Program-made: the position numbers and the translations under genes
The notes under the pieces: model-generated
Database searches by the model: none
Told to the model about the DNA's origin: nothing
The model's input: the letters and a program-made list of their open reading frames with translations, nothing else
Origin: Pseudoalteromonas tunicata
GTDB lineage: Bacteria; Pseudomonadota; Gammaproteobacteria; Enterobacterales; Alteromonadaceae
Length of the DNA stretch: 64,000 bases
NCBI RefSeq assembly: GCF_002310815.1
Contig: NZ_CP011033.1
Location: 744,001 to 808,000, forward strand
Direction of reading: 5' to 3'
Part shown: one piece after another, positions 1 through 64,000 of the stretch
Numbering within the stretch: the first letter of the stretch is position 1
Layout of the letters: each line of letters starts with the position of its first letter

Positions 1-201
1 AAACTTGATATATTCACTCAAATTGATAATGCAAACATTTCAGCAGAAACATTAATTAATTTATTAGCTCATTACCAATCAATGAGTGAAAACGATGATG
101 ATGAAAAAGTAGATGCTTGGATTGATAACCTTACTGAATTAGAAAGAAAAATTCTCCAAGCATTTGAAATTAGTCGTGGACGTTTTGAAAACAGCCATTA
201 G
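1..201 (+). CDS. C-terminal end of an unknown protein (5' cut by window)
   Basis: An open frame runs from the first base to a TAG stop at 199-201, giving the last 66 residues of a protein whose start is outside the window. The visible part is acidic and helical in character (an NDDDEK run near the middle, then ELERKILQAFEISRG) and ends in FENSH. I do not recognise a family. It converges with the next gene, and the two stop codons overlap by four bases, so there is no room for a separate terminator between them. Reading-frame openness and codon use support it as coding; nothing supports a function. Confidence 0.6.
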   Translation, partial: KLDIFTQIDNANISAETLINLLAHYQSMSENDDDEKVDAWIDNLTELERKILQAFEISRGRFENSH

Positions 202-848
202 GCTTTTAAATTATATAGTTTAATTGTATTGTCGATAAATCGCGTCCGGTAACTTTGTTTTCGCTCATGGGGAGCGAAGTGGCTTAATGATTTACTTAGT
301 TTTTTGATGGCTAGGCGCACTGTTTGACGTTCTTCGTCATCAAGCTCTTTTTTTGTATTTAGTTCAGTGACGGTGCTGATAATATTTATGGCCAGTTCAA
401 CCTCTACAATTTCTTCTATTAAGCCATTTTGAGTTATTAAGCCAAATTTGCCATTCAGAAAATGCTGCCATTGGTTCTGTACATGTTCGTGTAAATCATC
501 ATTAAAACATTCATCTTGACTATACAAGCCTTGCTGCGCCAGTAAACTTAAATGATTGCAATATTTGTGGTAAAAAATTTCATACGCTTTGGACGCTGAA
601 ATCTCGGTTTGACTGAGTAACAATTTAGCCCATTTATCGTAGCCGCGAGCAAAATAATCCCAATATTCAGTACACTTATGCAAACCATAATACGAGCTGC
701 ATTCAATTTCACTATTAAGTCGATATGCTGGTTTTGGGAATAATCCTTTTTCTTGCCATTGTAGTAGCGTTTCTTCATCTACTTGGCAACTTTGTAATAG
801 TTGTGTTTGGTCATAATAATGATTTGATAGATATTCAAATAACGTCAT
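198..848 (-). CDS. DUF6058-like protein
   Basis: The protein is about 216 residues. Its start region reads MTLFEYLSNHYYDQTQLL, followed by a short helix-turn-helix-like segment (CQVDEETLLQWQEKGLFPKPAYRL) in which a residue string resembling a MerR-type recognition helix is followed by SSYYGLHK and YFARGYDKWAKLLL. This pattern matches what I recall as the DUF6058 family, some members of which are named as natural-product biosynthesis proteins; I see no biosynthetic genes nearby, so that role is not supported here. An upstream in-frame ATG at 869 would add seven residues; I prefer 848 because family members begin MTLFEYL-like. The gene is divergent from dapA and converges on the preceding fragment. 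Confidence 0.55.
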   Translation of the reverse strand: MTLFEYLSNHYYDQTQLLQSCQVDEETLLQWQEKGLFPKPAYRLNSEIECSSYYGLHKCTEYWDYFARGYDKWAKLLLSQTEISASKAYEIFYHKYCNHLSLLAQQGLYSQDECFNDDLHEHVQNQWQHFLNGKFGLITQNGLIEEIVEVELAINIISTVTELNTKKELDDEERQTVRLAIKKLSKSLSHFAPHERKQSYRTRFIDNTIKLYNLKA

Positions 849-1036
849 AGTGGGCTCGATAATAAACACTGTTTTTATATACAGTGTTTATTGTGGCAAA
901 TGTTTTTTACAAAAACAATCATCTAATCAAAAAATATATTTTTCAGATTTTAAGGGCTATTAGACTTTCTCTGCTCGGCAAATTTTCTTAAATATGATAC
1001 AAAGACCAAAGTTTTTAACAGGATAATTCACAGACT

Positions 1037-1954
1037 ATGCGCTCAATTGAACAACTAAAAAACGCTTCTCTTATCACTGCAATCAAAACACCTTATCAAG
1101 CCAATGGTGAAATTGACTTAAATGCTTACGATCAACTTGTGCTTGCTCAAATTGATGCAGACGTAGATGGCATCGTTGTTGGTGGCACAACGGGCGAAGG
1201 TCAGCTCATGAATTGGGAAGAGCATTTAATGTTAATTGCTCATAGTGTTGCCAAATTTTCAGATAAACTCATCATCGTTGGTAATACAGGAAGTAATAAT
1301 ACCCGTGAAGCGATAAAAGCTACCCAATATGGTTTTGCCACAGGAATGGATGCTGCACTGCAAATCAATCCTTATTATGGTCGCTCATCCATTGCTGGTG
1401 TGAAAGAGCATTTGAGTCGAGTCTTAGCGCTGGGGCCTGCGTTTATTTATAATGTGCCGGGTCGTACTGGACAAGACTTAACGCCTGAAATACTCATTCC
1501 CTTTGCGTCACACCCTAATTTTATCGGCATTAAAGAGTGTGCGGGTAACGAACGTATTGCTGATTATGAGCGTCAGGGTATAGCCTGTTGGTCGGGAAAT
1601 GATGATGAGGCCCATGATGCTAGGCATTTATTTGGCTCACATGGTGTCATTTCAGTTACATCAAATCTGGTTCCAAACATTATGCGCCAACTAATGGATA
1701 AATCTAATCCAGCCTTAAATACGCACACTCAGCCACTCATGAATTGGCTTTTTTGCGAGCCAAATCCAATCGCTATCAACACCGCATTAATGATGACAGG
1801 TGCGGTAAAACCGGTTTTTCGTCTTCCTTATGTCCCATTAACTCATTCACAGCGTGAAATTGGCCTGTCATTAATGAGTGAGTTTGATGTAAACGAATTA
1901 GTTGGTGGTAAAGCAAATCATCTTTCTGATGACGCCTTTATTCTAACTGCTTAA
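1037..1954 (+). CDS. dapA: 4-hydroxy-tetrahydrodipicolinate synthase (DapA)
   Basis: This TIM-barrel class I aldolase condenses pyruvate with aspartate semialdehyde in the lysine/diaminopimelate pathway in the cytoplasm. The protein is 305 residues, slightly longer than the usual 290-300. Diagnostic motifs are in order: GTTGEG (residues 50-55, with the Thr-Thr of the catalytic triad), NPYYG near 112, YNVPGRTG with the catalytic Tyr at 138 and the carboxylate-binding Arg after it, and GIKECAG with the Schiff-base Lys at 166. An AGGA Shine-Dalgarno lies upstream of the ATG. The gene appears monocistronic, with a hairpin terminator just after it. N-acetylneuraminate lyase is the main alternative, but the paired Thr and the GRTG loop favour DapA. 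Confidence 0.85.
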   Translation: MRSIEQLKNASLITAIKTPYQANGEIDLNAYDQLVLAQIDADVDGIVVGGTTGEGQLMNWEEHLMLIAHSVAKFSDKLIIVGNTGSNNTREAIKATQYGFATGMDAALQINPYYGRSSIAGVKEHLSRVLALGPAFIYNVPGRTGQDLTPEILIPFASHPNFIGIKECAGNERIADYERQGIACWSGNDDEAHDARHLFGSHGVISVTSNLVPNIMRQLMDKSNPALNTHTQPLMNWLFCEPNPIAINTALMMTGAVKPVFRLPYVPLTHSQREIGLSLMSEFDVNELVGGKANHLSDDAFILTA

Positions 1955-1964
1955 ACTAAAATCT

Positions 1965-1994
1965 TATCAAGGGGGGATTTTCCTCCTTGATTTA
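1965..1994 (+). terminator. Rho-independent terminator after dapA
   Basis: ATCAAGG-GGGA and TCC-CCTTGAT arms form a hairpin about ten bases after the dapA stop, followed by a short T-containing tail (TTTAG). The tail is weak, so efficiency is uncertain. Confidence 0.6.
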
Positions 1995-2053
1995 GCCATA
2001 CCATGTCTTTTTAATCATAATCTATTTATTCATCATAAGAATGTGAATAACTG

Positions 2054-2082
2054 GCGACAGTGCTGATCAAATCAAGTATAAT
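2054..2082 (+). promoter_or_regulatory. Sigma-70-like promoter for the DEAD-box helicase
   Basis: A perfect TATAAT at 2077-2082 follows GCGACA at 2054-2059 (four of six matches to TTGACA) with a 17-base spacer. It lies about 50 bases upstream of the helicase ATG, leaving a short leader. This is a pattern match only. Confidence 0.45.
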
Positions 2083-2133
2083 TTGCGGCCAAAATTTCGG
2101 CTTTTTGGCTGGAAATAGCGTTAGGAATACACA

Positions 2134-3441
2134 ATGAATTTTAAGTCTTTTAGTTTTGCCCCTGAAATATTACGAGCGATTGATGAATGCGGTTATACCG
2201 AACTAAGTCCGGTTCAACGTTTAGCTATCCCTCATGTTCGCAGAGGCCATGACGTGCTAGCTAATGCGCAAACAGGGACCGGTAAAACGGCTGCGTTTGC
2301 CTTACCTATTTTACAAAAACTCATTGATACTCCAACGCCAAGAGTTGCTTCAAATGCCAAAGCGCTTGTACTTGCACCTACACGTGAACTTGCAGAGCAA
2401 ATAGCAAACAGCTTTGAAAGATATGGTAAGTATTTAGATATTAGCGTGGCTGCAATATTTGGTGGTGTAAGTCATAAAGGCCAAGCGATTAAGCTTAAAG
2501 CGGGGGCAGACATTATCGTTGCAACGCCGGGTCGTTTACTTGAACATATCCAAATGTGTAACGTGTCTTTATCTAATGTTAGTTTTCTAGTGCTTGATGA
2601 AGCTGACCGCATGTTAGATATGGGGTTTATTAACGATATCAAAATGTTAATGGCCGCAGTGAATGATGAAAGACAAACTTTATTATTTTCGGCAACTTAC
2701 CCAAGCTCAATGAAACAGTTTTCGGCTTCCGTTTTAAAGCAGCCTAAAATCGTCCAAGCTACAAAAGACAATTCAACAGCAGAAACAGTGCAACACGTTG
2801 TTTATCCAGTTGAAGAGCGCAGAAAAAATGAATTATTGTCAGAGTTGATTGGCCGTAAAAATTGGCATCAGGTACTCGTATTTGTAAACATGAAAGAAAC
2901 AGCGAGCAGTGTGGTTGAGGAGCTCAACCAGTTTGGTATTTCTGCTGCTGTGTGTCATGGTGACAAAACTCAAGGTGCACGCCGTCGAGCTTTACGTGAG
3001 TTTAAAGAAGGTAAAGTTCGTGTATTAGTGGCAACCGAAGTTGCAGCTCGTGGCCTTGATATCGTTGGTTTAGAACGCGTTATTAACGTTGATTTACCTT
3101 TTCTAGCGGAAGATTATGTTCATCGTATTGGACGTACAGGTCGAGCTGGTAATATTGGTCAGGCGGTATCATTTGTTAGTCGTGAAGAAGAGCATACCCT
3201 TGCAAACATTGAAGCCTTGATTGGTACATCAATTCGTCGAATTTATTATCCAGGCTTTGAAGTCAGTAGCCGTGATAATTTAATTAAAACAATTCACAGC
3301 ACACCTAGCCATCGTCGCCGTAAAGCACGAGTTAATAGTGTCGGTGGTCAAGAGCAAGGTGAAGCGCGCATCAAAAATCGCTCAAAAATTGCAAATGTAC
3401 GTAATGCGATAAAAAACACAAAGCCTACTTTAAAAAAATAA
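2134..3441 (+). CDS. DEAD-box ATP-dependent RNA helicase, RhlE-type
   Basis: A 435-residue superfamily 2 helicase that remodels RNA in the cytoplasm (cold adaptation, ribosome assembly or mRNA decay in the family). All core motifs are present in order: the Q motif (FSFAPEILRAIDECGY then SPVQ), Walker A AQTGTGKT, PTREL, TPGR, the DEAD box inside LDEADRMLDMGF, SAT, then in the second RecA domain TEVAARGLD and HRIGRTGR. The C-terminal 60 residues are basic (RRRKAR, KNRSK) and probably bind RNA non-specifically. The start has an AGGA ribosome-binding site. The gene is monocistronic, between a promoter-like sequence and a hairpin terminator. RhlE is the closest subgroup by the motifs and length, but paralogues are common in this order, so I give no symbol. 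Confidence 0.9.
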   Translation: MNFKSFSFAPEILRAIDECGYTELSPVQRLAIPHVRRGHDVLANAQTGTGKTAAFALPILQKLIDTPTPRVASNAKALVLAPTRELAEQIANSFERYGKYLDISVAAIFGGVSHKGQAIKLKAGADIIVATPGRLLEHIQMCNVSLSNVSFLVLDEADRMLDMGFINDIKMLMAAVNDERQTLLFSATYPSSMKQFSASVLKQPKIVQATKDNSTAETVQHVVYPVEERRKNELLSELIGRKNWHQVLVFVNMKETASSVVEELNQFGISAAVCHGDKTQGARRRALREFKEGKVRVLVATEVAARGLDIVGLERVINVDLPFLAEDYVHRIGRTGRAGNIGQAVSFVSREEEHTLANIEALIGTSIRRIYYPGFEVSSRDNLIKTIHSTPSHRRRKARVNSVGGQEQGEARIKNRSKIANVRNAIKNTKPTLKK

Positions 3442-3496
3442 AGTTAAGTCCTAATTGTGTAAACACATTTCAGGACAAGGCAACAGTCGTTAGATT

Positions 3497-3524
3497 TAAA
3501 AAGTCACTTAGGTGGCTTTTTTTA
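3497..3524 (+). terminator. Rho-independent terminator after the helicase gene
   Basis: AAAAAGTCAC and GTGGCTTTTT arms around a four-base loop are followed by a T-run, 55 bases after the helicase stop codon. Confidence 0.7.
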
Positions 3525-3653
3525 TTGCCAAAATTCACTTAACAAAGAATCATAAAGTGAATTGAAGGCATTTTTGTTAGGTAGTCAACTATCTTTTTCG
3601 TATAATTATCTTTAAAATCAACGGGTTTATATTATTAATTTATATGGATATTC

Positions 3654-5885
3654 ATGTTCGACTCTAAGAAATATATTGCCGCGTTAGCAAGTCTCTACTT
3701 TTGTTTTATCCCACTATCTTCAGCCCAAATGACTAAGCAACAGTTCAATTTAGTGCACCAAAGTGCAGCTATTGAAATAGATGGTGAATTAACTGAAGCA
3801 GCTTGGCAACAGGCAACTCATATTCCGTTAATCTACCGTAATGAACCGGTTGGTGATTTGACTCCGCCAGTTAAGACCGATGCGTATATATTTGAAGATG
3901 GCGAGAGTTTGTATGTTGCATTTATCGCTCATGATCCGGATCCAACAAAGATTCGTGCTGCATTGCGTGATCGTGATGATTTATGGGCCGATGATAACGT
4001 TGCCTTAATGATAGATACGTTTAATGATGAGCGAACAGGCTATGAGTTTTACGTTAATCCTTTTGGTGCTCAAGGTGACATGGCTATGAGCGATGTTAAC
4101 GGCTGGGCTGAGGATGCGTCATGGAACGCGATTTGGGACAGCGCTGCAAAAATTACCACTGAAGGTTATGTGGTTGAAATGCGCATTCCTTTTAGCGCAC
4201 TACGTTTTCCAAAAGGTGGAGCGCAGCAAACATGGAGTATTGCGGTATGGCGAAATTATCCGCGCGAAGTTTTGTATCAAATGGCTAATGTTGGTTTTGA
4301 TCTTGATGTTGCTTGTAGTCTATGCCAATTTGATAAGCTAGTTGGTTTATCCAATATTCCAGAGACAAAAAACATTCAAATTGTCCCTTCTTTAACAGCT
4401 TTACGTCATGATGAGAAACCAATTTTACCAAGCGCTTGGCAAGCAGGAGAGGTTGATAAGGAATTAGGCGTTGACCTGCGTTGGGGGTTTACACAAGATG
4501 CAGTGATAAATGCAACCATCAATCCTGATTTTTCTACGGTTGAAGCAGATACAATACAACTCGATATTAATAGCAACGATTCTTTATATTATGATGAAAA
4601 AAGGCCCTTCTTTTTGGATGGAGCATCTTTTTTCAAGACTAACCATTTTAATTTACTCTATACCCGAAATATTGCGGCGCCTGATTATGGAGTGAAATTG
4701 ACTGGTAAGTCAGACAATCACAGTTATGGCATATTGTTAACTGATGATGAAAATACCAATTTGATTATTCCAAGTAATCAAGGCTCTTCTTTGGCTAATT
4801 TAGATGAAAAGTCGAAAGTAGCAGCGCTTAGTTATCAACTCGATATTGGTGAGCAAAATAATCTCGCAATAATGTCTACGCACCGCGAAACTCAAAGTTA
4901 TCACAATACCGTTTTATCCATCGGTGGTGGTTATTGGTTTAATCCTTCAGATTCGTTGCAATACCAAGTGTCTTATAGCGATACCGAAAACTCTAATGAG
5001 TTACAACAGTATTTTTCGTTAGATAAACACCAGCAAGGTGCAGCTTATAAACTCGAACTTAGCCGTGAAAATCGTGATTATCATCTTTATGGCAGTTTAG
5101 AGAATGTTGCCACGGATTTTAGAGCTGATTTGGGCTATGAACCAGAAGTTGATTATAAAAATATAACCTTGGGTGGTGGCCAAACGTGGTACGGTGATAA
5201 TCAAGACATATTAACCTCGTGGGAATATGAAACCGAATGGGATAAGACCTTTGCGCAAAATGGTGATCTATTAGAAGAAGAGTTCGAGTTGATTTTTTTA
5301 GTTAAAGGGCAAATGCGTTCTTATGCTAGGTTGGGTTTAACTCATACTGACGAATTTTATTTTGATGATTTTTTTAAACAAAATTCAGCTTATATCCAAG
5401 CTGGTTTTTATCCGAGCCAAAATATAAAGTTAACTTTGTTTACTGAATATGGCAGTGAAATTGACTATCATCATGCCAGATTAGGTGATTCGTTTACTTT
5501 TGAACCAGACCTTACATGGGATGTGAATAATCATCTTCAAATAGTACTAAGCCACAAATTCAACTATTTAGAGCTTGATGGTGAGCGTTTGTTCACTGCT
5601 AATGTCACAGACTTGCGTTTGTATTATAAATTTAACATGCAAAGCATGCTTAAGCTGATTTTACAGTATGAAAATATTGATAAGGATCAACAGCTTTATC
5701 AGCGTGAGATCAGTGAAGTGAATAAAGATTACGGGACCCAATTGGTTTATTCTTATAAGCTTAATGCGCAAACCTTATTTTATTTAGGGTACTCTGATAC
5801 GGGTTATCAAGATGATGATTTGAAATCGTTGCAAAGAAATCAACGCACCTTCTTTACTAAGTTTAGTTACGCATGGCAACTATAA
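3654..5885 (+). CDS. CBM9-like domain / DUF5916 outer-membrane beta-barrel protein
   Basis: A 743-residue secreted protein with an N-terminal signal peptide (basic MFDSKK, hydrophobic core, cleavage near LSSAQ). Residues about 35-230 form a carbohydrate-binding-module-9-like beta-sandwich (AIEIDGELTEAAWQQA, then LYVAFIAHDPDP and MRIPFSALRFP), typical of the domain fused to DUF5916. The rest is a long beta-strand-rich region with alternating aromatic residues ending in ...FSYAWQL, as expected for an outer-membrane barrel. Function is unknown for the family; members are common in marine Bacteroidetes and Alteromonadales and are thought to act at the outer membrane. The gene stands alone, convergent with the AbgT transporter gene, and shares a bidirectional terminator with it. 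Confidence 0.75.
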   Translation: MFDSKKYIAALASLYFCFIPLSSAQMTKQQFNLVHQSAAIEIDGELTEAAWQQATHIPLIYRNEPVGDLTPPVKTDAYIFEDGESLYVAFIAHDPDPTKIRAALRDRDDLWADDNVALMIDTFNDERTGYEFYVNPFGAQGDMAMSDVNGWAEDASWNAIWDSAAKITTEGYVVEMRIPFSALRFPKGGAQQTWSIAVWRNYPREVLYQMANVGFDLDVACSLCQFDKLVGLSNIPETKNIQIVPSLTALRHDEKPILPSAWQAGEVDKELGVDLRWGFTQDAVINATINPDFSTVEADTIQLDINSNDSLYYDEKRPFFLDGASFFKTNHFNLLYTRNIAAPDYGVKLTGKSDNHSYGILLTDDENTNLIIPSNQGSSLANLDEKSKVAALSYQLDIGEQNNLAIMSTHRETQSYHNTVLSIGGGYWFNPSDSLQYQVSYSDTENSNELQQYFSLDKHQQGAAYKLELSRENRDYHLYGSLENVATDFRADLGYEPEVDYKNITLGGGQTWYGDNQDILTSWEYETEWDKTFAQNGDLLEEEFELIFLVKGQMRSYARLGLTHTDEFYFDDFFKQNSAYIQAGFYPSQNIKLTLFTEYGSEIDYHHARLGDSFTFEPDLTWDVNNHLQIVLSHKFNYLELDGERLFTANVTDLRLYYKFNMQSMLKLILQYENIDKDQQLYQREISEVNKDYGTQLVYSYKLNAQTLFYLGYSDTGYQDDDLKSLQRNQRTFFTKFSYAWQL

Positions 5886-5900
5886 AGACATATGAAAAGT

Positions 5901-5925
5901 AAAAAGGGCTCAAAGAGCCCTTTTT
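5901..5925. terminator. Bidirectional rho-independent terminator
   Basis: AAAAAGGGCTC, a short loop and GAGCCCTTTTT form a symmetric hairpin with an A-run on one side and a T-run on the other. It separates two convergent genes and should act on both. Confidence 0.85.
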
Positions 5926-5938
5926 ACTAAGTGGTGAA

Positions 5939-7522
5939 CTAAGGTTGATAATAAATGGGGGAATTTGGCCCTACAGGTAAATTAAATACAAATACCCAAA
6001 TGTAGAAAAGGCTCACCCAACCAATAAAAAAGACAATACTGTACGGCAGCATGGTCGCAATTAACGTGCCTATCCCCATATCTTTCTTGTACTTAGTAGC
6101 TACAGCTAATATGAGACCGAAATAACTCATCATAGGGGTGATTAAGTTAGTAACAGAATCACCAATACGGTAAGCCGCTTGAATGATTTCAGGCGAATAG
6201 CCAATGAGCATTAGCATGGGTACAAAAATCGGGGCTGTGATCGCCCATTGCGCAGAAGATGAGCCAAGACTCAAGTTAACAACTGCGCACATTAAAATAA
6301 ATAAAACAAATACTTCGGGGCCTGTTAGTTGCAACGTTTGTAAAAGTGCTGCGCCATTAACCGCGAGAATGGTACCTAAATTTGTCCATTTAAAAAAAGC
6401 TACAAATTGAGCGGCAAAAAACACTAATACAATATAAACGCCCATCGCACTCATACTTTTGCTCATAGCATTTATAACATCTACGTCATTTTGCATAGTG
6501 CCAACAATTTTACCGTAAACAAATCCAGGGATCGCAAACGTAACAAAAATAAACACTACAATGCCCTGTAAAAAGGGAGAATTAGCAACTGTCCCCTCAA
6601 CTGGATGACGCAAAATGCCATTTTCTGGCACTATGGTTAACGCTAAGAGTCCAAGCATTATGAATAAGGCAAAACCTGCATACTTTAAACCTTTACGCTC
6701 AATATCTGTTAAGTGTGTTATTTGGTTATCATCTAAATCCACCGACGCATCTTTAGGGTTATAAACACCAAGACGAGGCTCTACAATTTTGTCCGTTACT
6801 AACGTACCTAAAATGGCAATGACAAATGTTGAAATAATCATAAAGTACCAATTAGCTTCAGGACCAACAACGTAACTTGGATCAATCATTTGTGCAGCAG
6901 GAGTTGTGATCCCAGCCAGTAAAGGGTCGATTGTTCCTAATAATAAATTAGCAGAATAACCACCTGAAACGCCCGCAAATGCTGCCGCTAAACCTGCAAG
7001 AGGATGACGACCTAAACTATGAAATATCATAGCTGCAAGAGGAATTAATACCACGTAACCAAGCTCTGAGGCGGTATTTGACAAAATAGCAGCAAATACA
7101 ACCATAAAAGTGACTAAGCGTTTTGAAGCCCCCATAACCATACCACGCATCGCAGCAGACAAAAGCCCTGAGTGCTCAGCAACACTTACCCCTAATAAAG
7201 CGACAAGTACGGTCCCTAGCGGTGCAAAATTAGTAAAATTAGTGACAAGACCAGTCACTATTTTTTGTAAACCTTCAGCACTGAGTAAACTAACCACTTC
7301 GATGATGCCATCGGCTTCACGGCCGGCTGTACCAATTGGTCTAGGATCTATCGCCGTTAAACCAAACCAAGAAGCAATGCCGCTAAACAGAATGATTGCT
7401 AAACTGAACAAAGCAAATAAGGTGATGGGATGGGGCAGTAAGTTGCCCATAAATTCAATAGTTGATAAAAAACGATTAAACCAATTGGACTTGTTGTTAT
7501 TGAACGATTGCGACTGTGACAT
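5939..7522 (-). CDS. AbgT family transporter (p-aminobenzoyl-glutamate type)
   Basis: A polytopic inner-membrane protein of 527 residues from the chosen start. It opens with a soluble tail, then FMGNLLPHPITLFALFSL, the typical AbgT entry into the first membrane helix, and continues with about ten to twelve hydrophobic segments. Family signatures include the re-entrant-like SNTASELGYVVLIPLAA and SLGSSSAQWAITAPIFVPML, and RIGDSVTNLITPMMSYFG near the C-terminus. Characterised members take up p-aminobenzoyl-glutamate (AbgT) or export sulfonamides/PABA (MtrF, YdaH); sequence alone does not choose between them. An upstream ATG at 7561 adds 13 residues with no obvious ribosome-binding site. The preceding gene on this strand, a permease, is 137 bases away across an inverted repeat, so it is probably a separate unit. 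Confidence 0.85.
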   Translation of the reverse strand: MSQSQSFNNNKSNWFNRFLSTIEFMGNLLPHPITLFALFSLAIILFSGIASWFGLTAIDPRPIGTAGREADGIIEVVSLLSAEGLQKIVTGLVTNFTNFAPLGTVLVALLGVSVAEHSGLLSAAMRGMVMGASKRLVTFMVVFAAILSNTASELGYVVLIPLAAMIFHSLGRHPLAGLAAAFAGVSGGYSANLLLGTIDPLLAGITTPAAQMIDPSYVVGPEANWYFMIISTFVIAILGTLVTDKIVEPRLGVYNPKDASVDLDDNQITHLTDIERKGLKYAGFALFIMLGLLALTIVPENGILRHPVEGTVANSPFLQGIVVFIFVTFAIPGFVYGKIVGTMQNDVDVINAMSKSMSAMGVYIVLVFFAAQFVAFFKWTNLGTILAVNGAALLQTLQLTGPEVFVLFILMCAVVNLSLGSSSAQWAITAPIFVPMLMLIGYSPEIIQAAYRIGDSVTNLITPMMSYFGLILAVATKYKKDMGIGTLIATMLPYSIVFFIGWVSLFYIWVFVFNLPVGPNSPIYYQP

Positions 7523-7605
7523 AGAATGACCGATTAACACAAAATTGTCGAAAACTAACATTTAGCAACTTAGTCGGTCATATTTATTTCGATAAGATAA
7601 CAAAG

Positions 7606-7655
7606 CAAAGCGATGAAAAATCAAGTTTTAAGTAAATTTTAGTTTCATCGCTTTG
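7606..7655. repeat. 13-bp perfect inverted repeat upstream of the AbgT gene
   Basis: CAAAGCGATGAAA at 7606-7618 and its exact reverse complement at 7643-7655, with a 24-base spacer. It lies after the MFS gene stop and before the AbgT gene start, both on the minus strand. There is no terminal T-run, so it may be an operator for a dimeric regulator or an mRNA hairpin. Confidence 0.5.
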
Positions 7656-7698
7656 ATTCTGAACATGCTTTGCTGTTAAGTCGTAACAATTGAGTTAT

Positions 7699-8955
7699 TT
7701 ATTCAATGCGATAACGTGTCAGCGCAAATGAAAAATATAAAATACTGGCAAACATAATGACATAGGGCATTCCATCAGTACCTAACTTTTCCATTGAAAA
7801 CCCAATAGCAATAATCCCGAGTGTACCACCTATACTTTCCATCAGAGAATAACCTGCATTGGCGGCAACCGATTCATCATCATCGGGGTAACGCTCACCT
7901 ACGAGTGCAAGTGAAACCGAATAAATTCCAGCGATGACACCTCCCCAAATAAAGGCTAATATCCATGCTTGCACCGGGGTATAAATCGCAATTGGCAAGT
8001 AAACAGCACACACCATACTGGCAAAAGAGCACCAAACGATAAAATAGCGTCGGTCAAAATAGTCAGATAACCATGCAATAGGTACTTCTAAGATAAGAGA
8101 TCCAATCATAAATGAGGTCAGTAATAAGCTAGCATCGTGAAGAGTTAACCCATTTTTCATGCCATAAATTGCTAAAAATGCACCTGCGCCAAATTGAGAT
8201 ACACCAGCCATCGCAATCGAGAACATAGCTCCTTTACAATTGACTATGGTTTGCCAGATTTTAGCTGTACCAGTAAAACCGACTTTTGGAATGACTTGAA
8301 ATAATAAGATGGTGGGCAAAAGAGCCAGGGCACTCAAAAATGCCGCAAAGACAAATTCAGGCGCGTTGCTGACCACTGGAGCATGTCCTATTATTGCTGT
8401 GGTCGTTGCAAGTACCGAATCACTCATACTCGCTGCAAATTCAGGCCGTGCTTTGAGAAAATTGACTAAAATAGGACCGATTGCAAAACCTACAGAAATA
8501 GAAGTACTGTAAATTGCAATCATTAGGCCTTTATTTTTTGCAAATGGGATTGAATTGACCCAAGTTTGGAGCAAAATGAGCAGCGCATAACAACCCGCAC
8601 CATGAATAAAAATCGCCGGGATCAGTACATCTAATCCACTGAAATAGGGAAAAACGAATACAGTTGGTACACGCAATACAGCAGAAAGTAAAATACCAAT
8701 AGTTAAACCTAACTTACGTAAAATATTTGGCAGTAACAAACATATAAGTAAAGAGGCAATAGTTTCAAATGCCAGTGCGTTACCAATTGTTGAATCATTA
8801 AAAGCAAGGTCTGCTAATTGCACTGGAACTAAAATAGCGAGCATCCCCATCGAACAGCTAGCAATAAACGAACTGAGCACATTGGAAAATAAGCTTAAGC
8901 CAAAAGACTGCGGCATATTAGTTGATTTGTTAACACTAATTTCATTGGATGTCAT
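7699..8955 (-). CDS. MFS transporter linked to an amino-acid decarboxylase
   Basis: A 418-residue protein with about twelve hydrophobic segments, the length and layout of a major facilitator superfamily permease. A recognisable cytosolic loop between the sixth and seventh helices is present, and WLSDYFDRRYFIVW in the second half resembles the MFS loop signature (the G-x-L-x-D-R-x-G-R-R type). It starts 12 bases after the decarboxylase stop with an AGAGATCC Shine-Dalgarno region, so the two genes are almost certainly co-transcribed. The likely substrate is therefore the decarboxylase substrate or its amine product, or a compound derived from it; this is inference from linkage. Direction of transport cannot be told. 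Confidence 0.8.
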   Translation of the reverse strand: MTSNEISVNKSTNMPQSFGLSLFSNVLSSFIASCSMGMLAILVPVQLADLAFNDSTIGNALAFETIASLLICLLLPNILRKLGLTIGILLSAVLRVPTVFVFPYFSGLDVLIPAIFIHGAGCYALLILLQTWVNSIPFAKNKGLMIAIYSTSISVGFAIGPILVNFLKARPEFAASMSDSVLATTTAIIGHAPVVSNAPEFVFAAFLSALALLPTILLFQVIPKVGFTGTAKIWQTIVNCKGAMFSIAMAGVSQFGAGAFLAIYGMKNGLTLHDASLLLTSFMIGSLILEVPIAWLSDYFDRRYFIVWCSFASMVCAVYLPIAIYTPVQAWILAFIWGGVIAGIYSVSLALVGERYPDDDESVAANAGYSLMESIGGTLGIIAIGFSMEKLGTDGMPYVIMFASILYFSFALTRYRIE

Positions 8956-8967
8956 ACGAATGGATCT

Positions 8968-10128
8968 CTAAATATAATATTCAGCTAGTGGTTCGAAGCC
9001 GTTAAATCCTTTGCATGAATAACTATTACTGTAAGCTCCTGCACAGCAAAACATGAGTGGATCACCCACTGCAATAGTAAATGGTAAGTGATGAAGGTGA
9101 TTTTTATAACTTAGCATGTCACTACTATCACAAGTAGGCCCGGTTAAAATGGTTGATGTTTTATCTGAACGCTGATCTGCGTGATGTAAAACTGGATATT
9201 TGATATCAGATGCTTCATATAGCCCATTAAACTTCCCTACGTCTAAATATAACCAGCGATGAATTTGGTCAGATAACATTCGTTCACATGCCAATATTAC
9301 GGTGGTTTTCACAACACCAGCTTCAGCAAGTAAATACCGACCAGGTTCACAAATAAATTTCAAATCCCCAGACCAAGAACCAAAGATAGCCGTTAAACTT
9401 TCACTAATACATTTACCAAAAAACTCCATTGAGTAATCAACTTCATTATCTGAATCATTTAGATAACCAGATGCAGGATAACCACCACCTAAATTGATAA
9501 GGCCAATTTTTATATCTTGTTTTACAAGTTCATCAGCGACCCATCTCGCATCTACTAAAGCTCTATGCCATGCATCAGGAGATTGTTGTTGTGAGCCAAC
9601 ATGAAAAGATAAACCATAAGGTTCTAAACCTAACAAAACAGATCGCGATAAAAAATCAACCGCTTCGGTGAGACTACAACCAAATTTATGACATAAACCC
9701 CAATGGGCACCTTTGCCATCATTTTTTAGGCGACATACGACCCGACACCCTGGGGCATATTGTGCTAATTTTACCAGCTCTTCATAACAGTCAAATGCAT
9801 AACTTTGCACTCCAAGCTGATAAGCAGTTTCAATATCAGAGATTTTTTTGATGGTATTGCCAAAGTGAATTTGATTTGCTTTGGCCCCAGCGGCAAAGCA
9901 AGCATGGATTTCATTAATACTCGCAGCTTCAAAACAACTGCCCAAGGCGAATAGTTTTTCCAACACAGCACGGGCACTATTTGATTTTACTGAATAGTGA
10001 CAGACAACATTAGGCATAGCTGTCACCAAACGTCTGTACTGATGGGCTAAAACATCTAAATCAACAACCAAAAAAGGGGTTGAAATTGGTTTATTCAAAA
10101 ATGAATTGAGTTTTTCAGTCAGCTGCAT
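8968..10128 (-). CDS. Ornithine/lysine-type PLP-dependent decarboxylase (fold type III)
   Basis: A 386-residue alanine-racemase-fold decarboxylase that would convert ornithine or lysine to putrescine or cadaverine in the cytoplasm. Visible active-site motifs are HYSVKSN with the PLP-binding Lys at 48, HVGSQ, LGGGYP for the phosphate loop, EPGRYLLAEAG, GPTCDSSD with the catalytic Cys contributed to the partner subunit, and CAGAYSNSY near the C-terminus. The GPTCDSSD loop fits the ornithine/lysine decarboxylase group better than diaminopimelate or carboxynorspermidine decarboxylase. The size matches bacterial eukaryote-like ODC/LDC enzymes. An AGGAATC Shine-Dalgarno precedes the ATG. It heads an operon with an MFS permease. 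Which amino acid is used cannot be decided by eye. Confidence 0.8.
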   Translation of the reverse strand: MQLTEKLNSFLNKPISTPFLVVDLDVLAHQYRRLVTAMPNVVCHYSVKSNSARAVLEKLFALGSCFEAASINEIHACFAAGAKANQIHFGNTIKKISDIETAYQLGVQSYAFDCYEELVKLAQYAPGCRVVCRLKNDGKGAHWGLCHKFGCSLTEAVDFLSRSVLLGLEPYGLSFHVGSQQQSPDAWHRALVDARWVADELVKQDIKIGLINLGGGYPASGYLNDSDNEVDYSMEFFGKCISESLTAIFGSWSGDLKFICEPGRYLLAEAGVVKTTVILACERMLSDQIHRWLYLDVGKFNGLYEASDIKYPVLHHADQRSDKTSTILTGPTCDSSDMLSYKNHLHHLPFTIAVGDPLMFCCAGAYSNSYSCKGFNGFEPLAEYYI

Positions 10129-10167
10129 GATTGATTCCTAAAAGAGCTAAAATTTGAACGATTATGT

Positions 10168-10959
10168 TTAATCCCCATCAAGATGGGATTCTTTTATCTG
10201 TGCTGACTGTTTGGCAATGATCCGTTCATAGGCATCTAATCGTTTTTGGTTGACAACTAATCCAAAGTTGCGGGTAAACCATACTAACGAAGCAATCAAA
10301 AAAGCAATAAAAAAGCCTGCAACCATGGTTCTTGTTGTGGCTCGCTTGATAGGAGCTAGTCGTTCAAAATAGTTTTTTGCTTCAATATCAATTCCAAGCA
10401 CCCCAGAAAAATTTCCGGATTTGTCATAAAAAGGGATATAACCACTGACAAACGATCCCCATCTATCAGAGTAAGGTTGCTCAGAAACAACAATCTCTTG
10501 ATTTCTGAGTGCCTGCTTAATTTCAGAACTTGCTTCGGTGTATTCATCCATAATGTGTGCTTTATCATCAACACCGTCACCATCAGCATCACCAGAAGGC
10601 GTGGGATCTAAGATGAAGTAAACCTTGTCGTCCTTTAATATGGTTGTATAGAGATATTTGATTGATTTATCTGCGTTTAATACCGCTTCAAATGGTTGAA
10701 TTGAATGTAAATAGCTGTCGCTTTTTTCTTGTTCAGAACTAATAAATTTTTTATGTTCATCCCCATCAATAAAAACGGCAACCACTTGCGCCGTTCGAAT
10801 TAACCCTTCTTTTATTTCCCCTTTTTGGGCATTTATAGCATGTTGATAAATAAAGTAAGTAGTAATGAAAATAGCCAAAAATACCGAAATACCAATGAAT
10901 ATAGCTTCGTATAGTGGGTATATTTTATAGTTTTTACCTTGAAAGTTTTCTGTACCCAT
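10168..10959 (-). CDS. Membrane Cache-domain sensor protein lacking an output domain
   Basis: A 263-residue protein with a membrane helix at about residues 16-38, a periplasmic region of about 170 residues, a second helix at about 212-230 and a short basic cytoplasmic tail. The periplasmic part looks like a PDC/Cache sensor: an Asp-rich loop (GDADGDGVDD), then SEQPYSDRWGSFVSGYIPF and the typical closing strand GVLGIDIEAKNYF. There is no HAMP, kinase, GGDEF or methyl-accepting domain, so any signal must pass to a partner. A similar Cache region occurs in the SpoIIE-type protein at the other end of the T6SS island (34416-36227). The gene lies 115 bases downstream of a small unknown gene and the LuxR-type regulator, all on the minus strand, and probably belongs to the T6SS control functions. 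A role in signalling is inferred. Confidence 0.7.
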   Translation of the reverse strand: MGTENFQGKNYKIYPLYEAIFIGISVFLAIFITTYFIYQHAINAQKGEIKEGLIRTAQVVAVFIDGDEHKKFISSEQEKSDSYLHSIQPFEAVLNADKSIKYLYTTILKDDKVYFILDPTPSGDADGDGVDDKAHIMDEYTEASSEIKQALRNQEIVVSEQPYSDRWGSFVSGYIPFYDKSGNFSGVLGIDIEAKNYFERLAPIKRATTRTMVAGFFIAFLIASLVWFTRNFGLVVNQKRLDAYERIIAKQSAQIKESHLDGD

Positions 10960-11074
10960 AAAGTGTTTAAAACCTTATTATTTATAACAATGATTATAAT
11001 GAGATAAAGAAGTTTGCAGTTGGATTTAAATATAGGTAACAGCTAATTAATAGCAAGCTTGCTAAATAAATAAA

Positions 11075-11338
11075 CTATTGCTGATGTTTTAATGTGGTTG
11101 AATTTATAGTTAATTTTAAATGTTTTTTTTCACCATTTTTAGGTTCATCTACTTTCTCTTTTTGCCAAAAAAATTGCAGAATATTCTCTTTGGGTGCTAG
11201 ATTAATTACCTGAATTAATTTCCAGCCAACACCATTAGGCCTGGGTATAGCATTAATGTTTACTTGGCCATTTTTATCAATAAAAGCGCTTTTACCAACC
11301 GTAGTCTCAGTTTCAAAATCGCTAGCTGAAGTGTTCAT
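11075..11338 (-). CDS. Small unknown protein next to the T6SS regulator
   Basis: An 87-residue soluble protein beginning MNTSASDFETETTVGKSAF, with a central GVGWKLIQVINLAPKENILQFFW stretch and a Lys-rich end. No signal peptide, membrane helix or known motif is seen. It starts 17 bases after the LuxR-type regulator stop on the same strand and is probably co-transcribed with it. It precedes the Cache sensor gene. Codon use matches its neighbours. I cannot assign a function; an accessory role in the regulator-sensor group is the only hint from context. Confidence 0.55.
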   Translation of the reverse strand: MNTSASDFETETTVGKSAFIDKNGQVNINAIPRPNGVGWKLIQVINLAPKENILQFFWQKEKVDEPKNGEKKHLKLTINSTTLKHQQ

Positions 11339-11355
11339 TTTTATACCTTGTAAAT

Positions 11356-11994
11356 TCAGTGCATTTGCCTTTGGTTTAAACCATACGCTATTACTGCACC
11401 ACGAGAAGACACATTTAGTTTGCTAAACATTGATTTGATATGATCCGCTACTGTGAAGCTTGAAATATTTAAATCTCGCGCTATCTCCTTGTTTGATGAG
11501 CCTTTAACTAATTCAATTAAAACATCATTTTCTCTTTTTGTGAGTGATTTTATCGGTTCAAAGTGCATAGCAAAAGCCTGATGATGCAGTTGGATCAGGG
11601 TTTTTATTACCTTGTTTGACAGTTGTGGCGTCTCAATATCGAGTCCTTTAAAAGCGCGAACCAGACAGTTATAACTATCTTGTTTGAGGACAATTGCAGC
11701 AGCAGGTAAGTGTAATAAATTTAAAATACTGTTTTGATCATCAAAATAAGAATAAATGATGACTTTAAGATTTTTATCCAGATTAATTGCTTCATTAATA
11801 ATTAAATTTGCCAATTTTATGTCATTTTTATATGAAACGATAATCATGTTAAAGTCTGTAGGTAATATAGTATTAAAAATATTTTTAGTACCTTTTTTGT
11901 TGGTTATTTTTACATCCCTATAAGCAAATTTTAATGCATCCCTTATTTTAGATATATGAACTTCGTCATCATCTATAATTAGTATCTCTTTCAT
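11356..11994 (-). CDS. LuxR/NarL-type response regulator with degenerate receiver
   Basis: A 212-residue DNA-binding regulator. Residues 1-120 are a receiver domain with an intact acidic pocket (IIDDDE, Asp 8-10) and a conserved-type Lys in IVLKQD, but the position of the phospho-accepting Asp is Ser 54 (MIIVSYKND). Residues 148-208 are a GerE-type helix-turn-helix (LTKRENDVLIELVKG, then SNKEIARDLNISSFTVADHI and LNVSSRGAVIAYG). The gene is divergent from tssB across 231 bases, so it is the natural candidate regulator of the T6SS operon. The missing Asp suggests phosphate-independent control. A downstream small gene and a Cache protein follow on the same strand. Confidence 0.8.
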   Translation of the reverse strand: MKEILIIDDDEVHISKIRDALKFAYRDVKITNKKGTKNIFNTILPTDFNMIIVSYKNDIKLANLIINEAINLDKNLKVIIYSYFDDQNSILNLLHLPAAAIVLKQDSYNCLVRAFKGLDIETPQLSNKVIKTLIQLHHQAFAMHFEPIKSLTKRENDVLIELVKGSSNKEIARDLNISSFTVADHIKSMFSKLNVSSRGAVIAYGLNQRQMH

Positions 11995-12064
11995 CTTATT
12001 TCCACTAACTCGTTCCCCCTAAAATTAGGGAAGGTAAATATAAAAACACACTCTATGCTTAGGC

Positions 12065-12161
12065 TAACTTAAATAGTTAAAAATATTGTTACATATAGTT
12101 AGTTTATATTTCTAAGTAGGTCAACTATAGAGAGAAGCTATTGCCGTATTAACTGATAGTT
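12065..12161. promoter_or_regulatory. AACT/AGTT inverted repeats in the T6SS promoter region
   Basis: The 231-base region between the regulator gene and tssB holds two short imperfect palindromes, TAACTTAAATAGTTA at 12065-12079 and AACTGATAGTT at 12151-12161, plus a wider TATAGTT / AACTATA pair at 12094-12100 and 12123-12129. A separate CCCTAAAATTAGGG palindrome (12017-12030) sits just upstream of the regulator start. These are plausible operators for the divergent LuxR-type protein, but the region is very AT-rich and chance palindromes are likely. No sigma-54 GG/GC pair was seen. Confidence 0.25.
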
Positions 12162-12225
12162 TCCATTTTGTTATGTCTATTGTTTTTTAAAGGTTTTATT
12201 AACCAAGCAAATTGTGGAGGTTTTT

Positions 12226-12723
12226 ATGGCATCACGCTCAAAAGGGGTCGGTTCAGTGGCCCCAAAAGAAAGAATTAACATTTCATATCGACCTGCTACC
12301 GGTGCTGCAAAAGAGGGAATTGAACTGCCTTTTAAAGTATTGGTATTAGGGGACTTCACACAAACCAAGGATGCACTCAATACCGAAGCCAGAAAACTAA
12401 TCAATGTTAATAAAAGTAATTTTGATGAAGTTATGGATGACCTTGATTTGAAATTAAATTTTAGTGTTCCAAACAAAATGATGGGTGATTCTGAAGAGAC
12501 AATTGATATATCGCTTGATATTTCAAAACTGTCTGATTTTGAACCAGATCAAATCATTGAGCAGATTGATGAATTGAAAAAAATTCTGCAGTTACGAGAA
12601 GCATTAAAATCATTAAAAGGGCCTTTGGGAAACTCGCCACAAATGCGTCGTCAAATTCAGCGATTACTCTCTGATGAAGCATCACGAAATGAGTTGAAAA
12701 AAGAAATTGGATTACTGCAATAG
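12226..12723 (+). CDS. tssB: T6SS sheath small subunit TssB (VipA)
   Basis: A 165-residue protein, standard for TssB, which pairs with TssC to build the contractile sheath. The N-terminus GSVAPKERINISYRP and the core LPFKVLVLGDFTQ are diagnostic, followed by FDEVMDDLDLKLNF, the beta-strand KMMGDSEETIDISLDI and the C-terminal helical region with LRDA-like LREALKSLKGPLGN. The start is the ATG at 12226: a GTG twelve bases upstream lies inside the GTGGAGG Shine-Dalgarno and is not the start. It is the first gene of the long T6SS operon, 42 bases ahead of tssC. A second TssB-like segment occurs fused to a TssC-like segment at 21022-22716. Confidence 0.95.
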   Translation: MASRSKGVGSVAPKERINISYRPATGAAKEGIELPFKVLVLGDFTQTKDALNTEARKLINVNKSNFDEVMDDLDLKLNFSVPNKMMGDSEETIDISLDISKLSDFEPDQIIEQIDELKKILQLREALKSLKGPLGNSPQMRRQIQRLLSDEASRNELKKEIGLLQ

Positions 12724-12765
12724 GGTCGAATGGGTTTTGCCCAAGGCTTAGTTTAGGAAAAAGTT

Positions 12766-14223
12766 ATGGCTACAGCAACTACAACAGTGAATGAATCTCT
12801 TATTGATGGCCTACTAGCCCTTAGTAAGATCCCCGAAGATGATTTGAGTTATTCGATTGCCTCAGTTGGCATGCATTCTTTATTTACTCGCATATTTGAG
12901 CAAGAGGCAGATGCAAGTGAATTAAGAGTCGATAAGCGCTATGTTGAACAATTAATTGAAGAATTAGACCGCAAGTTAAGTTTACAAATGGATGAGGTAC
13001 TCCATCATCCAACTTTCCAATCTTTAGAAGCACCATGGCGAAGTTTAAAGTTTTTAGTTGATAGAACTGAATTTGGTGAAAACATCAAAGTTGAAATTTT
13101 ATCTGTCGATAAAGAAGAATTACTTAATGACTTTCAAGATTCACCTGAAATAACTGAAAGTGGTTTATATCGTAAAGTTTATACAGATGCGTTTGGCCAA
13201 TTTGGTGGTAATCCCTACGGCGTCATTATTGGGGACTATAGCTTATCTCACAGTAATCAAGACGTAGAGCTTCTTAGCCACATGTCTAGCCTTGCAGCAA
13301 TGAACCATGCACCCTTTATAGCCGCAGCTTCACCAGAATTTTTCTCCTTAAACGAATTTGCTGAAATTCCAGATTTAAAACAAATCGAAGCGATGTTCGA
13401 AGGTCCGCAATATATTAAATGGCGACAATTTAGAGACTCAGACGATGCGCGAAATGTTGGTTTAGCACTGCCTCGCTTTATGCTTCGTCCAACGTATGGT
13501 GAAAACATACCCGTTCGTAGTTTTAATTATATTGAAGGCATTACGAATCAATCACAGTACTTATGGGGAAATGCTTCTTTTGCTTATGCCACAAAGTTAA
13601 CCGATAGTTTTGCTAGATACCGCTGGTGCCCAAATATTATAGGCCCACAATCTGGTGGTGAAGTAAAAGATCTGTCGATTAACTTAGTTGATGACAGTGG
13701 TACCACTAAAGTCGTTGGTCCAACAGAAGTGCAATTGTCAGATCGTAAAGAATATGAATTGTCTGAATTAGGGTTTATTCCGCTGACTCTGCGTAAAGAT
13801 TCAGACAGTGCGGTATTCTTTTCATCAAACTCAGTTCAAATGCCGCGTAAATTTACCAATGATGATGAAGGTCGTCAAGCTGAGCTTAATTATAAACTAG
13901 GTACACAATTACCGTACTTATTCATTGTTAATCGCCTCGCACATTACATCAAAGTATTGCAACGTGAAAACCTAGGAAGCTGGAAAAGTCGTGGTGATTT
14001 AGAAATGGAACTTAATAAATGGATTAGACAATACGTAGCTGATCAAGATAGTCCTTCAGCAGCAACTCGTAGTCAAAGGCCTCTGCGTAAGGCGATGCTT
14101 CGAGTAAATGAAGTTGATACAGAGGCTGGTTGGTATGAAGTTGCATTAGAAGTAACACCTCACTTTAAGTTTATGGGCGCTAATTTTACTTTATCACTTA
14201 CAAGTATGTTAGAGCGTGGTTAA
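12766..14223 (+). CDS. tssC: T6SS sheath large subunit TssC (VipB)
   Basis: A 485-residue protein, normal for TssC. Recognisable blocks are HHPTFQSLEAPWRSLKFLVDR (first conserved block, near residue 85), GGNPYGVIIGDY, YIKWRQFRDSDDARNVGLALPR, WGNASFAYA, CPNIIGPQSGGEV, and the C-terminal SAATRSQRPLRKAMLRV and TPHFKFMGANFTLSL. It retains a roughly 85-residue N-terminal part (NESLIDGLLALSKIPEDD and onward) which in characterised TssC proteins contains the inter-subunit linker and the ClpV-binding helix. It forms the sheath with TssB from the adjacent gene. The fused paralogue downstream lacks this N-terminal part. Confidence 0.95.
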   Translation: MATATTTVNESLIDGLLALSKIPEDDLSYSIASVGMHSLFTRIFEQEADASELRVDKRYVEQLIEELDRKLSLQMDEVLHHPTFQSLEAPWRSLKFLVDRTEFGENIKVEILSVDKEELLNDFQDSPEITESGLYRKVYTDAFGQFGGNPYGVIIGDYSLSHSNQDVELLSHMSSLAAMNHAPFIAAASPEFFSLNEFAEIPDLKQIEAMFEGPQYIKWRQFRDSDDARNVGLALPRFMLRPTYGENIPVRSFNYIEGITNQSQYLWGNASFAYATKLTDSFARYRWCPNIIGPQSGGEVKDLSINLVDDSGTTKVVGPTEVQLSDRKEYELSELGFIPLTLRKDSDSAVFFSSNSVQMPRKFTNDDEGRQAELNYKLGTQLPYLFIVNRLAHYIKVLQRENLGSWKSRGDLEMELNKWIRQYVADQDSPSAATRSQRPLRKAMLRVNEVDTEAGWYEVALEVTPHFKFMGANFTLSLTSMLERG

Positions 14224-14271
14224 TAGAATTTAAGTGCTTAATTTAAAGCATAAAAGTAGAAGGATTTAGAT

Positions 14272-14790
14272 ATGCCTACAGAAATATACATGACAATAAA
14301 TGACCCAGAGGGTTGCTTAACTGAAGAATCCTGTTCAAAAGAAAGTATTGGTTCATTTTTCAAATCTGATCATGAGGAAGAAACATTAGTCTTAGCGTAT
14401 AACCATAAGGTGAGTGTGCCGACCAACTCTTTGACAGGTCAAGTAACTGGTACTCGAAAGCATGAGTATCTTGAAGTAACCAAGTTTATTGACAAGAGTT
14501 CACCATTATTACTCAATTCCGTCACTTCACCTTCTGAGCTGGAAGTGATTTTACGCTTCTTTCGCACACCAGATGAAACCAGTGCGGGCGAGCCGGTTGA
14601 GTACTACAACATTACATTGCAACGCGCAAAGATTGTCAGCATAAATACAATTTCTCCTAACATATTAATTCCTGAAAACGATGGGTTAATGCCGTTTGAG
14701 AATGTGGTATTTACGTATGGCCAAATTCAAGCTGATCATGTGGTATGTGGTACGACAGCGATTGATGATTGGTCTGGTGAAGGCGAATAA
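14272..14790 (+). CDS. hcp: T6SS tube protein Hcp (TssD), first copy
   Basis: A 172-residue Hcp-family protein, the hexameric ring that stacks into the inner tube. The start MPTEIYMTINDPEGCLTEES, the central HEYLEVTKFIDKSSPLLLNSV and the late VEYYNITLQRAKIVSINTISPN, then MPFENVVFTYGQI, follow the order of the family's beta-barrel strands. It lies between tssC and tssJ with a GAAGGATT-type ribosome-binding site upstream. A second, divergent Hcp-like gene sits at 22716-23201 directly after the fused sheath gene. No C-terminal effector extension is present. Confidence 0.9.
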   Translation: MPTEIYMTINDPEGCLTEESCSKESIGSFFKSDHEEETLVLAYNHKVSVPTNSLTGQVTGTRKHEYLEVTKFIDKSSPLLLNSVTSPSELEVILRFFRTPDETSAGEPVEYYNITLQRAKIVSINTISPNILIPENDGLMPFENVVFTYGQIQADHVVCGTTAIDDWSGEGE

Positions 14791-14802
14791 ATAAGAGTAC
14801 TT

Positions 14803-15534
14803 ATGAGACTATTAAGTTTGTTTCGGCTCAGTTTGCTAACATTTGCTATTTTTTTTCTAACGGCTTGCAGTTCATTTAACTTTTTTAGTGATGATTCTGA
14901 TAACAAAACCTCAGAAAATAACGCAAGTTATACCAACCCAAAGCAACTAGATCATTGGCTTGATAATGCTTCTGCTTGGCGTAATTGGGATATTAATGGC
15001 CCTAATAACGCATTAGCACAATGGCAATTTGAAGACAATGCCCTGAGTGTTCACCTGCAAGCCAGTGGTGAACTTAATAGTTTCAATAATTTACCACATA
15101 TTTTACACATTAAGGTGATTCAACTAACTGATATAACAGGGTTGAATACATTAATAAAAACGCCAGCTGGGGTTCGTACTATTTTGTCTGAATCAATAGA
15201 GATGATCCCAAATGCTGTGTCTGAAGAAATCGTCACTCTTGCACCAAATCAAACCTTAACCCTTAATTTAGCCCGGCAGCAGGATGCTAAGTTTATTGCT
15301 GTAGTAAGTGGTTTTGCAGAATTAAAACCGACTAATTCAGTCAAGATATTATCCATACCCATTATTACGATTAAAGCACCTCAAGCAGACAAGTCTTGGT
15401 TTGATACCTTAACCTTTGGTTTATTTAGTGATGAAGCTGAGCAAATTCCAGACATTATTCGTCCTGCCACAATTAAAATTCAAGGCCAGTTTGGTGATAC
15501 TGCCATTTCTAAATTCGATGCTCAGGCTTTCTGA
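14803..15534 (+). CDS. tssJ: T6SS outer-membrane lipoprotein TssJ
   Basis: A 243-residue lipoprotein. The signal peptide ends in the lipobox LTAC with the lipidated Cys at 22. The mature part has a short Ser/Asn-rich linker (about 25 residues) and a beta-sandwich: LHIKVIQLTDITGLNTLI resembles the conserved first part of TssJ, and TLTLNLARQQDAKFIAVVSGFAEL the later strands. TssJ anchors the TssLM membrane complex to the outer membrane. The length exceeds the usual 160-190 because of extra residues before the conserved core (WRNWDINGPNNALAQ). Position between hcp and tssK and the lipobox make the call firm. Confidence 0.85.
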   Translation: MRLLSLFRLSLLTFAIFFLTACSSFNFFSDDSDNKTSENNASYTNPKQLDHWLDNASAWRNWDINGPNNALAQWQFEDNALSVHLQASGELNSFNNLPHILHIKVIQLTDITGLNTLIKTPAGVRTILSESIEMIPNAVSEEIVTLAPNQTLTLNLARQQDAKFIAVVSGFAELKPTNSVKILSIPIITIKAPQADKSWFDTLTFGLFSDEAEQIPDIIRPATIKIQGQFGDTAISKFDAQAF

Positions 15535-15552
15535 CACTAGGAGTGAATAAAT

Positions 15553-16923
15553 ATGGATCCATTAAAGTCAATTTTTTGGAATCAAGGGTTGTTTCTAAAA
15601 CCTCAACACTTTCAACATTTATCACTTCAAACCCTAGCCCAAAGCTATGCGTTTACAAAAATAACAACAGGTGTTGAGCAGGGCATAGCTTCATTATCAA
15701 TTAACAGCAGTGCGTTAGAAGCGGGTTTATTTCAAATCGAGACATTTGAAGCCATTTTACCCGATAAAACATTATTAGTTTTTCCTGGGAATTGTTCTAT
15801 TGCGCCACTTTCAATTGCAAATATGAGTACAGACAAAGACAGCACAATTGATATTTATCTCGCTGTTGCACCGGTATTAATCGATGAAAATAATGTTTCT
15901 AATAATGTAAATGAGCAAGTTCGTTATATTCATAACGAGCCCGCTACTGTTGTCGATATGTATGATTTTGAAGAGCAAACTCAGCTCAATACGGTTAATA
16001 TAAAATGTAGATTAATTACAGAAAAAGAGCTTGAACACCACAAAGAATCAATTTGTATTCAAATTGCTAAATTATTCTCACAAGCTGGTAAATTTACTTT
16101 AAGCAGTGATTTTATTCCTTCAATTATCACCATTGCTTCTTCATTAGTCTTACAAACAAATATTCAATCACTTAAACAAAGTTTAATGGCAAGATATGAG
16201 CAGCTTGAAAGTTTTAGTTCGCTCAAAGGCCAGCAAAGTAGTGATATTTCCAGTGCAAGTTTATCAACAATTATGGCTTTAAATGTGCTTGCTAATGCCA
16301 TTCCGCAATTGGCACACTTTGAGGAGTGTTTGCATTTAAAAACAGAACAATTATATCTGTGTTTACGCCAGCTCATAGGCCAGCTCAGCTTATTCTCAAG
16401 AACCATTTCTGTGTTAGGTTACAGCACCCAAGTATCAGAATCTTTACTTCCTTTTAATCACGAAAACCAAACGGAATGTTTTCATCGAGCATTTTCATTA
16501 ACCCGATTATTACTCAATGAATTGACTATTGAGCCAGAAATGCTGATTCATTTTATAGCCCAAAATGAAGCCAAATTTGTCGCAACATTAACTGCAGACT
16601 TTTTAGCAAAAAATAATCGCTATTATTTTAGATTACGCTCTAAAGAAAATCTTGAGCTAAGAGTGAGTGACATTTTACAGTTTGCAAAGCTTGGGGCGGA
16701 TGGACAAGTGGATGTCTACATCAAACGCGCATTACCAGGCATCAAATTAAGCTATTTATCAAGAAAACCACTAGGGGTAGCGAGTTCACCAAACAGTTAT
16801 TACTTCAGTTTTGATACCACTTCTTTTGAATGGCATAAAGCACTCGAATCGGGCAGATTAGGACTTATTTGGCCCGATGCTCCAGAAGACTTACAGGTTG
16901 AAATCATTGCGGTAAGGGGGTAA
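15553..16923 (+). CDS. tssK: T6SS baseplate protein TssK
   Basis: A 456-residue protein of the TssK family, which links the baseplate to the membrane complex. The hallmark N-terminus is present: IFWNQGLFLKPQHFQ at residues 8-22. The middle contains the helical TssK segment, and the C-terminus has YIKRALPGIKLSYLSR, YYFSFDT and a final ALESGRLGLIWPDAPEDLQ, as in other family members. It is followed two bases later by tssL. Confidence 0.93.
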   Translation: MDPLKSIFWNQGLFLKPQHFQHLSLQTLAQSYAFTKITTGVEQGIASLSINSSALEAGLFQIETFEAILPDKTLLVFPGNCSIAPLSIANMSTDKDSTIDIYLAVAPVLIDENNVSNNVNEQVRYIHNEPATVVDMYDFEEQTQLNTVNIKCRLITEKELEHHKESICIQIAKLFSQAGKFTLSSDFIPSIITIASSLVLQTNIQSLKQSLMARYEQLESFSSLKGQQSSDISSASLSTIMALNVLANAIPQLAHFEECLHLKTEQLYLCLRQLIGQLSLFSRTISVLGYSTQVSESLLPFNHENQTECFHRAFSLTRLLLNELTIEPEMLIHFIAQNEAKFVATLTADFLAKNNRYYFRLRSKENLELRVSDILQFAKLGADGQVDVYIKRALPGIKLSYLSRKPLGVASSPNSYYFSFDTTSFEWHKALESGRLGLIWPDAPEDLQVEIIAVRG

Positions 16924-16925
16924 AC

Positions 16926-17585
16926 ATGAAGTTAATCAATGCGTTTATCCCAGTATTGTCTTATCTCAAAAGTATTACTGGACTGCTCACCGAATCGTCA
17001 GAATTAGATCAAGAACAATTGCAGCAGCAGTTAATGCCTCAACTGATTAAGTATAAAGAAACCTTACTCAATAATGGCTATTCGAGTGAACAATTTGAAA
17101 CTGCCTTGTTTGCTATTTGCGCTTTGATTGATGAGGCGGTATTAATTTCTGAATGGAAATATAAAGACAACTGGTTGAAAAATCCGCTGCAAAAACAATT
17201 CTTTGAAACTAACTCTGCGGGTGTCGAGTTTTTTGAAAAATTAGACAACCTAAAAGAATTAAATACAAAAGATCAAGATATACGAGAAGTGTATTTTTAC
17301 TGCTTAACATTCGGATTTACGGGGTGTTATTTTGATATTGGTCAAAAAAGTCAGCTTAACGATATTATCCAAGCTAATTATAAATTGCTTAACAACTATC
17401 AAGAAATCAAATTATTTAATCCAAAAATACCAAGTAATCAAGTAACACTCGTAGATCAACAAATGCATGAATATTACAAAAGAAAGCTCTTTACTTGGGG
17501 GCCAATTGTATTTTTAGTGGCGAGTTTCTTTTATTTTAGAAATGATTTTTTGAGTGTTTTGTACACATTCATCAGTAGTATTTAA
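16926..17585 (+). CDS. tssL: T6SS inner-membrane protein TssL (DotU family)
   Basis: A 219-residue protein with a cytoplasmic helical domain and one C-terminal membrane helix (about residues 188-206, WGPIVFLVASFFYF), the standard short TssL without a peptidoglycan-binding extension. FETALFAICALIDEAVLISEW is the conserved DotU segment, and FYCLTFGFTGCYF corresponds to the family's LGFxGxY block. TssL binds TssM in the inner membrane. Gene order tssJ-tssK-tssL-tssM is that of typical clusters. Confidence 0.92.
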   Translation: MKLINAFIPVLSYLKSITGLLTESSELDQEQLQQQLMPQLIKYKETLLNNGYSSEQFETALFAICALIDEAVLISEWKYKDNWLKNPLQKQFFETNSAGVEFFEKLDNLKELNTKDQDIREVYFYCLTFGFTGCYFDIGQKSQLNDIIQANYKLLNNYQEIKLFNPKIPSNQVTLVDQQMHEYYKRKLFTWGPIVFLVASFFYFRNDFLSVLYTFISSI

Positions 17586-17600
17586 GTCATAGGAAAAAAT

Positions 17601-20600
17601 ATGAAAAGTTTCTTTAAGTTTCTACTGGTGTTTTTTATCTGGCTTGTGGTATTGGGTTTATGCTTAGGAGTCTGTATTTTACTTGAACAGGAACTTCAGC
17701 TTGGTGTTATGATTTTCTTAGGTATTTTATTTACATGGTACTTTATAAAATTTTTAATTTTTATTGTTAAAAGGATCAATGCAAAAAACCGGGTCGAAAA
17801 GTTAATAAATCATGATAAAGACTCTACAGGTACAAAAAAAATATCACTCCTTCAGTTTTTCATAAAAAGAGATATTGATAAACATATTAGCAAGGTCATT
17901 AAAGCCATTAATAGAATTGGCAGTAAAAGCAATTCAGCACCAACGAAATGGGTCATGCATTTTAAGGTTAATAATACTGACGGTCAGTGGTTATATAGTA
18001 AAAGCGTAAATCGACCAAAAGTAACAGAACCCGTTTTTAATGAGCATCCATTTATTAATTGGTTAGTGTTTAATGAGTTTGTTTTACTTGATGTTGATGA
18101 ATATTTATTATCTGAAAATAATGGTGCCGCACAACTTGAATGGTATCAATTATTAAATGGCTTAGCTGCGAGTGACAAGGTGATGCCTGTTGATTCGATT
18201 GTTTTTTCAGTTAATGTTAACACTATCGAAACGGCTTTAGAGCAACAAAAACTTGCTGATCAGTTAAGACGTCATTATGAAGATATTCGCACCTTCTGTG
18301 GTGTCGAAGTAAATATAAATATTGTTCTGATTGGGATGGATAAACTAAATGGCATTGATACTTGGCTATCAAATTTAGATCCAATTTTAAAGCAAAAAGC
18401 ATTTGGAGTCATCAATAGTGGTACTTCAAGCGCAGAGCAACTAGTACAGCAAACATTTTCTGAACTCGGTGCTGTATTTAGCCAAGGATCGCTTTCTTAT
18501 CTGGTCAAATATGGTTATGAACAAACCGCAGCGGAACTTCCCTTTAAAGCGAGTGAAATTGAAGATGCACTCACTAAATGTTTAACACGTTTATTTTCAA
18601 ATAATTCTTTTCAAAATGCGCCTAATTGTAGTGGCTTATTTTTAGTGATGGAGCAAGAGTCTAACTTCTGTTTTGTTGAAGGATTACTAGAGCAACCAAG
18701 CTTATCTTGGCCATATGCTGTTAAAACAAATGTGGTCACTTTAAGTGATAAAGAAAAAAGAAAACGAAAACTACTTTATCTAGCAGGATGCTCTTCGTTG
18801 TTTGGGATGATTTATTTGATTTATGGGCAGAGCATGGCTTCGTTAGATCAATTAATGGATAAGTATCAAAGTAAAGAGTTTAATTTAAATAACCAATCTG
18901 GCTTACTTGAGAGCATTAGTGCTCGACATGAACTTATTAACGACTTACAAACATTGAATGTGGCGCATTGGTTTGCGCAAGGAAACGACCCATTAAAGTT
19001 AAATGTATTACGCGCTAAAACAATTGATAAAATTCAAAAAAATATACTAAACCCGCTTGATGAAGTATTTCTAAGTGATATTAACAAATTTGATGAAATG
19101 AGTATTAATCGAAAGGTCGATTATATTACTGTATTGTCTCGTCGGATTAATCTAATTAACTCAGCGATTAACGGTACGGGTATAAATGATTTAGCGCTAA
19201 TGCCACAACCGTATGATGCAAGTTTTATTCGCACTATGCCAGCCCAATTAATTGAAGAAATCAATACAGTTTACTTACAACGAATCGATTTACTTCAGCA
19301 ATCAGGAAGAGAAAAACTCAATACATTATTATCAAAAGAAAAAACACAATTTCAAAATAGTATTATTAGTTTATTATCGAGTAATAACGACAACTTGGAA
19401 TGGCTAACAAACTGGGTTAATCAGAATCAAAGCATCAAAGACATCACGTTAGCTAGTTACTGGCAAGGCACCGTATTGGATGCTGATGATATTAAGGTTC
19501 CTAGGGTCTATACCGTAGCTGGAAAAGCAGTGATCGATAGTTTTTTTAGCGACCTGCGATTAGCCTTGGGCGAAGATAATCAGTTTTTAGCAGTCTATCA
19601 GCCGAAATTTATCGAGCAATATCAAATTAATTACCTCGCGAGTTGGGGAGCATTTTTAACTTCCTTTAACTTAGGCGAAAAAACATTAGCGACACGAGAT
19701 CAGTGGCTAAATGTTATTAATAATTTAACAACAGGTCGAAATATCTATTTTAAATTATTAAACGAGTTAGATTTTCAATTAGCCCCCTTCAAAGACAGCG
19801 AAAATGTGCCTCAATGGCTAGAGTTTGCCTTGTATTATCAAGATATGCTCGCGCTTGGCGAAGATAAGGTGAACAGTAATAAGAAAAAGAATGCGGTATT
19901 AACTAAGTTGGCACTTAAGCTTATTGGCAGTACTGGGGCAGTGGGTAAAGCTATCGCAGGATCAGCAAAAAGTGGACTCAAAACGCAGAAGAAATTAGAC
20001 AAAGCATCAGGTTCAGGCCCAGGACCTACAGAGCGAGAGCTTAACCTTCAACAAGCTGCCGCAGAGCTTGATAACTATAAAAGTACACTCGCTGATTTAG
20101 TCTTTAAAGTAGAGCAAAAATCAGAATCGTATAAAAATGCGGTTGGTTATTTTTCTAACCCAGATAATCCAGCTGCTGCAGGTACGTCGCTTGCTGCAGC
20201 GCAAGGCAGTATTCAAAAACTGCAAGGTTTGGTTGGTAAGTCAGGCATATCTACTGTGCCATTTTGGCAGATTTACACTGGGCCTGTGTCGTTGTTAGAA
20301 CAATTTATGGTCAAAGAAGCCGCGTGTAAACTTGATGATTTTTGGCAAGAGAAATTCTTGTTTGAACTTCAAGGTGTGCCAAGTGCTAAAGTTGAAAGTT
20401 TTGCTTATGGTGAAGGAGGGATTTTATGGGGATTTATTGACTCCTATATTCAGCCATTTATCTATACTAAAAAGGCGGGAATTTATACTAATAAGCGAGT
20501 CAATGAGTTAGGTCTTCCTTTTTTACCTGACTATCTAAGTTACCTAAGCACGGTTAAAGATTTCAGTAAAAGACAAAAATTTGAATCGTTTAGTTTAGAT

Positions 20601-21029
20601 ATAACTTCTAAGCCAACCAGTTTAAATAACAGCGCCTTATTATATGTCAGTAAAACGCAATTGGCTTTGCAATGTGCATCTGGTGAACAAAAAATTGAAA
20701 ATAATAATTATATTACTAGTCAGCATTTTACTTGGGAGCAAAGTTGTGGCCCTGTCTCGTTAAGTTTTCAAATTGGTAATAAAACAATTGTTAAATCTTA
20801 TCCAGGGCAAGATGGGTTGAAGCATTTTCTTAATGATTTTAAAGCGGGTAAAAAACGCTTTGAAACAGAAGAATTTGCTGAACATTTCTATGTGTTAGAT
20901 CAATTTAAAATTAGATATTTAGACGTTACATTTGAAATTGAAGGTGGTGCTAAGTTGTTATCAGCTTTAAATCAACTGCCTCCTTCACCGCCTAAAAATC
21001 TGGCGATGTGTTGGTCGCGTTATGAATGA
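17601..21029 (+). CDS. tssM: T6SS inner-membrane protein TssM (IcmF family), no Walker A
   Basis: An 1142-residue IcmF-family protein. Two membrane helices lie within residues 1-55 and a third near 390-408, followed by the large periplasmic domain that contacts TssJ. The cytoplasmic domain aligns with the IcmF GTPase-like region (WLVFNEFVLLDVDEYLL; then LRRHYEDIRTFCGVEVNINIVLIGMDKLNGID). At about residues 114-135, where many TssM proteins have a GxxGxGKT P-loop, this one reads WVMHFKVNNTDGQW, so no nucleotide-binding Walker A is present. The gene overlaps the next by eight bases. Known TssM proteins vary in whether they keep the P-loop, so the protein is probably functional. Confidence 0.92.
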   Translation: MKSFFKFLLVFFIWLVVLGLCLGVCILLEQELQLGVMIFLGILFTWYFIKFLIFIVKRINAKNRVEKLINHDKDSTGTKKISLLQFFIKRDIDKHISKVIKAINRIGSKSNSAPTKWVMHFKVNNTDGQWLYSKSVNRPKVTEPVFNEHPFINWLVFNEFVLLDVDEYLLSENNGAAQLEWYQLLNGLAASDKVMPVDSIVFSVNVNTIETALEQQKLADQLRRHYEDIRTFCGVEVNINIVLIGMDKLNGIDTWLSNLDPILKQKAFGVINSGTSSAEQLVQQTFSELGAVFSQGSLSYLVKYGYEQTAAELPFKASEIEDALTKCLTRLFSNNSFQNAPNCSGLFLVMEQESNFCFVEGLLEQPSLSWPYAVKTNVVTLSDKEKRKRKLLYLAGCSSLFGMIYLIYGQSMASLDQLMDKYQSKEFNLNNQSGLLESISARHELINDLQTLNVAHWFAQGNDPLKLNVLRAKTIDKIQKNILNPLDEVFLSDINKFDEMSINRKVDYITVLSRRINLINSAINGTGINDLALMPQPYDASFIRTMPAQLIEEINTVYLQRIDLLQQSGREKLNTLLSKEKTQFQNSIISLLSSNNDNLEWLTNWVNQNQSIKDITLASYWQGTVLDADDIKVPRVYTVAGKAVIDSFFSDLRLALGEDNQFLAVYQPKFIEQYQINYLASWGAFLTSFNLGEKTLATRDQWLNVINNLTTGRNIYFKLLNELDFQLAPFKDSENVPQWLEFALYYQDMLALGEDKVNSNKKKNAVLTKLALKLIGSTGAVGKAIAGSAKSGLKTQKKLDKASGSGPGPTERELNLQQAAAELDNYKSTLADLVFKVEQKSESYKNAVGYFSNPDNPAAAGTSLAAAQGSIQKLQGLVGKSGISTVPFWQIYTGPVSLLEQFMVKEAACKLDDFWQEKFLFELQGVPSAKVESFAYGEGGILWGFIDSYIQPFIYTKKAGIYTNKRVNELGLPFLPDYLSYLSTVKDFSKRQKFESFSLDITSKPTSLNNSALLYVSKTQLALQCASGEQKIENNNYITSQHFTWEQSCGPVSLSFQIGNKTIVKSYPGQDGLKHFLNDFKAGKKRFETEEFAEHFYVLDQFKIRYLDVTFEIEGGAKLLSALNQLPPSPPKNLAMCWSRYE

Positions 21030-22716
21030 TTTTGCAACGGTTTCGTTCATCCCTGAGCATGCTGAAAACTTACCATTTAAGGTATTAGTTATTGCTCAAC
21101 TGACAGGTATTGATGATGAACATTTACCCTACAAAGCGAAAGAAATTAATCGTGAGAACTTTTCTGATGTGATGAAAAGTTATGACATTAGTTTACGCTT
21201 AGAACTTGAAAATGATCGTTTATGCGACATTTTTAATGTCGAGAAGCAATATTTTACAATTAATTACCCAATAAACTCACTTGCATCGTTTCATCCAGAA
21301 GCCATTTTAGAATATGAACCTAATCTAAACATTATTGCCGATATTATTGTTCAACTTCGGGCATGTTTACAGCGTGCTACCTTTACGTTTGACCAAGAGC
21401 AATTTTCATTTCATGGTCTTAATTTAGCTATTTTTGAGTGTTTACCTGTTAAACGTGCGGATCTTGAATGGGCCGTTTGTGAATTAGAATCTGTGATCTC
21501 TGATGTGCTTGATGCGATTTTACATCATCCACAATGGCAGCAAATTGAATCATCATGGCGAGGTCTTTGGTGGTTATGCCAAGATGTCACACAAGAAAGC
21601 CGCTGTATTGTTGAATGTTTGGATTATGTGCCATCGTATTTTAAAGAGGATGTCTGTCATACCTCGGATGTACTTGATAGCGATTTATATCACCATTTGT
21701 ATTCAAACCATTTAGGGCTTTATGGTGGTATTCCTTATGGCAGTATTTTGCTCGATTACGCATTTTCGAATCAATTACCAGATCTACAATTTCTTGGTCG
21801 CATGGCGCAACTGTGTGCTCATTTACATGTGCCCTTAATCAGTGGTGTTAGCCCGCAGATGTTCACTACCAGTGATTTTAGCAGACTGGTTGAGCTTGGC
21901 AGTTTAATAGATGTTTTTGCTTCTTCGCGCTATATCAAATGGCGTAATTTTTGTGAGCAAGAGCAGGCTAATTATGTCGCACTTACCTTACCTCGATTAT
22001 TAATTCGGTCAGCTTATAACCCAGAAAACAGCTCGCTCAGTTGGTATCATGAGCAGATTGGACGTAGCTCTGAAAATTGTTTATGGCTGAATGCCGCCTA
22101 TGGATTTACCCATAATTTAATCAAAAGCTTTATGGAAAATGGTTTTTGTAATTTGATTTTTGGCCAAGAGGGAGGGCAACTTAATATTGAGCAATTACAT
22201 GCGTTTAATGATGCATTACCTGTTGAAGTGACGCTTTCAGAAATCTGCGAAGCTGAATTAATTCGCTTGGGTTTTAATCCGGTTTGCAGTCGAGTGCATG
22301 CCAAACAACTATTGTTTCAATCGGCAAATTCTGTGCAATGGGGTTATATCAACCAACATTTGAAAGCTTATAACACCAGTCAAATGGCAGCGGCACAATT
22401 ACAATATCGTTTTATTGTATTGCGTACTTTGCACTGCATAAAAATTTTATTTCGAGAAAAAATTGGCTCAATAGAAACAATGCAAGAATTAACCGATTAC
22501 CTCAATGTGTGGTTAAGGCAATTCGTTTCTGATGTTGAATTTCCAAGTAAAGCTATTCGAGCTCAACGACCACTTCGTGATGGGAAAATTATTGTCACCG
22601 AGGCATCCTTACAAGGGTGGTATGACATTAGTGTTGCTTTGACGCCACATTTTAAATTTTTAGGTAATGCAATGACTTTTGATGCAAGCCTCACTTTGGC
22701 TGAAGGAGAGGCGTAA
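21022..22716 (+). CDS. TssB-TssC-like fused sheath protein
   Basis: A 564-residue protein in which both sheath subunits can be read. Residues about 15-125 match TssB: LPFKVLVIAQLTGIDDE, then RENFSDVMKSYDISLRLEL and a terminal helix (DIIVQLRACLQRA). From about residue 145 it follows TssC: HHPQWQQIESSWRGLWWLC, GGIPYGSILLDYAF, RYIKWRNFCEQEQANYVALTLPR, WLNAAYGF, LIFGQEGGQL, FPSKAIRAQRPLRDGK and TPHFKFLGNAMTF. The first roughly 85 residues of a normal TssC, which hold the linker and ClpV-binding helix in known sheaths, are missing. The frame is intact and the gene is translationally coupled to tssM before it and an Hcp paralogue after it. The island also has a separate tssB and tssC. It may form a second sheath, a cap or an assembly factor; which is not known. 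Confidence 0.85.
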   Translation: MNDFATVSFIPEHAENLPFKVLVIAQLTGIDDEHLPYKAKEINRENFSDVMKSYDISLRLELENDRLCDIFNVEKQYFTINYPINSLASFHPEAILEYEPNLNIIADIIVQLRACLQRATFTFDQEQFSFHGLNLAIFECLPVKRADLEWAVCELESVISDVLDAILHHPQWQQIESSWRGLWWLCQDVTQESRCIVECLDYVPSYFKEDVCHTSDVLDSDLYHHLYSNHLGLYGGIPYGSILLDYAFSNQLPDLQFLGRMAQLCAHLHVPLISGVSPQMFTTSDFSRLVELGSLIDVFASSRYIKWRNFCEQEQANYVALTLPRLLIRSAYNPENSSLSWYHEQIGRSSENCLWLNAAYGFTHNLIKSFMENGFCNLIFGQEGGQLNIEQLHAFNDALPVEVTLSEICEAELIRLGFNPVCSRVHAKQLLFQSANSVQWGYINQHLKAYNTSQMAAAQLQYRFIVLRTLHCIKILFREKIGSIETMQELTDYLNVWLRQFVSDVEFPSKAIRAQRPLRDGKIIVTEASLQGWYDISVALTPHFKFLGNAMTFDASLTLAEGEA

Positions 22717-23201
22717 TGGAATCTGCTGGATATATGCAAGTCAATGCATCAAAGCAAGGCACAATAGCGGGATCTTCTTTACGTAAAAACCGTGAAAATT
22801 TAATTAACTTATATTCGTTTAATCATCAAGTTAGTGCTTCATGGCAAGCTCATAGCCACATCAGTAATGGCGAAATTATCCATGCACCCATCTCGATAAC
22901 AAAGGAAATAGACCGAAGTACGCCCAAATTATTTCAAGCTATGGTCGAAAAGGAAGTACTAAATATTGAACTTGAATGGTTTCGTTTTAATGTCAACGGC
23001 AAAGAAGAGCGTTACTTTAAAATTGAGCTTAAAGATGCACAATTACTTTCAATTAACCAAATGATGCCAGAGATTGGCGATAAACGTTCAGAACAACTCA
23101 GATTAATGGAATCTATTATCATTGCTTACAGTGAGATTACGTGGAGCTGGGGGCCATTTGGTGATATCGCCTATCAAACAAATTGGCGAGGTGAGCGATA
23201 A
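22716..23201 (+). CDS. Second, divergent Hcp-like tube protein
   Basis: A 161-residue Hcp-family protein sharing the order of strands with the first Hcp but little sequence: NLINLYSFNHQVSASWQ, then HAPISITKEIDRSTPKLFQAMV (compare the EVTKFIDKSSPLL block of the first copy), YFKIELKDAQLLSINQMMPE (compare the LQRAKIVSINTISPN block) and LMESIIIAYSEITWSW. The start codon overlaps the stop codon of the fused sheath gene (TAATG), and its own stop overlaps the tssE start, so all three are translated together. Pairing of a second tube protein with a second sheath protein suggests a matched set. An alternative is a dedicated first-ring or effector-specific Hcp. Confidence 0.75.
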   Translation: MESAGYMQVNASKQGTIAGSSLRKNRENLINLYSFNHQVSASWQAHSHISNGEIIHAPISITKEIDRSTPKLFQAMVEKEVLNIELEWFRFNVNGKEERYFKIELKDAQLLSINQMMPEIGDKRSEQLRLMESIIIAYSEITWSWGPFGDIAYQTNWRGER

Positions 23202-23590
23202 TGTTACGTTTAACTGAGCGCTTAGCCTTACTCAATGATGAGCAACAAGACAGTGGCAGGCGCCAAAGTATTGCTGATTCCATCGTAAAATATCTCAATC
23301 AATTGCTCAATACTCGCATTGGCAGCGTTGCAATATCTCCTTCGTTAGGTATGCCAATAGTGGACCTAAGTACAGGGGTCGAATCACCTGATGAACTGAT
23401 TAATTATCTTAAAAAACAAATATTACATGGTGAACCGCGTATTGTTGAGCTTAATCAAATGATAAATAAAACAAGCAATCCTAACATTTTATTAGCGGTC
23501 ATATTTTCGTGTCTTTGTTACGACCAAACTAGCTTTAAGTGTGCGATAGAATTAAAAATGGATAATACAATTGAGGTAAATTTAGTATGA
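23201..23590 (+). CDS. tssE: T6SS baseplate protein TssE (gp25-like)
   Basis: A 129-residue gp25-family protein that starts sheath assembly at the baseplate. The N-terminus MLRLTERLALLNDEQQDSGRR, the following SIVKYLNQLLNTRIGSVAISPSLGMPIVDL with the conserved arginine-glycine segment, and the later EPRIVELNQMI block match the family. The start overlaps the stop of the Hcp-like gene by one base, and the end overlaps tssF by four bases. Confidence 0.9.
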   Translation: MLRLTERLALLNDEQQDSGRRQSIADSIVKYLNQLLNTRIGSVAISPSLGMPIVDLSTGVESPDELINYLKKQILHGEPRIVELNQMINKTSNPNILLAVIFSCLCYDQTSFKCAIELKMDNTIEVNLV

Positions 23591-25344
23591 CCTCCTTAGA
23601 TAAGTTATATCAAGATGAACTCAAATTATTAAAAGATTCAGCCCGTGTTTTTAATGAGCAGCATCCAGCGTTAACTGAGCATTTGGTTAAAGAAAGTAAT
23701 GATCCTGATGTTGAAATGATTATGCAGGGGGTTGCTTATTTAACTGCAAAATTTAAGCAAGAATTAGAAGAGCCTTTCTCGCAAGCCCTGCAATCGTTAT
23801 CTCAAGTTTTAGCTCCAGCGTTAATGCAGCCGATCCCCGCATCCGCAATTCTTTCATTCAAACCAAAGGTTGGTTTATTAAAACCGATCACCGTTAAAGC
23901 GGATGCTTATTTTGACTCTAAAGCAGTGACACATAAAGGAGGGAGTCATCCATGTCGTTTTAAAGGAAGTTGGGATACTGAGGTATTACCCATCACTTTA
24001 AATCAGATCAGTCAAAATTATAATGAGCAACAAGTCAGTGGTATTACATCACGTTTAATCGAATTAAAACTAGAATTTGATTCATCAAGGAATGATTTAG
24101 CCAACTTTTCATTTGATAAAATAAGATTATTTATCAATCAACCCTTGTCTGATGCGAGTTTATGGTTGTTCATGTTTGCCAAACAGTTGGTCAATCTAGA
24201 ATTAAAAGATAAAAACTCAACCATTGCCTTAAATACTAAAGCGATTAAGCTCATTGGCTTTGAGGAAGAGTTTGCACTGTTTGATTTTGACAGTGTTGCT
24301 CAGTCACATCGCGTCTTACAAGAGTATTTTATTCAACCTGATAAGTTTTTATTTATAGAAATAGATGTATCAGCATGGCAAAGTCGCATGGGTGAGAATT
24401 TTAGTTTGACTTGTCGTTTTACTCAGCCAAATTGGCCTTTACCTGAGTTGTTGCTCTCGCATCTGCACCTTTTTGCAATGCCTATCGTAAATCAGTTTGA
24501 GCACTTCTGCGAGCCGACCGCAATTACTAATAAAGATCATCATATTGCTTTGGTTGCAAAGTCTGATCCTACAGCCAATGCGCAAGCGTTAAGTATTATC
24601 GATATCAAAAGTGTTGAAAGTATTTTGCAAGGTCGAGAGATTAATCGTAAGTTTGAAAATATACTCAAACCAAACAGCCTAATTAAGCGTAAATCTAGTT
24701 TTTATTTTTTTCGTAAGCATGGAACCATTGACGGTGAAGTAAGTAATTGGTTAGCTCTTGAGTTTCCTGCGCACAAACCGCTGGTGAGTCATGAAGTGCT
24801 TCGAGCTAAAGTGATTTGTTGCCATGGCGCAATCGCTCAGCATTTAGCCTTGGGTGATATCAATAAACCAACCAGTACTAGTTCTGAACTAATGACCTTC
24901 GAAAATATTACTCTGTGCACTGAATATCAATATCCACAAATCGCATCGGAATCCGCTTGGCACGTTATTTCTGATCAAGCACTCAGTATTACGTCGATAA
25001 AGGATGTAGAACAGCTAAAACAAATTCTCAAACATCATATTCCAAATCAAACTAAGCTATCTGCAAAACAAAAAACTAATTTGTTTCGCATTGAAGCGCT
25101 CGAAAAGCTAGTGGTAATTGAAAAGGATCATTTTAATAATGGCGCACTGTCACGGGGGAAAGAATTTAAGCTCAGTATAAATGGCGATAATTTTACCAAT
25201 GTGGGTGATATGTTCTTATTTTGCTCTATTATTAATAAGTTATTGGCATTATCAACACCCATCAATAGTTTTAGTCAGCTAAAAACGATTGATTTAAGAA
25301 CAGGAGAGTCACTTGAATGGCCGATACTCGTGGGCAAAAACTAG
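23587..25344 (+). CDS. tssF: T6SS baseplate wedge protein TssF
   Basis: A 585-residue protein, the normal size for TssF. The N-terminal LYQDELKLLKDSARVFNEQHPALTEHL and DPDVEMIMQGVAYLTAKFKQELEEPFSQALQSL are the strongest family blocks, and ALMQPIPASAILSFKP follows as expected. The middle contains the LFINQPLSDASLWLFMF segment. TssF forms the wedge with TssG and TssE. It overlaps tssG by 28 bases. Gene order tssE-tssF-tssG is canonical. Confidence 0.93.
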   Translation: MTSLDKLYQDELKLLKDSARVFNEQHPALTEHLVKESNDPDVEMIMQGVAYLTAKFKQELEEPFSQALQSLSQVLAPALMQPIPASAILSFKPKVGLLKPITVKADAYFDSKAVTHKGGSHPCRFKGSWDTEVLPITLNQISQNYNEQQVSGITSRLIELKLEFDSSRNDLANFSFDKIRLFINQPLSDASLWLFMFAKQLVNLELKDKNSTIALNTKAIKLIGFEEEFALFDFDSVAQSHRVLQEYFIQPDKFLFIEIDVSAWQSRMGENFSLTCRFTQPNWPLPELLLSHLHLFAMPIVNQFEHFCEPTAITNKDHHIALVAKSDPTANAQALSIIDIKSVESILQGREINRKFENILKPNSLIKRKSSFYFFRKHGTIDGEVSNWLALEFPAHKPLVSHEVLRAKVICCHGAIAQHLALGDINKPTSTSSELMTFENITLCTEYQYPQIASESAWHVISDQALSITSIKDVEQLKQILKHHIPNQTKLSAKQKTNLFRIEALEKLVVIEKDHFNNGALSRGKEFKLSINGDNFTNVGDMFLFCSIINKLLALSTPINSFSQLKTIDLRTGESLEWPILVGKN

Positions 25345-26309
25345 CTGAACTTGAGCAAGACTTAATCACAAACGCAACTCAATATTCATTTATTCAGGCT
25401 TATAAACTGTTATGCCAATTAGTGCTCGCTAAAAAAGCCGAGCCTTTGAAAGTGATCAGAATAAGACCCGCACTTACCTTGTCTTTAATGCGCTCTGAAG
25501 TTGTTTCAATTGAGAAAGTTTTTGTTGATGAAAAAAACGAATTGTATTTTCTTGAAGTGAATTTAATGGGGCTTTATGGACAAAGTTCACCTTTGCCTAA
25601 ATTCTTCACTGAAGAAATCATGCAAGCGCATGCCAAAGAAAGTGACGCCGCACGGTTATTCTTAGATTTAATTCACCAACGGCTTTACCAGCTGTTATTT
25701 GAGGCGCAAACGCGCAATCTGCCTCATATTAATCCCAATGGTAAAAACCAAATCTATGATTTTATGTTCAGCTTAATTGGATTTCGTGACAAAGTTTGGC
25801 TTAATGACTTTCCAGATCCAAGTTTTTTATTACGGAACATTAATTTGTTTCGCCATCAAAAAGGCACGGCAAGTGGCCTCAAACAATTAGTCTCCCGCTT
25901 ATTTACCCATTCATCTGTTGAGGTGAGCCAATACGAAACACGTGATTTAGTGATGCCAAAGTCTCAGCGCTTTACTCTAGCACAACAAGGAGATTGTTTA
26001 GGGGTTTCAACTTTACTGGGTCATAAAATTAAAGATAGCCAATCAAAAATACTGATCGCGATAAATCCAATATCAGAGCAAGAATTTAACTTTTGGATTA
26101 ATACTCCTCAAAATTGGCTGAGTTTAAAGCAACTGATCCGCTATTTTGTGGTGCAGCCGTTGCTAATTGATATCAAGTTAGAGATAGAGCATGGCGATTT
26201 ACTCACCTTATCGCTCGATAATGCCCAACCTGCAAAGTTGGGCTTAAATACTTGGTTGCATCCAGATAGACAACACCACACCGTGCAGAGCCAAATGCGA
26301 TTATTATAA
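25317..26309 (+). CDS. tssG: T6SS baseplate wedge protein TssG
   Basis: A 330-residue TssG. Visible family blocks are YSFIQAYKLLCQLV near the start, VIRIRPALTLSLMRSEVVSIE, LMGLYGQSSPLPKFFTEEI, and SGLKQLVSRLFTHSSVEVSQYETRDLVMPKSQ. The C-terminus carries QQGDCLGVSTLLGHKIKDSQSKILIAINPIS, matching the conserved late domain. The ATG lies inside the tssF end and has an AGGAGAG ribosome-binding site ten bases upstream, which fixes the start. It is followed after 19 bases by vgrG. Confidence 0.92.
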   Translation: MADTRGQKLAELEQDLITNATQYSFIQAYKLLCQLVLAKKAEPLKVIRIRPALTLSLMRSEVVSIEKVFVDEKNELYFLEVNLMGLYGQSSPLPKFFTEEIMQAHAKESDAARLFLDLIHQRLYQLLFEAQTRNLPHINPNGKNQIYDFMFSLIGFRDKVWLNDFPDPSFLLRNINLFRHQKGTASGLKQLVSRLFTHSSVEVSQYETRDLVMPKSQRFTLAQQGDCLGVSTLLGHKIKDSQSKILIAINPISEQEFNFWINTPQNWLSLKQLIRYFVVQPLLIDIKLEIEHGDLLTLSLDNAQPAKLGLNTWLHPDRQHHTVQSQMRLL

Positions 26310-26328
26310 TTAATTAAGGTCATGAACC

Positions 26329-29300
26329 ATGAGTACGTATTCGTTTAGTTTTGAAGTTGATGGTTTTGATGAAAATTTATTCACATTACAGCGATTTAAT
26401 GGCAATGAAGCCTTGTCTTGCTTATTTTACTTTGACGTTGAACTAAAGTGCCTTGATTTAAACTTAGAATCAAAGCAACTCCTTAATAAATCGGCAAAAC
26501 TCACCATTTTTTTGAATCAAAAAGCAATTCGTACTGTTAAAGGCATTATTAATTTATTTGAAGATACCTATTATTATTCGAATGCTGTTTTGTATAAAGC
26601 GCGCCTTGTCCCGCACGCGTGGGCATTAACAAAGTTTGAATCGAACGAAGTGTATTTAGATCAAACAATTTCAGAAACGCTCAGTTGCATTTTGGATGAA
26701 ATAGGCCTGTCTTCAACTCAATATAGATTTGATTTTAATAAAGAATATAGAAAATGGCCTTTTCGTTTGCAATATAGCGAGTCGCATTTTAACTTTTTGC
26801 AACGCTTAATCGAACGAGAAGGTATTTATTACTATTTTGATAGCACTAAAGAGAATGATGTTTTAGTGTTTACCGATAATATTGCTAGTATTCAGCCAGC
26901 CCAAACAACCCCGTTGTTATTTCAACCTCTGAGTTCAGTGAAAGTGTCTGACGATGTTGGATTTATTTCGAGTTTTATTTGTAAACAACAAAGCCTGCCA
27001 CAAAAAATAGTCTTGCGTGATTTTAACGAGTCTTTACCTTCTTTAGATGTGCGTGGGGAAATTGAGGTAGATTCGATGGGGATGGGCGAAATTAATCTTT
27101 ATGGCTTAAATATTTTAACTCCCGAAGAGGGGGAGGCTTTATGTCAGGTGCATGCCAATAGCTATTTGTGTCGCCAAGAACAATTTATTGCTGCTTCAGA
27201 ATTGGCCTTGATGGCCCCAGGCGTTAGTTTTAAGTTACAAGATCATCCAAAAGCAAGCTATAACCAGCATACTTATATTTTAGAAAGTATTTCTCACTCA
27301 GGTGTCAATGTCAGCGTAGATGAAGGCAACAACGAAACAAACTTAAGTACTGCTGCGTATGAAAACAGTTTAATTGCTTATTCATCGATACATGAATATG
27401 CACCACAACGAACCACTAAAAAACCCGAAATCAATGGGACATTAAATGGCATTATTGATTCTGAAACCGACGGAGAATATGCCGAATTAGACGAATTTGG
27501 TCGATATAAAATTAAACTTCCTTTCGATCGACGTAACCGAGATGGCGGCAAGGCATCCCATTGGATCCGAATGATGCAACCCTATGGAGGAACAAAAGAA
27601 GGTATGCATTTCCCTCTGCGTAAAGGGACTCGGGTCTTACTGAGCTTTATTGGCGGTGATCCAGATAAGCCTGTGATTGCTGGGACAATTACCGACTTAG
27701 GTGAGCAAAGCTCATTAGTGAACTCTCAAAACGCAACAAATTCTATGATCCGCACCGCTGCCGGTAATAAAATTGAGATTGAAGATAAAGAAGGTCGCAA
27801 CCGTATTAAGTTTGAATGTCCAACCAATAATACTTACATGCACTTAGGGGCGCCCAATCATGATGGGTCAGGGTATGTGCTCATTACCGAAGGTATTGAA
27901 CGCAAAGATATTCAAGGGGGTCAGCGCCTCACAATTCAAGTTTTAAGTGAAAATCCGACTCATACTTTCTCTGAATCTGACCAAAGTACAGCTACTGATT
28001 ATTCAGACATTCAAGAATTTAAAGTACTCGATCATGCCGGTATGGTGGTTGAAACAATGACAACTGATATGGAAATTGAAGGGAGTTATTTAGTTGAACG
28101 TCGTTGTGGGCCTAAATATTTATTCACCGATGGTAATGAGCACGTTTATGGTGGCGGTGATGTGTATGGTTTTGGTAATGGCTATGAAGAGTCCCATTGG
28201 CGAGAAGCGGATGATGGAGGCGTTCATCCTGATGAGGTATTTAAAATATTAGGGGATGATGGCGAAGTTTTTGTTGAAGAAGATGGCCAATACTCTCGTG
28301 ATTATCAGAAAAAAATTGATGGCGCAATTCGGTTTGATCCCGGTAATCATCAAATAGAAAAAGTATGGTCAGATACTTTCTCATATCAAAATGGCAACAA
28401 TTATACTTGGGGCGATACTTGTGATTATGAGTTTGGCAATGGCTATGCAGAAAGCCATGTGGATACCAATGATGACGGTAGTCCTGTTAATCCGTTAAAC
28501 AAAAAAGACTGGCCATTTGATTTAGCCATACCGCAAGTGAGTGATGAAAATCCACATTTAGTGGCGGTAGGTGCAATTAACGGTGTCTACGTCAAGCTTG
28601 ATGGTGGCAATACCGGAGTCGAGAAAAGCATTGGCAATGCTTATGAATATAGCCATGGTAATAGTCTTGCGGTGAGTTATGCCTGTGATGAAGAAGAACA
28701 CAGTTATGGCGGAGAAAAATACGAAGCGACTTACACTAAAGAGGGTAAGCTGGTAGGTTCTGAGCATAAAAAAAATGGTGTATGCACCGAAATAGAGCAA
28801 ACCCCTGATGGGGATTTTAAAGAAGAGACTATTTCTGATGTGTCAGGTGTCGGTAAAGTGACCACAACGAATGTCTATGCTTATGGTGCACCTGTTTCTT
28901 ATGAAATTGTACGAGAGCCTGCACCAGGTTCTACTTTTAGTTTTAAAGGGGATGGATTACCTACGATTGAAATGAAAATGGAAATCGATGTTGGAGCCAC
29001 GGAGATAGCTACGCATATAGGGGGCATGAGCAACAAAGTTGAGATGGAAGCGTTAGGCATGAAAAATGAAATCACAATTTCTGGCGCAATTATGTCCAAT
29101 ACCATCGAGCTTTCAGGTTGCCCATTAGAAACCGAAATAAAAACAGGCGATGATGGGTTAGAAATAAAGGCTTGGATTGGGCCTTTAAAAACGATTATGG
29201 AAACACGGGCCCTTGAGCTTGAGACTAAACAAGCATTGGAGCTAAAAACTAAAACATTAGAAATAATTTCAAATCAACTTCAGCTCGCTTCAACAAATGC

Positions 29301-29358
29301 TCAATTAACAAACAGCCAAGTGCGTTTAGCTAACTCATTAATAACCTTAATTAGTTAA
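26329..29358 (+). CDS. vgrG: T6SS spike protein VgrG (TssI) with long C-terminal extension
   Basis: A 1009-residue spike protein. Residues 1-370 are the gp27-like region (LQYSESHFNFLQRLIEREGIYYYF is the classic VgrG block). Residues about 373-470 are the gp5 OB-fold (GRYKIKLPFDRRNRDGGKASHWIRMMQPYGG, then FPLRKGTRVLLSFIGGDPDKPVIAG). RTAAGNKIEIEDKEGRNRI begins the beta-helix stalk. From residue 500 on there is a roughly 500-residue extension with three related motifs, FGNGYEESHW near 611, FGNGYAESHV near 702 and IGNAYEYSHG near 767, then a beta-helix-like tail. No catalytic domain is recognised in it. The following genes encode DUF2169, DUF3540 and a PAAR-like protein, so the extension may be a longer stalk or a docking surface for them. 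Confidence 0.92.
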   Translation: MSTYSFSFEVDGFDENLFTLQRFNGNEALSCLFYFDVELKCLDLNLESKQLLNKSAKLTIFLNQKAIRTVKGIINLFEDTYYYSNAVLYKARLVPHAWALTKFESNEVYLDQTISETLSCILDEIGLSSTQYRFDFNKEYRKWPFRLQYSESHFNFLQRLIEREGIYYYFDSTKENDVLVFTDNIASIQPAQTTPLLFQPLSSVKVSDDVGFISSFICKQQSLPQKIVLRDFNESLPSLDVRGEIEVDSMGMGEINLYGLNILTPEEGEALCQVHANSYLCRQEQFIAASELALMAPGVSFKLQDHPKASYNQHTYILESISHSGVNVSVDEGNNETNLSTAAYENSLIAYSSIHEYAPQRTTKKPEINGTLNGIIDSETDGEYAELDEFGRYKIKLPFDRRNRDGGKASHWIRMMQPYGGTKEGMHFPLRKGTRVLLSFIGGDPDKPVIAGTITDLGEQSSLVNSQNATNSMIRTAAGNKIEIEDKEGRNRIKFECPTNNTYMHLGAPNHDGSGYVLITEGIERKDIQGGQRLTIQVLSENPTHTFSESDQSTATDYSDIQEFKVLDHAGMVVETMTTDMEIEGSYLVERRCGPKYLFTDGNEHVYGGGDVYGFGNGYEESHWREADDGGVHPDEVFKILGDDGEVFVEEDGQYSRDYQKKIDGAIRFDPGNHQIEKVWSDTFSYQNGNNYTWGDTCDYEFGNGYAESHVDTNDDGSPVNPLNKKDWPFDLAIPQVSDENPHLVAVGAINGVYVKLDGGNTGVEKSIGNAYEYSHGNSLAVSYACDEEEHSYGGEKYEATYTKEGKLVGSEHKKNGVCTEIEQTPDGDFKEETISDVSGVGKVTTTNVYAYGAPVSYEIVREPAPGSTFSFKGDGLPTIEMKMEIDVGATEIATHIGGMSNKVEMEALGMKNEITISGAIMSNTIELSGCPLETEIKTGDDGLEIKAWIGPLKTIMETRALELETKQALELKTKTLEIISNQLQLASTNAQLTNSQVRLANSLITLIS

Positions 29359-29362
29359 AAGC

Positions 29363-32263
29363 ATGAAAATAATCAAGTCGTTACAAGCATCATTACTGAC
29401 TAAAACGTTTCAATACAATCATAAACATTTTTTTGTGTTTTCATCGTTATGGGGCTTTCGTTTAGATTCAGGTGACGCCGTGCTTGAACAAGATCTTTGG
29501 CAAACAATTGGCGAATCAATAGGCAAAGAAACTTTACTCGATGAAGCGATGCCCAAAGATCAGGCTGAATTTTTAGCATTTGGAGCAGCTATCTCGGTAA
29601 ATAAAAAACCAGTACCGCAACTTGATGTAATTATTGAATTTGCAGGATTAAGAAAACACTTAGTGGTATATGGAGACCGATATTGGAAAGGAGTAGGACC
29701 GCTTAGCTACCCTTCTGAACCAACCCGTTTTACCTCCATGGCGCTTAATTATCAGAATACCTTTGGCGCAGGATCTGGTCATTACAATACATCTGGGTTT
29801 GGCTGTGGTGAAATAGAGAAAAATGGCTTAGCACTGCACTGGTTGGCTAATATCGAAAATGCTAGCTATCCCGTGACCACCAAATCAATCGATTACTCAC
29901 CCGTTTCATTTTTACCTTTAAATCAATCATGGCCCATGCAACAAGCACTTGTTGGTACGTATGATGATGAATATCTACAAAATCATATGCCTGGACTTGC
30001 AGCTGATATTGATTGGTCTTATTTTAATGTCGCGGCGCAAGATCAACGATTCGAACGATATTTAATCGGTGATGAGGGGTTCTCTATTCGAGGTATGCAT
30101 TTAGATAAAGAAGTCATTCAAGGTGTTTTACCAAGTATCAAACCAAGAGGCTTTATTGTACGAAAACAGTTATCTAGCATTGAAAAAATAGCACTCATTG
30201 ATCAATATCAAACACCCAATGTCGAGCAGTTTGAAGAATTAACATTTAACTTAGATACTGTTTTATTTTTCCCTAACTGCAATTTAGGTGTGGTGATCCA
30301 CCGTGCAACAGCACAAATACATCATCCTCAAGCCCAAGATCTTGAAGGTTTATTGCTGGCTCATCAAGGCTTAGGTGAAGAGCAAAAACCATTAGCCTTT
30401 TATTTCGCGGAGTATTGTAAACGCTGCGATCCAGCGCAAAGTTATAAATATTTACTCGATTCACGTTCATTATTGCCCAATCATATCAATTGTGGCTTTT
30501 TGGCATTGCAGCAAAGCATCCCCAATCAAAACGCCATGGTGGATAACATGTCATCTTTTGCTGGTGGGCAAAAAGAGAGTGCACAACAACAAGTAGACCA
30601 AGCAATTGAGCAACAAATAGCTGAACTGAAATTGCTCGGTAAAAATGATGACGCAGATAAGTTATTGGCTGCAACAAAGCAAAAGATGACAAGTTTGCCG
30701 GTGTCAGATGAAGCAAAACAACTCAATGAATTGGCCGATAAAATCTTGCCCGGCGCAAAAGATGGCAAATTAACTGCGCAGAATATCGATTTATCAACAC
30801 TCAATCTTGAGGCGATGCAACAGATGCAAGAGGCCATGAAAGAGATGGCGCAAAGTAAAAAACAACAAACCATAGATGAAATTAAAACACAAATTACACG
30901 CTTAAAAAAAGAATCTGCTTATGTGCAAGGCGTTAATGCATCGATTGAAAAGTTAGCATTCATGCTTGAACAATTAACCTTACCACTTATTTTGCCTAGA
31001 CCTTCTAATGAAGCTTTAAAGCAAATCAGAACATCATTAAAACAAGCCGATAACTTTTTGAATGAATCGATGGCAGTCGAAGTTGCTAGTCTTATTCCAT
31101 TAAATGATGAACAACAAAAGCAATTAATACTGCTGCAAAATAAAGTGTCTTCAGCTGAAAATGACAAAAAACTCGATACCGCTTTTGAGTTTATCAAAGA
31201 TAGTTATTTAAAAGGCGCACATTTTATCGAACATGCGCGCTCGCCTCATGCTGGTCGTGAAGAGCAGATCAGTGAAACGCTCAAAAAAGAGTTAACTCAG
31301 CAGCTGAATTTTTCCACGCTAGACTTTGCATTTTGTACTTTAAAAAATCTCGATTTTTCAGGTTGCTCGCTTGCTACGGCTTATTTTGAATTTACTCAGC
31401 TCAGTTATCTTATCTTCAAAAATACAGATTTAAGGTTTGTTAATTTTGCCCATGCCACGGTATCACACACAGTATTTGAAGCATGCATTGTTAATACGGT
31501 GAACTTTGGTGCTGGGAAGTTTAAGCAATGTCATTTTAAAGGGCTTGATTTTAATGAGGTAACGTTTGCTAAATCGACCTTTATTGAGTGTACTTTTAGC
31601 GATTGTTTGTTTGGTGAGCGCCAAGATGCGTGGCTTGAAACTGAGTTAACCCAGTGCTCCTTCACTCGCTGTCAATTACCAAAACTCAATTTTATTGAAC
31701 TACAGCTGACCTATACACAGTTTAATCAATGTGATTTAAGCGAATGTAATTTTATAAAACCAAATTTGACCCACAGTGCATTTGTTGCGTGCACATTCAA
31801 GGGCACCAATTTTGTGATGGCCCAATTACCGCATGTGAGTTTTAAGCAATCTAAATTAGAGAATGCGCGTTTTGTCGGTGGATGCCAGATGCAACATACT
31901 TGTTTTGACCAAGCAATGATTCATGCTAGTAACTTACGCGATTGTGATTTAAGCCAAGCGAGTTTTAATCAAGCGGATATATCAGGGTCTGATTTTGGCA
32001 GCTCTTTACTCAACAATGCTGATTTTAGTCATTCGATAGCACAACACACTCAATTCATTGAAGCTAAGTTAAGAAATGCACTCTTTTTAAAAGCCGATTT
32101 ATTTGAAGCTAATTTGATGAATGCAGATTTACGCAGTGGTCAGTTTAAAGGGGCGAACTTATATAGTGTCAGTTTTTTAAATGCGACTATCGGGAAAACA
32201 GATTTCTCGGGTGCAAACTTAGACAACACGCTATTGCAAGATTGGAGGCCTATTTTTGAATAA
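29363..32263 (+). CDS. DUF2169 domain protein with C-terminal pentapeptide repeats
   Basis: A 966-residue protein in three parts. Residues 1-350 are DUF2169 (RLDSGDAVLEQDLWQTIGE, FGAAISVNKKPVPQLDVIIEFAGLRKHLVVYGDRYWKG, MPGLAADIDWSYFN), a family linked to T6SS spike loading. Residues about 390-620 are a Gln/Lys-rich helical segment with coiled-coil character. From about residue 649 onward there are pentapeptide repeats of the A(D/N)LXX type (LDFSGCSLATA, ADLFEANLMNADLRSGQFKGANL), predicted to make a right-handed quadrilateral beta-helix. It starts five bases after vgrG. It could be an adaptor for a cargo or the cargo itself. No toxin motif is visible. Confidence 0.82.
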   Translation: MKIIKSLQASLLTKTFQYNHKHFFVFSSLWGFRLDSGDAVLEQDLWQTIGESIGKETLLDEAMPKDQAEFLAFGAAISVNKKPVPQLDVIIEFAGLRKHLVVYGDRYWKGVGPLSYPSEPTRFTSMALNYQNTFGAGSGHYNTSGFGCGEIEKNGLALHWLANIENASYPVTTKSIDYSPVSFLPLNQSWPMQQALVGTYDDEYLQNHMPGLAADIDWSYFNVAAQDQRFERYLIGDEGFSIRGMHLDKEVIQGVLPSIKPRGFIVRKQLSSIEKIALIDQYQTPNVEQFEELTFNLDTVLFFPNCNLGVVIHRATAQIHHPQAQDLEGLLLAHQGLGEEQKPLAFYFAEYCKRCDPAQSYKYLLDSRSLLPNHINCGFLALQQSIPNQNAMVDNMSSFAGGQKESAQQQVDQAIEQQIAELKLLGKNDDADKLLAATKQKMTSLPVSDEAKQLNELADKILPGAKDGKLTAQNIDLSTLNLEAMQQMQEAMKEMAQSKKQQTIDEIKTQITRLKKESAYVQGVNASIEKLAFMLEQLTLPLILPRPSNEALKQIRTSLKQADNFLNESMAVEVASLIPLNDEQQKQLILLQNKVSSAENDKKLDTAFEFIKDSYLKGAHFIEHARSPHAGREEQISETLKKELTQQLNFSTLDFAFCTLKNLDFSGCSLATAYFEFTQLSYLIFKNTDLRFVNFAHATVSHTVFEACIVNTVNFGAGKFKQCHFKGLDFNEVTFAKSTFIECTFSDCLFGERQDAWLETELTQCSFTRCQLPKLNFIELQLTYTQFNQCDLSECNFIKPNLTHSAFVACTFKGTNFVMAQLPHVSFKQSKLENARFVGGCQMQHTCFDQAMIHASNLRDCDLSQASFNQADISGSDFGSSLLNNADFSHSIAQHTQFIEAKLRNALFLKADLFEANLMNADLRSGQFKGANLYSVSFLNATIGKTDFSGANLDNTLLQDWRPIFE

Positions 32264-33317
32264 ACAGCAACTACAAGACCACATCAAAGGGCTCACTTCA
32301 AGTGCTCCGGTTTTAAATGATGAAAATTTAAATCAACAGGATTTATCTGATATTGATTTATCTGGCGGTGCGTTTAGTAAAACTGTGTTTCGTGGGGCTA
32401 ATTTACAACGGACTAATCTGGTACAAGCAACCTTTGTTGATTGTGATTTAAGCCTGGTAAACTTTGCCGGGGCACATTTGAACGAAGCTAATTTTATGCG
32501 CTGCAAGTTTATTGAAACTCAGTTACCCCATCTTGATTTGCGAAACGTTAATTTTATCGAATGCGATTTGTCACATGCCAATTTCAGCCATACTCATTTT
32601 ACCCAAATAAATTGTGTTAATAGCCAATTAAATCAAACCAATTTAAGTGGTGCACAGTTTAAAGAAACCAGTCTGCTTGATAGCTCCTTGAAGGGGGCTA
32701 ACCTCTGCGACACAGTACATTTTCGCACTAACTTTATAAATGTTGATTTTGCCGATGTGCAATTAGATAGGGCATTACTCGAACTCGTATTTTTTCAAAA
32801 TGCTGTCTTTACCGATTATAAATTCCAAGTTGTGCAGTTTAAAATTTGCCAATTTAGAGAAAGTAAATTGCAGCGTTGTGATTTTAGTCAGTGTGATTTA
32901 CACCAATGTGGTTTTATGGAAGCCGAGCTAGAGTCTGCTATCTTTACAAAGGCTAATTTAAACAATGCAATGTTTATCAAAGCAAATTTGAAAAACTGTG
33001 ACTTTAAAAATACTCAGCTTGGCCAAGCTTTATTTAATGAAGCCTCGCTTTGTGGCAGCCAATTAAATAATGCACAGTTGCAACAAGCTCAGTTTACAAA
33101 AGCGGATTTAAGTCAGTGTAATTTTGTAAATGCAGACTTAACTTATGCCGATTTGTCACATGCAAATGTCACATCAGCTAATTTTAATGGCGCAACATTA
33201 TTTCGCTGTAATTTACACCAAATTATTGAAGAGCAGACATGCTGGGACAATGCCGATCGCAGTATTGCTTTAGCAACTGATCCCAAAAAAGCCAAAGCAG
33301 AAGCCTTTAGCCAATAA
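32256..33317 (+). CDS. Pentapeptide repeat protein (TTG start)
   Basis: A 353-residue protein that is almost wholly pentapeptide repeats (for example DLSDIDLSGGAFSKTVFRGANLQRTNL, split here as the D-L-S-x-x pattern), with a short N-terminal helix and a C-terminal tail (ADRSIALATDPKKAKAEAFSQ is non-repeat). The start is the TTG at 32256: a GGAGG Shine-Dalgarno at 32244-32248 lies seven bases upstream, and there is no better ATG before the first repeats. It overlaps the stop of the DUF2169 gene by eight bases, so the two are translated together. Repeats match the end of the preceding protein in type, so it may form a second half of one long beta-helix or be a stand-alone cargo. Confidence 0.8.
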   Translation: MNKQQLQDHIKGLTSSAPVLNDENLNQQDLSDIDLSGGAFSKTVFRGANLQRTNLVQATFVDCDLSLVNFAGAHLNEANFMRCKFIETQLPHLDLRNVNFIECDLSHANFSHTHFTQINCVNSQLNQTNLSGAQFKETSLLDSSLKGANLCDTVHFRTNFINVDFADVQLDRALLELVFFQNAVFTDYKFQVVQFKICQFRESKLQRCDFSQCDLHQCGFMEAELESAIFTKANLNNAMFIKANLKNCDFKNTQLGQALFNEASLCGSQLNNAQLQQAQFTKADLSQCNFVNADLTYADLSHANVTSANFNGATLFRCNLHQIIEEQTCWDNADRSIALATDPKKAKAEAFSQ

Positions 33318-33335
33318 CATTATTAGGATGACATC

Positions 33336-33977
33336 ATGCAGCAAAATATTATTCCACTACCGCAAAGTAATACTGAATTATGCACTGGAGTGATTAAATT
33401 TAAGCATGTCGAATATTGTATTGTGCACGCGAGCAATGGGTTACATCAAAGCCAAAAAGCTGCAAGTTGCCTGATAGAGCCCCAAGTCGGCGATGTTGTG
33501 ATGCTGTGTAAAACAGGTGACGTGTCGTACATCATTGCAATTTTACAACAAGCTCAGCCTACAACATCAATTAATCTGACCGGTGATATTAATTTATCAA
33601 CCGCAGGTGCGCTTTCCATTCATGCGGCCAAAGGGCTCGATTTACACACTCAAGGCAAGCTTAGTCAGCTTTGTTCTGAGTTACAGCAAGTCAGTACGCA
33701 GCACATCGTCACTACCACCGATCTCAATGTTCATAGCCAGCAAAGTAAATTAACTACCGAGCAGGCACAAATTCATGCCGAGCAATGCCACTCATTTATT
33801 AACCGCGTTTATCAACGAGCAGATCAAGTTATGCGCTGGGTTGAAACCATTGAGACTGCGCAAATAGGCAACTTAGTGCAATCTGTCAGGCAAACATGGA
33901 ATGCCCGCAGTAATAATACCGTGATCACTGCTAAGCAAGATGTAAAAGTCGATGCGCAACGAATACATATGGGGTAA
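33336..33977 (+). CDS. DUF3540 protein (gp5-like spike accessory)
   Basis: A 213-residue protein of the DUF3540 family, usually found beside DUF2169 and DUF4150 genes in T6SS clusters. The first 75 residues look like an OB-fold (ASCLIEPQVGDVVMLCKTGDVSYIIAILQQ), and the rest has regular short strands (INLTGDINLSTAGALSIHAAKGLDLHTQGKL) like a beta-helix stalk. That arrangement resembles a miniature of the VgrG gp5 part. It starts 18 bases after the pentapeptide gene and ends three bases before the PAAR-like gene. A structural role at the spike tip is inferred from family context. Confidence 0.8.
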   Translation: MQQNIIPLPQSNTELCTGVIKFKHVEYCIVHASNGLHQSQKAASCLIEPQVGDVVMLCKTGDVSYIIAILQQAQPTTSINLTGDINLSTAGALSIHAAKGLDLHTQGKLSQLCSELQQVSTQHIVTTTDLNVHSQQSKLTTEQAQIHAEQCHSFINRVYQRADQVMRWVETIETAQIGNLVQSVRQTWNARSNNTVITAKQDVKVDAQRIHMG

Positions 33978-33980
33978 CTG

Positions 33981-34391
33981 ATGTTTGCTAAAACTCAAAT
34001 GGGTGGAATGGATTTTGCGTTTCCTGATGTGTGCTTAACACCAATTCCAAGCCCGGTCGGCCCAATTCCAACACCTATTCCTTATCCAAATATTGCAATC
34101 CCTATGATGGCAATTCCAAGCCAATTTAAGGTCTTAACTATGTGTATGCCAAATCATAATTTAATGACTATTACGCCTATGAGTAATGGTGATAATGCAG
34201 GGTTATTTATGAATCCGCTTTCTGGCATGGTCATGGGGCCGCAGCGCAATTTATTTGGGAGCGTAAAAACCCTGATAGGTGGATTACCAGCGACAAAAAT
34301 GTTGAGCCCTTCAGGGCAAAATGGGGTGAGCCCAGGTGCGTTTGGTATGAGTTTAGCGCCAAGCCAAATTAAATTATTAATCATGGCTTAA
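33981..34391 (+). CDS. DUF4150 PAAR-like tip protein
   Basis: A 136-residue Pro/Gly/Met-rich protein of the DUF4150 (PAAR-like) family: AFPDVCLTPIPSPVGPIPTPIPYPN near the start, then a conserved GLFMNPLSGMVMGPQ and GLPATKMLSPSGQNG. The family caps the VgrG spike in place of a canonical PAAR. Here the domain stands alone: no effector domain is fused to it. No other PAAR gene is in the island, so this is the probable tip. The ATG follows the DUF3540 stop by three bases. Confidence 0.82.
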   Translation: MFAKTQMGGMDFAFPDVCLTPIPSPVGPIPTPIPYPNIAIPMMAIPSQFKVLTMCMPNHNLMTITPMSNGDNAGLFMNPLSGMVMGPQRNLFGSVKTLIGGLPATKMLSPSGQNGVSPGAFGMSLAPSQIKLLIMA

Positions 34392-34415
34392 TGAATCATT
34401 TACTAGGGACTTAAC

Positions 34416-36227
34416 ATGAGAATTTCTTTTGCAGTAAAGCTCGGTGTCTTAATGATAGTGTTAATGACTGCATTAGTTGGCAGTATTCTTATTTACTTTT
34501 ATCAATACTCGGTCGCGACGCTTAATAATGATTTAAAACAGGCAATTGGTGATGTAACACGCACGGCAAGCTTTGTATTTAAAGAAGAAGAACGTGAGCA
34601 AATTATGCAGTTACGCAATAAGCTTAATAGTACTTTAAGTGATGACTTTGCATTAAAAGTGAGATCTTTTTCACAACTTGAAGAAGGATCAACCGAATTA
34701 TTACTTTCTCAAGAGCAATCAAAAGCGTTAGAGGGAACCCTTGATTTTCAATATCTAGTTCAGCTGTTACGGCGCATTCAAGAGGGCAGCCGAAATCGAG
34801 TCAATGCCCTGGGTTTATTACCGCAAACAAATATTTTAGCCACGAATGCATCGCGCGCTGCCTGGGCATATTTATTGGTTCGAGTGCCAAATACTCAAGC
34901 AAAAGATGCACTGATGTTTTTGGCTGATTCTAATTATCAAAAAGATGATTTTTCGACCGAAGGAAACCCAATTGGTAATATGTATCGCCCGCCAGCCTTT
35001 TTTACTGCTCCGTTTACTCAAGGAGTAATGGGCATTGCGGATAATTGGTATACCGACGAATTTGGTACTGTGATGACAGCTTTAGTGCCAATCAAAGCTG
35101 AGAATGGTGAAGTGATTGCAGTGCTTGGCATTGATTATGATGTGGCATCTTTTCAAAATCGTATTGAAAAACAAAAACAAATTAGTTGGAGTGTATTTGG
35201 GGTTTCTTTAATTGTTGCCCTCACTATTGCTTTAGTTATTGCGGGTTGGATATCCCTACCTTTAAGTAAATTAAGATCCGGTGCCGAGCAGCTTTCAAGA
35301 CAAGACTTTGCTTATAGAGTTAGGATTAAGAGTCACGATGAATTTGGTGTTTTGGCAAATACCTTTAATCAAGTGAGTGAGAAGTTAGGCCAATTTACTA
35401 GTAATTTAGAAGCCATAGTGGATGAGCGCACAGCGCAATTAACTAAAGCAAACGAAAAAGTAATTGAATTAAATAAACGTTTAAGTGAGGAGAATGAATA
35501 CCTAGGGGCTGAGGTTGATAATTTACTCGAACTTAGAAAAAAATATATGCCTTACATTAATAGTCGGGTAAAAATTGGAGAATTTGAGCTCAGTTTAAAT
35601 TATTTACCTTCAAGAAATATAGCTGGCGATTTTTGGCAAATTTTACCCCAAGGTCAGCTGCAGCCTGCGCTTTATTTTGGTCAAGTATCAGGTGGTGGTT
35701 TAGAAACAGCCTCGTTAACGTTACAACTGCAAAGTTTACTACAATATCAGATTGGCGATACTCAAGATAAATTGGCCGCTTCGAATCATATGGTGTTACA
35801 ACAATCAAAAATCTTAAACTGTGATTTTTTAGTTAAAATGCTGGCGATTGAATTTGATAACCACAATTTAAAAATTGTTGGCCAATGCCAAGACCCTATT
35901 TTATTTAATAAAAAACGTTGTACTGAAATTAGCATTACTCAAGATAATTTTGTTTTAGGGTTAAATCATCACTTAGATTTAAAAGCGATAGACTGCACAC
36001 CTCAGTTAGACGATGTGCTGTTGGTCTATTCTTCAGGATTTAGACAAGCATTGTTAAAATTAAGCAATCATAAGCAAGACTTTGCAACCTGTTCAGACTT
36101 AATTGCTGCATCTGGGTTACAGCAGCACAGCTCACAAGAGTTATTAGAGAAATTTAGAAGTGAGATTTGGTTTAATGATTTCCCAAGTGACATCAGTTTT
36201 ATTCAAATTAAACGGATTAACGTATGA
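34416..36227 (+). CDS. Cache-HAMP-SpoIIE-type phosphatase with substituted metal ligands
   Basis: A 603-residue membrane protein. A helix near residues 8-30, a periplasmic Cache-like region ending in VPIKAENGEVIAVLGIDYD, a second helix near 255-280, a HAMP domain (PLSKLRSGAEQLSRQDFAYRV), a coiled-coil linker (NEKVIELNKRLSEENEYLG) and a PP2C/SpoIIE-type domain from about 385. In that domain AGDFWQI keeps Asp 405 and the last block keeps FPSDISF, but the DVSG-type motif reads GQVSGGG (Gln 423) and the TDG-type motif reads YSSGF (Ser 540). Two of the four usual metal-binding Asp are thus gone, so phosphatase activity is doubtful. The gene overlaps a STAS-like gene by four bases. Confidence 0.78.
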   Translation: MRISFAVKLGVLMIVLMTALVGSILIYFYQYSVATLNNDLKQAIGDVTRTASFVFKEEEREQIMQLRNKLNSTLSDDFALKVRSFSQLEEGSTELLLSQEQSKALEGTLDFQYLVQLLRRIQEGSRNRVNALGLLPQTNILATNASRAAWAYLLVRVPNTQAKDALMFLADSNYQKDDFSTEGNPIGNMYRPPAFFTAPFTQGVMGIADNWYTDEFGTVMTALVPIKAENGEVIAVLGIDYDVASFQNRIEKQKQISWSVFGVSLIVALTIALVIAGWISLPLSKLRSGAEQLSRQDFAYRVRIKSHDEFGVLANTFNQVSEKLGQFTSNLEAIVDERTAQLTKANEKVIELNKRLSEENEYLGAEVDNLLELRKKYMPYINSRVKIGEFELSLNYLPSRNIAGDFWQILPQGQLQPALYFGQVSGGGLETASLTLQLQSLLQYQIGDTQDKLAASNHMVLQQSKILNCDFLVKMLAIEFDNHNLKIVGQCQDPILFNKKRCTEISITQDNFVLGLNHHLDLKAIDCTPQLDDVLLVYSSGFRQALLKLSNHKQDFATCSDLIAASGLQQHSSQELLEKFRSEIWFNDFPSDISFIQIKRINV

Positions 36228-36592
36228 GCCTTCAAATCAATGATCTCGGTGTTTTTTTTGATAAAAATAATAACCGACTAGTATTTGATACTGAATGTCG
36301 ACTCGCGAATGCGAAAGGACAAAAATTTGTTAAATCATTACTTGATTATTTGCAGCGTGAATCGGTATCAGTATTAGAAATTCAGTTGGCACAGTTAGAG
36401 TTTTTTGATTTAAATACTGAATTATTTATTTATCTTGTCATTAAACAAATGAGTAAAAACAAAATAGCTTCGTTACTGATAAAAACGAATGATCAAAAAT
36501 ATCAGCTACGTATGTTAATCGCTAATATTCTTAAAATTAACTCAGAACTGAAAATTGAATTTTTAATTAATCCCGAGTTGAGCGCAATTTAG
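36224..36592 (+). CDS. STAS-like anti-sigma-factor-antagonist protein
   Basis: A 122-residue small soluble protein beginning MSLQINDLGVFFDKNNNRLVFD. The predicted order of strands and helices and the central VLEIQLAQLEFFDLNTELFIYLVIK block resemble a STAS domain, but the position equivalent to the phosphorylated Ser of the DSSG motif is Leu/Asn (FFDLNTEL). It overlaps the SpoIIE-type gene by four bases, which supports a partner-switch pairing. No anti-sigma kinase gene is present in the island. The family call is tentative because sequence similarity is low; the context is the better argument. It is the last gene of the T6SS operon. Confidence 0.5.
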   Translation: MSLQINDLGVFFDKNNNRLVFDTECRLANAKGQKFVKSLLDYLQRESVSVLEIQLAQLEFFDLNTELFIYLVIKQMSKNKIASLLIKTNDQKYQLRMLIANILKINSELKIEFLINPELSAI

Positions 36593-37057
36593 CATGCCAA
36601 TTACTCATCAATTCGTTATTTTCAGGGGGTGATAACGGGGAAATTGTTGGCATCGGCGTGAGTTTTGAGATTGGTTGTAGGTGCAAGCTCAAAAGGGATT
36701 GCTAAATCAACAGGAATAAACTAAAGGGTCAAGTCCTGAGGGATCCCCACATTTTTTATCCAAGCTACAAGCACTCACTGCAATCCTTATTTAATTGCTT
36801 GAGTGCTTCTGAAAAAATTTTCAGTTTTATTTTATAACCAAATTTTTCGAAATATTTAGTACTCAAAATAAATTCAGGCAGTACGTTCCGATTTTTTATC
36901 ATATTCACTTGATATCGTCGATGTACAATCAATATTTGTTACCGTTAAAACTGCTAGACAAAAGATAAAATTAGCAATTAATGTAATCAATAATGCGACA
37001 CTTAAGCTGCCTTTTAATAGCTACGACAATGACGTGAGCTCATATCTACACATAAGA
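36593..37057. other. Gene-poor stretch after the T6SS operon
   Basis: No convincing gene. A 45-codon frame starting with ATG runs on the minus strand at 36765-36902, and a 70-codon open stretch without a start codon runs on the plus strand up to 37078, overlapping the end of the barrel gene. Both look like decayed or chance frames. A copy of AGGGTCAAGTC lies at 36725-36735. No terminator is obvious after the STAS gene. Confidence 0.5.
36725..36735 (+). repeat. Direct repeat AGGGTCAAGTC, left copy
   Basis: An 11-base sequence followed by CTGAGGGATCCCC. An identical 11-mer occurs 1600 bases downstream in the same direction, and both copies lie next to a TCCTGA(TGA)GGG string. They bracket the barrel gene and the truncated gene, which suggests a mobile-element or repeat-mediated scar. 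Confidence 0.4.
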
Positions 37058-37705
37058 TTAAAACCTATATTGGACTAAAAATTCTCTTTTAGTTAAGCCT
37101 TCTCTATAACCACTGAAGTTATATCCTAATTTAATCCCCCAATTATCAGAGAAATTATACATAACTGAAGTTCCAAATATAAATGACGTTTCAGTTGATT
37201 TATTAGACGATGTAGAAGTTGCGTTACTTGAATTACAACTAGGGCCTATCCTAAAGCTGTAATTGGCTGTAGGACAAATGCTAATTTCATTTTTTTCCTT
37301 CCCTATAATAACACCAGCATCAAAATCTAACTGCCAAGATTCGTTAAATAAAATGGTGTAGCCGCCTTCAATTGAAAACAAGGTTGTTTCATAAAGAGCT
37401 TCTGTGGTAATTAAATCGGCATTTTCATCGATTCGCAGTTCGACACCACTACTTTCAATAATACTTTGTGTAGTCCCAACTTTAGCACTCCATTGAGGAG
37501 TAAATTGGTAAGAAGCAGCTAATTTTAGCGGCAAGTCCTCAGATTCAACATTAAAGCTATCTAACTCAAACTTATTAAGGGAACTCCATACTAAACCCGT
37601 TTCAATAGAAAAATAAGGGGTAAACTCAGATGCAGAGTTATTTGCCATAACAAAAGAACTACCAAAGATAAAGGTCGTGCAACTCAAGAACTTTATTAAT
37701 TTCAT
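37058..37705 (-). CDS. Outer-membrane beta-barrel protein
   Basis: A 215-residue protein with a signal peptide (KLIKFLSCTTFIFGSSFVMA, cleavage after MA) and a mature part rich in alternating aromatic/hydrophobic strands (YTILFNESWQLDFDAGVIIGK, FIFGTSVMYNFSDNWGIKLGYNFSG). It ends in LVQYRF, with the C-terminal Phe of the barrel assembly signal. It looks like an eight- or ten-strand OmpA/OmpW-like barrel. It starts 18 bases after the truncated secreted gene on the same strand and may share its promoter. No ligand is suggested by the sequence. Confidence 0.7.
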   Translation of the reverse strand: MKLIKFLSCTTFIFGSSFVMANNSASEFTPYFSIETGLVWSSLNKFELDSFNVESEDLPLKLAASYQFTPQWSAKVGTTQSIIESSGVELRIDENADLITTEALYETTLFSIEGGYTILFNESWQLDFDAGVIIGKEKNEISICPTANYSFRIGPSCNSSNATSTSSNKSTETSFIFGTSVMYNFSDNWGIKLGYNFSGYREGLTKREFLVQYRF

Positions 37706-37723
37706 TATAATTCCTTAACTAAA

Positions 37724-38032
37724 TTAGTTTGGGTCAAATTCAGGTGACTTCCACATTGCGGTAGTAAAGTCAGGATAGCCAAATTGATCAGCGTACGTCA
37801 TAACAATCACATCACGTCCTGTGTTTAATAACCACTTTCTAAATTCAAGGGGTAAATTGTGATAATAATCACTAGCAGAAAATTGATTTTTAGGATCATA
37901 ACCCTCAACCAACACAACAGGCTTATCAACAACACTGCTATCATCGCTTGAATATATAGTTAGGTTTGCTGCTGACGAGAAACCACTTGTTGTAGCAAAT
38001 AATCCGCCTAGTAAAAGAGATAAATATTTCAT
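37724..38032 (-). CDS. Truncated secreted protein, possible alpha/beta-hydrolase fragment
   Basis: A 102-residue protein from the ATG at 38032, which has a GGAAATTC Shine-Dalgarno; an earlier in-frame start at 38056 adds eight residues and is less likely. It has a signal peptide (YLSLLLGGLFATTSGFSSA, cleaved near AA) and then SSVVDKPVVLVEGYDPKNQFSASDYYH and NTGRDVIVMTYAD. The KPVVLVEGYD and DVIVMTYAD blocks look like the first strands of a secreted hydrolase family with larger members. The frame ends soon after (WKSPEFDPN), without the catalytic part. It is therefore probably the remains of a longer gene. Function is not assigned. Confidence 0.5.
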   Translation of the reverse strand: MKYLSLLLGGLFATTSGFSSAANLTIYSSDDSSVVDKPVVLVEGYDPKNQFSASDYYHNLPLEFRKWLLNTGRDVIVMTYADQFGYPDFTTAMWKSPEFDPN

Positions 38033-38905
38033 GAATTTCCTTTCATTACTTCTCATAAATCACATAAAGCCGCTTTGCAGTACATAAGTAGAAACGCGCA
38101 CTCTAATTTGTAATTTTCTATTTAGTTTAACTAATTGAATAATGTAGTACCCAATAATGGAGCATACTGCATAAGAATACTAGACATCTATAAAAGAATA
38201 AATGTAAACGTCTAGCAAATCACACCTACTTTTTACATTCTAGGGTAACAGGCTGTTGATATCTTACGCTGGTTGGTACAGTTCATTAATACAAGATATG
38301 ATGGGGTCCTGATGAGGGTTCGCCAGGGTCAAGTCTTTCTTTTTGCCTTCCACTTAAATAAATTTATAAACATCATTTTTAAATCATTAAAATTATGATT
38401 TTTATTTTTTTACTTTGAACCTTAGCAAGAGTTTGTGCTGCTTTATTTGCAGGTATCAGTGCTTTGCCGCGATAAATCACGACCTAAAAGTTGGATGTTG
38501 CAATGGATTTTAACCTCGGTGTCGTGCAGCGTCTCGGGGCGCTCGGTGGTGAAAATCGGTTTGTTTCTCTTATCTAAAAACGACAGACAGGATGCACTAA
38601 TATTGGAATGGCTCTAAAACTGTGGCCAATTTTACTTGAGTACTACATACGATGTTTTTGTTCATCAGTTCGCAATTACTTTTATGAAGAATGCTAGCGG
38701 CTTTCTCCAGACTATCTCTTGCGATTTAACCCTTGCAATTTGCGAGTAGTTATCGTTAAATAACAATGTGTTATTTAAACGGTGATTTTTCTACAAAGGA
38801 CTTTCACTTCATAAGTGAATGCCCATGTAGGGCGTACACAAGTCAAGTCAGCAGCACACCAGCGAAGCTGGCGCCTCGGAGTATTGTATTTTTAAAGGAC
38901 TATCG
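38033..38905. other. 873-base stretch with no convincing gene
   Basis: A 60-codon frame at 38435-38617 has no ribosome-binding site and odd composition, so I do not call it. A second AGGGTCAAGTC lies at 38325-38335. A short inverted repeat (GTTAAATAAC and GTTATTTAAAC) sits at 38755-38780. Near 38855 an AGCGAAGCT palindrome precedes the lipoprotein gene. The DNA seems a remnant of lost genes. Confidence 0.4.
38325..38335 (+). repeat. Direct repeat AGGGTCAAGTC, right copy
   Basis: Identical to the 11-mer at 36725-36735 and in the same orientation. It is preceded by TCCTGATGAGGGTTCGCC, similar to the TCCTGAGGGATCCCC that follows the left copy. Confidence 0.4.
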
Positions 38906-39223
38906 ATGAAATACCTAGGATTGATATCAATAATTTTTCTGGCTGGATGCCAGTCTACCCCCACTTTCTGTGAACGAGAGCCTGATTCTAATTTATGTAA
39001 TCAAAAAACTTACCAGTATACTACTGATCAAGCACTAGAGGAGTTTGAATCTCGAAAATCAAACAAAGCTTTTGCTCTAGGTCAAACATCCGATGGTTGG
39101 GAGTTTTATGGTTATGGTGAAGGATACAACTCGACACACAAAGCAAAAAAAGTGGCTCTTGAAGCGTGTCAATCGAGACTAGATAAACATGGTGTAGAAG
39201 GGAAATGTGAGTTAATTCGTTAA
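38906..39223 (+). CDS. Small lipoprotein
   Basis: A 105-residue protein whose signal peptide ends in the lipobox LAGC with the lipidated Cys at about residue 15 (MKYLGLISIIFLAGC). The mature part is soluble with several Cys (CEREPDSNLCNQ; EACQSRLDKHGVEGKCELIR), perhaps paired in disulfides, and a GYGEGYNSTHKAKKVALEAC segment that resembles DUF4189-type repeats in which aromatic and Ala/Lys residues precede a Cys. An AAAGGACT Shine-Dalgarno precedes the ATG. It stands alone between two gene-poor stretches. Function unknown. Confidence 0.6.
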   Translation: MKYLGLISIIFLAGCQSTPTFCEREPDSNLCNQKTYQYTTDQALEEFESRKSNKAFALGQTSDGWEFYGYGEGYNSTHKAKKVALEACQSRLDKHGVEGKCELIR

Positions 39224-39550
39224 AAAAATATAATCGGGTAGCCGTTGGCTTCTGGCCCCATACACCCATTATGCGCTAGCAAGTTTAATGGGTGGTCATC
39301 TCCCGTGATGAATATGTATCCGAACATCTTTTAGTGGCACTATACTTAGTTGCGCAAAATGTTCACTGCCAAGAGCAATGCTAATTCCTTTTGTTTTGGA
39401 TCTTTTAAAGGATCTTCGTTTTCAAGGGCCTACTTTTGTTACTTTTGTTACCAAATGCAATGGCGAGCCGTTTCCTGTCACTCAGTTTAATTCCACTGCG
39501 TACTTTTTATGTGTGCTATTTGTTTATAAGACTGCTGCGACTTAAAGTAA
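39224..39550. other. 327-base stretch between lipoprotein and chemoreceptor
   Basis: It has a 9-bp perfect inverted repeat, CACCCATTA at 39263-39271 and TAATGGGTG at 39286-39294, which may end transcription of the lipoprotein gene although no T-run follows. Around 39437-39460 a repeated TTTTGTTAC tract occurs; similar strings recur between genes in this group as far as I recall, so it may belong to a dispersed repeat. No gene is seen. Confidence 0.35.
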
Positions 39551-41563
39551 TTAGAGTTTAAAACGCGATACGAGTTGTTCAAGTTCGGTTACTTTGGCGT
39601 CGAGCTCTTTCGCTGAGTCTGAACCAATTTTAGTTTGTGTGACTGAATCATTAGCAATATCGCTAATGGCAGTAATATCACGAGATATTTCTTGTGTGGC
39701 ATGCGATTGTTCATCACTCGCGGTAGCTATGGCATGGATCATGGTATTAGCATCAACAGTGCGTTGTACTATTTTATCTAATGCGGCGCCTGCACTGTTA
39801 GCGAGTTTTACACCAGCCGAAACCAACTCAGTGCCATCACCCATGCGAGAAACTGCCTGACGCGTTTCATTTTGAATAGAGCTAATTAAACTACCAACTT
39901 CTTTGGTCGCTTTTGATGTGCGCTCTGCAAGTCCTCTCACTTCATCTGCCACCACCGCGAATCCTCGGCCAAGATCACCGGCTCGGGCTGCTTCAATCGC
40001 AGCATTAAGCGCTAATAGATTGGTTTGTTCTGCAATATCATTAATTACTTTGATAACATCACCAATTTCTTCACCGCGACGGCCAAGACTATCTACTGTG
40101 GCAGCGGTTTCATTAACAACAGAAGCAATGCGATTGATGCCATTGACCGTCTCTTGCATAATACGGCCACCTTCTTGCGCCTCTTCACCTGCTTGTTGTG
40201 ACGTTTTAGCTGCTTCTGCACTTTGTGAGGCAACTTCTTTTACTGTAATACTCATTTGTTCAACCGCAGCGGCTATCAAATGTGCTTTGTCGGCTTGTTC
40301 TTGACTGCCTTGTACGACATTGGCGCTCGCTTGCTCTACTTTAATGGTGCTGGCGGCAACTTCGCTAGCAACATTAGATATTTGCTTTATTAACTCTTTT
40401 AATGAGCGCTGCATTTCATTTACTGAGTTCGATAGGCGGCCTAATTCATCTTCACGTAAGTCATGAATTAAATCTGATCTTAAGTCACCATCTGCAATTG
40501 ATTTAGCTTTTAGCGAAATAACATCTAAACGCGTTTTAATCATATTGGAGATTTTCCAAGCAATAGCACTGCCGACCAGTAATACAACCACGGCATTTAT
40601 CAGCAACCAAAGAATAACGTTATCGAGATTGGTATTGAGTGTTTTTAATGCAGAGTTTGCATCAAGTTCTTCTTCATGGGTTGAGTCTTGTAATATCTTT
40701 TGAATAGGTAAGACTAACTCGATTTCAAGGCGTTCCACCAGAGCAATTGCATCTAATTTATCTTTGGGGTTATAGCTATTAAAAACATAGTCGGCTGTAT
40801 TTTTTATTTCAGAATAATACTGCTCTATTTCTACCATAGATTGTAGTTCTGCCGGATTTTGTTCAAGTGGTTTAATTAAATTTAGGTACTCTTGAAACGA
40901 TGCTGAATCACTTTTAAATGCATCTTTTGCTTCGGGATCGCCTGATATATAGGCGTTAAGTGATGCTATCATATCTCCGGCTTCATCTACGAGTTCTAGA
41001 TAATACCTGACTCCGGGTAAGTCATCGTTTAAAGACTCTTCTAAATTGGTACTTTTGAAGGCGTCACTAAACTCTTCTTCTTTGAGCTTATTAAGTAGGC
41101 TTTCTAGCGGGTTTCCTACATTTTTAGTTAATGCATAGATTTTTTTAACTGCATCTTGTTCTTGTTTTGGTGAATATTTTCCGAAAACGTTAGCGTTAAG
41201 GGCTTGAATATAGTCGAGAGTCAGTTGCTCTATTTTAGCCATTTTATCGCGATCGGATTGCTTGGCTGACTCTAGTGGTACCAGTTCAGAAAATGTGGTT
41301 TTAAAGCCTTGAGTGTTTTGTTTAAAGTCGTTAATTTCACTTTGATCACCATTAAGATATTTGAGCGCATTAGTATGTATTTTATTTACATTGTCAGAGA
41401 CACTGAGATAGGCTAATACGCCTGGCATGTCATCGATTGCTACCTCATGTGCTATTTTTTCTGATTCATTAACAATTAGCCAAATAAGAAAAGTGAATAC
41501 CAAGGTAATTAAAACAATGGAACTAAATCCAAGATAGAGGGATTGTGAAAGTTTCAAGTTCAT
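39551..41563 (-). CDS. Methyl-accepting chemotaxis protein
   Basis: A 670-residue chemoreceptor. A membrane helix at about residues 10-32 and another near 315-335 flank a roughly 280-residue helical periplasmic sensor region that appears to contain two similar four-helix units ([16 protein letters not shown] and [16 protein letters not shown] are comparable). A HAMP domain follows ([21 protein letters not shown]), then the signalling domain with hairpin tip [42 protein letters not shown] (here shown only in part by its A-A-R-A-G core). The start is the ATG at 41563; an upstream GTG at 41596 adds 11 residues. No C-terminal CheR-binding pentapeptide is seen. The ligand is unknown. Confidence 0.9.
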
Positions 41564-41687
41564 AAATGAATTCTCTGAATGTGTTTCAGGTGGCACTTCA
41601 AAGAGTATGGCTATAAATTGTGTATTTACAATTTTAAAACTGTAAAACCTTTTATGGTAAATGCTTGGTTTTTATTAAAATAGAAAT

Positions 41688-41718
41688 AAAAAGAGCCACT
41701 ATAAAAGTGACTCTTTTT
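41688..41718 (-). terminator. Rho-independent terminator of the FAD oxidoreductase gene
   Basis: On the minus strand AAAAAGAGTCAC, a short loop and GTGGCTCTTTTT form a hairpin with a T-run, about 20 bases after the stop codon of the oxidoreductase gene. The symmetric A/T flanks could also work in the opposite direction. Confidence 0.8.
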
Positions 41719-41735
41719 ACTAAAAGCGGTAAGTA

Positions 41736-43337
41736 TTATTTAGTCATCGATAGGGCGACAGCTTCGGCCACTTTAATGCCATCAATACCAGCCGATAAAA
41801 TACCGCCAGCATAGCCCGCACCTTCACCTGCAGGGAATAAACCTTTAACATTAATACTTTGATACTCTTTATCACGTTTGATACAAATGGGTGATGAAGT
41901 ACGCGTTTCAACACCCGTTAATAAGCCATCGTTTGTTGAAAAGCCTTTAATTTGTTTATTAAAAGCGGGAATAGCTTCACGGATGGCCGCAATTGCATAG
42001 GCAGGTAACACATTCGATAAATCAGTTAAGGTAATGCCAGGGGTATAAGATGGCTGCACATCACCTAATTGCGCAGATGATTGACCCTTTAAGAAATCAC
42101 CAATTAGCTGTGCAGGGGCATTGTAATCACTGCCACCGAGAGCAAACGCTTGTTTTTCAAGCTTACGTTGTAATTCAATACCGGCAAGAGGGTGACCTGG
42201 ATAGTCTTCCTCGGGTGAAATACCTACCACAATAGCACTGTTTGCATTACGTTCATTACGTGAGTACTGGCTCATGCCGTTAGTAACAACTTGGCCAAGC
42301 TCTGAGGTTGCTGCAACGACAGTACCACCTGGACACATACAAAAACTATATACAGTACGACCATTATCACAATGATGTACTAGTTTATAATCAGCTGCGC
42401 CTAGAATTGGATTCCCCGCATTATCACCAAAACGGCACTCATCAATCATTGATTGTTTATGCTCAATGCGAAATCCAACTGAAAAAGGTTTAGCTTCAAT
42501 ATAAACATCACGGTTATAGAGCATTTCAAAGGTATCGCGGGCACTGTGTCCAACCGCTAATACCACATGTTTACTGTGTAAGGTTTCGCCGTTTGATAAT
42601 TGTAGTGCGGTGATTTGACCATCGGTAATGACGATGTCATCAACGCGGGTGCTAAAACGGATTTCCCCGCCTAAGGCAATAATTTCAGCCCGCATTTTTT
42701 CAATCATATTAACCAGTTTAAATGTCCCGATGTGCGGTTTACTGACGTATAAAATTTCCTCAGGTGCACCTGCGGCAACAAACTCATTAATAACCTTACG
42801 GCCATAATGATTCGGGTCTTTAACTTGACTATAAAGCTTACCATCAGAAAATGTACCAGCGCCGCCTTCACCAAATTGTACATTGGATTCAGTATCTAAG
42901 GTGCCTTTACGCCAAAAACCAAAGGTGTCTTTGGTACGCTCACGTACCGCTTTACCGCGCTCTAAAATAATCGGGTTAAATCCCATTTGAGCAAGTAATA
43001 AACCGGCAAATAATCCGCATGGGCCAAATCCAATCACTACCGGGCGCTCGGTTAAGTTTTTAGGCGCTGTTGCGACAAATTTGTAGCTGGTATCAGGCGC
43101 TGGTTTGACATGTGGGTCTTTGGCAAATTGCTGTAATAGTTGCGCTTCTCCCGTGACGTTAATATCTAGGGTATAAATGAGTAAAATATTGGTTTTTTTG
43201 CGGGCATCATAGCCACGTTTAAACACGGTAAAATCGATAAGTTGTGATGAGGAAATGGCCAGCTTTGATAAAATCGCTTGGGTTAAAGCCGCCTCATCAT
43301 GATCTAAGGGCAGCTTTATTTCAGTTAAACGTAACAT
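41736..43337 (-). CDS. FAD-dependent oxidoreductase (COG2509-type)
   Basis: A 533-residue flavoprotein. The first 95 residues form a small alpha/beta domain (LRLTEIKLPLDHDEAALTQA). The dinucleotide-binding motif is PVVIGFGPCGLFAGLLLAQMG near residue 100, followed by ILERGKAVRERTKDTFGFW, NVQFGEGGAGTFSDGKLYS and a late FAD block, GLFPAGEGAGYAGGILSAGIDG. This pattern matches the uncharacterised COG2509 family of FAD-dependent dehydrogenases. It is monocistronic and has its own terminator. The substrate is unknown, and I give no gene symbol. Confidence 0.85.
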   Translation of the reverse strand: MLRLTEIKLPLDHDEAALTQAILSKLAISSSQLIDFTVFKRGYDARKKTNILLIYTLDINVTGEAQLLQQFAKDPHVKPAPDTSYKFVATAPKNLTERPVVIGFGPCGLFAGLLLAQMGFNPIILERGKAVRERTKDTFGFWRKGTLDTESNVQFGEGGAGTFSDGKLYSQVKDPNHYGRKVINEFVAAGAPEEILYVSKPHIGTFKLVNMIEKMRAEIIALGGEIRFSTRVDDIVITDGQITALQLSNGETLHSKHVVLAVGHSARDTFEMLYNRDVYIEAKPFSVGFRIEHKQSMIDECRFGDNAGNPILGAADYKLVHHCDNGRTVYSFCMCPGGTVVAATSELGQVVTNGMSQYSRNERNANSAIVVGISPEEDYPGHPLAGIELQRKLEKQAFALGGSDYNAPAQLIGDFLKGQSSAQLGDVQPSYTPGITLTDLSNVLPAYAIAAIREAIPAFNKQIKGFSTNDGLLTGVETRTSSPICIKRDKEYQSINVKGLFPAGEGAGYAGGILSAGIDGIKVAEAVALSMTK

Positions 43338-43557
43338 AATGTCTCTTTTTAGGTGTCTTAGCCAAATGACGTATTTAGCTCACAATAGGGCTATTTTACG
43401 TGATGTCAGAGATGGTGTCACACTGCAAACTCACTTTTATAGTCGGTTATTGTTATTTGATACCTATACGTGATTTTAATCGTGTCTTAATATTGTATTT
43501 TTGGCTTGGATCAGTATGATCGGCCGCTGTTCGAATTTCAGTAAAGGCAAAGAAAAC

Positions 43558-43881
43558 ATGGCATTTGTAGTGGGCGACAATTGTATTAAGTGTAAGTACA
43601 CCGATTGTGTTGCAGTGTGTCCTGTAGACGCGTTTTTTGAAGGTCCGAACTTTTTAGCGATTAGCCCGATAATTTGTATTGACTGTGGTTTATGTGAACC
43701 CGAGTGTCCGGCAGAGGCAATTTTTCAAGAAGATGCCTTACCTGCTGAGCAACACCAATATCTTGAACTTAATGCTGAATTGGCTGAAATTTGGCCTAAC
43801 ATTACCCAAGTAAAAACACCACCAGCCGATGCGGATAGCTGGAATGGGGTAAAAGATAAACTCAAGTATATTGAAACGTAA
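43558..43881 (+). CDS. fdxA: 7Fe ferredoxin FdxA
   Basis: A 107-residue ferredoxin carrying one 3Fe-4S and one 4Fe-4S cluster. The N-terminus [25 protein letters not shown] and the second cluster [16 protein letters not shown] are typical of FdxA, and the C-terminal part ([23 protein letters not shown]) is the expected tail. The true start is the ATG at 43558, with AAAGG upstream; the longer frame from 43501 has no family support. It ends at a bidirectional terminator shared with the convergent methyltransferase gene. Confidence 0.9.
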
Positions 43882-43943
43882 ATATGGTACATAAATCTAA
43901 GCAAAATGAAATGCTATTCACCCTTAATACAGAATACAGAAAT

Positions 43944-43969
43944 AAAAAAAGCGCCTGGGCGCTTTTTTT
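43944..43969. terminator. Bidirectional rho-independent terminator
   Basis: AAAAAAAGCGCC and GGGCGCTTTTTTT form a tight hairpin with A- and T-runs on either side, between fdxA and the convergent RNA methyltransferase gene. Confidence 0.85.
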
Positions 43970-43991
43970 ATGGTTCGCTTTGTAAATTATG

Positions 43992-44723
43992 CTACTGGCC
44001 TCGGCGTACGTTATCTAAAATAATACCTGTTGCCATGGCGACATTGAGCGATTCCGCCTGACCGAAGGCGGGAATGGTGATTTTTTGGGTAACATGTTGA
44101 CCTGCCAATGGGCGAATGCCATGTGATTCGCTGCCCATTAAAATAATGCCTTCTTTAGCAAAGCTAACCTGATGCACATTTTCGCCTCCCAGATACGCAC
44201 CATAAATAGGAAGTGCGGCATTGTTTAAGTAGCTAGGTAAGTCAACTTGGCTGACATGTACTCTGCTAAATGATCCCATAGTGGCACTAATGGTTTTTGG
44301 ATTATAAGGGTCGGCGCAATCGTCACTGGCAATGATATGTGTGATGCCATACCAGTCGGCCACACGGATAATAGTGCCTAAATTACCCGGATCAGAGACC
44401 CCATCTAACGCAAGCATCATCCCTTTTGGTTCAGGGACTGCTTTTTGCTTCATTTTTACTATGGCTAATGCGGCATTGTTGCTAATGAGTGTGCTTGCTT
44501 TTTCAAGTTGTTCTTCATCGGTTTCAATTACATGCTGATTTCTAAGTGCGTCGCTATGTTCGGCAATAAACGAATGGGTCGCAAAAATCTGGTCAACCTC
44601 AAAGTCGCTTCCGAGTAATTCAACCACGTTCTTTTCACCTTGCACTAAAAAGAGTTGATGTTGTTTACGGTATTTTTTTTGGTTTAGGGCACGGATTAGT
44701 TTGAGTTGGTTTTTTGAGATCAT
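43992..44723 (-). CDS. TrmH/SpoU-family RNA 2'-O-methyltransferase
   Basis: A 243-residue SPOUT-class methyltransferase. The N-terminus (MISKNQLKLIRALNQKKYRKQHQLFLVQGEKNVVELL) is the substrate-binding domain start, and the C-terminal knot has LALDGVSDPGNLGTIIRVADWYG, ILMGSESHGIRP and IPAFGQAESLNVAMATGIILD, the three SpoU motifs. It would methylate a ribose in rRNA or tRNA; the exact site is not predictable. The start is the ATG at 44723 with a GGAAACC Shine-Dalgarno; a longer frame from 44786 adds 21 residues without support. Confidence 0.88.
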   Translation of the reverse strand: MISKNQLKLIRALNQKKYRKQHQLFLVQGEKNVVELLGSDFEVDQIFATHSFIAEHSDALRNQHVIETDEEQLEKASTLISNNAALAIVKMKQKAVPEPKGMMLALDGVSDPGNLGTIIRVADWYGITHIIASDDCADPYNPKTISATMGSFSRVHVSQVDLPSYLNNAALPIYGAYLGGENVHQVSFAKEGIILMGSESHGIRPLAGQHVTQKITIPAFGQAESLNVAMATGIILDNVRRGQ

Positions 44724-44861
44724 GGTTGGTTTCCAAATAAATGCGCCCGCATTATAGCAATAAAAACTAAGCAGCATAATAGCCAAGCGTGATTGTTTGC
44801 TTTACCTGGGTGATTAGTAAGTTTGTGAAAAAATAGAGTCATTAATCTAATTGTAAAATAA

Positions 44862-44879
44862 GCGTCATCTAAAAGTCAT
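44862..44879 (+). promoter_or_regulatory. Pho-box-like site upstream of the TonB receptor
   Basis: GCGTCATCTAAAAGTCAT holds two GTCAT repeats with starts 11 bases apart (44864 and 44875), the spacing of PhoB sites, whose consensus has CTGTCAT repeats. A third GTCAT lies at 44839-44843, outside the 11-base phase. The downstream genes are a TonB receptor and two phosphatases, which fits phosphate starvation control. Only five bases of each seven-base half match well. Confidence 0.5.
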
Positions 44880-44949
44880 TGGCTCCTCATACTCTTTGCG
44901 CCCATAAAAACAAATACTTAAAACTCTAACTTTCAAAAGGAAATTTCAA

Positions 44950-47226
44950 ATGGCTCGTTCGCCAATCCCAAAACGTCTTGCGCTTGTTGTATCAATGATA
45001 TTGAGCTCTTCTGCTGCTTTGGCAGAGCAAACTCAAGAAATTGAAGAAGTCTCGGTTGTGGCTAAAAAAATCACCTATGCTAATCATGTTATCGACCCTG
45101 CTATGAAAGCACAGCAAAACTCGATTAATAGCATATTATCGGTGATCGATAATTTACCAGGGATCAGTATTAACGAAGGGGATGCGTTTGGCGGTGATGA
45201 TTGGTCTACCTCAATCACAATGCGTGGTTTTGCAATTGATGGTTACCAGCAACAATTAGGTATGACGGTTGATAGTATTCCAAATGGTGGTTCAAATTAT
45301 GGTGGCGGCGCAAAAGCAAACCGCTATCTTGAAAGTGAAAACATGGCAACGGTCGAAGTGGGCCAAGGCACATCTGATTTAGCGTCAGCTTCTCTTGAAG
45401 CATTAGGCGGTACATTTAATTTTGTCAGTAAAGATCCATCCGATCAAGCAGCTACCACGCTTGCCTATACTCATGGCGACCACAATGCAACGCGTTATTT
45501 TGTTCGTCAAGAAACGGGCGAAATTATGGGTAATACCCGAGCTTATTTTAGTTATTCACAAACGGAAACAAATCGCTGGATTGGTGATGGTAGCAACGGC
45601 GGTAGCGATAAACAGCATGCTGAAGCAAAGTTTGTTTCTGATTTTTCTACATTCACTCTGACAGGTCGTTTATCTTACGATGATGTGGCAGAAGATAACT
45701 ATAACTCAGTTTCAATTGCGCAATTTAAACAAACGCCAGATTGGGATCAACTGACTTGGAATTGGACTGGTATTCCTCACTTTGACCAAATGTTTGCTGA
45801 AGGTTGGTCTACATTACGTGAAAACACCTTAGGTTACTTAAAGTTTGAGTTCGCTCTTGCAAATGGCAGCAGCCTTAATATCACACCGTACTTTCATAAA
45901 AATAAAGGCCGTGGTGATTGGATCCCGCCTTATTTAGTGAGCGCTGTTGATGACAATGGCAACCCAACCTCAAAAGGTGGCACTTTTACTAAATATGGCT
46001 TTACCGATCCAGCTGGTACGCCTTTAGTACCAAATGAAGGCTGCAGTTCAGAATACAGCTGGCCATCGAGTTCAGGTTCTTTATTACATCCAGATTGTTA
46101 TGCCGATGACGCGGTGCCTGTTATGTCATATCGTCATACCCATTATAAAAAAGAGCGTGTTGGTTTATTAGCAGATTACCAAGTAACGCTTGATAATCAT
46201 GATATTAAAGTTGGTTTTTGGTATGAAGATGATGAGCGCACTGAATCGCTTGATTGGCATAAAGTGATTGATGCGCGTGTATATTATCATTTCGATCACA
46301 CTCCTTATTGGACACAATATAGCAATGTATTTAATACAGAAACATTAAAGTTATATGCACAAGATAGCATTAACTTCGATGCTGTGACTTTAAACATCGG
46401 GGCTCAAAAGTATCTTGTTGATTTAGAAAAAGAAGATAAATTTACGAATACTCTGGCTGGAAAAGTAAACAGTGATTCTGATTTACTGTGGAGTTTAGGT
46501 GGTCTTTATCAGCTTAATCAAGAAATCGAGATTTTTGCAGGCTTTAGCGAAAACTTTGCAGCGATTAAGAATGAAGTCTTAGAAAGAGAAGCCTCTGCAT
46601 TTACTAATATTGAAGCAGAAACAGCGCAAAATATTGATTTAGGGCTGCGTTTTAATAATGACATCTGGCAAATATCAGCAACAATTTACAGCATTGAATT
46701 TGATAACCATATTACATTAATTGCGCCTGGCAGTGATATCGGTGGTATTGATTACACTGCAGGCACCAAAGGTCGTTACATCAATGTCGGTGGGATTGAC
46801 TCAAAAGGGTTTGAGCTAAGTGCACGTTACCAATATAACGATAACTTAAGTGTTTACTCGTCTTACACCAATAATGATTCAACCTATGTAGGTAATGCGC
46901 CAGGCTTCGAATCAGGCGATAAAGTGATCGACTCTGTTGATAATATGTTTGTGGTATCAAGTGATTACAGCAAGGGTGATGTCCGTTTTGGTCTATCTGC
47001 TAAATATACTGGCGAGCGCAGTGAAGCGGATGCTTATACCCTTGTTGATCTGAATATTGGTTACAACAAAGCACTAAATGATGGTGTCTTTAACGAAATT
47101 GATATTGCCTTTGTAGTAAATAACATACTTGATAAGCGTTATTTATCAACAGGTACTGGCACCGGTGATACTTTCTTTATTGGTGGCCCACGTACTGCAA
47201 CATTAACCTTTACTGCACACTTTTAA
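44950..47226 (+). CDS. TonB-dependent outer-membrane receptor
   Basis: A 758-residue receptor with an N-terminal signal (cleavage near ALAEQ), a TonB box-like EIEEVSVVAKK near residue 28, a plug domain (NSILSVIDNLPGISINEGD, MRGFAIDGYQQQLGMTVDSIPNGG) and a 22-strand-type barrel ending in ATLTFTAHF with the terminal Phe. It would take up a ligand using the proton-motive force via TonB. The linked phosphatases and the Pho-box-like site upstream make an organic phosphate or phosphate-rich compound the likely ligand; this is inference. It is followed by a hairpin and then the phosphatase genes. Confidence 0.85.
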   Translation: MARSPIPKRLALVVSMILSSSAALAEQTQEIEEVSVVAKKITYANHVIDPAMKAQQNSINSILSVIDNLPGISINEGDAFGGDDWSTSITMRGFAIDGYQQQLGMTVDSIPNGGSNYGGGAKANRYLESENMATVEVGQGTSDLASASLEALGGTFNFVSKDPSDQAATTLAYTHGDHNATRYFVRQETGEIMGNTRAYFSYSQTETNRWIGDGSNGGSDKQHAEAKFVSDFSTFTLTGRLSYDDVAEDNYNSVSIAQFKQTPDWDQLTWNWTGIPHFDQMFAEGWSTLRENTLGYLKFEFALANGSSLNITPYFHKNKGRGDWIPPYLVSAVDDNGNPTSKGGTFTKYGFTDPAGTPLVPNEGCSSEYSWPSSSGSLLHPDCYADDAVPVMSYRHTHYKKERVGLLADYQVTLDNHDIKVGFWYEDDERTESLDWHKVIDARVYYHFDHTPYWTQYSNVFNTETLKLYAQDSINFDAVTLNIGAQKYLVDLEKEDKFTNTLAGKVNSDSDLLWSLGGLYQLNQEIEIFAGFSENFAAIKNEVLEREASAFTNIEAETAQNIDLGLRFNNDIWQISATIYSIEFDNHITLIAPGSDIGGIDYTAGTKGRYINVGGIDSKGFELSARYQYNDNLSVYSSYTNNDSTYVGNAPGFESGDKVIDSVDNMFVVSSDYSKGDVRFGLSAKYTGERSEADAYTLVDLNIGYNKALNDGVFNEIDIAFVVNNILDKRYLSTGTGTGDTFFIGGPRTATLTFTAHF

Positions 47227-47255
47227 TTTCTGCAATCTTTCATTTATCACATATC

Positions 47256-47283
47256 AACCTGCCAATTAAGTTTGGCAGGTTTT
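47256..47283 (+). terminator. Hairpin between TonB receptor and phosphatase genes
   Basis: AACCTGCCAA at 47256-47265 and TTGGCAGGTT at 47272-47281 form a perfect ten-base-pair stem with a six-base loop and a short TTTT end. It lies 12 bases before the next ATG. It could terminate most receptor transcripts and let a fraction continue into the phosphatase genes, giving unequal expression. Confidence 0.6.
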
Positions 47284-47294
47284 AGGACTTTAGT

Positions 47295-48422
47295 ATGTTA
47301 AAACACCTAATTTGGATCAGCGCATTACTAGCGATAAGCAAAGTACATGCAGAAAAAAATGTGATTGTCATCACGCTCGATGGCGTCCGCTGGCAAGAGG
47401 TATTTAAGGGCGCGGATGCAACGTTAATGAACAACAAAGATTTTGTGCAAGATATTGATAAAACAACTGCGCAATATTGGGATGAAAACTTAACAGTCAG
47501 GCGAGAAAAGTTAATGCCTTTTTTTTGGCAATACGTTGCTAAACAAGGCGTGATGCTAGGTAATCGAGATTATGGTTCTTATATGTCAATTGCAAACAAT
47601 TGGCATTTTTCATATCCAGGATACAGTGAAATTTTTACCGGTATCGTTGATGACAGTATCAACAGTAACAAAAAAATCCAAAATCCAAATCAAACCTATC
47701 TTGAATGGTTGAATGCAAAAGCAAAATATCAGCACAAAGTCGCTCTCTTTGGTGGCTGGGATGTATTTCCATATATTATTAATAGTGAGCGAAGTGGTGT
47801 TTATGTCAATGCAGGTTTTATGCCTGAAACACAAGTGACAACGCCAGAAATAACCTTGTTGAATCAATTGCAAACTGAAATTCCAAGCCCTTGGCATAAT
47901 GTACGACTGGATAGTTTTACTTATCGTTTTGCTAAAGCGTATTTACTCGATAAACAGCCAAAAACGATGGTGATTTCATTAGGTGAAACGGATGATTTTG
48001 CGCACGATGGCCACTACGATCAATATCTTGATGCTGCTAAACGTTCTGATGCTTTTATTGCCGATCTTTGGCAGACCTTACAGAATCATCCCCATTATAA
48101 AGATAATACCGTTTTGATTGTGACCACCGATCATGGCCGAGGCAGTCATGCGAGTGATTGGCAGCATCATGCATCAAAAACAGCGGTACAAGGTTACATG
48201 AAAGATTTAAAGAATTTTGAAAATGGTATTGAAGGTTCGGAGCATATTTGGCTGGTGGCGCTTGGTCTTGATGGTGTGAGTGCAGGCGAAAAAACAACAA
48301 AAGTCGAGTTAAAACAAAAACAAATCGCAGCAACCGTGCTGACGTTATTAGGTGAGGATCCCGCTCAGTTTAACCCGAATATGGGTAGCGTGATTAACGA
48401 AATGCTAATGCAGGACAAATAA
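47295..48422 (+). CDS. Secreted alkaline-phosphatase-superfamily hydrolase
   Basis: A 375-residue protein with a signal peptide (LKHLIWISALLAISKVHA, cut near HA). Metal-binding motifs of the alkaline phosphatase superfamily are visible: VITLDGVRW with the first Asp, ETDDFAHDGHYDQYLDA with Asp and His ligands, and TTDHGRG near residue 276. The catalytic Ser/Thr is probably in the SYPGYSEIFTG block near residue 110. The substrate could be a phosphomonoester, phosphodiester or nucleotide; the closest family includes sulfatase-like and phosphodiesterase-like enzymes. It is in the periplasm or outside the cell. It overlaps the next gene by one base (TAATG), so the two are co-translated. Confidence 0.75.
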   Translation: MLKHLIWISALLAISKVHAEKNVIVITLDGVRWQEVFKGADATLMNNKDFVQDIDKTTAQYWDENLTVRREKLMPFFWQYVAKQGVMLGNRDYGSYMSIANNWHFSYPGYSEIFTGIVDDSINSNKKIQNPNQTYLEWLNAKAKYQHKVALFGGWDVFPYIINSERSGVYVNAGFMPETQVTTPEITLLNQLQTEIPSPWHNVRLDSFTYRFAKAYLLDKQPKTMVISLGETDDFAHDGHYDQYLDAAKRSDAFIADLWQTLQNHPHYKDNTVLIVTTDHGRGSHASDWQHHASKTAVQGYMKDLKNFENGIEGSEHIWLVALGLDGVSAGEKTTKVELKQKQIAATVLTLLGEDPAQFNPNMGSVINEMLMQDK

Positions 48423-49467
48423 TGAAAAAAGTAATAGCCATTATTGCTGCCAGTTTACTGAGTTTAAACGGTCATGCCGCCAGTCAAAAAATTCTATTTG
48501 GCTCGTGTGCACATCAAGATAAACCAATGCCAATCTTGGGCCAAGTGGCCAAAGAGCAGGGCGATGTGTTCATTTTCTTAGGGGATAATATTTATGGTGA
48601 TACCGAAGATATGAACTTAATGGCCGCAAAATATCAACAATTAGCCAATAATCCAGACTTTAAAACCCTCAAGCAAAGTACCCCGCTTATTGCTGTGTGG
48701 GATGACCATGATTTTGGTCAAAATGATGCCGGCGCCCAATACCCGATGAAAGAGCAAAGCCGTAAGCTGATGCTCGATTTTTGGCAAGAGCCAAAGGATT
48801 CAGCCCGTTATACCCAAAAAGATGGGATCTATACCAGTTATTTTTATGGTGACGAAGCCAATAAAGTCCATATTATTTTGCCTGATTTACGTTTTAATCG
48901 CAGTCCATTGGCACAGGTTAGCGCGCAAGATTATAAAAATAAGCGTGAACCAAATAAAATGGGTCCTTATAGCCCAACAACTGATCCAAAGGCATCGATG
49001 TTAGGTGAAAATCAGTGGCAATGCTAGAACTTGAATTGCAAAAACCGGCTAAGTTGAAAATCATTGCGTCAAGTCTACAGTTATTACCTGAATTTACCGG
49101 CTGGGAGTCATGGGCTAATTACCCCAATGATCGCGACCGTTTATTGAAGCTGATTAAACACTATCAGGTGAATGGCGTGATGATCATCAGTGGTGATACG
49201 CATTGGGGCGAACTCAGTCGTTTTAGCAAAAACTTAGATTATCCCCTTTATGAAATGACAAGCTCAGGTATTACCCAAGAATGGAAAGCAATCAGCCCAA
49301 ATCAACATCGAGTAGGTGCGCCAACTTCCGAATTAAACTACGGACAACTTGAGATAGATTGGCAGCAAGCTGATCCAACCATTGAGTTTTTATTAAAACG
49401 TCAAGATGGCTCGCAAATAATTAAACAATCGTTAACGCTATCATCGATTAGCCCTTATAAAAAATAG
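48422..49467 (+). pseudogene. PhoD-like alkaline phosphatase, split by one-base frameshift
   Basis: Two frames together make one PhoD-family calcium-dependent phosphatase of about 348 residues. The first frame (48422-49027) has a signal peptide (MKKVIAIIAASLLSLNGHAA), ILFGSCAHQDKP, FLGDNIYGDTEDM and AVWDDHDFGQND, and stops at 49027 after ENQWQC. The second frame continues with LELELQKPAKLKIIASSLQLLPEF, VNGVMIISGDTHWGE and YEMTSSG. Reading TGG-CAA-TGG-CTA at the break, with one extra G near 49024, restores ENQWQWLELEL, so a single G is missing. It may be a true inactivating mutation or a sequencing error. Confidence 0.8.
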
Positions 49468-49475
49468 CTACTTTT

Positions 49476-49510
49476 AGGTTAAATAAACGAAAATTTCGTT
49501 TATTTAACCT
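49476..49510. terminator. 35-base perfect palindrome after the PhoD gene
   Basis: AGGTTAAATAAACGAAA pairs with its exact complement to give a 17-bp stem with a single-base loop point. It lies eight bases after the PhoD stop, with a T-run before (CTTTT) and only TTTG after. It is AT-rich and may act as a weak terminator or as an mRNA-stabilising end. Confidence 0.5.
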
Positions 49511-49632
49511 TTGAAAAAATGCCATTTTCATTTTTATTTAATTAACTGTATGATATAAAACAAAAAATAATATTGGCCTTGAATTTGCTTTATTGGCTGA
49601 AACTTATATTAAGTGCAAAAGGAAAAATAATA

Positions 49633-50013
49633 ATGAATCTACGTCTATTAGTTGTTGCGGCCTGCGCAGTGCCTTTGTTAACGGGTTGTGTTGTTGCGGT
49701 ATCCGATGGTGAGGTTGATAGTCATTGGGCGTCATCAAATACAAGCTCGTGGGAAAAACAGCATGAAAACAATCGTAATAAAATTGCTAACCTACAACTT
49801 TCTCAAACTTACCAAACCGTGTTAAATACCCTAGGTACCCCTAACTTTTCGGAGTTTGTGACTAAGAACGCTGAAAATTACCAAGTTTTATTTTACGCGA
49901 CTCACAGCATTCACTCTGATGGTAAAATGACTAAAGATGAATGTACACCGCTGGTATTTAAAAATGGTCAGCTAGTGGGTTGGGGCGATGCGGCTTATAA
50001 TCCATTGCTCTAG
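49633..50013 (+). CDS. DUF3192-type lipoprotein
   Basis: A 126-residue lipoprotein with lipobox LTGC near residue 19 (NLRLLVVAACAVPLLTGCVV). The mature part has NRNKIANLQLSQTYQTVLNTLGTPNFSEF, YQVLFYATHSIHSDGKMTKDECTPLVFKNGQLVGWG, a BamE/SmpA-like fold in which a short helix-turn precedes a small sheet; this matches DUF3192. The start is the ATG at 49633 with AGGA upstream; the longer frame from 49573 is not supported. It stands alone after the phosphatase genes and is probably not part of that operon. Confidence 0.75.
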   Translation: MNLRLLVVAACAVPLLTGCVVAVSDGEVDSHWASSNTSSWEKQHENNRNKIANLQLSQTYQTVLNTLGTPNFSEFVTKNAENYQVLFYATHSIHSDGKMTKDECTPLVFKNGQLVGWGDAAYNPLL

Positions 50014-50024
50014 ATTGCTGGATT

Positions 50025-50177
50025 TATACCTGTCGTCTTTCAAGATGCTCGGGTGTTGGCCACGCGCCTTCACCTCAATTACATAGTGCATCTATGCTCT
50101 AGGAGGATTTTGAGAGCCATTCCTGACTCTTACCAAAGGCCAGCCTACGTGCACCTTGAAAGCCATTGGGTAGATAC
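50025..50177. repeat. Intergenic repeat-like element with inverted ends
   Basis: The left end reads TATACCTGTCGTCTTTCAAG and, read on the other strand, the right end has TATCTACCC...GCTTTCAAGG. The shared core CTTTCAAGRTGC is inverted at the two ends, about 120 bases apart. GC content between the ends is higher than around it. The size and structure resemble a small non-autonomous element or a family of dispersed repeats; copies elsewhere would be needed to prove it. Confidence 0.45.
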
Positions 50178-50191
50178 TAAAAAATACGCAT

Positions 50192-50219
50192 AAAAAAAGC
50201 GCCAAATGTGGCGCTTTTT
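50192..50219 (-). terminator. Rho-independent terminator of the ast operon
   Basis: AAAAAAAGCGCC and GGCGCTTTTT form a hairpin with A- and T-runs. On the minus strand it follows the DUF1338 stop by about 20 bases, and the T-run on that strand makes it the end of the operon. Confidence 0.8.
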
Positions 50220-50239
50220 GAGGTTAATTAGTGCTTCAA

Positions 50240-51043
50240 TTAACGAGCATTGGTGCTTTCAAAGATTTTGTCGGCAGATGCTGCGACAAAACCAGTATAT
50301 AGCTCACCATTGGCCATCGGATAACGCAGTGCAAACTCATAAAAGCAGCTTGGTACTGTCATCTCGCCATCACTAAACTGCACAGTGTAATCATCCGCTA
50401 GGGTTGAGGACTGCTCAAGTAATACTTCAGCTGAGCCTTTAATTTCGCCGCCTGAGGTATTGAGGGCAAAACCCGCTTTTTTGAGTGCGTCATTTACACT
50501 TTCAATGGTCTCGAAGTTTTTTAATTCGTTGATATTTACAGTAAAGTGGTTCGCACGATAACCCCATGCAGCCATCCATGCAGCATATTCGCTCTCAGCT
50601 AATAATGCTTTATAGGTTTGGCTATCGACAGACCAATGTGTGCCCGAGTATAAAAAGTTATCGGCAGTCACTGCATCTGGGTCAATTTGATCAACTAAGT
50701 CGGTGACAATTTTTTGTAATTGCTCAGAACACTGATCAATCAGTAATTCAGAAATAAATACTTTAGGTTGTTTCGGATCTGAATGTTCAAAATGTTTGGC
50801 GTATAGTTTTTTGGCTTCGAAGTGGTATTCGCCACATTCTTTATAACCGACAGCTAAAAAGTGAGCCGCTAATTTTTCAAGGCTTACTTTTTCGATATTA
50901 AACGTACGCAGTGCTATGTGATCGTTAATAATATCGTCTTGTTGTGTTGTGCCTAATAATTTGTGAACTTCAACCGCAGATGGTGTCACTGATAAATAGT
51001 TATCCCATAAGTTAGCAAATAAAGCGTTTACATCGTTATGCAT
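50240..51043 (-). CDS. DUF1338 protein (2-oxoadipate dioxygenase/decarboxylase-like)
   Basis: A 267-residue protein of the DUF1338 family, to which the 2-oxoadipate dioxygenase/decarboxylase HglS of lysine catabolism belongs. Candidate iron ligands are in NDHIALRTF (residue 43 region), RANHFTVNI near 167 and YEFALRYP near 240, a His-His-Glu set. HglS makes 2-hydroxyglutarate from 2-oxoadipate. Here the gene is last in an arginine/ornithine degradation operon, 64 bases after astD across a small hairpin, so the substrate may differ. The family is broad; I name it only by domain. Confidence 0.72.
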   Translation of the reverse strand: MHNDVNALFANLWDNYLSVTPSAVEVHKLLGTTQQDDIINDHIALRTFNIEKVSLEKLAAHFLAVGYKECGEYHFEAKKLYAKHFEHSDPKQPKVFISELLIDQCSEQLQKIVTDLVDQIDPDAVTADNFLYSGTHWSVDSQTYKALLAESEYAAWMAAWGYRANHFTVNINELKNFETIESVNDALKKAGFALNTSGGEIKGSAEVLLEQSSTLADDYTVQFSDGEMTVPSCFYEFALRYPMANGELYTGFVAASADKIFESTNAR

Positions 51044-51062
51044 GGTATTGAACCTTATAAGA

Positions 51063-51081
51063 AGCAGCCTAATAGGCTGCT
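51063..51081 (-). repeat. Intercistronic hairpin between astD and the DUF1338 gene
   Basis: AGCAGCCT and AGGCTGCT around a three-base loop form an eight-base-pair stem. No T-run follows on the minus strand, so it probably tunes expression or mRNA decay rather than ends transcription. Confidence 0.5.
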
Positions 51082-51107
51082 AACAATAAATAAAATAAGT
51101 AGCTAGG

Positions 51108-52583
51108 CTACTCGCTAATTGTTAAACCCGGCGCAAGGATTTCTGGCAACGTAACCGCACTTGCCTCGACCGAAGCCACAGGATAAGCACAGTAATCGGC
51201 TGCATAAAACGCACTCGCTCTGTGATTGCCGCTTGCCCCAATACCACCAAAAGGTGCTGCACTTGATGCACCAGTGATAGGTCGGTTCCAGTTAACAATA
51301 CCGGCTCGAATACGTTTAAAAAAGTGATCATAATCTGCTTGCGCGTCCGCTAAAATACCTGCAGAAAGACCAAAAGAAGTGTTATTAGCTTCATTGATTG
51401 CACTGTCAAAATCATCATAACGATACACTTTTAACAATGGGCCAAAATGCTCTTCATCAGGTAAAGCGCTGGCATGCGTAACATCAATGATCCCTGGTGT
51501 GACAAAGCCAGTCCCGGCTTGTAAATGACGCATTTCAAGTAGCGATTTACCTCCAATGGCTTGGATATCTTGTTGTGCTTTAATCATTCCAAGCGCTGCT
51601 TTTTCTGAAATCATCGCACCCATAAACGGCTGCGGCTGTGCAAATGCATCACCAATGACTAACTGTTGGGTGGCCGAAATCAGCTTGGCTAAAATGGCAT
51701 CGCCATTGTCAGTGTTTGCAATAAATAGACGACGTGAACAGGTACAACGTTGGCCTGAAGTAATAAAGGCCGACTGAATAATATCGTGCACAGCAGCATC
51801 AATGTTTGCTACATCTTTTATAATTAAAGGATTATTACCACCCATTTCAAGGGCTAAAATTTTACCTGGATTACCTGCAAATTGGCGATGTAATAAATGG
51901 CCAGTGCCAGAGCTACCGGTGAAAAATAAACCATCGATTTGTGAATTACCAGCAAGGGCTTTACCAGTTTCAAGTTCGCCTTGCACTAAATTAAGCACAC
52001 CGGCAGGTAAACCCGCTTGTTGCCATAATTGTACGGTAAATTCAGCAACCATCGGGGTCATTTCTGATGGCTTAAATACCACGGTATTACCAGCAAGTAA
52101 CGCAGGCACAATATGCCCATTAGGTAAATGGCCTGGGAAATTATAAGGACCAAAGACTGCAACAACCCCATGTGGTTTATGGCGAATAAAGGCTTTTGCA
52201 CCCGGCATTGGGTTTTCAACTGTGCCAGTACGTTCTTGATTTGCTTTAATTGAAATGGCAATTTTACCAATCATCGCACCCACTTCGGTGCGCGTTTCCC
52301 AAATGGGTTTACCCGTTTCTTTGGCGATGACAGTTGCAAGCGCTTCGGTATTGGTTTTTAGTAGCTCGGCAAATTTTTGTAAAACAACAATACGCTCTTC
52401 AACACTTTTGTCGCTCCACTGATAAAAAGCGGCTCTGGCAGCAACAATTGCGTGATTCACTTGTTCAGCGTTTGCACCAGCGCCTTGCCATATGACTTCG
52501 CCATTGGCCGGATTGATAGATTGAAAAACTGGACCCTGACCTTCAAGCCATTGATCATTAATAAATTGTACATTTAAGCTCAT
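51108..52583 (-). CDS. astD: N-succinylglutamate 5-semialdehyde dehydrogenase AstD
   Basis: A 491-residue aldehyde dehydrogenase, the usual AstD length. It oxidises succinylglutamate semialdehyde to succinylglutamate with NAD in the arginine succinyltransferase pathway. Visible blocks are [55 protein letters not shown] with the general base Glu, [12 protein letters not shown] with the catalytic Cys, and [31 protein letters not shown] is characteristic of AstD among aldehyde dehydrogenases. The gene is 12 bases downstream of astA. Confidence 0.9.
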
Positions 52584-52595
52584 GGGTGATCCCGA

Positions 52596-53615
52596 TTAAA
52601 ATTGAATAAAACGAACGCAGTCACCATCGGTAACGTGCAGCGCATCAGCAACCGCAGGGCTGATTAAGAGGAGATTCTGAAGCTCATCGATGTGTATTTG
52701 GTCGCTCACTAAAGCACGAAAGCCTTCAATTTCTTGGTTGCAAACAGCAACCTGTTGATTGCCTTGAACTTCTGTGATTTTACATGGCCAAGACAGGCTT
52801 TGTTGTACCGTTTTAATTGATTTTAGTTTTGCTTCAACGGTTGGGCCTGCATCAAACAAATCAACATAACCACGGTGTTCAAACCCTTCTTTTTCAAGTA
52901 ATTTTAAAGCGGGTTTTGTTTTTTCGTGGACTTGTCCGATTACAGCTTGTGCTTCTTCACCCAGTAAATTGGCATAAATTGGATGTTTTGGCATCAATTC
53001 AGAAATAAATACTTTGTTGCCTATGCCTATTAGATGGTCGGCAGTTGGAAAATCAATGGTAAAAAAGTGATCTTGTAACCATTGCCAAAAAGGTGAATGA
53101 CCTTCTTCATCAGACACACCACGCATTTCTGCAATAACGGTATCGGCAAAACGCTCAGGATGCTCTGCCATAAACAAAAAACGCACCCGAGATAATAACC
53201 GACCCGCACTGCCTTTACGGTAGGCTTCATTTAAAAACAAAGTACAAATCTCGCTCGAACCTGTGTAGTCGTTACACATAGTCAGTGTTTCTACTGTGTT
53301 GTAAACATCAAGAGTTGGCGAGTGGTGAACCATTTTACCGCGATGGTAATGATAAAGCGGCACGTTCATACCTACAGTTGCTTCAATTGCTGTAGTACCA
53401 ATTATTTTGCCGCTATGGGTATCTTCTAAAACAAATAAATAACCTTGATCGCCGTGCGTTTGCACCGCTTGCGCAAAACTATGTTCTGAGCGGGTTATTT
53501 TGCTAATTAATAGCTCATCATTGACGGGCAAAGAAGTAAACCCATGACCAGAATCAATTGCTATTTGTTTTAGTGCAGCAAAATCGCTGCTTTTGATGGG
53601 ACGAATAACTTGCAT
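52596..53615 (-). CDS. astA: Arginine N-succinyltransferase AstA
   Basis: A 339-residue acyltransferase of the AstA/AruF family, which transfers a succinyl group from succinyl-CoA to arginine (or ornithine). The start MQVIRPIKSSDFAALKQIAIDSGHGFTSLPVN is the family signature, followed by GTTAIEATVGMNVPLYHY, TLDVYNTVETLTMCNDYTGSSEICTLFLNEAYRKGSAGRLLS and PIYANLLGEEAQAVIG. These are the conserved GNAT-like parts. The gene lies 47 bases after the transaminase, across a hairpin. Only one AstA gene is present, so this is the homodimeric type. Confidence 0.92.
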   Translation of the reverse strand: MQVIRPIKSSDFAALKQIAIDSGHGFTSLPVNDELLISKITRSEHSFAQAVQTHGDQGYLFVLEDTHSGKIIGTTAIEATVGMNVPLYHYHRGKMVHHSPTLDVYNTVETLTMCNDYTGSSEICTLFLNEAYRKGSAGRLLSRVRFLFMAEHPERFADTVIAEMRGVSDEEGHSPFWQWLQDHFFTIDFPTADHLIGIGNKVFISELMPKHPIYANLLGEEAQAVIGQVHEKTKPALKLLEKEGFEHRGYVDLFDAGPTVEAKLKSIKTVQQSLSWPCKITEVQGNQQVAVCNQEIEGFRALVSDQIHIDELQNLLLISPAVADALHVTDGDCVRFIQF

Positions 53616-53632
53616 AATAGTGACTCACTTAC

Positions 53633-53660
53633 AAATGGGTGGCACTAAGCCACCCATTTT
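53633..53660 (-). repeat. Intercistronic hairpin between transaminase gene and astA
   Basis: AAATGGGTGGC and GCCACCCATTT around a five-base loop make a perfect 11-bp stem directly after the transaminase stop. It has a short T-run on the minus strand at best, so it may be a partial terminator lowering the downstream genes relative to the transaminase. Confidence 0.6.
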
Positions 53661-53662
53661 AT

Positions 53663-54913
<1,251 letters not shown>

Positions 54914-55113
54914 CTAGGTAAAAAAATAGACAGGGCTAAAGATTTAACTGATAAAAGAGGGCACAAAGACAGATGATTTGTTACCAAAAGAATGCCTCTC
55001 TTGACTATATTATTGTTATTTATTCATTATCATCACTATTACTGTAAAAGTGCAGTGCCAATTTAAACTAATTGATAGTAATATTTATCAAAATAACCAA
55101 ATTGATTGCCAAT

Positions 55114-55542
55114 ATGATAACTGAACAAGATCAAAAGTTACTGAGTTTGCTAAGAACAAATGCCCGAGCAAGTATTTCTGATTTAGCCCGCGCACTGAAT
55201 TTATCGCGCTCAACGGTGCAAAATCGTATATCCCGTTTAGAACAAACTGGGGTGATTAAAGGCTATGTCCTGCAATATGGAAATGAGTTTTTAAATGAGC
55301 AAGTCTCAGCGCATGTTTCGATTAAAGTGAAACAAAAATTAACCACGAAAACCAATGTTGAGCTAAAACAAATGAGTCAAATTAGTGCGTTATATGCTAT
55401 CAGTGGTGAGCATGATTTAATTGCTGTGGTGCAAGCTCAATCGCTCGAACAGTTGAGTAAAATACTCGATGACATTGGTAATTTAGATGGTGTTGAACGA
55501 ACTAACTCTTCGGTGATTTTAGAAACCAAGTTTAACCGTTGA
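55114..55542 (+). CDS. Lrp/AsnC-family transcriptional regulator
   Basis: A 142-residue regulator: ITEQDQKLLSLLRTNARASISDLARALNLSRSTVQNRISRLEQTGVIKGY is the AsnC-type helix-turn-helix, and the C-terminal RAM-type ligand-binding domain has LYAISGEHDLIAVVQAQSLEQLSKILDDIGNLDGVERTNSSVIL. The ATG at 55114 is preferred because it starts the family domain; a longer frame from 55072 adds 14 residues. The divergent position relative to the transaminase gene suggests that it controls the ast operon in response to an amino acid. The ligand is inferred, not shown. Confidence 0.85.
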   Translation: MITEQDQKLLSLLRTNARASISDLARALNLSRSTVQNRISRLEQTGVIKGYVLQYGNEFLNEQVSAHVSIKVKQKLTTKTNVELKQMSQISALYAISGEHDLIAVVQAQSLEQLSKILDDIGNLDGVERTNSSVILETKFNR

Positions 55543-55944
55543 TGGGCTTGGAGAATTGAAAAAGTCATTTTTAAGCCATTACAGTAGTAGAGTAATTGCT
55601 CAGGCTCTAATACTGTAAGGTATTAATTTTGTTAATTTATTCGGTTTGCAAAGAGCAATAATGCTATTTATACATTAATATTTTTTATCTAAATTACATT
55701 CTTGGTGCAAAAATTGCTCAATAGCCAATTAGGTATTGATTTTTAGCCCTTTTAACCGTGTGTTGCATTATGTTGGTGCAATTGTAAAAAAAATGCACTG
55801 TCATGATCCGTAAATATAACTATGGTTAGATATCAGACAATTATGAAGAGTGGGTTTTCTGATCTCTCCCAGCAGTAATACGGTCTAAAAAAAGGGTTAT
55901 GAAGCAAGGAAACCAGCTGAACTAGTTTAATGAGGAGCTCAACA
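55543..55944. other. 402-base stretch upstream of the glycogen operon
   Basis: It starts with a hairpin at 55579-55618: TTACAGTAGTAGAG pairs with CTCTAATACTGTAA (13 of 14 positions), probably the terminator of the Lrp gene though the T-run is weak. The rest is AT-rich, with no convincing promoter or operator match that I can defend, although the promoter for the operon must lie here. A minus-strand frame across this region is a shadow. Confidence 0.45.
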
Positions 55945-56244
55945 ATGTTAACAAAACGTTTTTTTAAAACTAAAGCTGAGGCTGAAGTGACATTTGAGAT
56001 CAGTGTCAGCGAAGCGGATAACGTCGCACTCGTTGCAGAATTTACTGATTGGCAACCTATGCCGATGAAATATGTAAAAAAAGACAATGTTTACCGCACT
56101 AAAGTACGCTTACCCATTGAACAGCAATTCCATTTTCGTTATTTAATCGACGATTCTAAATGGGAAAATGATCACCAAGCTGATGCCTATATTTGTAATT
56201 CATTTGGTACAGATAATAGCGTTGTCTCGACCATGCAATGTTAA
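55945..56244 (+). CDS. Stand-alone CBM48/isoamylase-N-type glycogen-binding domain protein
   Basis: A 99-residue protein that is only an early-set domain: VTFEISVSEADNVALVAEFTDWQPMPMKYVKKDNVYRTKVRLP, then QQFHFRYLIDDSKWENDHQADAY. The DW and KW-type aromatic positions resemble the carbohydrate-binding face of isoamylase N-terminal/CBM48 domains. No catalytic part follows. The start is the ATG at 55945 with GAGGAG upstream. It heads the glycogen operon, 20 bases before malQ. A role in binding glycogen or in recruiting the enzymes to it is inferred. Confidence 0.75.
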   Translation: MLTKRFFKTKAEAEVTFEISVSEADNVALVAEFTDWQPMPMKYVKKDNVYRTKVRLPIEQQFHFRYLIDDSKWENDHQADAYICNSFGTDNSVVSTMQC

Positions 56245-56263
56245 TTGCGAGTCGAGATAACCT

Positions 56264-58321
56264 ATGACAGAGCTTGAACAAGCATTTTATTTACATGGGA
56301 TTGGCCTAGAATACACCGGATATACCGGCGAAAAAGTTGTTTTTTCTGAGTCAATCAGAGCCGCAATTTTAAGTACAATGACTGAGCTTAATCCTGCTCA
56401 TATTTTAGAACAAAACTATCAGTTAGATGTTGCACCTTGGTTTAATTTATTACCCGAGACGGTATTTAGTGCCAGCTGGTTGCAGTCGTTTGAGGTAAAA
56501 CTGAGCGCAGCATACTGGCAGCATACGTTAGAGTGGGCTGTTTATGACCTTGCAGGGCAAACCCTGATTGCACAAGGGCAATGTCGTATGGATGAAAGTA
56601 ATCTTGTTGGTGATTATTTTTATCAAGGTGAGCGTTTAACTGAGCATACTATTCCAACGTCTGTTTTGGCGCTTGGATACTATTGCTTAAGTATTAAAGT
56701 CGCAGATCAGCAGGTTACACGACCATTAGTTGTTTACCCAAAAACTGGTTATCATCAAGCAGATCAAAAATATTGGGGCTTATCGCTACAGCTCTACAGT
56801 GTCCGCAGTCAAACTAATTTGGGAATTGGTGATTTTGCTGACTTGCAAATTCTAATTAAGGAGGCAGCGCTTCAAGGGGCAGATTATATTTTACTTAACC
56901 CTTTGCATGCCTTATTTGATAATGAGCCTGAACGCGCCAGTCCCTATAGCCCAAACGATCGTCTGTGTTTAAATCCTTTGTACATCGATGTACTTGGTTG
57001 TGATGATTTTAAATACAGTACCGAAGCCCAATCTTTATTTAACAGTGACGAATTTCAAACAAAACTTGGCACAGAAAAATCGCAAACTTATATTGATTAT
57101 AAAGTTATTTTTTCACTGAAATTGACGCTATTTAAGCTTATGTATCGCCAGTTTTATCAGCAGCATCTACAAGCCAAAACATCAGATAGAGCGAAACAAT
57201 TTTTAACCTATTGTACAACGTCACCTCGTGTGACTGACTTTGTTAATTGGCAGCAGATGCACGTTACTTGTGATCCAATCTATCAAGACAATCACTTTTC
57301 ATATTACCTGCAGTGGCTGGCTACACTTCAGTTTGAGCAGTGCCAGCAATTGGCTAAGCACAGTGGTATGAAAATTGGCTTAGTGTGCGATCTTGCCGTC
57401 GGCTGCGCTGGAGATGGCAATGAGTTTGAGGCTAATGAAGCTATTTTTATTACCAAAGCTAGCATTGGCGCGCCGCCAGATCCTTGGGCATCTCATGGCC
57501 AAAACTGGGGTTTACCACCACTCAATCCGCATGCATTAAAAGCATCCGGTTATGCGCACTTTATCGATTTAATTCGTTTTAATATGAAACATTGCGGTGC
57601 GTTACGTATTGATCATGTTATGAGCTTATTACGTTTATGGTGGTGCTTATTAGAAGGACCTTTGAAGCAGCATGGTTGCTATGTTTACTATCCATTTAAA
57701 GAGTTATTAGCATTATTAAATCTTGAAAGTCAGCTTAATCAATGTGCAGTGATTGGTGAGGATTTAGGCATAGTACCACCTGAAATTTCGCTCTCGTTAC
57801 GTGATGCGCAAATTTATTCAAATATTTTGTTTTATTTTGAAAAAGATACTGCTGGGCAATTTAGAGCGCTTTCAGAGTTAAAACCACATGCACTATTAAT
57901 GGTCGCAAATCATGATGTTCCGACATTTAAGGCATGGTGGCATGGTTCCGACTTGTTGTTACGTAATCAACTTAATCTATTTGAGCAACCACATATTTTA
58001 GAGCAAGCCCAAATCGAACGTCACCATGATAAGCACAAAATGCTCAGTTGGTTACAGCAGCACAGTGAGTGTGGTCATTTAAGTATTGAAAGCGATTTTA
58101 TGATTGTCTATCAACAGTTACTTTTAACGCTAGCCGGCTCACACGTGGCTATGATAACGATTCAACTTGACGATTTAGATGATAACGAGATACCAGTGAA
58201 TATACCTGGTACAGATAAAGAATACCCCAATTGGTGTCGGCGTTTGAACCATGATGTCTTTGAATTACTCAGGCGACATCCTTTTTTAGCCACGTTGCGT
58301 TTAGTTCGGGAAAAAGCATAA
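56264..58321 (+). CDS. malQ: 4-alpha-glucanotransferase MalQ
   Basis: A 685-residue family GH77 disproportionating enzyme that transfers maltodextrin segments. The size and N-terminal extension of about 160 residues fit the enterobacterial type. The catalytic parts are visible: SLQLYSVRSQTNLGIGDFADL (family start of the barrel), NPLHALFDNEPERASPYSP, RIDHVMSLLRLWW with the nucleophile Asp 450, GEDLGIVPPEI with the acid/base Glu 499, and VANHDVPTFKAWW with Asp 551. It acts on the products of glycogen debranching and phosphorolysis encoded in the same operon. It ends directly before glgB. Confidence 0.93.
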   Translation: MTELEQAFYLHGIGLEYTGYTGEKVVFSESIRAAILSTMTELNPAHILEQNYQLDVAPWFNLLPETVFSASWLQSFEVKLSAAYWQHTLEWAVYDLAGQTLIAQGQCRMDESNLVGDYFYQGERLTEHTIPTSVLALGYYCLSIKVADQQVTRPLVVYPKTGYHQADQKYWGLSLQLYSVRSQTNLGIGDFADLQILIKEAALQGADYILLNPLHALFDNEPERASPYSPNDRLCLNPLYIDVLGCDDFKYSTEAQSLFNSDEFQTKLGTEKSQTYIDYKVIFSLKLTLFKLMYRQFYQQHLQAKTSDRAKQFLTYCTTSPRVTDFVNWQQMHVTCDPIYQDNHFSYYLQWLATLQFEQCQQLAKHSGMKIGLVCDLAVGCAGDGNEFEANEAIFITKASIGAPPDPWASHGQNWGLPPLNPHALKASGYAHFIDLIRFNMKHCGALRIDHVMSLLRLWWCLLEGPLKQHGCYVYYPFKELLALLNLESQLNQCAVIGEDLGIVPPEISLSLRDAQIYSNILFYFEKDTAGQFRALSELKPHALLMVANHDVPTFKAWWHGSDLLLRNQLNLFEQPHILEQAQIERHHDKHKMLSWLQQHSECGHLSIESDFMIVYQQLLLTLAGSHVAMITIQLDDLDDNEIPVNIPGTDKEYPNWCRRLNHDVFELLRRHPFLATLRLVREKA

Positions 58322-58336
58322 GTGAGGAACAAATTA

Positions 58337-60553
58337 ATGGATCAAGTTGTTGAAAAATTAAAATATACACAAGAAATAAATGCGTTAGAGCAGGGTATAT
58401 TTCAAGATCCCTTTGCATTTTTAGGCCCACATCAAGTAACTAAAAACACCTACCAATTAAAAGTATTTTTACCCGGTGCTACCGCAGTTTCTTATGTGGG
58501 TAAACAGAGTATTTTGTTTGAGCAAGTTGAAAAAAGTGCTTTGTTTATTTTAACCCTTTCGGCTAAACAGTTTCAAACTGACTACAAACTGCATATCGAT
58601 TATCCTTTACAAAGTGTGATTGAAGAAGACGTATATCGTTTTGGTTCTACCATAGACGAACAAGCGATGTATTTATTTAATGAAGGGTCGCTTGAGCAAG
58701 CATATCGACATTTAGGTGCTCATTGGCGCTCAGTTGAGGGCATCGATGGCGTACGTTTTACAGTGTGGGCGCCTAACGCTCAAAGTGTTAGCGTAATTGG
58801 CGATTTTAATCATTGGCAAAATAACCGCCATTTTATGCGCAAACATCCAGCCTCAGGGGTGTGGGAGATTTTTATTCCTCACCTTACGGAAGGCACGCAT
58901 TACAAGTTTTCGTTATTAACAGCGCAAGGCGAGCGCCTTGAAAAGGCAGATCCGTTTGCATTTGCCATGCAACACCCACCTGCAACCGCATCGATTATTG
59001 CTGCAAAAAATATCTTTGATACCCAAAAAACTAACGAAGCATTGAAACGTGAAACGGCAAAAAAAATACAGCGTAATGCTATTGATGCGCCAATCAGTAT
59101 TTATGAAGTCCATGCTGGCTCGTGGAAACGTGTTCCCGATGAGCAAAACCGTTATTTAAGTTATCAAGAGTTGGCAGATCAACTTGTGCCTTATGTAAAA
59201 GGGCTGGGTTTTACTCATATTCAACTGATGCCGATCAGTGAATTTCCATTTGATGGCTCTTGGGGCTACCAACCTGTTGGCTTATTTGCACCAAGTAGCC
59301 GTTTTGGAACCCTCGCAGATTTTCAACATTTAGTCGATGCATGTCATGCGGCTAATATTGGTTTACTTATCGATTGGGTGCCGGGTCATTTTCCAAGTGA
59401 TGCGCATGGTCTTGCCAAATTTGATGGTAGCCACTTATTTGAACATGCGGATAAACGCCAAGGGTACCATCCAGATTGGCATACTCATATCTATAATTAT
59501 GACCGTGCTGAGGTGCAAACTTTTTTACTTGCCAACGCGATGTATTGGTTTGATCAATTTGCGATAGACGGATTAAGAGTCGATGCAGTTGCGTCAATGC
59601 TTTATCTCGATTATAGCCGCAAAGAAGGTGAATGGGTCGCTAATCAGCATGGTGGCCGCGAAAATTTAGGTGCCATTGAGCTTCTGCGTCAAGTTAATCA
59701 GCGTTGTTATCAACGTCATCCGGGGATCATGATGGTCGCGGAGGAATCAACCGCGTGGCCAGGTGTGACCCAATTTACCGAACATGGTGGCCTGGGTTTT
59801 GGTTATAAATGGAATATGGGATGGATGAATGATTCGCTGCATTATATGCAACGTGACCCTCTTTATCGTCAACATCATCACAATGAAATGACCTTTTCAT
59901 TAGTTTATGCCTTTAGCGAAAATTATATTTTACCCCTTAGCCATGATGAAGTAGTGCATGGTAAAGGCTCGTTAATTAATAAAATGCCCGGCGATGACTG
60001 GCAAAAATTTGCTAATTTACGTGCGTTTTTTGGTTTTATGTGGGCTCATCCGGGTAAAAAATTACTTTTTATGGGCGGCGAATTTGCCCAATATCGTGAG
60101 TGGGATCACAATCACTCTCTTGACTGGCATTTACTTGAGCATGCCCCACATCAAGGCATGCAAGCGCTGATTACAAAGCTTAATAATGTGTATTGTTCGA
60201 CACCTGCCTTGTACGAAAAAGACAATCATCCATCAGGTTTTACTTGGATTGATGGACACAATAGCGAACAAAGTATTTTTAGCTTTATGCGATTTGGCAA
60301 ATTAGCAACTGATGTAGTTTTAATTCTTAGCAATATGACACCAAATAGTTATCAAACATTTCGTGTGGGAGTGCCGCATCAAGGGCTTTATCGTGTAATA
60401 CTCGATACCGACGCCACCGAATTTGGTGGTTCAGGCTTTGCAAAAACGACGCGTTATAAAAGTGAGGATGAACCTTGGCAAGGGCAGGCGTTTAGCATTG
60501 AAATCGCGTTGCCTCCTTTGGCCAGTATCTATTTAGTTAAGGATGGCGCATGA
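58337..60553 (+). CDS. glgB: 1,4-alpha-glucan branching enzyme GlgB
   Basis: A 738-residue GH13 branching enzyme with a full two-part N-terminal region. DPFAFLGPHQV begins the first part, then WRSVEGIDGVRFTVWAPNAQSVSVIGDFNHW is the CBM48 domain, ISIYEVHAGSWKRVPDE starts the catalytic barrel, and active residues lie in GLRVDAVASMLYLDY (Asp 416), MVAEESTAWPGV (Glu 469) and LPLSHDEVVHGKGS (Asp 537). Of the possible starts, the ATG at 58337 is preferred because GAGGAA lies seven bases upstream; a GTG at 58322 overlaps that site. It overlaps glgX by four bases. Confidence 0.93.
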   Translation: MDQVVEKLKYTQEINALEQGIFQDPFAFLGPHQVTKNTYQLKVFLPGATAVSYVGKQSILFEQVEKSALFILTLSAKQFQTDYKLHIDYPLQSVIEEDVYRFGSTIDEQAMYLFNEGSLEQAYRHLGAHWRSVEGIDGVRFTVWAPNAQSVSVIGDFNHWQNNRHFMRKHPASGVWEIFIPHLTEGTHYKFSLLTAQGERLEKADPFAFAMQHPPATASIIAAKNIFDTQKTNEALKRETAKKIQRNAIDAPISIYEVHAGSWKRVPDEQNRYLSYQELADQLVPYVKGLGFTHIQLMPISEFPFDGSWGYQPVGLFAPSSRFGTLADFQHLVDACHAANIGLLIDWVPGHFPSDAHGLAKFDGSHLFEHADKRQGYHPDWHTHIYNYDRAEVQTFLLANAMYWFDQFAIDGLRVDAVASMLYLDYSRKEGEWVANQHGGRENLGAIELLRQVNQRCYQRHPGIMMVAEESTAWPGVTQFTEHGGLGFGYKWNMGWMNDSLHYMQRDPLYRQHHHNEMTFSLVYAFSENYILPLSHDEVVHGKGSLINKMPGDDWQKFANLRAFFGFMWAHPGKKLLFMGGEFAQYREWDHNHSLDWHLLEHAPHQGMQALITKLNNVYCSTPALYEKDNHPSGFTWIDGHNSEQSIFSFMRFGKLATDVVLILSNMTPNSYQTFRVGVPHQGLYRVILDTDATEFGGSGFAKTTRYKSEDEPWQGQAFSIEIALPPLASIYLVKDGA

Positions 60554-62649
60554 GTGTAACCTTAGAATTTTTAGCAGGGAAACCTTATCCACTTGGGGCG
60601 ACATTGCAAAATGAAGGGGTTAATTTCGCCGTTTTTTCAGCGCATGCTACAAAAATAGAATTATGTTTATTTGATGCCAGCGGCCACAGCGAGATTGCGC
60701 GTCTTGCAATGCTAAAAGGCGAAGAGCATGTGTGGCATGGTTTTATAAAAGGTGCCAAAGCGGGCATGCTTTATGGGTTTCGCGCCCATGGCCCGTATAT
60801 GCCAGAGCTTGGTCAGCGGTTTAATGCCAATAAGCTATTGATAGATCCCTATAGTAAAGCACTTCATGGTGAATTTCGTTGGTCAAATTTACACAGTGTT
60901 GAGCTCAGCGAACCGCTTCTTAATGCTAATTTTATTAATAATTCAGACAGCGCCAGTGATACGCCAAAATCTAAAGTTGTATCGCTTGCTAAATACACCG
61001 GACAAAAACCACACATTCCATGGTCAAAAACCGTTATTTATGAATGCCATGTTAAGGGAGCCACGGCGAGACATCCAGGCATTACACCGCAAAAACAAGG
61101 TACTTTTTTAGGTTTGTCAGAGCCTGCGTTTATTACACATTTAAAAAGCCTTGGCGTAACAACCATAGAATTACTGCCTTGCCATCATTTTATCAGTGAA
61201 CGTTTTTTAACAGATAAAGGGCTTAAAAATTATTGGGGATACAATACCTTATCATTTTTTGCACCTCATTCTGATTATTTGGTTAACGATAATATTGCTG
61301 AATTTCAAACCATGGTATCGCGTTTTCACCAAGCGGGCATTGAGGTGATTTTAGATGTGGTTTATAACCATACCGCGGAGGGAAATCATTTAGGCCCAAC
61401 GCTAAGTTGGCGTGGATTAGACAATTTAACCTACTATCGACTCGATACCGCCAATCCACGTCATTACATTAATGATACCGGTTGTGGAAATACCATAAAT
61501 ATTAATCACCCAAGGGTATTGCAACTCATACTCGATAGTTTGCGTTACTGGGTTGAAGTAATGGGTGTTGATGGTTTTAGGTTTGATTTGGCACCCATAT
61601 TAGGGCGTCAATATTCAGGCTTTAAATCTCGCCACGCATTTTTTCAGTCGATTAATCAAGATCCTATTTTAAGCCAAGTAAAATTAATTGCAGAGCCGTG
61701 GGACATAGGCCCAGGTGGTTATCAGTTAGGTGGTTTTCCAATTGCATGGCGAGAGTGGAACGATAAATATCGCGATACCATGCGCCGATTTTGGCGTGGT
61801 GATCTAGGATTATTACCTGAATTTGCTCAGCGTTTACATGGCTCAAATGATTTATTTGAGCATAACGGCCGTGGGCCGCTTGCCAGCATTAATTTTATTA
61901 CCGCACATGATGGTTTCACCCTTGCTGATTTAGTGATGTATCAAGATAAGCACAATTTACAAAATGGTGAAAATAATCAAGATGGTCACAGCGAAAACCT
62001 ATCGGCAAATTATGGTGTTGAGGGGCCAAGTGAAGATGTGCAAATTAATGCCTTACGATTACGCCAACAAAAAAACTTTTTATTAACGCTTATTCTCTCG
62101 CAGGGTGTGCCAATGTTTGCGGCAGGCAGTGAGCTTGGACACACGCAGCAAGGTAATAATAATGCTTACTGTCAAGACAACGAAATAAACTGGCTTAACT
62201 TTAAAGAGTCAACTGTTTGTAATGAGTTGTCACCATTTATTCGTAAGTTAATTGAGCTTAGAGATAGGTTTTTTGTTTATAAAAAACTGAACTATTTACA
62301 TCACAATGATGTTGATTTTCATTTAACTTGGCTCAGTACTAGCGGCATTGCAATGACCGCGGAAGATTGGACCAATCATCAAAACCAACAACTGGGTTAT
62401 TTTATTGAGCCGCGTGCCCATATTAAATCACAAGAAGTCTTGCTGGTTTTATTTAATGCCAGTGATAAAACACAGTTTTTTACCTTGCCTACTCGGCAAA
62501 ATATCAAGCAATGGCAGTTGTGTTTAACCACACTTGCCGTAAATGAAAGCCATACCCATTATTCATCATCAGATATCATCGCGGTTGCAGCTAAGAGCTG
62601 TTGGATTTTGTCTGCCGTTATACAGGAAACACCTCATGGCACACTCTAA
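60550..62649 (+). CDS. glgX: Glycogen debranching enzyme GlgX
   Basis: A 699-residue GH13 isoamylase-like debranching enzyme that cleaves alpha-1,6 branches from limit dextrins left by GlgP. It has a CBM48 N-terminal domain (GKPYPLGATLQNEGVNFAVFSAHATKIELCLFD), VIYECHVKGATARHPGI at the barrel start, LDVVYNHTAEGNHLGPT, GFRFDLAPILG with nucleophile Asp 346, IAEPWDIGPGGYQLG with Glu 382, and ITAHDGFTLADLV with Asp 454. The start overlaps glgB by four bases and the end overlaps glgP by 14, showing tight coupling. Confidence 0.93.
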   Translation: MSVTLEFLAGKPYPLGATLQNEGVNFAVFSAHATKIELCLFDASGHSEIARLAMLKGEEHVWHGFIKGAKAGMLYGFRAHGPYMPELGQRFNANKLLIDPYSKALHGEFRWSNLHSVELSEPLLNANFINNSDSASDTPKSKVVSLAKYTGQKPHIPWSKTVIYECHVKGATARHPGITPQKQGTFLGLSEPAFITHLKSLGVTTIELLPCHHFISERFLTDKGLKNYWGYNTLSFFAPHSDYLVNDNIAEFQTMVSRFHQAGIEVILDVVYNHTAEGNHLGPTLSWRGLDNLTYYRLDTANPRHYINDTGCGNTININHPRVLQLILDSLRYWVEVMGVDGFRFDLAPILGRQYSGFKSRHAFFQSINQDPILSQVKLIAEPWDIGPGGYQLGGFPIAWREWNDKYRDTMRRFWRGDLGLLPEFAQRLHGSNDLFEHNGRGPLASINFITAHDGFTLADLVMYQDKHNLQNGENNQDGHSENLSANYGVEGPSEDVQINALRLRQQKNFLLTLILSQGVPMFAAGSELGHTQQGNNNAYCQDNEINWLNFKESTVCNELSPFIRKLIELRDRFFVYKKLNYLHHNDVDFHLTWLSTSGIAMTAEDWTNHQNQQLGYFIEPRAHIKSQEVLLVLFNASDKTQFFTLPTRQNIKQWQLCLTTLAVNESHTHYSSSDIIAVAAKSCWILSAVIQETPHGTL

Positions 62650-64000
62650 GAATGACGTTTGTAAATTGAAAACAGCGCATGATGCGCCGCTTATTGATGA
62701 AATAAGTCTGCAAGAAGATTTAGATAGACACTTTTACTACACCTTAGGCCGCGACGTCGTTGGTGAATCGCGCTTATATCTTTACCATGCTTTAGCATTA
62801 ACCATACGCGATAGACTGGTTGCTCTTTGTCGTTCGACGCGACAAATGCAAAAAGCAAATCCAACCCGACAAGTCGCTTATTTATCGCTTGAGTTTTTAA
62901 TGGGACGAGCACTTGGCAATGCGGTGCTTAATCTTGATCTTGAAGATAATGTACGAAAAGCATTAGCTGATTATTGTTCTACATTTGAAAGTGTTGCCGA
63001 AGCTGAGCACGATGCTGGCCTTGGAAACGGTGGTCTTGGCCGACTTGCAGCTTGTTTTTTAGATAGCTGTGCCACGTTAGGCTTACCGGTAACTGGCTAT
63101 GGTATTCGTTATGAATATGGCATGTTTAATCAATCAATAGAGCAAGGTAATCAGGTTGAACACCCAGATAATTGGCTACGTGAAGGCCATCCTTGGGAAA
63201 TCACAGCACCGGATCATAGCCGCCGGGTTAAATTTTTTGGTCATGTTGAGATTTATCAAGATAAACAAGGCCGTAAGCATCATCAATGGGTGGGTACACA
63301 AGATGTTTTGGCGGTTGCATATGATGTGCCCGTGCCGGGCTATCGTAACGATGTAGTTAATACCCTCAGGTTATGGAAATCTGAAGCGACAGATGAATTT
63401 AATTTATCAGAATTTAATGCGGGCAGTTATACCGAAGCTGTGGCGCGTAAAAATTTAGCTGAACAAATCACCATGGTGCTTTATCCAAATGATTCGAGTG
63501 AAAATGGTAAAGAGTTACGCTTAAGGCAGCAGTACTTTTTATCATCAGCTAGTTTACAAGATATTTTGGCAAGCTGGGTGAGTCGTTATGATAAAGACTT
63601 CACTAATTTTGCAAAATTTAATGTTTTTCAACTCAATGATACTCATCCTAGTATTGCTGTGGCTGAGCTGATGCGCTTATTAATTGATGATTATGATTTA
63701 GAGTGGGATAGCGCATGGGCCATTACCACCTCAACCATGGCGTATACCAATCACACTTTATTACCTGAAGCACTCGAAAAATGGTCAGTGACCTTGTTTG
63801 CGCGCTTATTACCACGTTTACTTGAAATAATTTATGAGATTAATGCGCGTTTCTTAATGGAGGTGGCCTGTCGTTGGCCAGGCGATACCGACAAACAATG
63901 TGCAATGTCATTAATTGAAGAGGGCAGTCATCCTCAAATTCGTATGGCGTATTTAGCCATAGTAGGCAGCTTTTCGGTTAATGGGGTTGCAGCGCTTCAT
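62636..64000 (+). CDS. glgP: Glycogen/maltodextrin phosphorylase GlgP (3' end cut by window)
   Basis: A frame open to the window end, with 455 residues of a family usually near 820. It contains LQEDLDRHFYYTLGRD, RQVAYLSLEFLMGRALGNAVLNLD, AEHDAGLGNGGLGRLAACFLDSCATLGLPVTGYGIRYEYGMFNQ, and DNWLREGHPWEI, all in the GT35 N-terminal half. FQLNDTHPSIAVAELMRLLID follows. The PLP-binding Lys is beyond the window. The reaction is phosphorolysis of alpha-1,4-glucans to glucose-1-phosphate. The ATG at 62636 lies inside the end of glgX. The enzyme works with GlgX and MalQ in the same operon. The symbol malP is possible, but linkage to glgB and glgX favours glgP. Confidence 0.9.
   Translation, partial: MAHSKNDVCKLKTAHDAPLIDEISLQEDLDRHFYYTLGRDVVGESRLYLYHALALTIRDRLVALCRSTRQMQKANPTRQVAYLSLEFLMGRALGNAVLNLDLEDNVRKALADYCSTFESVAEAEHDAGLGNGGLGRLAACFLDSCATLGLPVTGYGIRYEYGMFNQSIEQGNQVEHPDNWLREGHPWEITAPDHSRRVKFFGHVEIYQDKQGRKHHQWVGTQDVLAVAYDVPVPGYRNDVVNTLRLWKSEATDEFNLSEFNAGSYTEAVARKNLAEQITMVLYPNDSSENGKELRLRQQYFLSSASLQDILASWVSRYDKDFTNFAKFNVFQLNDTHPSIAVAELMRLLIDDYDLEWDSAWAITTSTMAYTNHTLLPEALEKWSVTLFARLLPRLLEIIYEINARFLMEVACRWPGDTDKQCAMSLIEEGSHPQIRMAYLAIVGSFSVNGVAALH

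Follow-up and report, generated by a model that had tools for sequence, protein, structure and literature searches.

A 64,000-nucleotide stretch of the Pseudoalteromonas tunicata genome (the window, to which all positions refer) encodes a 564-residue protein in which TssB and TssC are joined in one chain, within a type VI secretion system (T6SS) cluster that also carries separate tssB and tssC genes. The best reading of this TssB-TssC fusion, FUS, is a paralogue of the sheath heterodimer turned into a single-chain, phage-like subunit without the TssC N-terminus that ClpV grips. FUS probably forms a special ring of the T6SS machine. As to its position, which we infer, we assign a probability of about 0.4 to a low-copy, non-recycled sheath ring, likely proximal to the baseplate, that lies with Hcp2 under the TssBC-Hcp1 tail.

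The reading frame, at 21022-22716 on the + strand, runs without an inner stop and is laid out as the original prediction held: TssB occupies about residues 14-117 and is followed, after a linker of 27 residues, by an almost complete TssC at residues 145-564. Three Pfam families are matched in the one chain, namely T6SS_VipA (PF05591, TssB) at residues 14-114 (21061-21363; 41.5 bits, cut-off 24), VipB (PF05943, the TssC N-terminal domain) at residues 151-439 (21472-22338; 261.8 bits, cut-off 27), and VipB_2 (PF18945, TssC) at residues 452-553 (22375-22680; 92.5 bits, cut-off 27), the last being the gp25-like C-terminal domain with the handshake acceptor strands. The NCBIfam model for TssC scores 317.6 bits, above its cut-off of 271.5, and that for TssB, TIGR03358, scores 41.8 bits, under its cut-off of 97.25. 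TssB-family matches at E <= 0.001 occur at only two places in the whole source genome, the separate tssB and FUS. The TssA domain ImpA_N is not among the Pfam matches of FUS at E <= 0.01. Alignment places a putative TssB-type N-terminal arm strand at residues 6-12 (ATVSFIP; 21037-21057), where model confidence is low at residues 1-5 and middling to about residue 20, and the arm and acceptor comparisons described below place the C-terminal arm at residues 546-560 (22657-22701).

Compared with TssB1 and TssC1 of P. aeruginosa (5n8n, with helix numbering derived from PMC5807055, which like every other paper cited here is represented by excerpts), the TssB part of FUS stops at the end of TssB helix 117-133 and the TssC part starts at TssC helix 66-86. 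Approximately 27 residues, the fusion linker at residues 118-144 (21373-21453; delimited from the alignment, the model, and PMC5807055), replace the TssB C-terminus together with the first 65 residues of TssC, which include helix H1 and the ClpV-binding segment. Canonical TssC sequences (39 rows) have 53-90 residues ahead of the helix where the TssC part of FUS starts, the upper values being inflated because some rows read from stop to stop; L184, lacking any counterpart of the TssC N-terminal helix motif, was left out of this comparison. The ClpV-bound helix is therefore among the parts absent from FUS, and the claim that the fusion lacks the ClpV-binding N-terminus of TssC stands. The LKGPxGN region of the TssB C-terminus is missing in all 20 aligned fusions.

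A confident AlphaFold model of FUS, predicted from 87 rows (an earlier prediction from 12 rows reached pLDDT 60.9), superposes on TssC, and both of its halves superpose on the sheath proteins of phages, R-pyocin, and eCIS, which are single chains. The one chain of the model comprises N-arm, core, and C-arm, its domains packed as in a phage- or eCIS-type sheath subunit. FUS on its own is thus predicted to have a complete sheath-subunit fold, in keeping with the earlier suggestion that the joined halves fold as sheath components.

VipB K223A fails to assemble and VipB D333A fails to contract, according to the excerpt of PMC5797969. The counterpart of K223, Lys306 in FUS (21937-21939, by alignment), is lysine in 19 of 20 fusions and arginine in the other, while the counterpart of D333, Glu407 (22240-22242), is acidic in all 20. 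Among canonical TssCs, 37 of 39 have an arginine after this acid; among the fusions it is retained in 4 of 20, so contacts may differ. This last difference tells against FUS as a minor component interspersed in the TssBC polymer, where it could set stability or length, for example through stretches that an unfoldase cannot grip. That role, which we consider rather improbable, would draw on the apparent compatibility of the modelled fold with TssBC and on the report that altered V. cholerae VipA, mixed with normal subunits, dominates sheath behaviour (PMC5797969, excerpt); it would not by itself account for the dedicated neighbour hcp2 or for the position of the gene on the baseplate side, both described below. 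In the subgroup of fusions to which that of the window belongs, the linker between arm and core is about five residues shorter in FUS than in the cluster's own TssB; the fusion of genome G1123 retains the canonical ERINLVYK arm and linker.

The cluster is a run of genes on one strand, +, in the order tssB (12214-12723; PF05591, 175.5 bits; translation may instead begin at the ATG at 12226), tssC with its N-terminal helix (12766-14223; profile matches and alignment), hcp1 adjoining tssBC (14272-14790; profile matches), a gene for a TssJ-like lipoprotein (14803-15534; Pfam), tssK (15553-16923), tssL (16926-17585), a tssM-like gene in which the IcmF N-domain alone is recognised (17601-21029), FUS, hcp2 (22716-23201; profile matches and locus comparison), tssE (23201-23590; under the curated cut-offs of both libraries), tssF (23587-25344), tssG (25317-26309), and vgrG (tssI; 26329-29358). 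Pfam and NCBIfam both underlie the assignments of tssK, tssL, tssM, tssE, tssF, tssG, and vgrG. Separate tssB and tssC thus share an operon with the fusion, as originally described, and so does a second hcp. FUS shares 8 nt at its start with the end of tssM and 1 nt at its stop with the start of hcp2. The full canonical set for type i systems, TssB, C, D, E, F, G, I, J, K, L, and M, is present, with TssE, TssJ, and TssM scoring under their NCBIfam cut-offs. Beyond vgrG lie genes for a DUF2169/pentapeptide protein, a pentapeptide protein, a DUF3540 protein, a PAAR-like protein, a HAMP-SpoIIE protein, and a small slr1659-like protein.

FUS-type proteins were found in 11 distinct genomes, including the source, from seven genera. 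In the protein search, the best 120 of 204 proteins included at least 12 clusters matching over the full length, the source's own among them, with identities of 35-100%. Fusions occurred in 2 of 108 genomes drawn from the genus, 4 of 395 from the family, 5 of 394 from the order, and 3 of 369 from the class; the draws overlap, each contains the source genome, and the counts are lower bounds because at most three candidates per genome were scored in the family, order, and class draws and only those at E <= 1e-100 were kept. The fusion of G103 is the same as P0004 at 563 of 564 residues, so by sequence G103 is Pseudoalteromonas ulvae or very close to it. The order tssM-FUS-hcp2-tssE-tssF-tssG recurs in 11 of 11 genomes. 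Co-occurrence with separate TssB and TssC, and with a second hcp, had been raised as a question; the former holds in 10 of the 11 genomes (in G1188 on another contig) and the latter in nine, the other two, G1188 and G438, being broken by contig ends. Separate TssB and TssC were not found in G438, whose contigs break on the relevant sides.

Several apparent additions or exceptions were set aside. G054 and G094 each have a TssC-like protein of 663 residues, which is a long TssC accompanied by a separate tssB and not a fusion. An inner TAA in the G237 fusion appeared where the match ran past the end of the frame, and the 576-residue frame is intact. A plasmid search gave no full-length fusion among 12 matches listed, all annotated as tssC, out of 436 matching records, of which 9 cover 80% or more of the query. 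The contig search for related loci retained 80 loci of 459 relatives; the three that were annotated (L100, L102, L103) each have separate tssB and tssC, and all three entered the alignments, L100 and L102 also serving as comparison rows in the tree.

In a tree of the TssC part (66 rows, P0003 and P0004 left out; a quick method with SH-aLRT support and no bootstrap), a branch with SH-aLRT 97 separates the 20 fusions from all other rows, which speaks for a single origin. The partner TssCs encoded separately in fusion genomes group with ordinary TssCs, and P0064 and P0078, which represent other joins of TssB to TssC, fall outside the fusion clade. Since the TssC part of FUS falls within the TssCs of T6SS, in a tree built without phage rows, the one-chain state was probably regained rather than ancestral. 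That the frame might be a sequencing artefact, a concern raised at the outset, or an artefact of assembly, is ruled out by the 10 further intact homologues, their membership in one clade, and a dN/dS of 0.096 in one pair of fusions, indicative of purifying selection. The same selection, the intact frames in 11 of 11 genomes, and the complete predicted fold make it very improbable that FUS is a functionless relic, or an assembly factor or chaperone acting on TssBC and Hcp outside the particle, for which its rapid divergence would speak.

A ClpV above the curated cut-off is encoded in three of the 11 fusion genomes. TssA (PF06812) is found in two, G1123, where tssA adjoins tssB in the fusion cluster, and G438, where it is present in the genome; both are among the three with ClpV. 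Neither protein was found in the other eight, the source among them, most of these genomes being draft assemblies (the source is 100% complete, G601 82%). The best match to the ClpV model in the source reaches 826 bits, under the cut-off of 885, and there is no PF06812 match; in all eight genomes the best match to the model is presumably ClpB. The partner TssCs of the eight form one group with support 99, making a single joint loss of ClpV and TssA the simplest reading of the sequences. In all eight, the separate TssC keeps its N-terminal helix in an altered form, with S/T-K at a site where the TssCs of G1188, G1123, L100, L102, and L186 have T/S-R; the change would fit the use of another unfoldase, by analogy with Francisella ClpB. 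The eight appear to represent a gammaproteobacterial branch of T6SS without detected ClpV or TssA, in which sheath recycling and tail priming must differ. Because three fusion genomes have ClpV and two have TssA, FUS did not arise merely to replace these proteins.

The distribution of TssA bears on whether FUS could be a distal cap, the last ring of the sheath, that stabilises or terminates the growing tail and took the place of TssA where TssA was lost. The absence of detected PF06812 from nine of 11 fusion genomes, the source included, favours such a cap, and cap proteins, being low-copy, may evolve fast. Coexistence of FUS with TssA in G1123 and G438 weakens the case for a cap that solely replaces TssA. 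T6SS ring arms are said to run to the ring nearer the baseplate, with TssE as the proposed acceptor for the arms of the first ring (PMC5813253, excerpt); if so, a distal cap would need canonical arms and not acceptor strands, and FUS keeps the acceptor. This arm argument is qualified by the excerpted part of PMC5807055, in which the partner of the TssB arm sits in the same disc, and by an arm test that did not discriminate (below). We judge a distal cap unlikely.

Several measures were compared as indicators of copy number. In seven chosen genome pairs, FUS is less conserved than tssB, tssC, and hcp1 in every pair, by at least 7 points in six and by 1-5 in the closest (G574/G663), and its conservation is near that of tssE, tssF, tssG, and tssK; locus ends truncate tssF in G103, G574, and G274, and a contig end truncates tssB in G528. 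The hcp2 gene is less conserved than tssB, tssC, and hcp1 in five of the seven pairs. In canonical clusters, too, the sheath is more conserved than the baseplate. Pairing at the ribosome binding site of FUS is weaker than at the tssC site in all 10 clusters compared and weaker than at the hcp2 site in 10 of 11, with tssB left out of the ranking for its uncertain start and the start of hcp2 in G528 also looking wrong; in the three genomes with ClpV the FUS site does not rank among the weakest of the cluster, and in several other clusters the sites of tssM, tssF, or tssG are weaker still. Codon adaptation, averaged over eight genomes, is 0.59 for FUS, 0.63 for tssC, 0.64 for hcp1, and 0.54 for tssE, and as a proxy for copy number does not separate FUS from the bulk sheath genes.

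Of these measures, divergence and the ribosome binding site weigh against a second, independent, phage-like sheath, in which FUS would polymerise round an Hcp2 tube on a shared baseplate without recycling by ClpV. Such a sheath would accord with the adjacency of FUS and hcp2 in 11 of 11 clusters, placed before tssE-F-G as tssBC-hcp would be, with the complete predicted fold, and with the retained assembly and contraction residues. The cluster has only one set of tssE/F/G/K/J/L/M, FUS diverges like the baseplate genes and unlike a bulk polymer, its ribosome binding site is weak, and its arm linker is some five residues shorter where length is critical for contraction: in the excerpt of PMC5797969, lengthening by two or more residues abolishes contraction, the linker there being lengthened, not shortened. 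Of the second non-recycled sheath first proposed for this protein, the non-recycled part fits, with eight of 11 genomes lacking a detected ClpV; divergence and the weak ribosome binding site, set against those of bulk sheath genes, speak against the second sheath itself, and we hold it to be quite improbable.

Two comparisons addressed the place of FUS in the tail. Identity between FUS and canonical TssC is 25% in the C-arm and 39% in the acceptor strands. Pairs of canonical TssCs drop more, to 2-20% in the C-arm at core identities of 25-42%, and a paired test across 10 genomes yielded p 0.39; having failed its control, the contrast provides no evidence for the position of the FUS ring. TssE of fusion clusters is not unusually diverged, at 26.5% identity to canonical TssE (18 pairs) against 28.3% between canonical ones (3 pairs), as judged from six of the 11 fusion clusters and six canonical clusters, so TssE as a specially altered docking partner is not supported. 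The order FUS-hcp2-tssE-F-G is also the ordinary order tssB-tssC-hcp-tssE-F-G, and the position of FUS in the cluster may therefore be inherited.

A low-copy ring is suggested by the divergence of FUS, its weak ribosome binding site, its constant hcp2-tssE neighbourhood, and its lost ClpV handle, and a location next to the baseplate is proposed by analogy with the sheath proteins of PVC/AFP and the tube initiators of eCIS (PMC8894135, excerpt). Under the baseplate-proximal reading, FUS would be made in small amounts and would form a hexameric sheath ring at the baseplate, with Hcp2 as the matching ring of the tube. Both arms of FUS would dock into TssE, given the baseplate-ward course of arms in PMC5813253, while its gp25-like strands would take the arms of the first ordinary TssBC ring; the same-disc partner in PMC5807055 leaves this arm geometry not beyond dispute. 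The main TssBC/Hcp1 tail would then grow atop the FUS ring, and when the contracted sheath is dismantled that ring, having no ClpV handle, would remain on the baseplate. More tentatively, the tail may be a composite, with a permanent basal FUS/Hcp2 segment of phage-like character that no unfoldase can grip and a disposable TssBC/Hcp1 tail that polymerises on it; a split sheath protein would have been re-joined in evolution for the part not to be recycled. If this is true, the baseplate collar, permanent and out of reach of the unfoldase, could be re-used after firing.

T6SS sheaths, unlike those of phages, consist of two separate chains and bear an outer domain through which ClpV recycles them. 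A conserved subunit, re-joined and without the recycling handle, beside a split sheath would be evidence that the split and the handle go with recycling. With the TssB-TssC (VipA/VipB) pair FUS shares both Pfam families, the predicted fold, the assembly lysine, and the contraction acid; it differs in being one chain, in lacking the TssC N-terminal helices and the TssB C-terminus, in its shorter arm linker, and in existing alongside a separate TssBC pair. In a literature search on fused TssB-TssC and on Pseudoalteromonas T6SS, covering mostly non-subscription papers, no such protein is described, so an earlier description is possible; in the excerpted part of a 2009 genome survey (PMC2660368), mentions of "fused" or "fusion" concern other proteins.

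A second TssC-like protein beside TssB-TssC is known from Agrobacterium, where TssC40 and TssC41 are non-redundant in Hcp secretion (PMC3702570, excerpt), and from tandem second TssCs; these have no TssB part and another gene position, and in our tree, which was built without TssC40, the fusion clade excludes both of the tandem TssC2 rows. The T6SS of Francisella resembles the eight fusion genomes in lacking ClpV, with ClpB involved instead (PMC5481754 and PMC6745524, excerpts), and differs from FUS in that IglA and IglB are two chains in the solved sheath (3j9o). Sheath proteins of R-pyocin, PVC/AFP, and phages are, like FUS, single chains with N-arm, core, and C-arm, on which both halves of the FUS model superpose, and R2 pyocin, without the domain 3 that ClpV recognises, is not recycled (PMC5807055, excerpt); FUS differs from them in being an extra subunit beside a split sheath, with a TssC part that groups among T6SS TssCs in the tree without phage rows. 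Also related in organisation are machines with several sheath proteins, as in PVC/AFP, or with separate tube-initiator proteins, as Alg5 and Alg7 of AlgoCIS (PMC8894135, excerpt), which share with the cluster the presence of several sheath proteins and a division of the tube into main and special proteins. None of these is a TssB-TssC fusion, and the particles concerned are contractile machines of other kinds. FUS would suggest that some T6SS tails, like those of PVC/AFP, have specialised layers.

Three basal members among the genomes that encode the single-chain TssB-TssC fusion (G1123, G1188 and G438; loci L095-L098 and L099) retain ClpV, and two of the three, G1123 and G438, also have TssA. 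Because these basal genomes still carry the components, the order of events can possibly be read from living genomes: fusion may have come earliest, with ClpV and TssA lost afterwards. Two more putative TssB-TssC single chains, P0064 (563 residues) and P0078 (672 residues), are placed outside the fusion clade.

The T6SS gene run of the window closes with two genes (34416-36592): one encodes a HAMP-SpoIIE protein that weakly matches the SiaA phosphatase, the other a small protein of the slr1659-like kind. Relatives also occur in the T6SS clusters of two other fusion genomes, G103 and G663, and the pair is a possible phosphorylation switch for the window T6SS. Divergent from tssB lies a response-regulator-like gene with a LuxR-type C-terminus (11356-11994, read by eye); G103 has a 211-residue frame in the equivalent place (L081, 7187-7822). 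Farther along the window, two overlapping plus-strand frames, 48422-49027 and 49015-49467, also read by eye, resemble two pieces of a single PhoD-like gene that is perhaps broken.

Two genomes of the same genus encode a 663-residue TssC with a long N-terminal extension of about 180 residues (L180, 7710-9701; L181, 10680-12671), in both cases adjoined by a separate tssB; this protein is a long TssC branch belonging to another T6SS. TssC1 and TssC2 occur in tandem in same-genus genomes (L182, 7981-10924; L183, 9080-12127). The G014 TssC2 has a very long branch, of length 3.85, in the tree of TssC parts, and this long-branch member of a tandem pair recalls TssC40, a second TssC of Agrobacterium.
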